Of a DNA stretch of 25,089 nucleotides, positions 1 through 25,089 are shown one piece after another. This stretch comes from a virus. The translations under genes were made by a program, and so were the position numbers. The notes beneath the pieces were generated by a model that was not told the origin of the DNA, did not search any database, and saw only the letters and a list, made by a program, of their open reading frames with translations. The stretch lies in IMG/VR virus record IMGVR_UViG_3300002231_000541, positions 9,773 to 34,861 of that record; one strand, given 5' to 3'. Numbering within the stretch: position 1 is the first letter of the stretch; each line of letters starts with the position of its first letter.

Positions 1-392
1 GTCAAAATGGCGGGGTGTTTATTGGTTGTGATAGCCAAATCATTAAGAGTCAGTGCATCTTTTCCACTGTTATCTGCTTACACGGCGCGGATGGTCAGTC
101 TGGTGGGTGTTATTTTTATAAACGTGAAAAATTAAAAAGAAAATCCTTCCCTACAATGTTGACGAGACTATCTAAAGAGGTGGAGAAATCAATAACTATG
201 GGGTATGAAATTTTAGATGCACATCCAGATATTGATATCGAAATTCATATCGATGCAAGCTCTAAAAAAGAGCAAACAACCAACAAGTGGGCAGACATGC
301 TAATGGGGTATGCCAAGGGAGCGGGCTTTAAATGCAAGATTAAGCCTGATGCATGGGCTTCCAATTCCATAGCAGACAAACACTCCAAATGA
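1..392 (+). CDS. YkuK/DUF458-type RNase H-like protein (5' partial)
   Basis: The reading frame is open to the left edge, so the start is outside the window; a GTG at 15 is internal. The visible residues carry the hallmarks of the DUF458 (YkuK) family, which has an RNase H-like fold: IGCDSQ near the beginning (the family has IGTDSQ), then a central HIDASSKK segment and a C-terminal KPDAWASNSIADKHSK block matching the family's KPDSxAAxxVADK ending. The conserved acidic residues (D in CDSQ, D in HIDAS, D in KPD and D in ADK) fit a metal-binding RNase H site. The biochemical role of the family is not well established; nuclease or RNA-processing activity is inference. The stop TGA (390-392) overlaps the next ATG. 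Confidence 0.75.
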   Translation, partial: QNGGVFIGCDSQIIKSQCIFSTVICLHGADGQSGGCYFYKREKLKRKSFPTMLTRLSKEVEKSITMGYEILDAHPDIDIEIHIDASSKKEQTTNKWADMLMGYAKGAGFKCKIKPDAWASNSIADKHSK

Positions 393-637
393 AACTACGA
401 CAAGACGAGCTTCCAATAATAGGCGAAGAATTATTAGATTGCTACGAGGTTGGTGATTTAGTCAAGTTTTGTGGTGATAGCATGCTAGAAATCAAACATG
501 GTATCATCTTGGATATATATAATCTTCCGCTTTCCGAAAGAATGTTTCCTCATGCAACTGTCTATGTGATGGGTCATGATAGGAGAGAACAAATACTCTT
601 GGGAAATTTGACGATTCTTTCTAAAGTTTCAGACTAA
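389..637 (+). CDS. Small phage protein of unknown function (82 aa)
   Basis: The start is taken at ATG 389, which overlaps the upstream TGA as ATGA, so translation is probably coupled; an upstream in-frame start at 353 would overlap the RNase H-like gene needlessly. The product begins MKLRQDELPIIGEELLD and contains a hydrophobic beta-rich middle (YEVGDLVKF, GIILDIY, ATVYVMG) suggestive of a small SH3-like or beta-barrel fold, but no family is recognised. There is no signal peptide or membrane segment. Its pairing with the YkuK-like gene is the only functional context. Confidence 0.6.
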   Translation: MKLRQDELPIIGEELLDCYEVGDLVKFCGDSMLEIKHGIILDIYNLPLSERMFPHATVYVMGHDRREQILLGNLTILSKVSD

Positions 638-693
638 TTATAGTGAAAAACTATCTACGTCGTGATAGTACTAATATTTAGGAAACTTAAAAA

Positions 694-1425
694 ATGAGTA
701 ATTTTGATTTTAAATCAGTGATTAGGGAAAATCTTTATCACGCCAACTACCCCCATGATGATAAAGTTGTCATCACCCTAAATGAAGGGCAAACTTTGCT
801 CATCGAAAGAGAGATTCATGAAGGAATCATGGATATTTTAAGGGGGTATACTAAAGAACAACCAGGCTGGAAAGCGGAACTCGGAAAACAGATCGATGTT
901 TATCTAAATAAAAGCAGCGCCCTCGGACAATCTGAAAAAGTTAAGCTAAGAAATTCTTACCTAAACCACCTAGATGATTTGCCTGATGAATTTTATCAAA
1001 ATACTGGCGCCGTCGCCGATGTGGAAGATTCCTTACAAGCTGCCGCTGCGGGCGATACAGAGACGGCAAATGCGGAAATGGGAAATGCTCTAGATACGGT
1101 AGGTGATTTAGGTAACGCTGATGAGACTCCCACAGAAGAGGTACCCAGAGCCCAAGGGATTACTGCTTGGAGCACCCTTAAGCCTATGTTTGCACAGTAT
1201 CTCGCTGGTAAATCTAGTTCTTTTGCTAAAAAGAGATTACTGGGAGCAGTTAAAGCTGTATTAACTCGCACAGGAGCTAAATTATCTGCACAAGGAGCAG
1301 AAGAAGTATTAGCTATGATGAAGCAAGCATCGACAGTGAGCGAGTCCCAAATTAAAGAAGGTTCCCTGAGAAAACTATTTATAGAATCAGTTAAGGCATA
1401 TATTGAAAATGAAAATAACAAATAA
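694..1425 (+). CDS. Unknown helical, probably virion-associated protein (243 aa)
   Basis: The ATG at 694 is preceded by AGGAAAC at a suitable distance. The 243-residue product is not recognised. It has a charged N-terminal half, an Ala/Glu/Asp/Thr-rich low-complexity linker at about residues 108-150, then a helical C-terminal half with a basic Ala/Lys stretch. Both ends carry short amphipathic helices: the N-terminus has SVIRENLYHA and the C-terminus LRKLFIESVKAYIEN. These resemble helices at the ends of other proteins in the late block (the C-terminus of 6914-9250 and the N-terminus of 9278-10150). The position in a promoter-poor late block suggests a virion or assembly role; this is inference. 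The 3' end overlaps the start of the next gene. Confidence 0.65.
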   Translation: MSNFDFKSVIRENLYHANYPHDDKVVITLNEGQTLLIEREIHEGIMDILRGYTKEQPGWKAELGKQIDVYLNKSSALGQSEKVKLRNSYLNHLDDLPDEFYQNTGAVADVEDSLQAAAAGDTETANAEMGNALDTVGDLGNADETPTEEVPRAQGITAWSTLKPMFAQYLAGKSSSFAKKRLLGAVKAVLTRTGAKLSAQGAEEVLAMMKQASTVSESQIKEGSLRKLFIESVKAYIENENNK

Positions 1426-1876
1426 CTCAAATCGCGATATCTCTGATGTCACAAAAATGCTTGAAAGCTTCTATCCTTTTGCCCAAGAAAGAATGGGATT
1501 TGATAGAGAGCCGTCAATTGTATTTGAATCTGATTTGGAAAATGCGAAGAAGACACTTGGAAAAACTGCTCACTATGAGCCAGCCAGTGGCACCATTACA
1601 GTTTATGTTGATAGTCGACACCCCAAAGATATTATGAGATCTTTTTCTCATGAGCTGGTCCATCATGCACAAAATTGTGATGGGCAGTTTGACGTCCCTA
1701 TGGAAATGGGTGAGGGGTATGCACAAAGAGATGAGCATTTAAGAAAAATGGAAGAAGATGCCTACCTAAGAGGAAATATGACTTTCCGCGATTGGGAAGA
1801 TGGTTATAAAGAACTTGGCGCGCTTCAAGAACAAAGAGAAAGATTATATTATGAATTAACTAGGAGACTTTGGTAA
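1409..1876 (+). CDS. HExxH zinc metallopeptidase-like phage protein (155 aa)
   Basis: ATG 1409 lies inside the 3' end of the preceding gene; a TTG at 1403 is an alternative start two codons earlier. Residues 81-85 read HELVH within SFSHELVHHAQ, the classical zinc-binding HExxH helix with E82 as candidate catalytic base. Downstream, an EEDAYLRG segment at about 115-122 is well placed to give the third zinc ligand, as in compact gluzincins. There is no signal peptide, so the protein acts in the cytoplasm or in the particle. A role in virion maturation or in hydrolysing a host barrier would fit its place among structural genes but is inference. Substrate unknown. The stop overlaps the next ATG as TAATG. 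Confidence 0.75.
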   Translation: MKITNNSNRDISDVTKMLESFYPFAQERMGFDREPSIVFESDLENAKKTLGKTAHYEPASGTITVYVDSRHPKDIMRSFSHELVHHAQNCDGQFDVPMEMGEGYAQRDEHLRKMEEDAYLRGNMTFRDWEDGYKELGALQEQRERLYYELTRRLW

Positions 1877-2091
1877 TGAATCCATTCGGTCCCGGATTAG
1901 AACAACAAAATTACAATAAAGACGAACTCAAGGATAGGTATGGTGCACCGAGGCCAAACATGTTTTTGAACCCTAAAGGGACCGAAGATGAAGCCGCCTA
2001 CTTGGTGGCTAAACAAGACTGGATAAACAATAATCCCGCTCAATATGGTGAAATTTGTGCAGCCAAAGTTGATGTGAATGGTAAATATTAA
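1876..2091 (+). CDS. Small unknown phage protein (71 aa)
   Basis: The start is ATG 1876, sharing its A with the preceding TAA and preceded by AGGAG at about ten bases. The product starts MNPFGPGLEQQNYNKDELK and is polar, rich in Asn, Pro and Tyr, with no transmembrane segment and no recognised domain. It lies between the HExxH peptidase and the first LamG-type protein, so a small structural or assembly role is possible. A clear AAGGAG ribosome site for the next gene begins right after its stop. Confidence 0.6.
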   Translation: MNPFGPGLEQQNYNKDELKDRYGAPRPNMFLNPKGTEDEAAYLVAKQDWINNNPAQYGEICAAKVDVNGKY

Positions 2092-2104
2092 GGAGAAATA
2101 AATA

Positions 2105-2815
2105 ATGGCAGTTAAATGGTCATGGGCTTTCGGGGCTGAAACGCCTCAAGATTTAGAAAACGCAGGGTGGACAGTTCCTACCAAGGACCCTCTGTATCTC
2201 ACTTCGTCTGCAACTAGGACATATACTTATCCTGGTTCCCCTGCAAGGCGATCATTGAACATATATCGAGATACAATCGTAGCGGCGCCCGCTGGGTCCG
2301 TTGCCGCAGAAGGTTGGGTAGGTGTTGCTTTTTATTGTGACGATACATTCGACAGTTGGTATCGAAGCAGACATATCATTAGTGTAGAAGATGAGAACGG
2401 AAAAGCCATTTCGGTTTATTGCGCCACGGACAACACTCAAACTATCAGTTTGTTTGTGGGAGACACCCCGGACCCTTCGGGAAGTTATGTGGTCTCTCCG
2501 AATGACTGGCATTATATTGCTCTTCAATATTCGATGACCTCCTCTACATGGTCTGGTCGTTGGTATTTAGATGGAGTAGCTATGGGATCCCTTACTACCG
2601 ATGCATCTGAAGATCCGGCGACCGAAGACCAGCTGAAACTGAGTATAGCAGGTATGAGTAATGCCGGTCGGTTGGGTACATGGTATGGACAGATTGTAAC
2701 ATGGGACGATAAACTCACCCGATCCAGGACAGGTATCCAGGTATGTCACAAGAATTCAACCTGGGAAAGATACTGGAGCTGCTGGTACGTGGGTACCTTC
2801 TGTTGGAACCGATGA
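2105..2815 (+). CDS. LamG/concanavalin-like virion protein, 5' part (frame broken)
   Basis: A strong AAGGAG precedes ATG 2105. The first ~205 residues form a jelly-roll lectin-like (LamG/ConA) domain with typical late strands: NDWHYIALQYS, RWYLDGVAMG and YGQIVTWDDKLT. After about 2722 the frame turns into an unlikely Trp/Cys-rich tail and stops at 2815. Reading one base later from about 2723 gives the sensible continuation DPGQVSRYVTRI... to SVGTDDFA, and a second one-base shift near 2824 leads into the next open segment (to 3168). The intact protein would be about 354 residues. Such domains in phages occur in tail, fibre or decoration proteins that bind glycans; the exact role is inference. 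The breaks are either sequence errors (short C and T runs) or real lesions. Confidence 0.7.
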   Translation: MAVKWSWAFGAETPQDLENAGWTVPTKDPLYLTSSATRTYTYPGSPARRSLNIYRDTIVAAPAGSVAAEGWVGVAFYCDDTFDSWYRSRHIISVEDENGKAISVYCATDNTQTISLFVGDTPDPSGSYVVSPNDWHYIALQYSMTSSTWSGRWYLDGVAMGSLTTDASEDPATEDQLKLSIAGMSNAGRLGTWYGQIVTWDDKLTRSRTGIQVCHKNSTWERYWSCWYVGTFCWNR

Positions 2816-3168
2816 TTTTGCTTGTATTAAGCGGAACAATGGTAACTGGAACTTATGTTCAGAATACTGCTGCTCTTGTCGGCCAATATTTAACCTGCCA
2901 AATCAGCGCCTCTGCAGGATTACAAATCTTAAATCAGCTAGGCACCACTCCAGCGAACATCAACGGAGTGACTGTTCACGGCCTTGTTTCAGGCTCTGGC
3001 CCATATGGCAAAGTCGCCCTAGGAGACAACAACGCTGATTGGTCTAGAGGGTCAGCTGTTTTGCCAACCATAGCAGACCCCAAATATGCATATGCCACAG
3101 CTGCAACTGCATCTGGAGGTGCTTGGGCAGGTACAAGCACTGTTTATTTAAAATATGAGGTAAGTTAG
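2743..3168 (+). CDS. LamG-type virion protein, 3' part (continuation after frame breaks)
   Basis: This open segment has an ATG at 2743, but only the part from about 2824 onward looks genuine (LSGTMVTGTYVQNTAALVG...). It continues the protein that begins at 2105 after two one-base shifts; the bridging stretch, about 2723-2823, is read in the third frame. The C-terminal ~115 residues are Gly/Ala/Thr/Ser-rich and beta-like, ending with STVYLKYEVS, consistent with an Ig-like or fibre-type end domain. There is no independent ribosome site for a separate start here. The next LamG protein starts three bases after the stop. Confidence 0.55.
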   Translation: MSQEFNLGKILELLVRGYLLLEPMILLVLSGTMVTGTYVQNTAALVGQYLTCQISASAGLQILNQLGTTPANINGVTVHGLVSGSGPYGKVALGDNNADWSRGSAVLPTIADPKYAYATAATASGGAWAGTSTVYLKYEVS

Positions 3169-3171
3169 ATT

Positions 3172-5871
3172 ATGGCTACTTTTGCCGATGGATTAGTCGC
3201 CTATTATCCGTGTGGCTCCCCCTATGACAAGTGGGACCGATTCGATGTGTCGTTCAATAATGTGACTCCCGACTTTCTGGGCCCTATTAGTAGAAGCTGG
3301 GAGTATGGAGGCACTACTTCAACCGCCACTCTCCCTGTTGAAATTCCGAACTCAAGCGGTGTATATACCATATCTTTGTGGTTTCGGCAGCTAAGGCCAA
3401 ACTTCAGAACTGCCATTACTGATGCGGGTGGTGCCAATGATACACCCATTCGAATTAATGGTGTAGGAAATGATATCGGAGTCCGCCAAGGTGGAGTATT
3501 CTATGGCACTGGATATAATCCCTCTGGGTTCGTAGGATCTACTTCGTGGAATCACCTCGTCGTCACATCTGATGGGACGGGTAATGTAGAATTTTATATC
3601 AACGGTGCTCCGGTTGGTACCGCAGCAGCTCCAGCTCCCCTAACTAATAACTGGATAGCTATCGGAAACCAAGCTGCAGCAAACCGTTATTTCGCTGAAG
3701 CGCTTGCCGAAATTGCTTTCTGGGATCGTGCTCTGACTGCTTCTGAAGTTAACACAATATATGATACCAACGCTGCGAAGCAAACGCTTGAAAGATTGTT
3801 GGAGCCCCAATTTGCACTTCCGGGCAGCAAAAGAGATTCAGAGTGGATAAATATGAGCAGTAATGCTTTCCTTTATCATATGAATGATGTAGCCACCGGA
3901 AATAGTGCTTATGATGATTCTGGAAATGGATATACGGGAACTGGCTCAAATGTAACTAATATTTCTAGCCCTGTAAAATTACACAGTGGGTCATACGTTC
4001 CTCCTGGGACCATTTTTTCTTCTGCCTCTTATTTCAATGGTACTAACGCATATATTGATACGAATCGCACGCCTGGTGCAATGGGCATGGATGGGAATAA
4101 CTCTCGATCCATGGTTTTCTGGGCTTCTTCTTCGGCGTGGCTAAATGATAAAATATTATTCACTATGGGGCTCAATTCTAGTGGACAAGATTTTAGTTTA
4201 GTAACCAAAACCACAAATAGAATCAGTCTCAATACTTGGGGCGCTGATGCTTACTGGAATATTCCTTCTTCTCCTCTAGGGTGGAATCACTATGGTATCA
4301 CCTATGATAGCTCTTCTTATGCTGCCACATTTTATTTTAATGGGGCTCCTGTTGGTATTTGGTATTTTGGATCAGGGAGAAACACTTCAAATGCCAATAA
4401 CATGAGAATTGGCGGACCCAATTATCAATGGGATTACTTTACAGGCGCGATTCAAGAATTTGCAGCGTTTTCTGGCAGTGTCCTAACAGACGCCAACGTT
4501 CTATCCATATATAATAATCAAGTAGCCAACTTTCAACCTATTAGTGGATCCGCCACTCTTTCTAACCTATTTGTCTCACTTGTTCACGATGGCCCACCTA
4601 CGATTAACGTAGACTCCCTTTTTGCATCAGTAGTGCATGATGGGCCCGCTACTGTGAGTCTTGACTCTTTATTTGGGTCGGTGGTTCATGGAAAGGGCGC
4701 TTTTAACGTCCCTGATATTACCGGAAGTGTAGCACTCACAGCGTCTTTTGATGCAACCCCTCAAGGCTTACCTTCTGGCTCTACTGCGTATCAATGGAGT
4801 TGGGCTTCTGTTCCTACGGGAAGCTCAATTGCCAATGATCGCGAAAATCTACCCAACAGCGGAAGCACCTATCCAGTCTCCGGTAATAAACTGTTGTGGC
4901 ACTTTGACACACAGAATACAACCACCACACAAGTTGGATCAATTGGTTTGCGAGACACTTTTGGTGATGGGTGGCATGGAAATAACTTTATAACAGTTAA
5001 TGTCAATGGCGCACCAGCATTGACCAACATAACTTTAGGAGCAGGTAGTGGGCCTGAATGGTTTGATTTTACAGCCGCTGATGGCGATAGCGTTGAAGTA
5101 TTATACACGCCAGGATCTTTCCCTACAGAATGCTTTTATACTCTTAATAGTGGATCACAGGGAAGCGGAGTGGACTTTTATACATCACCCACCAATCCGA
5201 CTGTTCCTTATAACTTTACTGCCAGTGGCTTCCTAACCGCATCTTCTCTATCCACTCCAGACTCCAGTGGGCAAGGCAATACGGGAACAGTTTCTTCGGG
5301 ATCTACTCTTGTTACTTCTAAATATGTAGGCACTCATGCTTATTTCTTAGATGGCGTGAGCGGCAGCATTACCGGACCCAAGCCTTCAATTCTAGGTATA
5401 GATGGAGGCAATAGTCGCTCAATCTCTTTCTGGGCCTCTGCTTCAGCTTGGCAAGATTACGGCATTATATTCAGTATGGGAACAAACGCTACTAATCAAG
5501 ACTGGACCCTTACTCAAAATACTCCAAATAATTTAAGATTATCCAACTGGTCCGGCCCAAGTGATTTAATAGTGACAGCAGGATCCCTTGTTGGCTGGAA
5601 TCATTATTTTGCCATCTATGACTCATCTAATCTTACTGCGTATTTGTACCAAAATAATCAACTGCTAGGAACCAAGACGCAAGTACAAAACACCAGTGAC
5701 GCGAGCAACCTAACTATAGGTAAAGGTACGGCCGGCTGGCTTGCAGCGCCGAGATTTAGTGGATCTATCGATGAATTTGCGGTGTGGAATCGCGCGCTGT
5801 CTGAATGCGAAAGAAATACTATATACGGATTTCTACTAGACAGGATCCAATATCGCAGCTCAAGGAAGTAG
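3172..5871 (+). CDS. Giant multi-LamG tail/fibre-type protein with nested domains (899 aa before frame break)
   Basis: Three LamG/ConA-like modules are visible: residues ~5-200 (SWNHLVVTSDGTG, EIAFWDRALTASEV), ~230-450 (DDSGNGYTGTG, WNHYGITYDSS) and ~573-885 (DSSGQGNTGT, GWNHYFAIYDSS, DEFAVWNRALSECE). Residues 464-514 hold three 17-residue repeats of the type DSLFxSVVHDGPxTVxx. From ~516 an Ig/PKD-like domain starts (GSVALTASFDATPQG, AYQWSWASVP) and is interrupted by LamG3, which is itself interrupted at ~585-690 by a domain of the DTFGDGW...VNVNG type. The Ig-like domain resumes after a frame break near 5850 (see 5852-6343), so the intact product would be about 1057 residues. LamG modules usually bind carbohydrate, so a receptor-binding or virion-surface role is likely but inferred. 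The ATG lies three bases after the upstream stop. Confidence 0.75.
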   Translation: MATFADGLVAYYPCGSPYDKWDRFDVSFNNVTPDFLGPISRSWEYGGTTSTATLPVEIPNSSGVYTISLWFRQLRPNFRTAITDAGGANDTPIRINGVGNDIGVRQGGVFYGTGYNPSGFVGSTSWNHLVVTSDGTGNVEFYINGAPVGTAAAPAPLTNNWIAIGNQAAANRYFAEALAEIAFWDRALTASEVNTIYDTNAAKQTLERLLEPQFALPGSKRDSEWINMSSNAFLYHMNDVATGNSAYDDSGNGYTGTGSNVTNISSPVKLHSGSYVPPGTIFSSASYFNGTNAYIDTNRTPGAMGMDGNNSRSMVFWASSSAWLNDKILFTMGLNSSGQDFSLVTKTTNRISLNTWGADAYWNIPSSPLGWNHYGITYDSSSYAATFYFNGAPVGIWYFGSGRNTSNANNMRIGGPNYQWDYFTGAIQEFAAFSGSVLTDANVLSIYNNQVANFQPISGSATLSNLFVSLVHDGPPTINVDSLFASVVHDGPATVSLDSLFGSVVHGKGAFNVPDITGSVALTASFDATPQGLPSGSTAYQWSWASVPTGSSIANDRENLPNSGSTYPVSGNKLLWHFDTQNTTTTQVGSIGLRDTFGDGWHGNNFITVNVNGAPALTNITLGAGSGPEWFDFTAADGDSVEVLYTPGSFPTECFYTLNSGSQGSGVDFYTSPTNPTVPYNFTASGFLTASSLSTPDSSGQGNTGTVSSGSTLVTSKYVGTHAYFLDGVSGSITGPKPSILGIDGGNSRSISFWASASAWQDYGIIFSMGTNATNQDWTLTQNTPNNLRLSNWSGPSDLIVTAGSLVGWNHYFAIYDSSNLTAYLYQNNQLLGTKTQVQNTSDASNLTIGKGTAGWLAAPRFSGSIDEFAVWNRALSECERNTIYGFLLDRIQYRSSRK
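4561..4713 (+). repeat. Three tandem 51-base coding repeats (17 residues each)
   Basis: Within the giant LamG protein, residues 464-514 repeat a 17-residue unit three times: SNLFVSLVHDGPPTINV, DSLFASVVHDGPATVSL and DSLFGSVVHGKGAFNVP. The DNA copies have diverged, so this is an old protein repeat rather than a recent slippage. It sits as a linker between LamG2 and the Ig-like domain. Confidence 0.7.
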
Positions 5872-6343
5872 TCCAAATCTCCTAGAACAGTTCTCGTTCG
5901 TTCCCGATGTTACAGGATCCTATGTTATAGACCTAGAGATTGTCGACCACAGCAATTGCACCAGCTTGACAGGAAGTGTTACAGCTTCGATTGGGCCCAC
6001 TCCTCCTACGGACTGTGCTGGAGTTATCGGGGGTTCGGCATATGTAAACTCTTGTGGGTGGTGCGTTGGCGGAACTACTGGTCGACATGCCACATACGGA
6101 CAATTTGTTTGCCCCGATGGAGCAACTATTTGTAGTTCATCGAGTGGCGGTGTTCCTACTGGGTCATGTGCCGGCGCAGTGATCACTGGAAGTGGTGACG
6201 ATTTATTAGTAACCAGCAAATATGGCCTGCAGTATTCAAAGAAGGCTACAGAACAGCGCTTTCGTAGGGTTGCGCAAATTCCATTTGTATTAAGTTCTAA
6301 GAGTTTTTTATCGATTCGCAAAAAATCAGATGACGAATTTTAA
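5852..6343 (+). CDS. 3' part of the giant LamG protein: Ig-like end plus Cys-rich tail
   Basis: Reading one frame on from the 899-residue segment gives IAAQGSSPNLLEQFSF followed by VPDVTGSYVIDLEIVD, the missing last strands of the Ig/PKD-like domain that LamG3 interrupts, so a single frame shift near 5845-5852 separates the two parts. After GSVTASIGPTPPT comes a cysteine-rich segment with CAGVIGGSAYVNSCGWCVGG and further Cys pairs, resembling the Cys/Gly repeat seen in surface proteins of marine bacteria. The last ~50 residues are basic (KKATEQRFRRVAQ, SIRKKSDDEF). There is no ribosome site; an internal start such as TTG 5966 is not convincing. The stop lies ahead of an A/T-rich gap with a new AAGGAG. 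Confidence 0.6.
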   Translation: MAAQGSSPNLLEQFSFVPDVTGSYVIDLEIVDHSNCTSLTGSVTASIGPTPPTDCAGVIGGSAYVNSCGWCVGGTTGRHATYGQFVCPDGATICSSSSGGVPTGSCAGAVITGSGDDLLVTSKYGLQYSKKATEQRFRRVAQIPFVLSSKSFLSIRKKSDDEF

Positions 6344-6392
6344 TAATAATAGAAAAATTTAAACTATTTATTATATCGAAGGAGACTTTACC

Positions 6393-6635
6393 ATGGGTAA
6401 GAGATATAAAAGATTTATTTTACCAGCTCGGAAAAAAGCTGAAGCTGAAGCAAAAGAAAAGGCAGCCAAAAAGGCAGCCGATGCCAAGGCGCGCGCCGAA
6501 GCTGCACGAAAGGCAGAGGCGGAAGCCGAAAGGCGCCGCGCGGAGGAGAAAGCTCGTAAAGATGCTGAAGCTGAAGCTAAGCGCAAGTCCTCCTCTAAAT
6601 CCAACAACAAAAGATCTAAGAAAAAAGAGGAATAA
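6393..6635 (+). CDS. Lys/Ala/Glu-rich coiled-coil small protein (80 aa)
   Basis: A good AAGGAG lies about eight bases before ATG 6393. After the short start MGKRYKRFILPARKKAEAEA the protein is almost wholly Ala, Lys, Glu and Arg in heptad-like order, then a Ser/Lys tail (SSSKSNNKRSKKKEE). It is predicted to be one long charged helix or coiled coil, similar in composition to TolA linkers, and it could bind nucleic acid or act as an assembly rod. Composition alone does not define a family. The preceding gap (6344-6392) is A/T-rich and may hold a promoter, but no consensus was found. The next gene starts five bases after the stop. Confidence 0.6.
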   Translation: MGKRYKRFILPARKKAEAEAKEKAAKKAADAKARAEAARKAEAEAERRRAEEKARKDAEAEAKRKSSSKSNNKRSKKKEE

Positions 6636-6639
6636 CCAA

Positions 6640-6909
6640 ATGGACTTCAACAAGATGACTAGAGACTTTCTTCTAGGCGAGGCTCGTCAAACTACTTCGG
6701 GGATGTCTCGATTGCGGGCCATAAAAGAAGCCCTAGAGAGCTTAAAACCCAGAACCATAAAAGAAAGACAAAGAATTGAAATTGCTCACGAAAACTTGGC
6801 ACACATTCGACGAAGTTATCGAAAACTAGAAGAACAAAATAATGCGCTCCTAGAAGAAAATAATCACTTGACAGAAAAGTTGCAATTATTAGAAGAAGAA
6901 AAGGAATAA
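6640..6909 (+). CDS. Small coiled-coil phage protein (89 aa)
   Basis: ATG 6640 follows a GAGGA ribosome site in the tail of the preceding gene. The product begins MDFNKMTRDFLLGEARQ and continues with basic helices, then a leucine-zipper-like C-terminus with Leu, Asn and Glu at heptad spacing (YRKLEEQNNALLEENNH, LTEKLQLLEEE). It is likely to form a dimeric or oligomeric coiled coil. No family is recognised; position next to virion genes suggests a structural, scaffold or chaperone role. It is followed after four bases by the ligase-like fusion gene, so the two are probably co-translated. Confidence 0.6.
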   Translation: MDFNKMTRDFLLGEARQTTSGMSRLRAIKEALESLKPRTIKERQRIEIAHENLAHIRRSYRKLEEQNNALLEENNHLTEKLQLLEEEKE

Positions 6910-6913
6910 TAAG

Positions 6914-9250
6914 ATGGGTGGACTAGCTGGGCATATGAGTCATCTATATGACAACCCTCGCCTAACATTTTCAGAGATTAAGAGTATTCTCCAAGATGCT
7001 GCCGAAGGAAACCTAGAAGGGACCGAAAAAACGGACGGCCAGAATCTGTATATTTCTTTTTCTGTTCCTAAGCAGGAATTAGAGTTTGCTGATGGTGGTG
7101 CCAAGGCTGCTCGCAATAAAACTAACATTAAAGCTGGTGGTATGAACGCTCGACAGTTGGCGGACAAATTTTCGTTCAATAAAGCTTTAAAAGCCTCCTT
7201 TTCTCAAGCGCTTCGGAACTTTGGCGATGTAGTCAAGTCCTTCCCGCGAGATAAGCAAATAGAAATATTTGGCCCAGACACCAATATATATTACAACGCC
7301 GAGATCATCAATCCAGATACGGCGAATGTTATCAATTATGATTCTAAACTTGTATCCATCCACCGAGGCGGTGGGGCCGAATTTGATAAAGAAACTGGCG
7401 CGCCAGTACAAGTTGAAATCACTGACCCCGAGACTGGCGAAGTAATCACTGGTCCAAAAGATGTCTCTAGGCACGCACAAATGCTTTCTGATGTTTTAGA
7501 CGACGTGCAACAAGACTTATCCAACAATAAATTTAAAATTGAAATGGATGCTATTTTTAATCTCAAGGCTCTTGAAGATAAGACTGCTTTACAGAATGCA
7601 CTCAATACAATAGAATCTCAACTTTCAAGCGAAGGGATTTCCGACAGCCAAATGGTGATCGAATATATCATGGCTCGTATTCTCTCCATCCTACAGGAAG
7701 AAGGTTTGAGTCTAGATGAGGAAACTGAAAAACTAATCTTGAAAAGAATTCTTTTATCCAACCCCTCTTATCGATCTGCGTATGGGTATGATAAGATGCC
7801 TAAAGAACTTGATCCTCGTACTATTTTAAAAAACGCAAGTGCAAAAGATAAAAATAGAGTAATTTATCTTCTTAAAAACTCTAAAGAGATTTTAGCGAAA
7901 GCCATCGAACCTATTGAGGAAGCTATTCATGACTTTTCGGTGGAGATGCTCCGAGGCTTAGAAAGTCTATTTATCCTAGATAATAAGAAAGAAACTGAAA
8001 GGTTGAAGGGAGAAGTATCCAAAGCTATCGCAGCTATTGAAGCTTCAGGCCATGAGGGCGCCCTTGAGATCTTACAGAAGCAAATGAACAAGCTCAAAAG
8101 TGTGGAAAATGTCTCTACTGCTGCTGAAGGTTTTGTATTTGACCACGATGGATGGTCATACAAGTTTACAGGAAACTTTGCACCCATTAATCAAATTCTG
8201 GGGCTTTTTAAGTATGGCAGAGCAGGCATTCCTCCTTTGGAAAAAATAAACGAAGAAGTAAAAGCTGATGACAAGTATGTGGTTCTCATTCCTGGAGGCT
8301 TTAAGCCTCCTCACAAGGGACATTACGCACTACTAGAAAACTATGCTAAGATGCCCAGCGTCGAGGCTGTAGTCGTTTTCACCGGACACAAGCCTCGCGA
8401 GGGAGTCACTCGGGAAATGTCAGAACAATTATTTGAGTTATACGGAGGCCTCTCTGATAAAGTTATGTTCATAGAAGACAGCAAACCTATGGGCGCGGCC
8501 TTTGAAAAACTTGGCGAACAAGATTTTGTAAACCAATTTAGCCAGGACGCAGTATTCACCCTGGGGTGTGGAGATAAAGGAAAAGACGCGGCAAGAGCTA
8601 TAATGTTTGAAGAATGGTGGAATAAAAATGAAGACAAAAACCTCCTTAATGTCAGGGTCGGAAATATTGGCGCCTGTCCGGCTCAAATTTCAGATACTGG
8701 CTCTCCTCTATCCGCATCTATGATGAGAAAAGCTGCAAGAGAGGGGGATGATACAACCCTAGAAGCCCACATTCCTCAAGGAGTTGACGTTGGCTCCGTT
8801 AAGCGAATCTTACCTTCATCATTGGCTGAAATGATTTTTGATATTATTGAAGAAGTTACATCAGAAAAGCAAAGAAAGTGGGCATGTGCACAGATTGATG
8901 ACCCGGATGAACTTACGCGAAAGCAAGCCAAAGAGTTTTGTTCCGCTGATCTAGAAGAATATAGAACCATCAATTATAGTATGGGTGAACCCCCTAAGAA
9001 GTCACCAAAAAAGAAAAAGACATATAATGAACCAGGAGTTCATAGTGATTACAGACCCGATAAAAAAGAGGCACCTTCGAGAGAAGAGAGAGAAGATGAG
9101 TTCGACCCTCTTGAGGAGTTGTCTGCCATGAGTGCAGGAGCCGTTTCCGGACCTGGGTCTAAAAACAAAGATGAAGAAGAAGAGACCTTGATTAGAGAAT
9201 ATATCCGAGGCATCAAAATTAAAACGAAGATAAGAACAAAAGCAAACTAA
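6914..9250 (+). CDS. Fusion of ligase-like covalent nucleotidyltransferase and HxGH nucleotidyltransferase (778 aa)
   Basis: AAGGA precedes ATG 6914. Residues 39-42 read KTDG inside EKTDGQNLYISF, matching motif I (KxDG, lysine nucleophile) of ATP/NAD-dependent ligases and capping enzymes. YYNAEIINPD (~126-135) resembles motif III, EGFVF (405-409) motif IV and YKF (416-418) motif V. The gap between motifs I and IV is unusually long and holds a helical insertion (~185-395). A second module (~455-640) has the PGGFKPPHKGHYALL signature, with HKGH at 467-470, and LSASMMRKA (599-607), like the HxGH and ISSTxxR motifs of NMNAT/cytidylyltransferase enzymes. The C-terminus has a KQRKWACAQ helix, a charged Pro/Lys linker and LIREYIRGIKIK. 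Likely activity: nucleotidyl transfer by both modules; the true substrates (RNA or DNA end, NMN, sugar or other phosphate) are unknown. Confidence 0.7.
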   Translation: MGGLAGHMSHLYDNPRLTFSEIKSILQDAAEGNLEGTEKTDGQNLYISFSVPKQELEFADGGAKAARNKTNIKAGGMNARQLADKFSFNKALKASFSQALRNFGDVVKSFPRDKQIEIFGPDTNIYYNAEIINPDTANVINYDSKLVSIHRGGGAEFDKETGAPVQVEITDPETGEVITGPKDVSRHAQMLSDVLDDVQQDLSNNKFKIEMDAIFNLKALEDKTALQNALNTIESQLSSEGISDSQMVIEYIMARILSILQEEGLSLDEETEKLILKRILLSNPSYRSAYGYDKMPKELDPRTILKNASAKDKNRVIYLLKNSKEILAKAIEPIEEAIHDFSVEMLRGLESLFILDNKKETERLKGEVSKAIAAIEASGHEGALEILQKQMNKLKSVENVSTAAEGFVFDHDGWSYKFTGNFAPINQILGLFKYGRAGIPPLEKINEEVKADDKYVVLIPGGFKPPHKGHYALLENYAKMPSVEAVVVFTGHKPREGVTREMSEQLFELYGGLSDKVMFIEDSKPMGAAFEKLGEQDFVNQFSQDAVFTLGCGDKGKDAARAIMFEEWWNKNEDKNLLNVRVGNIGACPAQISDTGSPLSASMMRKAAREGDDTTLEAHIPQGVDVGSVKRILPSSLAEMIFDIIEEVTSEKQRKWACAQIDDPDELTRKQAKEFCSADLEEYRTINYSMGEPPKKSPKKKKTYNEPGVHSDYRPDKKEAPSREEREDEFDPLEELSAMSAGAVSGPGSKNKDEEEETLIREYIRGIKIKTKIRTKAN

Positions 9251-9277
9251 TTATAACATATACTGGAGATGTACTTC

Positions 9278-10150
9278 ATGACAAGCAGGCAAGATATCCT
9301 AGAAGAACAATTATTGCGTGAAAATATCCGCAAAGCCATTAGAATCGTTAAAGATAAACACCAAAAGCAAGAACAATACGTGCGCTCTATTGTGAACACC
9401 CTTCTTAAGGAAGCCACCGTTACCAAATATGAATATACTTCACTAAACCTGCTGGCTCACTTTATCAAAGAAGTAGTGGGAGACCCTTCAAGGCCCGACA
9501 GTTCACCTGCGTTCAAGGACGCTTATACTGATCTAACTTCTAGTCACGAAGATAGAGAGCTTTTTGTTGAGTATGTTTTAGATTTTGCTAACGAAGATTT
9601 TAAGACTATCGATGCTGATAAAGAACCTCAATCTCTAGGCCAAAGTTTCATTGATAATGGGTTTCAAGACGAAGAAGAAGTCGAAATGGAAGAAGAGCCT
9701 GAAGAGGATGAGGTAATTACTGTTAGCATCGGAGATCTCGAAGACCAGGGTGGAGATTTGGCTTATGAACCTGAAGAAGAAGTCGAAGAGGAAGAGGTAT
9801 TTACACTTGGAGAAGATGCTGAAGAAATTGAAGCGGAAGAAGGGAACTCTGGTATTCGAAAATATAGTAGAGAAGCCTACAAGAGAATAGGTCCTCCCCT
9901 AAGAAGATACTACGGTCAAGTACAAAAAGACAGTAAATTAAAGAAGCCAGTAGCCATTGATGGAAAAGAATATGGCCCTGGTGAATTATCAGAAAGAGAC
10001 TTATTTCAAATTTATCTTAAGAAGAATTTGTTGCTTTGGTCTGAAAGATATGAGGATGAATATTTCGATAAAGCTCCAGATGTCGACGTAGACATTCAAT
10101 CAGGCGCAGAAATGGAAAGTGAAGAAAAGGTAGACCTCTTTGAATTATAG
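9278..10150 (+). CDS. Acidic phage protein of unknown function (290 aa)
   Basis: Two starts compete: ATG 9269 overlaps the GGAG at 9264-9267, so the properly spaced ATG 9278 is preferred. The N-terminus has an amphipathic helix (LEEQLLRENIRKAIRIVKDK) like the C-terminal helix of the preceding fusion protein. Residues ~130-190 are extremely acidic (runs of Glu and Asp), the remainder is mixed helix, with RKYSREAYKRIGPP and YLKKNLLLWSERYEDE near the C-terminus. No family is recognised. Acidic, helical proteins in this setting often act as scaffold or assembly factors, but that is inference. It is the last gene of the late-type block; a promoter lies just after its stop. Confidence 0.6.
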   Translation: MTSRQDILEEQLLRENIRKAIRIVKDKHQKQEQYVRSIVNTLLKEATVTKYEYTSLNLLAHFIKEVVGDPSRPDSSPAFKDAYTDLTSSHEDRELFVEYVLDFANEDFKTIDADKEPQSLGQSFIDNGFQDEEEVEMEEEPEEDEVITVSIGDLEDQGGDLAYEPEEEVEEEEVFTLGEDAEEIEAEEGNSGIRKYSREAYKRIGPPLRRYYGQVQKDSKLKKPVAIDGKEYGPGELSERDLFQIYLKKNLLLWSERYEDEYFDKAPDVDVDIQSGAEMESEEKVDLFEL

Positions 10151-10170
10151 AAATATTTTCAGTTTTTTAC

Positions 10171-10199
10171 TTGACAAGATTCCGTTTTAATGTTATTAA
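10171..10199 (+). promoter_or_regulatory. Sigma70-type promoter ahead of the HTH gene
   Basis: TTGACA at 10171-10176, 17 bases, then TATTAA at 10194-10199 (four of six matches to TATAAT). It is in the gap after the acidic protein and points at the HTH gene (10299) through the A/T-rich repeat region. A consensus TATAAT also occurs at 10203-10208 but at too long a spacing from this -35 box. Confidence 0.55.
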
Positions 10200-10205
10200 T
10201 TATAT

Positions 10206-10290
10206 AATCATCACGCTAATCATACTAATCATACTTAATACACTAAACATACTAATTATTAATCACTCTAAATAAACTAATCACTATAAT
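10206..10290 (+). repeat. Iteron-like imperfect direct repeats (AATCATACT family)
   Basis: About nine imperfect copies of a 9-10-base unit follow each other: AATCATCACGCT, AATCATACT twice, AATACACTAAACATACT, AATTATT, AATCACTCT, AAATAAACT, AATCACTAT and AATATATCATT. The stretch is strongly A/T-rich and noncoding in all frames. It lies between a promoter and the gene of a Fis-type DNA-binding protein, which makes an operator array or a replication-related iteron array plausible; neither is proven. Confidence 0.55.
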
Positions 10291-10298
10291 ATATCATT

Positions 10299-10658
10299 AT
10301 GCCTAATTGGAAAAGAAAAAATAACTATAATGGTAAAAATAAAGATTATAGTATTACAAATAAACTTAGAAGCGAGCAAAAATCTAATGTCGAATTTGAA
10401 ATAATGCTTAACAATTTGACATTAGAAGAAGTTATTGCGCTCAAATTAGAACTAGCTACAAAAGCCATAGCAAATAGGCTTTATGGTGTCCCGATTTGGC
10501 ACTCTTTATTAAATATTGTCCAGGAGGCCGTCTTTAAATACGCCCTTTCTGCAACCAGGACTCAAGCAGAGGCTATGAGATTTCTTGGATTAAAAGAAGA
10601 ATCCTTCCATCTACTCAATAAAAAGTACGATGTGGAGGATTTTTTTCTTGACAAATGA
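10299..10658 (+). CDS. Fis-type helix-turn-helix DNA-binding protein (119 aa)
   Basis: ATG 10299 begins MPNWKRKNNYNGKNKDYSIT; no strong ribosome site is seen just upstream. The C-terminal third holds a Fis/NtrC-type HTH: SATRTQAEAMRFLGLKEESF followed by HLLNKKY, with the usual spacing of helix, Gly turn (FLGL) and recognition helix. The middle (LTLEEVIALKLELATKAIAN) is helical and could mediate dimerisation, as in Fis. It is likely to be a phage transcription or nucleoid-type regulator, and the direct repeats upstream are candidate binding sites (autoregulation, inferred). A perfect promoter for the next transcription unit overlaps its last codons (10648-10676). Confidence 0.7.
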   Translation: MPNWKRKNNYNGKNKDYSITNKLRSEQKSNVEFEIMLNNLTLEEVIALKLELATKAIANRLYGVPIWHSLLNIVQEAVFKYALSATRTQAEAMRFLGLKEESFHLLNKKYDVEDFFLDK

Positions 10659-10676
10659 GTCCTAAATTACTATAAT
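10648..10676 (+). promoter_or_regulatory. Perfect consensus sigma70 promoter
   Basis: TTGACA at 10648-10653 and TATAAT at 10671-10676 with exactly 17 bases between. The -35 box lies in the 3' end of the HTH gene. Transcription would begin near 10683 and run through a roughly 190-base leader before the next clear gene. Confidence 0.8.
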
Positions 10677-10682
10677 ATAGGT

Positions 10683-10870
10683 AGAGACAAAAAGGAATAG
10701 AAGAAGAGGCGAGGGTTATATTTAAACATAAAGGTTCATTACCTCTAACGAACCTTGGGATCAAGGAGGATCGGCTATATGATGATGGAAAGTTTTTTCA
10801 CCTCCCAAATTACAGAGAGATTAAGATGCTGGCAATCTGAGCAAACCAGCGCTCCCTCATTTTTTTTATT
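10683..10870 (+). ncRNA. Candidate structured leader or small RNA
   Basis: Downstream of a perfect promoter there is no recognisable gene until about 10877-10904. The stretch holds an inverted repeat AAGGTTC (10731-10737) / GAACCTT (10750-10756) with a 12-base loop, a strong AAGGAGG (10763-10769), a CACCTCC (10798-10804) able to pair with it, a GCTGG/CCAGC stem (10828-10850) and a run of eight T (10860-10867). This could be an attenuated leader, a ribosome-site switch or a small phage RNA ending at the T run. All of this is inferred from the sequence pattern only. Confidence 0.3.
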
Positions 10871-10907
10871 TGTAGCATGTTACATAAAGATTTTAAGGAT
10901 ATTATGA
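10779..10907 (+). CDS. Possible 42-aa leader peptide
   Basis: The AAGGAGG at 10763-10769 is nine bases ahead of three consecutive ATG codons starting at 10779. The frame is open for 42 residues (MMMESFFTSQITERLRCWQS...) and its TGA (10905-10907) overlaps ATG 10904 of the next gene as ATGA. The sequence does not resemble any family, and the frame covers a hairpin plus T run, so it may be a non-protein leader instead. The strong ribosome site is the main support. Confidence 0.3.
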   Translation: MMMESFFTSQITERLRCWQSEQTSAPSFFLFVACYIKILRIL

Positions 10908-11146
10908 CACCCGACGAAGTAATAGAACTTGCATATTCAGAATTTGGAAAGAGCTTTGACGCTGCAGATGAGTTTAATATAAAAATTGGTAGCGACGATG
11001 GCGGCCGAACTTTAGATTTAATGATCAATGGCGAAGATAATGCCAATTTCTTAAGGCAGGAAGTTCCACCAAATTATAATGGATTTAGAACAGTGATCAT
11101 ATATAGATATGAGCCATTGTATGAGGTCGGTAGCGGAGAATTCTAG
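10877..11146 (+). CDS. Small unknown phage protein (80-89 aa)
   Basis: The first ATG in frame is at 10877 without a ribosome site. ATG 10904 (MTPDEVIELAYSEFGKS...) overlaps the stop of the possible leader peptide and has AAGGAT just before it, so the shorter form of 80 residues is an equally good start. The product is acidic with alternating helix and strand (DEFNIKIGSDDGGRTLDLMI, FRTVIIYRYEPLYEV); no domain is recognised. It probably forms an operon with the metallophosphoesterase, whose GTG start lies two bases after this stop. Confidence 0.6.
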   Translation: MLHKDFKDIMTPDEVIELAYSEFGKSFDAADEFNIKIGSDDGGRTLDLMINGEDNANFLRQEVPPNYNGFRTVIIYRYEPLYEVGSGEF

Positions 11147-11147
11147 T

Positions 11148-11813
11148 GTGAAAAGATTGGTGATATCAGATACTCATATAGGTTCAAGGTTTTCTCGTAA
11201 AGAGGAGATATACGAACTCTTAGTAGAGAAAGAATATGATCAACTGATATTGAACGGCGACATAATAGAATTCTTAAAAGTTCCCACATTCTCTAAGGTC
11301 GCCCTAGAAATCTTCAAAGTAGCCAAAAATAAAGCAAAAGAAGTTATCTACATCATTGGCAATCATGACGTTGCAATGAGCAGTTTTGTAGATCAAGATT
11401 TTGAAAATATTAAATTTGTATCGGAATACTGTTTTACGGAAGGCGATCGAAAGTTTAGAATTGAACACGGTGACAAGTACGAGACTGGCATAGTCCACCA
11501 CAGAGCCTTGATGAGTATCATATCATCTTTTCAGAACGCGTTGGAAAAAATACTTGATGTTGATTTATCGACATGGTTTGCTAATCTGAATATAAATAAG
11601 AGAAAAATTAAAAGATTGTGGGATATTATAGACTTGAACATGGACGTTGATGTCCTAGTTGTTGGGCATACACACATGCCCGAAGCTGTAATTTGGATCG
11701 ATGAAGACGAAAAAATAAAAACCTATGTGAATTGTGGAGATTGGGTTCAGCATGCCACTTATGTCGAAATTACTGATGGCGTAATTCGCTTAAGGAACTT
11801 TTTAAAAAAATAA
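11148..11813 (+). CDS. Calcineurin-like metallophosphoesterase, LpxH/YfcE-like (222 aa)
   Basis: GTG 11148 is chosen because GGAGA lies about ten bases upstream and the fold begins at once with VKRLVISDTHIG; an ATG at 11109 would overlap the previous gene by 38 bases. All five metallophosphoesterase motifs are present in order: DTH (SDTHIG), GDIIEF, GNHDVA, EHGDKYE and GHTHMPE. These bind two metal ions and hydrolyse phosphomonoesters, diesters or pyrophosphates. A helical insertion (~120-170) precedes the last motif, as in LpxH-like enzymes that cleave UDP-diacylglucosamine. Substrate is uncertain: lipid A precursor, cyclic nucleotide or nucleic-acid ends. It is followed by a membrane hydroxylase gene, so a lipid or envelope role is possible. 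Confidence 0.85.
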   Translation: MKRLVISDTHIGSRFSRKEEIYELLVEKEYDQLILNGDIIEFLKVPTFSKVALEIFKVAKNKAKEVIYIIGNHDVAMSSFVDQDFENIKFVSEYCFTEGDRKFRIEHGDKYETGIVHHRALMSIISSFQNALEKILDVDLSTWFANLNINKRKIKRLWDIIDLNMDVDVLVVGHTHMPEAVIWIDEDEKIKTYVNCGDWVQHATYVEITDGVIRLRNFLKK

Positions 11814-11866
11814 TATTTAAAAAAGACTATTTTTAATATAGTTATAAGAGCACGGTGGTAATATTA

Positions 11867-12301
11867 ATGGTTTTTGCGTTGTTGGCAGTGGTAGGATTCT
11901 TTTTCACATCTCTCTTATTCTATTTGAATCATAGGTTTGTAGGTCACGGTCGCCTAGGAAAGTGGCCCTTGTTAAAATATATACGCAAGATGCACATGAT
12001 TCACCATCGTAACGACTACAATGAAAAAAGAAATGATCACCTTCTTTTGCCCATAGGCGCTAAGGCGTTATTCTTGTTGGCATTTTTATTAATTTGTTTA
12101 ATATCTTTTCCTTTTGCTCTAGGATGCCTCGCTTATTCCCTCTACTATGAGTGGTTACATTATAGGATGCACAACGATGGTCAAGAAGGAATGTGTTCAA
12201 AGCACCACTTTATTCATCACCGTAAGTCAGCCCGACATAATTTTTCTGGTACAATGCCCTTTATTGATAAGATATTTGGAACCCACTTAGAAAATACTTG
12301 A
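11867..12301 (+). CDS. Fatty acid hydroxylase/sterol desaturase-family membrane protein (144 aa)
   Basis: ATG 11867 has GGTGG about eight bases upstream; GTG 11855 would add four residues. The protein has two hydrophobic regions (residues 2-20 and 66-92) flanking histidine boxes typical of the di-iron fatty acid hydroxylase superfamily: HRFVGH (22-27), HMIHH (43-47), HYRMH (98-102) and HHFIHH (113-118), with a final RHNF. Bacterial relatives include beta-carotene hydroxylase (CrtZ)-like and lipid hydroxylases of similar small size. It would act in the inner membrane on a lipid or carotenoid, using O2. Such a gene in a phage is unusual and would be an auxiliary metabolic gene; the actual substrate is unknown. 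A consensus promoter begins inside its last codons. Confidence 0.8.
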   Translation: MVFALLAVVGFFFTSLLFYLNHRFVGHGRLGKWPLLKYIRKMHMIHHRNDYNEKRNDHLLLPIGAKALFLLAFLLICLISFPFALGCLAYSLYYEWLHYRMHNDGQEGMCSKHHFIHHRKSARHNFSGTMPFIDKIFGTHLENT

Positions 12302-12326
12302 CAACGAGGCCAGGAAAGGTTATAAT
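12298..12326 (+). promoter_or_regulatory. Perfect consensus sigma70 promoter before tRNA and clpP-like gene
   Basis: TTGACA at 12298-12303 and TATAAT at 12321-12326, spacing 17. The tRNA-Arg gene starts only 11 bases after the -10 box, so the primary transcript starts almost at the tRNA 5' end. Confidence 0.8.
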
Positions 12327-12336
12327 AATAATATAA

Positions 12337-12414
12337 GCCTTCGTAGCTCAACAGGATAGAGCAATCGGCCTTCTAAGCCGAGGGTTGCGCGTTCGAGTCG
12401 TGCCGAGGGTGCCA
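12337..12414 (+). tRNA. tRNA-Arg (anticodon TCT), CCA encoded
   Basis: A complete cloverleaf can be drawn: acceptor GCCTTCG/CGAGGGT (with two G-U pairs), D stem GCTC/GAGC, anticodon stem TCGGC/GCCGA around loop CTTCTAA with anticodon TCT, variable GGGTT and T stem GCGCG/CGTGC with loop TTCGAGT. It ends in G-CCA. It reads AGA (and AGG) codons, which are common in the genes of this window, in line with the usual role of phage tRNAs in matching codon demand. It has one extra base between D stem and anticodon stem (AA). It is directly followed by the ribosome site of the ClpP-like gene. Confidence 0.92.
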
Positions 12415-12429
12415 CATTAAGGAGAAAAA

Positions 12430-13041
12430 ATGAAAGATATCTATTGGGCCTCTATCCCCACAACAATTTGCGGTGGAGAGCTGGATAATACAAAATATGA
12501 TGACAATAACCGTGTAGAGACAAAACATAATAAAGTATATTTTTATTCTGAAGTTTCACGAGGTAAAAACCTCCAATTAAATTTGGCAATCAGACAGCTT
12601 GAGGCCGATCTTTTGCATGGGGCAAATATTACCGGAGGGGATCCCCGCTCTATCTTTTTACACATCAATTCCTATGGAGGATCAGTTTTTGCTGGATTTT
12701 CTTCTGTAGATTATATTACAAGCTGCAAAGTACCGGTAACTTCGGTTATTGATGGCTGTGCAGCTTCAGCAGCAACGATTATGAGCGTCACAGCCAACCA
12801 TAGACAGATGAATAAGCATGCCTATATGCTTATTCACCAACTTTCTTCGGGAATGTGGGGCAAGTATCATGCTATGCAAGATAAGATGGAAAATTGTGAT
12901 CGATTTATGAAAATGATTATCGATATTTATGAAGAGCATACTAAAATTCCTAAAAAAGAGTTGAGCAAAATTCTCAAGCACGATCTTTGGTGGGATGCAG
13001 ATACATGCCTGAAATACGGCTTAATTGATGAAATTATTTAA
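12430..13041 (+). CDS. clpP: ClpP-like serine protease (203 aa)
   Basis: AAGGAG sits seven bases before ATG 12430. The protein has the ClpP/crotonase fold signatures: HINSYGGSVFAGF (~78-90, oxyanion strand), DGCAASAATIM with the catalytic Ser at 113, MLIHQLSSG with catalytic His 136, and HDLWWDADTCLKYGLIDEI with candidate Asp 185. The length matches ClpP (about 200). An N-terminal extension of ~35 residues (GGELDNTKYDDNN) is unlike the cellular enzyme. Phage ClpP homologues are known from marine T4-like phages; they may work with host ClpX/A or as head-maturation-type proteases. Its gene is in a unit with tRNA-Arg; the 3' end overlaps a small membrane protein gene. Confidence 0.88.
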   Translation: MKDIYWASIPTTICGGELDNTKYDDNNRVETKHNKVYFYSEVSRGKNLQLNLAIRQLEADLLHGANITGGDPRSIFLHINSYGGSVFAGFSSVDYITSCKVPVTSVIDGCAASAATIMSVTANHRQMNKHAYMLIHQLSSGMWGKYHAMQDKMENCDRFMKMIIDIYEEHTKIPKKELSKILKHDLWWDADTCLKYGLIDEII

Positions 13042-13204
13042 AAAATTTATAAAATCATACCTTGCTTTTGGTTTGGGAGTCGTCTTCGGAGCCTCTATAT
13101 CAACCATTGTGACTTATTCTATTATGATGTTCGCTTATGGAGCACCAGATGCAGTGAAGGTATTACAAATTAGACAATGTTTAGAGGAGAAAATAAATGA
13201 GTAA
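13028..13204 (+). CDS. Small single-pass membrane protein (58 aa)
   Basis: ATG 13028 overlaps the end of the ClpP-like gene and the frame runs to TAA 13202-13204, overlapping the next gene by eight bases. A basic start (MKLFKKFIKSY) is followed by one hydrophobic helix (about residues 12-38, LAFGLGVVFGASISTIVTYS) and a short polar tail ending IRQCLEEKINE. The shape is that of a membrane-anchored small phage protein (holin-, spanin- or exclusion-type), but no family is recognised. There is no strong ribosome site, so coupling with clpP translation is likely. Confidence 0.55.
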   Translation: MKLFKKFIKSYLAFGLGVVFGASISTIVTYSIMMFAYGAPDAVKVLQIRQCLEEKINE

Positions 13205-13631
13205 AACGATCATGGTATCTGGAGGCTTTGACCCTATTCACGTAGGACATATCCGAATGATTATAGAAGCCGGCCAATATGGAGATGTCATCGTAGTTGC
13301 CAATTCTGATGAATGGTTGTATCGCAAAAAAGGATATGTATTTATGGGATTCAATGAAAGAAAAGAAATTTTAATGGCCCTCAAGGGGGTTGTAGAAGTT
13401 GTGCCAGTTGATGATGAAGACGGCACCGTCTGTGAAGCTCTTCGCCGCGAACGTCCTGATTATTTTGCAAATGGGGGCGATAGAACCACCCAAAATACTC
13501 CCGAACAGGCTGTATGTGAAGAGTTAGGAATTCAAATGCTGTGGAACATGGGCGGCCAAAAAATCCAATCATCTTCAGATCTTGTGCGAACATCTAGAGA
13601 CACTGCACTAGAGATAGGAGATACAGAATGA
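13197..13631 (+). CDS. RfaE/HldE-type sugar-phosphate nucleotidyltransferase (144 aa)
   Basis: AGAGGAG lies ahead of ATG 13197. The protein is one complete cytidylyltransferase-like domain: GGFDPIHVGH (residues 9-18; HxGH catalytic signature), VVANSDEWLYRKKG, FMGFNERKEILMAL, YFANGGDR and SSSDLVR near the C-terminus (equivalent to ISSTxxR). The length and order match the C-terminal domain of HldE/RfaE, which adenylylates heptose-1-phosphate for LPS, and also TagD-type glycerol-phosphate enzymes. The KGGD-type motif (here NGGD) favours the RfaE side. It probably activates a sugar or polyol phosphate in the cytoplasm and may feed the glycan genes downstream; the substrate is not determined by sequence alone. 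Confidence 0.82.
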   Translation: MSKTIMVSGGFDPIHVGHIRMIIEAGQYGDVIVVANSDEWLYRKKGYVFMGFNERKEILMALKGVVEVVPVDDEDGTVCEALRRERPDYFANGGDRTTQNTPEQAVCEELGIQMLWNMGGQKIQSSSDLVRTSRDTALEIGDTE

Positions 13632-13750
13632 GAAATCGCTTCCGGAAGGCTGTACATACAGGAGCTATCGTGACTATATGGTCCAGTATTTCCGCAGCTG
13701 TTTTATTGCATGTTTTATACTATAATATATTATTTAGTGAAAAAAGCTAA
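13628..13750 (+). CDS. Tiny membrane protein (40 aa)
   Basis: ATG 13628 overlaps the preceding TGA (ATGA) and has AGGAG eight bases upstream, which makes translation likely in spite of the small size. The product is MRNRFRKAVHTG followed by a hydrophobic helix (AIVTIWSSISAAVLLHVLYY) and a short polar end, consistent with an N-in single-pass membrane peptide. It is the second tiny membrane gene next to the nucleotidyltransferase. Function unknown. Confidence 0.55.
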   Translation: MRNRFRKAVHTGAIVTIWSSISAAVLLHVLYYNILFSEKS

Positions 13751-13780
13751 TTTTAGGTTGTTTGGGGAGTAGTTACTAAT

Positions 13781-14032
13781 ATGAACTGGTTTTTATATGT
13801 AGTTAAAGTTCCCTTTATCGACGAAGATATGGTATTTAAACCTGGTGAGAATGGCGTAGGTCAATGTTCGATGGCACCAGGTATTATGGAAGTCCCATAT
13901 GGAGTGATGTATGTTATTCCGGAGGATTTTGTAATTAAGTATCATCATGATAGAAAGCAAAAGCGCCCTTGTGCGACACTCATTGAAGATGCTGTAGAAG
14001 AGTATTTCGGAGTACAGGTCAAAAGAAGATAG
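13781..14032 (+). CDS. Small unknown phage protein (83 aa)
   Basis: ATG 13781 follows GGGGAG at a somewhat long spacing. The product (MNWFLYVVKVPFIDEDMVF...) is mixed alpha/beta with a Gly/Pro-rich middle (GVGQCSMAPGIMEVPYG) and a basic end (VQVKRR). No membrane helix and no known motif is visible. It precedes another small unknown gene by eight bases, and both lead up to the PhoH gene. Confidence 0.6.
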   Translation: MNWFLYVVKVPFIDEDMVFKPGENGVGQCSMAPGIMEVPYGVMYVIPEDFVIKYHHDRKQKRPCATLIEDAVEEYFGVQVKRR

Positions 14033-14040
14033 GATTGTTT

Positions 14041-14295
14041 ATGTTGATTAAATCTGGTACCCCATGTTTTTTGTCAAAAAGAGGCCACAATAACTTTATA
14101 TATCCTATTTTTGACGAAACGGGCCTTACTCATTTTATCCAAGATGTTGAAGACTATGAATTGAAGACGTGGATATGTGGTAACAGTAAGCTACGCGCAG
14201 TCGTAGTCGCCGCCTCGAATTTAAAAAATATTGTAGGCCCAGATGATGCCAGAACAGTTGTTTGGATCGATATTGAAAAGAGTCGATTAAAGTAG
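14041..14295 (+). CDS. Small unknown phage protein (84 aa)
   Basis: ATG 14041 is preferred over TTG 14035 because AGGA lies about eight bases ahead of it. The product (MLIKSGTPCFLSKRGHNNF...) has an alternating strand/helix pattern with LRAVVVAASNL and TVVWIDIEKSR near the end; no family is recognised. It forms a run of small genes with 13781-14032 upstream of PhoH. Confidence 0.6.
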   Translation: MLIKSGTPCFLSKRGHNNFIYPIFDETGLTHFIQDVEDYELKTWICGNSKLRAVVVAASNLKNIVGPDDARTVVWIDIEKSRLK

Positions 14296-14328
14296 AGATT
14301 GGTTTTTCACAAAACTACTTATTAGTAG

Positions 14329-15672
14329 ATGTCTGATAGAATTTATATTATAGACACTAGTGTTTGCTTGACAGATTCGGACTGCATATATCATTATGGG
14401 AGTGATAATATTATCATCCCCATGAAAGTCCTCGAAGAAATCGACAAACATAAAAAAAGGCAAGATTCTGTTGGATCTAATGCTCGCAGTATCATTAGAG
14501 AATTTGATTTATTGCGCGAAAAAGGAAGCCTCCAAGATGGCGTTTCTCTGGGTGATGAAAAGGGTACCTTGTATGTTTCACGCGTACCCTTAACAGAAGT
14601 CCCAGCTGATTTAAATAAGAGTGATCCGGATCATATCATCATGACCGCAGCTCTTATGCAGAAAGAGCAAAATCCCGATAAGGATGTGCGCCTTGTGTCT
14701 CGCGATATTAATATGCGAGTTATGACAGATTCCCTAGGAATTGAATCAGAGGATTATGTCGAGAACCAAATTATCCAAGTCCAATCTGATTTGTATACGG
14801 GATACGAACGACTGATGGTAAGTGATTGGGATATTGACGAGTTGTACGAGAAAGGAAGCATTTCTCTGGAGAGCTTGGGCATTGACCGCACCGACGACGC
14901 AATAGAAGAGAATCAATCTATTATGATTTATTCGGAAGTGAATGAGAAGCGAACAGCCCTCTGTCGCCACAAACAAGGCTTCCTACGCAAGACTATTGAT
15001 TTGAATAAGAGGGGAGTGTGGGGAGTAAAACCGCGCAATAAAGAGCAAGTTTTTGCTTTCGATCTCCTTATGGATCCCAAAATTTCTCTAGTATCTCTCG
15101 TTGGACGCGCCGGCTCTGGTAAGACCTTGATGGCTATCGCTGCAGGGATTTCTCAAACAATACATGACCCATTTAAGCCGAGCGATGAACCTATTTATAA
15201 CAGACTTGTAATCTCCAGACCTATTCAGCCTATGGGCAAAGATATTGGATATTTACCGGGCACACTAGAAGAAAAAATGCATCCATGGCTGAAACCTATT
15301 CAAGATAATCTGCAGTATATTCTTGGAAATGACAAAGCTACTTTAGAAGAATACATGGAAAAAGGTATCATAGAAGTAGAAGCCCTCACATATATCCGAG
15401 GCCGATCCATAGCAAATGCGTACATTATCATTGATGAAGCTCAAAATTTAACTGTTCATGAGATAAAGACCATTTTAACCCGAGTTGGAGATAATACTAA
15501 AATTATTTTAACCGGAGATATTGAGCAGATAGACAACATTTATGTGGATGAAACCTCAAACGGCTTAGTTCACACAGTAGAGAAATTTAAAGAACACGAT
15601 ATAGCAGGCCATATAACTCTCCTAAAAGGAGAAAGGTCAAGATTAGCTACACTCGCATCAGATATATTATAA
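14329..15672 (+). CDS. phoH: PIN-PhoH fusion ATPase/ribonuclease (PhoH2-like, 447 aa)
   Basis: The N-terminal PIN domain (~1-145) has the acidic nuclease residues D9 (IIDTSV), E37, D101 and D126 (SRDINMR). The PhoH ATPase follows after a linker: Walker A GRAGSGKT (259-266), SRPIQPMGKDIGYLPG (~296-311), Walker B AYIIIDEAQNL (364-373) and LTGDIEQID sensor motif (~395-402). The order and length match PhoH2 proteins, which couple RNA unwinding with PIN RNase activity. PhoH is one of the most frequent auxiliary genes in marine phages, often linked to phosphate stress or RNA metabolism. No ribosome site precedes ATG 14329, so leaderless or coupled translation is possible. A promoter follows the stop by nine bases. 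Confidence 0.92.
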   Translation: MSDRIYIIDTSVCLTDSDCIYHYGSDNIIIPMKVLEEIDKHKKRQDSVGSNARSIIREFDLLREKGSLQDGVSLGDEKGTLYVSRVPLTEVPADLNKSDPDHIIMTAALMQKEQNPDKDVRLVSRDINMRVMTDSLGIESEDYVENQIIQVQSDLYTGYERLMVSDWDIDELYEKGSISLESLGIDRTDDAIEENQSIMIYSEVNEKRTALCRHKQGFLRKTIDLNKRGVWGVKPRNKEQVFAFDLLMDPKISLVSLVGRAGSGKTLMAIAAGISQTIHDPFKPSDEPIYNRLVISRPIQPMGKDIGYLPGTLEEKMHPWLKPIQDNLQYILGNDKATLEEYMEKGIIEVEALTYIRGRSIANAYIIIDEAQNLTVHEIKTILTRVGDNTKIILTGDIEQIDNIYVDETSNGLVHTVEKFKEHDIAGHITLLKGERSRLATLASDIL

Positions 15673-15680
15673 ATATTGTA

Positions 15681-15709
15681 TTGACAAACGCGAAAAAGTA
15701 GGTTATAAT
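15681..15709 (+). promoter_or_regulatory. Perfect consensus sigma70 promoter
   Basis: TTGACA at 15681-15686 and TATAAT at 15704-15709 with 17 bases between, located right after the phoH stop. It serves the 82-residue gene and the following HExxH peptidase. Confidence 0.8.
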
Positions 15710-15732
15710 AAGCTTATCGAAAAGGAGATATC

Positions 15733-15981
15733 ATGTCACAAGATCAAGACTATGCCCATGGCTTACTCAATAATGTGGTTGAAATGGATGGAGAATTAAA
15801 AGAGTATTTAGTAAATTATGTAGGAAACCAACTAGAGCCCGAAAACGATGAAGTAACTGTACACATGATCATCCAAGTATTAGCAGCAGAATTCCCAGAA
15901 CTTGTAGTGAGTATCATTGAAGAGAACTATTTAAAGGGTTATCAACAGGGATTGGATGACGCCTTAAATATGGATGCATAA
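15733..15981 (+). CDS. Small acidic unknown protein (82 aa)
   Basis: AAGGAG is eight bases ahead of ATG 15733, with a perfect promoter immediately upstream, so strong expression is expected. The product is acidic and helical (MSQDQDYAHGLLNNVVEMDG..., VHMIIQVLAAEFPELVVSII, GYQQGLDDALNMDA). No known domain is recognised. As the first gene after a strong early-type promoter it could be a host-takeover protein; this is inference. Confidence 0.65.
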   Translation: MSQDQDYAHGLLNNVVEMDGELKEYLVNYVGNQLEPENDEVTVHMIIQVLAAEFPELVVSIIEENYLKGYQQGLDDALNMDA

Positions 15982-15983
15982 TA

Positions 15984-16670
15984 ATGTATAATACAGACTA
16001 CTTACAGATGTCGCATAAGCGCGCACAAGAGCAACGAAAGGAGTTCGTAATGCACGAAAATGTACAGATCTACATCAAAGATCAGATGCCGCCAGGTATT
16101 GATATTAGTTCTATTTTGGATAAAATTAATTTATCCATCCCACAACACTTGACCAGCGAAATAGACTCTATTTACATTGGCATGTTTGCAGAATTTGAAG
16201 AAATGGAAACAAATGCCATGTTTAAGGATGGGGCCATTTATGTGACGAACAATCAAGAGGACGAACAGGATTTAATTGATGATATTGTGCATGAAATTGC
16301 TCACTCTTTAGAGAACCCCTTTGGGCATATTATTTACGCAGATGGAAGATTGGAGCAAGAATTCTACAATAAAAGAATGCGTCTTTATGAAATTCTCAAA
16401 GAAGAAGGGCTCAAGCCGCAAAAATCTCTATTCGAAGACCCGGAATATAATAAAGAAATGGACCTTTACCTATATAAGAAGGTGGGCTATGATAGATTAA
16501 ATTTTATTGCGTCTTCTTATGGATTGTTCACATCTGCCTATAGTGCCACTGCCCTACGAGAGTATTTCGCCAATGGCTTTGAATATTTTTTCCTAGATGA
16601 CAGAGCTTACTTAGCAGAAATATGCCCCGTACTATATGATAAAATAAAGGATTTACACCAAGATGATTAA
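15984..16670 (+). CDS. HExxH metallopeptidase-like protein (206-228 aa)
   Basis: Residues 103-107 (from ATG 15984) are HEIAH in DIVHEIAHSLE, and a second conserved helix, ALREYFANGFEYFFL, gives a glutamate (E193) that fits the third zinc ligand, as in gluzincin-type peptidases including lethal-factor-like domains. Between them lies a charged helical region. ATG 15984 is two bases after the preceding stop but has no good ribosome site; an AAGGAG at about 16038 in front of in-frame ATG 16050 would give a 206-residue form and may be the true start. There is no signal peptide. The target protein, phage or host, is unknown. It is distinct from the other HExxH protein at 1409. Confidence 0.75.
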   Translation: MYNTDYLQMSHKRAQEQRKEFVMHENVQIYIKDQMPPGIDISSILDKINLSIPQHLTSEIDSIYIGMFAEFEEMETNAMFKDGAIYVTNNQEDEQDLIDDIVHEIAHSLENPFGHIIYADGRLEQEFYNKRMRLYEILKEEGLKPQKSLFEDPEYNKEMDLYLYKKVGYDRLNFIASSYGLFTSAYSATALREYFANGFEYFFLDDRAYLAEICPVLYDKIKDLHQDD

Positions 16671-16848
16671 TATTGATTCAATTAAGACAGAAAATGGAAA
16701 GATTCACGTATCAGTGAGTTTGACTCCGTTCTGTAATAGGCGGTTTAAAAGCCATATTTCTTGTGATACTGCCGCACTAGAGCGACTACTCAAAGAGAAG
16801 AAGGTAGCACATGGTAAGTGCGTAAAAAGAAGCATACTTATTAAATAG
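16663..16848 (+). CDS. Small unknown basic protein (61 aa)
   Basis: ATG 16663 overlaps the end of the peptidase gene by eight bases. The product (MINIDSIKTENGKIHVSVSL...) begins with beta strands and ends in a Lys-rich helix with two Cys (CNRRFKSHISC) and GKCVKRSILIK. It is unrecognised. A 173-base gap follows with no clear gene but with a promoter; a 35-residue frame without a standard start lies there (16859-16966). Confidence 0.5.
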   Translation: MINIDSIKTENGKIHVSVSLTPFCNRRFKSHISCDTAALERLLKEKKVAHGKCVKRSILIK

Positions 16849-16962
16849 GCGAGAAAAAACGTGCTCTGGAACTTGGATTTTTGAAAAACCACAGTCCCCC
16901 AAACCAAACAACCAGAAAAAGCCTTCACAAAGCAGAAGATCAAAAAAAAAGAGAAAAAAGAC

Positions 16963-16990
16963 TTGACAAAACTCCACAAGATGTTATAAT
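16963..16990 (+). promoter_or_regulatory. Sigma70 promoter (perfect boxes, 16-base spacer)
   Basis: TTGACA at 16963-16968 and TATAAT at 16985-16990. It is placed 32 bases before the GTG start of the nuclease gene and is the last consensus promoter in the window, so the whole glycan operon could be read from here. Confidence 0.75.
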
Positions 16991-17021
16991 AGATAGTAGA
17001 GAAAAAACATCTGAGGAATAA

Positions 17022-17795
17022 GTGCCACATATATCATTTTCCGAATTAAAAAACTGGAACTTCTGCCCAAATTATCATAAACTGACTTATATCGATAAGT
17101 TAAAGGGCTTTACCGGAAATGCCTATACGGCGTTCGGTACAGCAATTCACAATGTTTGTGAAAAGAAACTCTTACGAGAAAATATCGAAGAAGAGAAATA
17201 TTGGATTGAAAATTTCGAAAAATGTCTCGCCGAGCTAGATGAAGAAGTTTTGGCGGAAACGAAAGACAAGATGCTCGAAGATATGGCAGTCCAGGGCGCA
17301 GAAATCATCCCAGAGATCACACCAGCATTGGAGCAGTATTTTCCCGATGGCTATGAAGTTCTCGCAACTGAAGAAATGCTGATGGAGCCCATTGCTGACG
17401 AAGAAAATTACAACTTCAAGGGATATATTGATGCAGTCATCAAAACACCGGATGGCAAAATTCACTTGATTGACTGGAAGAGTTGCTCGTGGGGTTGGGA
17501 TTCTCGCCGGAGAGCAGATCCAATGGTCACTTATCAACTAACATTTTATAAAATCTTTTATGCCAAAAAGCACTCTATTGATTTGAAGGATATTGAAACT
17601 CACTTTGCGCTATTAAAGCGTACTGCAAAAAAAGACAGAGTGGAAATCTTCAGAGTCACCAGTGGTGCCCGTAAACAAGAGAATGCAATGGGTCTGCTGA
17701 AAAAGGCCTTATATAATATTAAAGCTAAGAATTACATCAAGGACAAACGCTCGTGCGCAAAATGTGAGTTTTTCCGCACAGAACATTGTCCATAA
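17022..17795 (+). CDS. RecB/Cas4-type PD-(D/E)XK nuclease with Fe-S cysteines (257 aa)
   Basis: GTG 17022 has GAGGA at the right distance and begins exactly with the family pattern HISFSELKNWNFCPNYHK. Visible motifs: C15, GTAIHNVCE (39-47, with H43), GYIDAVI with D137, LIDWKS with D151 and K153, and YQLTFYK with Q172. The C-terminal C245-AK-C248 and C256 together with C15 make the four-Cys iron-sulphur cluster set typical of AddB/Cas4-type exonucleases. It is likely to be a DNA exonuclease in phage replication or recombination, or in host DNA breakdown. It stands alone in a mostly glycan-related stretch and shares a transcript with it. Confidence 0.85.
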   Translation: MPHISFSELKNWNFCPNYHKLTYIDKLKGFTGNAYTAFGTAIHNVCEKKLLRENIEEEKYWIENFEKCLAELDEEVLAETKDKMLEDMAVQGAEIIPEITPALEQYFPDGYEVLATEEMLMEPIADEENYNFKGYIDAVIKTPDGKIHLIDWKSCSWGWDSRRRADPMVTYQLTFYKIFYAKKHSIDLKDIETHFALLKRTAKKDRVEIFRVTSGARKQENAMGLLKKALYNIKAKNYIKDKRSCAKCEFFRTEHCP

Positions 17796-17805
17796 AGGAA
17801 GGAAT

Positions 17806-18897
17806 ATGACAGAGAAAAAGAAAATAGTGGTGATCTCTGATCACCCATTGGCTCCTTCGGGAGTCGGTACTCAAACAAAATACATAATTGAAACGCTTCT
17901 TAAGACGGGTCGTTATAAGTTTGTTTGCCTAGGCGGAGCCGTTAAACATCGCGACTACAAGCCACAACACATCGACCCTTATGGTGAAGATTTTGTAGTA
18001 TATCCTGTTGACGGCTATGGAAATCCAGAGATGGTCCGCTCTGCTTTATTTAACGAGAGACCTGACATGATTTGGTTCATGACCGATCCTCGTTTTTATG
18101 GGTGGTTATGGGCTATTGAAAATGAGATCCGCCCCCATATTCCAATGGTATATTATCATGTGTGGGATAATTATCCATACCCGCACTACAATAAGGTTAA
18201 CTACGAGTCGACAGATGTCATTGCTTCAATTTCCAAAGTGACTTATGATATTGTTAACGTGGTAGCTCCAAATGTAGAAAATCACTACGTCCCTCACGCA
18301 GTAGATACAGCTATTTTTCAACCCATTTCGGAAGACGCCATTAAATCAATCAAAGAACAGTTATTCGGCCCAGGTGATCAACGCGTTACTTTTTTCTGGA
18401 ATAACAGAAATGCCCGCCGAAAAATGACTGGATCCCTCATTCACTGGTTTAATGAATTTGCAGAAAGCGTGGGCCCTGATAATGTCCGACTCATAATGCA
18501 TACCGATCCTAAAGATCCTAACGGGCAAGACATCGATGCGATTATTAAAGATTTGAAGGCGGACGACGGCCGATTTTTGATTTCGGTAGATAAAGTCTCC
18601 CCAGACCGTCTCGCACTTTTTTATCAAGCAGCAGATTGTACTGTCAATATTTCGGACGCAGAGGGCTTTGGTTTGGCGACTCTAGAATCTTTGTCTTGCG
18701 GAACGCCTATTATCGTAAATATGACCGGAGGGCTTCAGGAGCAAGTGACTGATGGCAAAGATTTCTTTGGAATCGGGATCGAGCCTGCTTCCAAAGCAAT
18801 CATCGGATCCCAACAGGTACCCTATATTTATGAAGATCGTATTTCTAAAGAAGATTTTTACGGCAGCCTTAACAAAAATTTACAAAATGACCCCTGA
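17806..18897 (+). CDS. GT4-family glycosyltransferase, main part (frame broken near the 3' end)
   Basis: AAAGGAAGG precedes ATG 17806. The N-terminal Rossmann lobe (MTEKKKIVVISDHPLAPSGV, GVGTQT loop) and the C-terminal lobe with TFFWNNRNARRK and SDAEGFGLATLESLSCGTP (the E-x7-E donor-binding motif) define a GT-B retaining glycosyltransferase of family 4. The donor would be a nucleotide sugar. The frame ends in SLNKNLQNDP at 18897, but a one-base shift at a run of five T (18855-18859) restores a sensible end (TAALTKIYKMTPDERK...) that runs to 19066, so the intact protein would be about 420 residues. It is the first gene of the glycan operon. Confidence 0.82.
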   Translation: MTEKKKIVVISDHPLAPSGVGTQTKYIIETLLKTGRYKFVCLGGAVKHRDYKPQHIDPYGEDFVVYPVDGYGNPEMVRSALFNERPDMIWFMTDPRFYGWLWAIENEIRPHIPMVYYHVWDNYPYPHYNKVNYESTDVIASISKVTYDIVNVVAPNVENHYVPHAVDTAIFQPISEDAIKSIKEQLFGPGDQRVTFFWNNRNARRKMTGSLIHWFNEFAESVGPDNVRLIMHTDPKDPNGQDIDAIIKDLKADDGRFLISVDKVSPDRLALFYQAADCTVNISDAEGFGLATLESLSCGTPIIVNMTGGLQEQVTDGKDFFGIGIEPASKAIIGSQQVPYIYEDRISKEDFYGSLNKNLQNDP

Positions 18898-19066
18898 TGA
18901 GCGAAAGTTATTGGGAATTAAGGGGCGCCAACACGTAGCCGTTAATTATAGCTTTGATAAATTCAAGAAAACATGGATTAATTTAGTGGATTCTATCGTA
19001 GAAAATCACGGCTCGTGGGAAAATAGAAAAAATTATAAATCTTGGGATTTAAGGGAGATTAAATGA
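18860..19066 (+). CDS. C-terminal end of the GT4 glycosyltransferase (second frame)
   Basis: Read in the next frame from 18860, this gives TAALTKIYKMTPDERKLLG followed by IKGRQHVAVNYSFDKF and an end at ...WDLREIK, the usual C-terminal helices of GT4 enzymes (MTPDER..., Y-S-F-D-K-F). It is not an independent gene: there is no ribosome site, and its protein is the missing end of the preceding frame. The TGA overlaps the next ATG as ATGA, as elsewhere in this operon, supporting 19066 as the true end of the enzyme. Confidence 0.65.
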   Translation, partial: TAALTKIYKMTPDERKLLGIKGRQHVAVNYSFDKFKKTWINLVDSIVENHGSWENRKNYKSWDLREIK

Positions 19067-21093
19067 AACAAAAGATAGTAGTAAAAGGTCCTGTCCTTAC
19101 ACAAAGTGGATACGGAGAGCAGGCACGGTTTGCCCTGCGGGCCCTTCGATCCGTAGAAGATGTATTTGATATTTATATCATTCCTACCGCCTGGGGCCAA
19201 ACAGGTTGGATTAGCGTTGATAACGAAGAGCGATCTTGGATCGACCAATGTATCACAAAGACTCACTTGCATGCTCAAGGAGGTGGAGTATTTGATATTT
19301 CATTGCAGGTAACTATTCCCAATGAATGGGAGCCATTAGCTCCCGTTAATGTTGGTTATACTGCGGGCATTGAAACAACTAAAGTTTCCCCCATTTGGGT
19401 ACAGAAGGCCAATGAGATGGATAGAATCATTGTAGTCTCCAATCACTCCAAAGAAGTCTTTGAAAAAACCGTTTATCAAGGCACTCATCCACAAACCGCA
19501 GCGCCTGTTATTTTGTCGTGCAATACTCCCATTGAAGTAGTAAATTATCCCGTTCGATCTGCTCAAAAGAAATCTCTAAAGCTTAATTTGGATTATGATT
19601 TCAATTTCTTGGCCATTTCCCAGTGGGGCCCTCGCAAAAACTTCGACAATCTCATTAACTGGTTTATCGAGGAAAACTTCGACCAGGAAGTAGGGCTAGT
19701 TTTGAAGACCTCTATCAAGGGCAATAGTCGCACAGATCGCCACTATACTGAAGAAAAACTTAAGGAAATTGTGGCTCGCCACGGAGATATCAAATGTAAA
19801 GTATATCTTTTACATGGAGACTTGTCAGAATCTGAAATGACAGGCCTGTACAGCCATTCTAAAATAAAAGCACTCATTAGTACCACTCACGGCGAAGGAT
19901 ACGGCCTGCCCCTATTTGAAGCCGCCTACAATGGCCTTCCGGTTATTGCCCCCGGGTGGTCAGGCCAGCGAGACTTCCTCTACATACCAGATAAAAGAAG
20001 CCCAACAGGTAAGATGCGCCCCTTGTTCGCGACGGTTGAATATGAATTGAGGAATGTGCAGCCCCAAGCAGTGTGGGATGGAGTAATCCAGGCTGATTCC
20101 CAATGGGCGTTCCCGAAGGAGTCGAGCTTCAAAAAGAGGTTGAGGGAAGTCCGCACCAATTATCCGCGCTTTAAGAAAAACGCTAGAAAGCTTAAAAAGC
20201 ATCTATCACAAGAGTTTACCGAAGAAAAACTATACACACAGTTTACCGATTTTGTCGCACCAGGGCTTAACTCTATCGACGATATCGCCTCCCTCAAATC
20301 TTCCATTTTAGAAATTAAGGATATAAAAGAGAGAGTTTCTGCACTCACTGAAGCTGTCCGCAGCTTAAACTCTCAAGCCGAAAAGATTGAACTGCTTAAG
20401 GGTTCTTTAAGGGGGGAGACGTGCTATGTTCTATCTTGTGGACCTACCCTCACTGAACACGACGCGGAAAAGGTAAGATCTCTGTTAAGTGACAATGTGG
20501 TTATTGCAGTAAAGCAAGCATTTGATCTTTTCGCTGATTGTGTAGATTTTCATACATATAACTGCGCCAACTTTAAACAGTATGACTACTCCTCGCATCA
20601 TCCGATTGCTATTGAATCCTCCACTTCGCCAAGACCTCTTGGTACGTGTGATATTAAGTTTTTCATCCGAGAAAGAGATTTCAATAGGTCTGTCGCAGCC
20701 ACATCCCAGTTTGATCGTTGGACATATGAAAACTCTACCATTTTGCGCCCATATGGACCAGGAATCATGTATGAGTCGGTATTTTATTTAGCACAACACC
20801 TAGGAGTAGCTGAATTAATTACTATTGGATGGGACAATTCTCTCATCAAGGGCGGCGCCTCCAAACAACATTTTTATGATAAAGAGGGGTCGACGTGTAA
20901 TAAAGATGACTTTATTCATCAAAATGAGGTTGCTAACAACCCCAATGCTGTCGCAACCCTTGATCACGAGGCTTCAATTACCACCAACGCCATTTCAGAG
21001 TGGAATTCATGGCTATCCCAACATGGAGTGACGTTGAAAATTGTTTCTAAGATCAATCCAGCACCAGAAACCATCGAGAGGGTACAAATTTAA
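19063..21093 (+). CDS. GT4 glycosyltransferase fused to a Maf/DUF115 (GT42-like) domain (676 aa)
   Basis: GGGAG precedes ATG 19063. Residues ~1-390 are a GT-B enzyme: GPVLTQSGYGEQARFA, SQWGPRKNFDNL and STTHGEGYGLPLFEAAYNG (donor motif). A coiled linker (~405-445) leads to a second domain from ~450: ETCYVLSCGPTLTEHDAEKV, VDFHTYN, ILRPYGPGIMYESVFYLA and AELITIGWDNS. This pattern is that of DUF115/Maf (flagellin nonulosonic acid transferase) and GT42-type sialyltransferase-like proteins, where the Gly-Pro-Thr/Ser-Leu loop opens a Rossmann-like fold. The combination suggests a bifunctional enzyme adding two sugars, the second possibly the nonulosonic acid made by the neighbouring genes. The acceptor is unknown. 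Confidence 0.75.
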   Translation: MKQKIVVKGPVLTQSGYGEQARFALRALRSVEDVFDIYIIPTAWGQTGWISVDNEERSWIDQCITKTHLHAQGGGVFDISLQVTIPNEWEPLAPVNVGYTAGIETTKVSPIWVQKANEMDRIIVVSNHSKEVFEKTVYQGTHPQTAAPVILSCNTPIEVVNYPVRSAQKKSLKLNLDYDFNFLAISQWGPRKNFDNLINWFIEENFDQEVGLVLKTSIKGNSRTDRHYTEEKLKEIVARHGDIKCKVYLLHGDLSESEMTGLYSHSKIKALISTTHGEGYGLPLFEAAYNGLPVIAPGWSGQRDFLYIPDKRSPTGKMRPLFATVEYELRNVQPQAVWDGVIQADSQWAFPKESSFKKRLREVRTNYPRFKKNARKLKKHLSQEFTEEKLYTQFTDFVAPGLNSIDDIASLKSSILEIKDIKERVSALTEAVRSLNSQAEKIELLKGSLRGETCYVLSCGPTLTEHDAEKVRSLLSDNVVIAVKQAFDLFADCVDFHTYNCANFKQYDYSSHHPIAIESSTSPRPLGTCDIKFFIRERDFNRSVAATSQFDRWTYENSTILRPYGPGIMYESVFYLAQHLGVAELITIGWDNSLIKGGASKQHFYDKEGSTCNKDDFIHQNEVANNPNAVATLDHEASITTNAISEWNSWLSQHGVTLKIVSKINPAPETIERVQI

Positions 21094-21941
21094 TGAAATA
21101 CTTTATTACAGGAGGGACCGGATCCCTTGGAAAAGCACTGATTAAAAGAATCTTGAGAAATAAGAAGAATAAGGTAGTTGTGTACAGCCGAGATGAAGGT
21201 AAGCAAGCAAATATCTTCAGGAACACTAATCGAGTTAAGTGTGTAATTGGTGATATTCGAGATTTTCAAAAACTCGATACCACCATGCGAATTCATAAGC
21301 CGGATTTTGTAATACACACAGCGGCTCTTAAAAGGGTGGATGATATGGAATTTCACCCCGATGAGTGTATGAAGACGAATGTGTATGGTAGTGAAAACGT
21401 AGCAATCGCTTCTCTTAACCATGGTGTGAAAAAATGTATACTCATTTCAACTGACAAAGCTTGTCAGCCTGTGAATGTTTATGGCTCCTCCAAATTCATT
21501 GCAGAAAGAATTTTCACTAACTATGACTATAACTCCAACTCTACTGTATTTGCTTCCGTGCGCTATGGGAACGTCATTGCATCGCGCGGGTCTTTTATTC
21601 CACTGTGGATTGGGCAAATTGCAGAAAAGGGAGAAATTACAGTAACTTCCCGAGAATGTAGTCGATTTTTATTCACTCTCGATGATGCAGTCGACACGGT
21701 ACTCAACGCCCTCAAAAATGCAGAAGGTGGAGAAGTTTTTATTCCAAAAATTAAATCCTTTTCTATGGACACTATTATCGGCGCTGTAAAGAAAATGACG
21801 GGAGAGCAAGAATTTGCAGTGAAAAATATAGGGATGCGCCCAGGAGAAAAGCTCCATGAAGATATGCTTTCAAAAACAGAACTTCCATTTACTCGACAAG
21901 TGAGCAATAAACTTTTAGCAGTATTCGCCCCAGTATACTAA
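21093..21941 (+). CDS. PseB-like UDP-GlcNAc 4,6-dehydratase (SDR; 3' end damaged)
   Basis: ATG 21093 shares its A with the upstream TAA. The extended-SDR features are TGGTGSLGKAL (NAD(P) binding), TAALKRVDDME, STDKACQPVNVYGSSK with the Tyr-x3-Lys pair, and RPGEKLHEDML, the signature of the PseB/FlaA1/CapD group. These dehydratases act on UDP-HexNAc to give 4-keto-6-deoxy sugars, the first step of pseudaminic- or legionaminic-type pathways. The frame ends early at 21941 (SNKLLAVFAPVY); downstream bases encode the typical C-terminus GKEFNSSLHLSENVADLV in another frame to a stop at 22066, so the last ~40 residues are displaced by indels. Confidence 0.82.
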   Translation: MKYFITGGTGSLGKALIKRILRNKKNKVVVYSRDEGKQANIFRNTNRVKCVIGDIRDFQKLDTTMRIHKPDFVIHTAALKRVDDMEFHPDECMKTNVYGSENVAIASLNHGVKKCILISTDKACQPVNVYGSSKFIAERIFTNYDYNSNSTVFASVRYGNVIASRGSFIPLWIGQIAEKGEITVTSRECSRFLFTLDDAVDTVLNALKNAEGGEVFIPKIKSFSMDTIIGAVKKMTGEQEFAVKNIGMRPGEKLHEDMLSKTELPFTRQVSNKLLAVFAPVY

Positions 21942-22066
21942 ATAAACTCCCATACGCATAAACAAAAAATATATTAGGAAAAGAATTTAACTCATCTTTA
22001 CACTTGAGTGAGAATGTCGCCGACTTGGTTTCGCTTATTCTTCGAGGCTTAGAAAATGCCAGCTGA
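21942..22066 (+). pseudogene. Displaced C-terminus of the PseB-like dehydratase
   Basis: Frame with codons ending at TGA 22064-22066 reads NILGKEFNSSLHLSENVADL and VSLILRGLENAS, the expected terminal helix of PseB/CapD-type enzymes, while the annotated frame stops at 21941. A further frame fits part of the gap (QYTK, then TPIRINKKYI), so more than one base change is needed to join all pieces. Either the sequence has several errors here or the gene has truly decayed. The end overlaps the next gene's ATG by eleven bases, as is normal in this operon. Confidence 0.6.
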
Positions 22067-22668
22067 TAACAAAACAGGAACAATTTTGGTCGGGCCCTCA
22101 AGGTAAGAGTTATCTCAAGAGGAATTTTACCCACCCAACCCGCCAGAAAGAGCGTAAGGTTTTTTATGATATGTTTCTGCCACTTGACAGAGATGCACAT
22201 ATTTTAGAGGTAGGGTGCAACTGTGGGATAAATTTGCAAATCCTACAAGATATGGGATTTACAAACTTGTCTGGTATCGATATAGGTGAGGATGCCCTAA
22301 GTGAAGCTAAAAAAAGATTGCCAAACGCAAACTTTACTTTAGGCAGTATACTGGATATGCCCTATAGTGATAACTCTTATGATGTTGTTTTTTCTTCTGG
22401 TGTACTCATCCACCAAGACCCCGCTAATAGTTTAAACGTGGTAATATCTGAAATGATACGATGCGCCAAGAAATATATTTTGGGCCTAGAAGATTATAAC
22501 CAATCGTTTATGGATGGCGGATACAGAGGATCCACGGGATTCTACTGGCGAGGCCCGTTCTTGGAGACATTTCTGGCATCGTCAAGCAATCTCCATAAAG
22601 AACAAGAAGAATATATGGCTGTCAACACCAATTATAAGAGACAGTGCTATAGGATAAGTCTAGCATGA
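22056..22668 (+). CDS. SAM-dependent methyltransferase, class I (frame broken near the 5' end)
   Basis: The true start is probably ATG 22056 (GAGGC ahead); it reads MPADNKT and then needs a one-base shift at the GG at 22077-22078 to continue as EQFWSGPQGKSYLKRNF into the frame that is open to 22668. Without the shift only the part from ATG 22171 can be read. The core has the SAM-binding motif ILEVGCNCGINLQIL, acidic IDIGEDALSEAKKRL, and LDMPYSDNSYDVVFSSGVL, of Methyltransf_11/25 type. EQFWSGPQGK-type starts are seen in methyltransferases of glycan clusters. It probably methylates a sugar or glycan. The stop overlaps the next ATG. Confidence 0.72.
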
Positions 22669-23690
22669 AAATATTTAAAACAAACCTGCACGACAAGGAT
22701 GTTCAAATAATATCCAGAGTTTTAACTTCTGGAGAGTTGGGCTTCGGCCCAAATGTGTCTTTATTTGAGAGAGAATTTGCATCTTTTTCTCAAAAGAAAT
22801 ATAATGTTGCCACGAACAGCGCTTCTGCTTCTGCTTTTATGATTTTTTCTTTTCTCAAAGATATATATGGAGAGTGCGATGTTTATACCACGTCGCTAGG
22901 TTTTACCTCTCCTGCCTGGGCAGCTAAACATTTTGGTCATAATTTAATTTTTGTCGATGTTGACGACGAACTCCAATTTAGCGTAAAGGATTACAAAAAA
23001 CAAAGACAAGCCAGGTGCGAGAGATATACTGATGGCGGTATCACACCAGTGGTTATGCCCGTTTTATATGGCGGAGTTAGCAATATTGATGGTTTTGACT
23101 CTTTTTTTGATAATAGTAGCTATGAGGAAATCGTTGTAGTTGATGCTGCTCATTGTGTTACTCCTACAATTAAATCGGATTTTGTGTTCTTCTCTTTCCA
23201 TCCCTATAAGCCTATTTGCACGTCGGATGGTGGAATGATTTCGACAAATAATCCACGCGCTAATGACTATTTCCGATCTTATAGGAATTTTGGACGCGAA
23301 CCAAGTGGGCACTCATATGACATCAAGCAGACAGGTTTTAAGTTTTATATGAATAACTTAAACGCTACAATAGGGCTGACGCAGATTGATAGGTACGAAG
23401 ATAACTTAAGTATTCGTAAGAAAAACTATGACCGTTTGTTGGACGACTTTGGAGGTTGCCTGATGCCCCATGACAATAAATCTTCATTTTATTTCGCTAC
23501 AACCTTGACAATCGGAGCAGAGGATGTTATAATAAATAATAACTTAGCACGCCATTATCCAATGCTTCACATGACTTCATATTTTCGCAATGGGCAACAA
23601 CTGCCCAATTTGGAACTGCTCCACGGCGCCATCTTAAATTTACCCTTGTGGACAGAAGCGGACCTTAAACTTACAGAGAGAAATAAATGA
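22665..23690 (+). CDS. DegT/DnrJ/EryC1-family PLP aminotransferase (341 aa)
   Basis: ATG 22665 overlaps the upstream TGA. The family features are in order: LTSGELGFGPNVSLFEREFA at the start, NSASASAF (PLP phosphate loop), TTSLGFTSPAWA, VVDAAHC (Asp to the PLP ring nitrogen) and FSFHPYKPICTSDGGM with the PLP-binding Lys, then RNFGREPSGH and GFKFYMNNLNATIG. Members transaminate 4-keto sugars made by PseB/LegB-like dehydratases; this fits the enzyme upstream (PseC-like step). The C-terminus is somewhat shorter than usual (about 370-400 in many homologues). The stop overlaps the next ATG. Confidence 0.87.
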   Translation: MKIFKTNLHDKDVQIISRVLTSGELGFGPNVSLFEREFASFSQKKYNVATNSASASAFMIFSFLKDIYGECDVYTTSLGFTSPAWAAKHFGHNLIFVDVDDELQFSVKDYKKQRQARCERYTDGGITPVVMPVLYGGVSNIDGFDSFFDNSSYEEIVVVDAAHCVTPTIKSDFVFFSFHPYKPICTSDGGMISTNNPRANDYFRSYRNFGREPSGHSYDIKQTGFKFYMNNLNATIGLTQIDRYEDNLSIRKKNYDRLLDDFGGCLMPHDNKSSFYFATTLTIGAEDVIINNNLARHYPMLHMTSYFRNGQQLPNLELLHGAILNLPLWTEADLKLTERNK

Positions 23691-24649
23691 GTAAAGATTT
23701 ACATAAAATATTAGAACAAATTGTATCAAACAGGCCAAATAGGGTCGATCGATATGATGCAGACTACATTACTGATATTCATCATATTCTTCGAGAAGAA
23801 TTTCGAGTAAATACGGTAGCAGATTTTGACCAACACCCAGTCTTGGCTTCCCTTAAGGACGCTTTGAACTTTGATAACTCCGAGACAGTAGAGGATGTTT
23901 CTAAAGTAATTAATGAGATGGACTTTGCATTTAACCGCGCCGCTCTAACACCAAAACAAACATCAGCAACCATGAAGCAGCGGTTCAAATATAACAATAT
24001 TCCCGAATGGGAGCAGTACAAAGATGTAAAGCTTGATCCTGCTAGTGAAGACTCAATTGAAAAGATTAAAGGCGTGCAGAGAGATTATTCTTTCATTGTC
24101 TCTGGCAAGAAGACTGTCTTCTGGGGGCGCCCCGAAGCCGGCGGCGATATTTGGTCCGCTGTGTTTAACCAACTTAGGGAGACTGGGGATCTCAATGATG
24201 AGTCCGACGTACTTACTATCGGCCCTCGCTTTGACCTTGAAATTCACTTTTTCCGTGATACTTTGGGGCTCAAGAATACTATTGGACTAGATCTCCATTC
24301 TGACGACGAAAGTTTGATCCGAGTGGGGGATATGCACTGTATGCCGTTCGAAGACAATAGTTTTGATATGATTTATCAAAAAAATACGTTTAACAAGTCA
24401 TATGATATTAGAAAAGCCCTAGAGGAGTGCGTGAGGGTACTCCGCCCAGGCGGCATCTTAGTATCGGATGAGTGTCTAGATTATGTAGACGGTGTATCAG
24501 AAATTGCACGAACCAACATTGTTTCTAACGAATGGTATTTGAACTGCTTAAGGGATAATGTGGAGAAAGTTGTCTTTAATAAGGAATGGACTGCCAGTGC
24601 TAGTTTTATTCGAAAATCGGGTGGAATCGCTCTGAAGATTAAAAAATAG
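23687..24649 (+). CDS. SAM-dependent methyltransferase (320 aa)
   Basis: ATG 23687 overlaps the preceding TGA, with GAGAGAAA upstream. After an N-terminal helical region (~1-150), the C-terminal half is a class I methyltransferase: VLTIGPRFDLEIHFF (motif I-like, Gly/Pro variant), IGLDLHSDDES, GDMHCMPFEDNSFDMIYQKN (motif II) and ALEECVRVLRPGGILVSDE (motif III). The long N-terminal part may bind the acceptor glycan. It differs from the methyltransferase at 22056 in length and motif I, so the operon has two separate methyl-transfer steps. The sugar target is unknown. Confidence 0.8.
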   Translation: MSKDLHKILEQIVSNRPNRVDRYDADYITDIHHILREEFRVNTVADFDQHPVLASLKDALNFDNSETVEDVSKVINEMDFAFNRAALTPKQTSATMKQRFKYNNIPEWEQYKDVKLDPASEDSIEKIKGVQRDYSFIVSGKKTVFWGRPEAGGDIWSAVFNQLRETGDLNDESDVLTIGPRFDLEIHFFRDTLGLKNTIGLDLHSDDESLIRVGDMHCMPFEDNSFDMIYQKNTFNKSYDIRKALEECVRVLRPGGILVSDECLDYVDGVSEIARTNIVSNEWYLNCLRDNVEKVVFNKEWTASASFIRKSGGIALKIKK

Positions 24650-24654
24650 GCTAC

Positions 24655-25089
24655 ATGATGGATAAGGTCTTTATTATTGCAGAAGCCGGCGCAAACCACA
24701 ACCGTGACTGGGGCATGGCTACGCAATTAATCCGCGAAGCGTCGGAGGCTGGCGCTGATGCGGTAAAATTTCAAACATACTCTTCGGAAACTCTCTATTC
24801 TAAATACACTCCAGATTTCGCAGGCTATACTAATATCCCCAAACTTATTAAGGATATTGAGCTTCCTAGGTCTTGGCAAAAAGATTTAAAGCTGTATTGT
24901 GACGACCTGGGTATCGAATTTATGTCGACACCTTTCGATGAAAGAGCGGTGGATGAGTTATATGAGTTGGGCGTCAAAAGATTAAAAATCGCGGGGTTTG
25001 AATCTACCGACCCTCGCTGGGTAAAATACGTCGCTTCTACGGGCTTACCTCTTATTATTTCCCTGGGTACAGGAGCGAGCACTGACACG
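24655..25089 (+). CDS. NeuB/PseI-type nonulosonic acid synthase (3' partial)
   Basis: The frame starts at ATG 24655 (or the next ATG, 24658) and stays open to the window edge, 145 codons, compared with about 340-350 for the whole enzyme. It shows the NeuB TIM-barrel signature: FIIAEAGANHNRDW, ADAVKFQTYSSE, FMSTPFDERAVDEL and KRLKIAGFESTD, then ASTGLPLIISLGTGAS. NeuB/PseI/LegI enzymes condense phosphoenolpyruvate with a 6-carbon amino sugar to make sialic, pseudaminic or legionaminic acid. With the dehydratase and aminotransferase upstream it forms the core of such a pathway. The C-terminal antifreeze-like domain should lie beyond the window. Confidence 0.87.
   Translation, partial: MMDKVFIIAEAGANHNRDWGMATQLIREASEAGADAVKFQTYSSETLYSKYTPDFAGYTNIPKLIKDIELPRSWQKDLKLYCDDLGIEFMSTPFDERAVDELYELGVKRLKIAGFESTDPRWVKYVASTGLPLIISLGTGASTDT

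Follow-up and report, generated by a model that had tools for sequence, protein, structure and literature searches.

A large family of T4-like phages known from environmental samples encodes a fused protein. By its motifs and modeled fold, we read the first half as a divergent representative of the covalent nucleotidyltransferases that falls outside every named ligase family; the second half is a predicted adenylyltransferase of the HIGH superfamily. With middling confidence, we propose that the protein is a cargo enzyme of a T4-like phage that is packaged in the head, ejected from it, and combines ligase-type and adenylyltransferase activities for the repair or modification of nucleic acid ends.

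Phage polynucleotide ligases are generally regarded as made during infection. If this protein is carried in the head, a ligase-type enzyme would be at work on nucleic acid of the host or the phage as soon as infection begins, which is when defenses such as host anticodon nucleases strike, and the family may thus serve nucleic acid repair or modification early in infection. Its size adds to its interest: at least 590 matching stretches are present in viral contigs, and the ligase half is unnamed by Pfam. There is also an apparent kinship to DUF6267, a family that is annotated only as unknown across hundreds of cyanophage records and for which no function has been described. Our searches of a literature library for this fusion, for DUF6267, and for Microcystis phage Mel-JY01 turned up no description.

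RESULTS

The source phage and the gene neighborhood

The window analyzed here is a 25,089-nucleotide stretch corresponding to bases 9773-34861 of a linear, 119,951-base viral contig (G000). The same contig encodes a T4-type terminase, a portal protein (PF07230), a prohead protease (PF03420 match, E 8.6e-32), a major capsid protein (PF07068 match, E 3e-73), and a contractile tail sheath, and we therefore assign the source to a T4-like myovirus. The terminase, portal, gp21 protease, and gp23 genes lie at 83-95 kb of the contig and the tail sheath gene at about 113 kb. An earlier sequence-only reading of the window had placed the gene of interest in a late block, which is consistent with this context. 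The open reading frame encodes 778 amino acids, and its features are collected in Table 1.

Table 1. Features of the fused protein and its immediate neighbors, in window coordinates
Feature	Position	Strand	Basis
Whole protein, 778 aa: ligase-like domain, HIGH adenylyltransferase domain, and basic/acidic tail	6914-9250	+	ORF list of the window; AlphaFold models
Conserved Gly2-Gly3; predicted N-terminus after Met removal here, (L/I)xE before Gly-Gly in relatives	6917-6922	+	Alignment of relatives
Predicted ligase-like covalent nucleotidyltransferase domain, residues 1-434	6914-8215	+	AlphaFold pLDDT 93.5, pTM 0.90; Foldseek top PDB matches T4 Rnl1 and Pnkp ligase
Motif I, E38-K39-T-D41-G42-Q43-N44, with the predicted nucleotidyl-accepting lysine	7025-7045	+	K, D, G in 99/99; in register with T4 Rnl2 REKIHGTN (E 0.018)
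Motif Ia, R67-N68	7112-7117	+	R in 99/99, N in 97/99
Motif III, Glu130	7301-7303	+	Glu in 98/99, Asp in 1
Mostly helical insert of about 210 residues between motifs III and IV (185-395)	7466-8098	+	DSSP on the model
Motif IV, E405-G-F-V-F409	8126-8140	+	E, F in 99/99
Motif V, Y416-K417-F-T-G420	8159-8173	+	Y, K, G in 99/99
Predicted HIGH-superfamily adenylyltransferase domain, residues 446-650	8249-8863	+	AlphaFold pLDDT 87; Foldseek CoaD/NadM/NadD, E 2e-5 to 1e-3; profile match to M. jannaschii NMNAT, E 3.4e-10
GGFKPPHKGH active-site motif, residues 461-470	8294-8323	+	Conservation in relatives
LSASMMRKA, second HIGH-superfamily motif, with R605	8708-8734	+	Motif script; conservation
C-terminal tail LEELSAMSAGAVSG (SxMSAGxVxG)	9110-9151	+	Like motif follows the predicted capsid-protein maturation site LLRE↓SSSMSAGDVEG
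Upstream coiled-coil-like ORF, kept just 5' of the gene in 39 relatives	6481-6909	+	Neighborhood comparison
Acidic partner ORF, 293 aa	9269-10150	+	C-terminal extension of the ligase-adenylyltransferase in 25 relatives; separate gene directly after it in most of the rest

The partner ORF begins with repeated LRExIR-type helices, and this N-terminal repeat region ends in LLKE↓A (arrows mark predicted cleavage sites). It has no match in Pfam or PHROG, and our guess is that it might be a prohead-core adaptor. Further downstream, the window holds its single tRNA gene, a tRNA-Arg (TCT) at 12337-12414, and a ClpP-like protein (12430-13041) that matches head-maturation-protease PHROGs; a gp21-type protease is encoded by this phage as well. 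A separate small HIGH-type protein (13197-13631) resembles heptose 1-phosphate adenylyltransferase, and its homologs lie near the ligase in 13 relatives. A PIN domain fused to a PhoH ATPase (14329-15672) is kept near the ligase in 50 relatives. A gene cluster at 17764-24649 encodes a glycosyltransferase, a nucleotide-sugar epimerase, an aminotransferase, and a methyltransferase.

Conserved motifs of a predicted covalent nucleotidyltransferase

Homologs were collected from viral contigs by a search with the whole protein, which gave 37 loci, and by a search with a first-domain alignment, which gave the 590 or more stretches noted above, of which 80 were kept. Conservation was then counted in an alignment of 99 distinct first-domain copies. 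Lys39, Asp41, Gly42, Arg67, Phe119, Glu405, Phe409, Tyr416, Lys417, Gly420, Pro424, Asn426, and Gln427 are invariant in all 99 relatives, and conservation of this kind rules out a chance origin of the motifs. Together with Glu130, the invariant positions match ligase and capping-enzyme motifs I, Ia, III, IV, and V. The domain thus carries the elements that define lysyl-AMP nucleotidyltransferases, namely the KxDG lysine of motif I, the glutamates of motifs III and IV, and at least one motif V lysine. Motif V holds one lysine only in the 99 relatives (S/T-Y-K417-F/L), not the KxK pair of Rnl1 and Rnl2.

The sequence-only reading had named KTDG at residue 39, EGFVF at 405, YKF at 416, HKGH at 467, and LSASMMRKA at 599, and a script located every one of them there. 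Its central proposal, a ligase-like covalent nucleotidyltransferase joined to an HxGH-type adenylyltransferase, agrees with the motifs, with the predicted fold, and with the nearest solved structures, which are RNA ligases. It had staked this proposal beforehand on a ligase-related fold for residues 1-440 and on conservation of Lys39 and Glu405; neither contrary outcome arose, as the modeled fold has RNA ligases for its best, if weak, solved matches, and both residues are present in 99 of 99 copies.

Predicted fold and affinities of the ligase-like domain

Searches of Pfam, PHROGs, and PDB sequences with the ligase half yielded nothing useful, and a fold search was therefore needed. The AlphaFold model of residues 1-440, built with 82 sequences (pLDDT 93.5, pTM 0.90), leads from the strands of motifs I to III through the mostly helical insert to a hairpin that carries motifs IV and V, followed by one terminal helix. 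When the model was compared to PDB using Foldseek, the four best chains were T4 RNA ligase 1 (three entries) and the Clostridium thermocellum Pnkp ligase domain, all of them weak matches (E 0.017-0.31, with the best at E 0.017 and TM 0.19-0.21). In a viral library, the best named matches outside the protein's own family and its DUF6267-like relatives are likewise RNA ligases, from E 1.5e-3. The Pfam RNA_ligase family is matched weakly by two of 61 full-length relatives.

A profile comparison with T4 Rnl2 places motifs I and Ia in register (E 0.018), whereas the hhalign comparison with T4 Rnl1 gave essentially nothing; that with T4 DNA ligase gave no meaningful alignment. LigA features are absent from the window protein, which has no Pfam match to PF01653 and no Ia domain, just one long helix before motif I. 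The ligase-like domain ends about 15-20 residues past motif V, where several relatives terminate, and neither an all-helical C-terminal domain of the Rnl1 type nor another nucleic acid-binding or OB domain follows. Because the Rnl1 helical C-terminal domain, the KxK pair, and the LigA Ia domain are all lacking, we place the first half outside the named ligase families.

A HIGH-superfamily adenylyltransferase domain

The second half contains the (H/T)xGH and SxxxR motifs of the HIGH superfamily within a matching modeled fold. Among 86 sequences of this domain, Gly461, Pro465, and Pro525 are present in all 86, His470 in 85, Lys555 in 84, and Arg605 in 82. The sequence-only reading had called the domain NMNAT-type. 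Its assignment to the HIGH adenylyltransferases stands, but the narrower label is one candidate among others, with NadM/NadD and CoaD fold matches about equally close to the window domain. An NMN adenylyltransferase model is matched by 54 of 72 members, yet the window domain scores 16.4 bits against TIGR00482, which has a cut-off of 112 bits, and falls under the curated cut-offs of the families that it matches. By motifs and model, NMN is one of several possible substrates.

Distribution and linkage of the two domains

A HIGH domain is also present in 88 of 100 ligase ORFs, and the others are stand-alone (for example, L030, L099, L103-L105, and L107) or cut by contig ends. The ligase precedes the HIGH domain in most cases. 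The reverse order is found in a second clade, which includes phage Mel-JY01, and in the jumbo phage LR756508, whose protein (L047, 4480-7227) consists of a ParB-like domain, a HIGH domain, and a ligase domain. In another jumbo phage, LR756500 (L046), the two domains are encoded by adjoining genes. Similarly, cyanophage S-PM2 has DUF6267 (E 1.6e-111) and a cytidyltransferase domain in one chain (S-PM2d138; L130, 40486-42258), and many other cyanophages encode these as adjoining genes (e.g., Syn33_181/182). Because the pair is fused in both orders or adjacent, including the cyanophage pair, we conclude that the association is old and recurrent, though the ligase can stand alone.

Bacterial and archaeal genomes gave only seven matches, each in a metagenome-assembled genome and most of them on a short contig, and thus the family is essentially viral. 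One member resides in a 2.8-Mb WOR-3 metagenome-assembled chromosome (L147, CP070664.1 155933-165141) and is possibly from a prophage or a mis-binned phage.

Some relatives (L027, L028, L033, L036, L037, and L083) carry an unrecognized domain of about 300 residues between the ligase and HIGH domains, at about residues 430-745 of the ligase ORF. Its E..PIQDLIAF..SLKLL pattern suggested that it might be a nuclease. This reading (possibly PD-(D/E)xK), considered for the insert of L027, L033, L036, L037, and L083, was unsupported by PDB, PHROGs, or the genes near the cyanophage pair, and we set it aside.

A processing signal in relatives and a capsid-like tail motif

The alignment of first domains revealed a conserved start, with Gly2 in 95 and Gly3 in 94 of the 99 relatives. 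The residue ahead of Gly-Gly is the start Met in 43 of 90 cases and Glu in the other 47, and every Glu-preceded case has Leu, Ile, Met, or Val at P3 (position -3). Across 42 distinct upstream octamers, the frequency of Glu is 0.90 at -1 and 0-0.21 at the seven other positions, and that of Leu, Ile, Val, or Met is 0.98 at -3. On the tree, the Met and Glu states switch 9-13 times, and at least 3-5 of these changes fall on well-supported branches; one of the nearest relatives of the window group reads MMLLE↓GG. Other examples are IIAE↓GG ahead of the ligase domain of phage Mel-JY01 and LLLE↓GG in L008. In versions with the HIGH domain first, the two domains are separated by an (L/I)xE site. This (L/I)xE-before-Gly-Gly pattern in relatives is a new observation made here.

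In T4, the gp21 protease has the cleavage motif L/I-x-E and cuts capsid-targeting propeptides off internal head proteins (PMC9026906). A gene for a gp21-type protease (Peptidase_S77) was found in 10 of 10 genomes tested. Furthermore, LL(R/K)E↓(A/S/Q), mostly with Ala or Ser as the last residue, is retained in the capsid protein of this phage and in those of seven relatives, at the position that corresponds to the T4 gp23 cleavage site. The tail motif of the window protein (Table 1) recurs among the plus-strand ORFs of the contig in the major capsid protein only, right after the predicted cleavage site, and many relatives have a similar tail motif.

The window protein itself starts Met-Gly-Gly and is without a propeptide, and the (L/I)xE pattern belongs to its relatives. 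Since it begins MGG, N-terminal cleavage of this particular protein is not implied, and, since it has no propeptide of its own, the case for its packaging comes from the C-terminal motif and from the relatives. Judged from these sequence features, the protein is probably carried inside the phage head. The prohead-protease-like sites of relatives lend indirect support to a virion association, at which the sequence-only reading had hinted.

DISCUSSION

A proposed role and its alternatives

Our proposal of an ejected cargo enzyme builds on the two domains, their conserved catalytic residues and fold, the cleavage-motif pattern of relatives, and the presence of gp21, gp23, and gp20 homologs. From these we infer packaging, ejection, a chemistry with AMP as the nucleotide, and a nucleic acid substrate. 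The ligase half would load AMP onto Lys39 with the participation of Arg67, Glu130, Glu405, and Lys417, and the AMP would then be passed to a nucleic acid 5' end, sealing or marking that end. The HIGH half would act on a small phosphorylated molecule such as NMN or a phosphopantetheine-like compound. The protein would enter the prohead during head assembly, and in many relatives trimming by a gp21-type protease would leave Gly-Gly as the first residues of the ligase domain. The protein would then enter the cell with the DNA and act ahead of new phage protein synthesis, its most likely targets being damaged tRNA or RNA ends or nicked incoming DNA.

More tentatively, and with rather less confidence than we attach to the role itself, these proteins could represent an undescribed, widespread class of capsid-packaged nucleic acid ligases. 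Such ligases would be matured by the prohead protease to an obligatory Gly-Gly start (by cleavage in some phages and Met removal in others) and be delivered together with their own adenylyltransferase as a ready repair kit working ahead of phage gene expression, and cyanophage DUF6267 would belong to the same superfamily.

The protein might instead be an ordinary late repair enzyme that works inside the cell and is not packaged, with LxE↓GG and the tail motif arising from another cause, for example, a folding or assembly contact. The window protein and 43 of 90 relatives do start directly at MGG, and the S-PM2 DUF6267 pair sits among DNA-metabolism genes rather than head genes. However, the combination of Glu at -1 and an aliphatic residue at -3 turns up repeatedly in contexts unrelated to one another, one of them being the stretch that follows an upstream HIGH domain, and the matching protease is present in all ten genomes, so that we consider this explanation fairly unlikely. 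We give very little weight to a role like that of T4 gp63, in which a ligase-fold protein would aid tail-fiber attachment independently of ligation. The closest solved structure, that of T4 Rnl1, carries annotation both as an RNA ligase and as a tail-fiber attachment catalyst, and a laminin-G-repeat protein is encoded upstream in the window (3172-5871). Yet this fiber-like gene lies near the ligase in only three relatives, on which ground we rejected a functional link to it, and the catalytic residues are all invariant.

Two further explanations turn on which other enzymes the phages encode. The main role could be NAD+ repletion against host NADase defenses, with the HIGH domain acting as an NMN adenylyltransferase and the ligase-like half being auxiliary or NAD-using. 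Phage NMNAT-based NAD salvage is known, and every NadM phage surveyed also has NadV (PMC9503650). Many members match the NMN adenylyltransferase model, as described above, and the best PDB profile match is an NMNAT, but CoaD matches are equally good, ligase domains occur without a HIGH domain, and NadV was not found in ten related, possibly incomplete contigs. An NAD-salvage operon was rejected on this last point, and we judge NAD repletion improbable. A coupling of the two domains through an NAD or ATP cofactor, whether shared or, as the sequence-only reading had suggested, supplied by one to the other, is likewise not supported: stand-alone ligases exist, (L/I)xE sites separate the domains in NMNAT-first versions, and the ten contigs revealed neither NadV nor an NAD-dependent ligase. 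These contigs, which may be incomplete, also have no recognized RNA ligase and no recognized DNA ligase of either the NAD- or the ATP-dependent type, as would be expected if the protein were the DNA ligase of the phage itself, standing in for the usual enzyme during replication or closing nicks in packaged DNA. Against this, the nearest folds are RNA ligases and not DNA ligases, motif V is not followed by an OB domain, the motif I context EKxDGxN resembles Rnl2, and the phage may use the host ligase. A dedicated DNA ligase therefore seems to us a slim prospect. Because the ten contigs lack any other DNA or RNA ligase as well as NadV, a role for the proposed cargo enzyme at DNA nicks is conceivable and one in NAD salvage is weakened.

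Comparison with known systems

The window protein shares with T4 RNA ligase 1, Pnkp ligase, and RNA ligase 2 the motif order I, Ia, III, IV, V, and these enzymes provide its top structural matches. Unlike them, it has a large helical insert between motifs III and IV, YK in place of KxK, a fused adenylyltransferase, and no C-terminal domain past motif V. Its second domain has the GxFxPxHxGH and SxxxR motifs and the fold of NadM, NadD, and CoaD, but lies below the curated cut-offs of these families.

Polyvalent proteins (Iyer et al. 2017, PMC5512222) likewise bring together, in a single late phage protein, several enzymatic domains that are unrelated to one another, and have been proposed to be injected with the DNA, and one relative of the window protein has a ParB-like domain, as they do. 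A search of that paper turned up neither cytidylyltransferase nor NMN, and the passage on ligases that it gave concerns other proteins. A Pfam scan of the relatives found none of the polyvalent hub domains (metallopeptidase, ArdC-N, and others).

The internal head proteins of T4 with capsid-targeting propeptides (IPI-IPIII and Alt) resemble the present family in two respects: many relatives have a short N-terminal extension with (L/I)xE at its end, and a gp21-type protease is encoded alongside. The proteins described here differ in belonging to another family, with predicted ligase and adenylyltransferase activities.

The closest parallel is the DUF6267-cytidyltransferase pair of cyanophages. 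The window protein has no PF19782 match in a Pfam scan, its hhalign match to DUF6267 is weak (E 0.04), and the S-PM2 and Syn33 genes lie among DNA-metabolism genes. Nevertheless, the DUF6267 (PF19782) alignment carries KxDG, EG(F/Y/I)V, and KxVxR, and the HIGH domain is fused (S-PM2) or adjoining (Syn33_181/182). The hhalign match is in register from HMSHLYD of the window protein, the counterpart of the N-terminal HLEHxED (HLEHLED) of DUF6267, to the motif I lysine, and Foldseek relates the ligase-domain model to the S-PM2 protein (E 2e-5). On these sequence and model comparisons, the family appears related to DUF6267.
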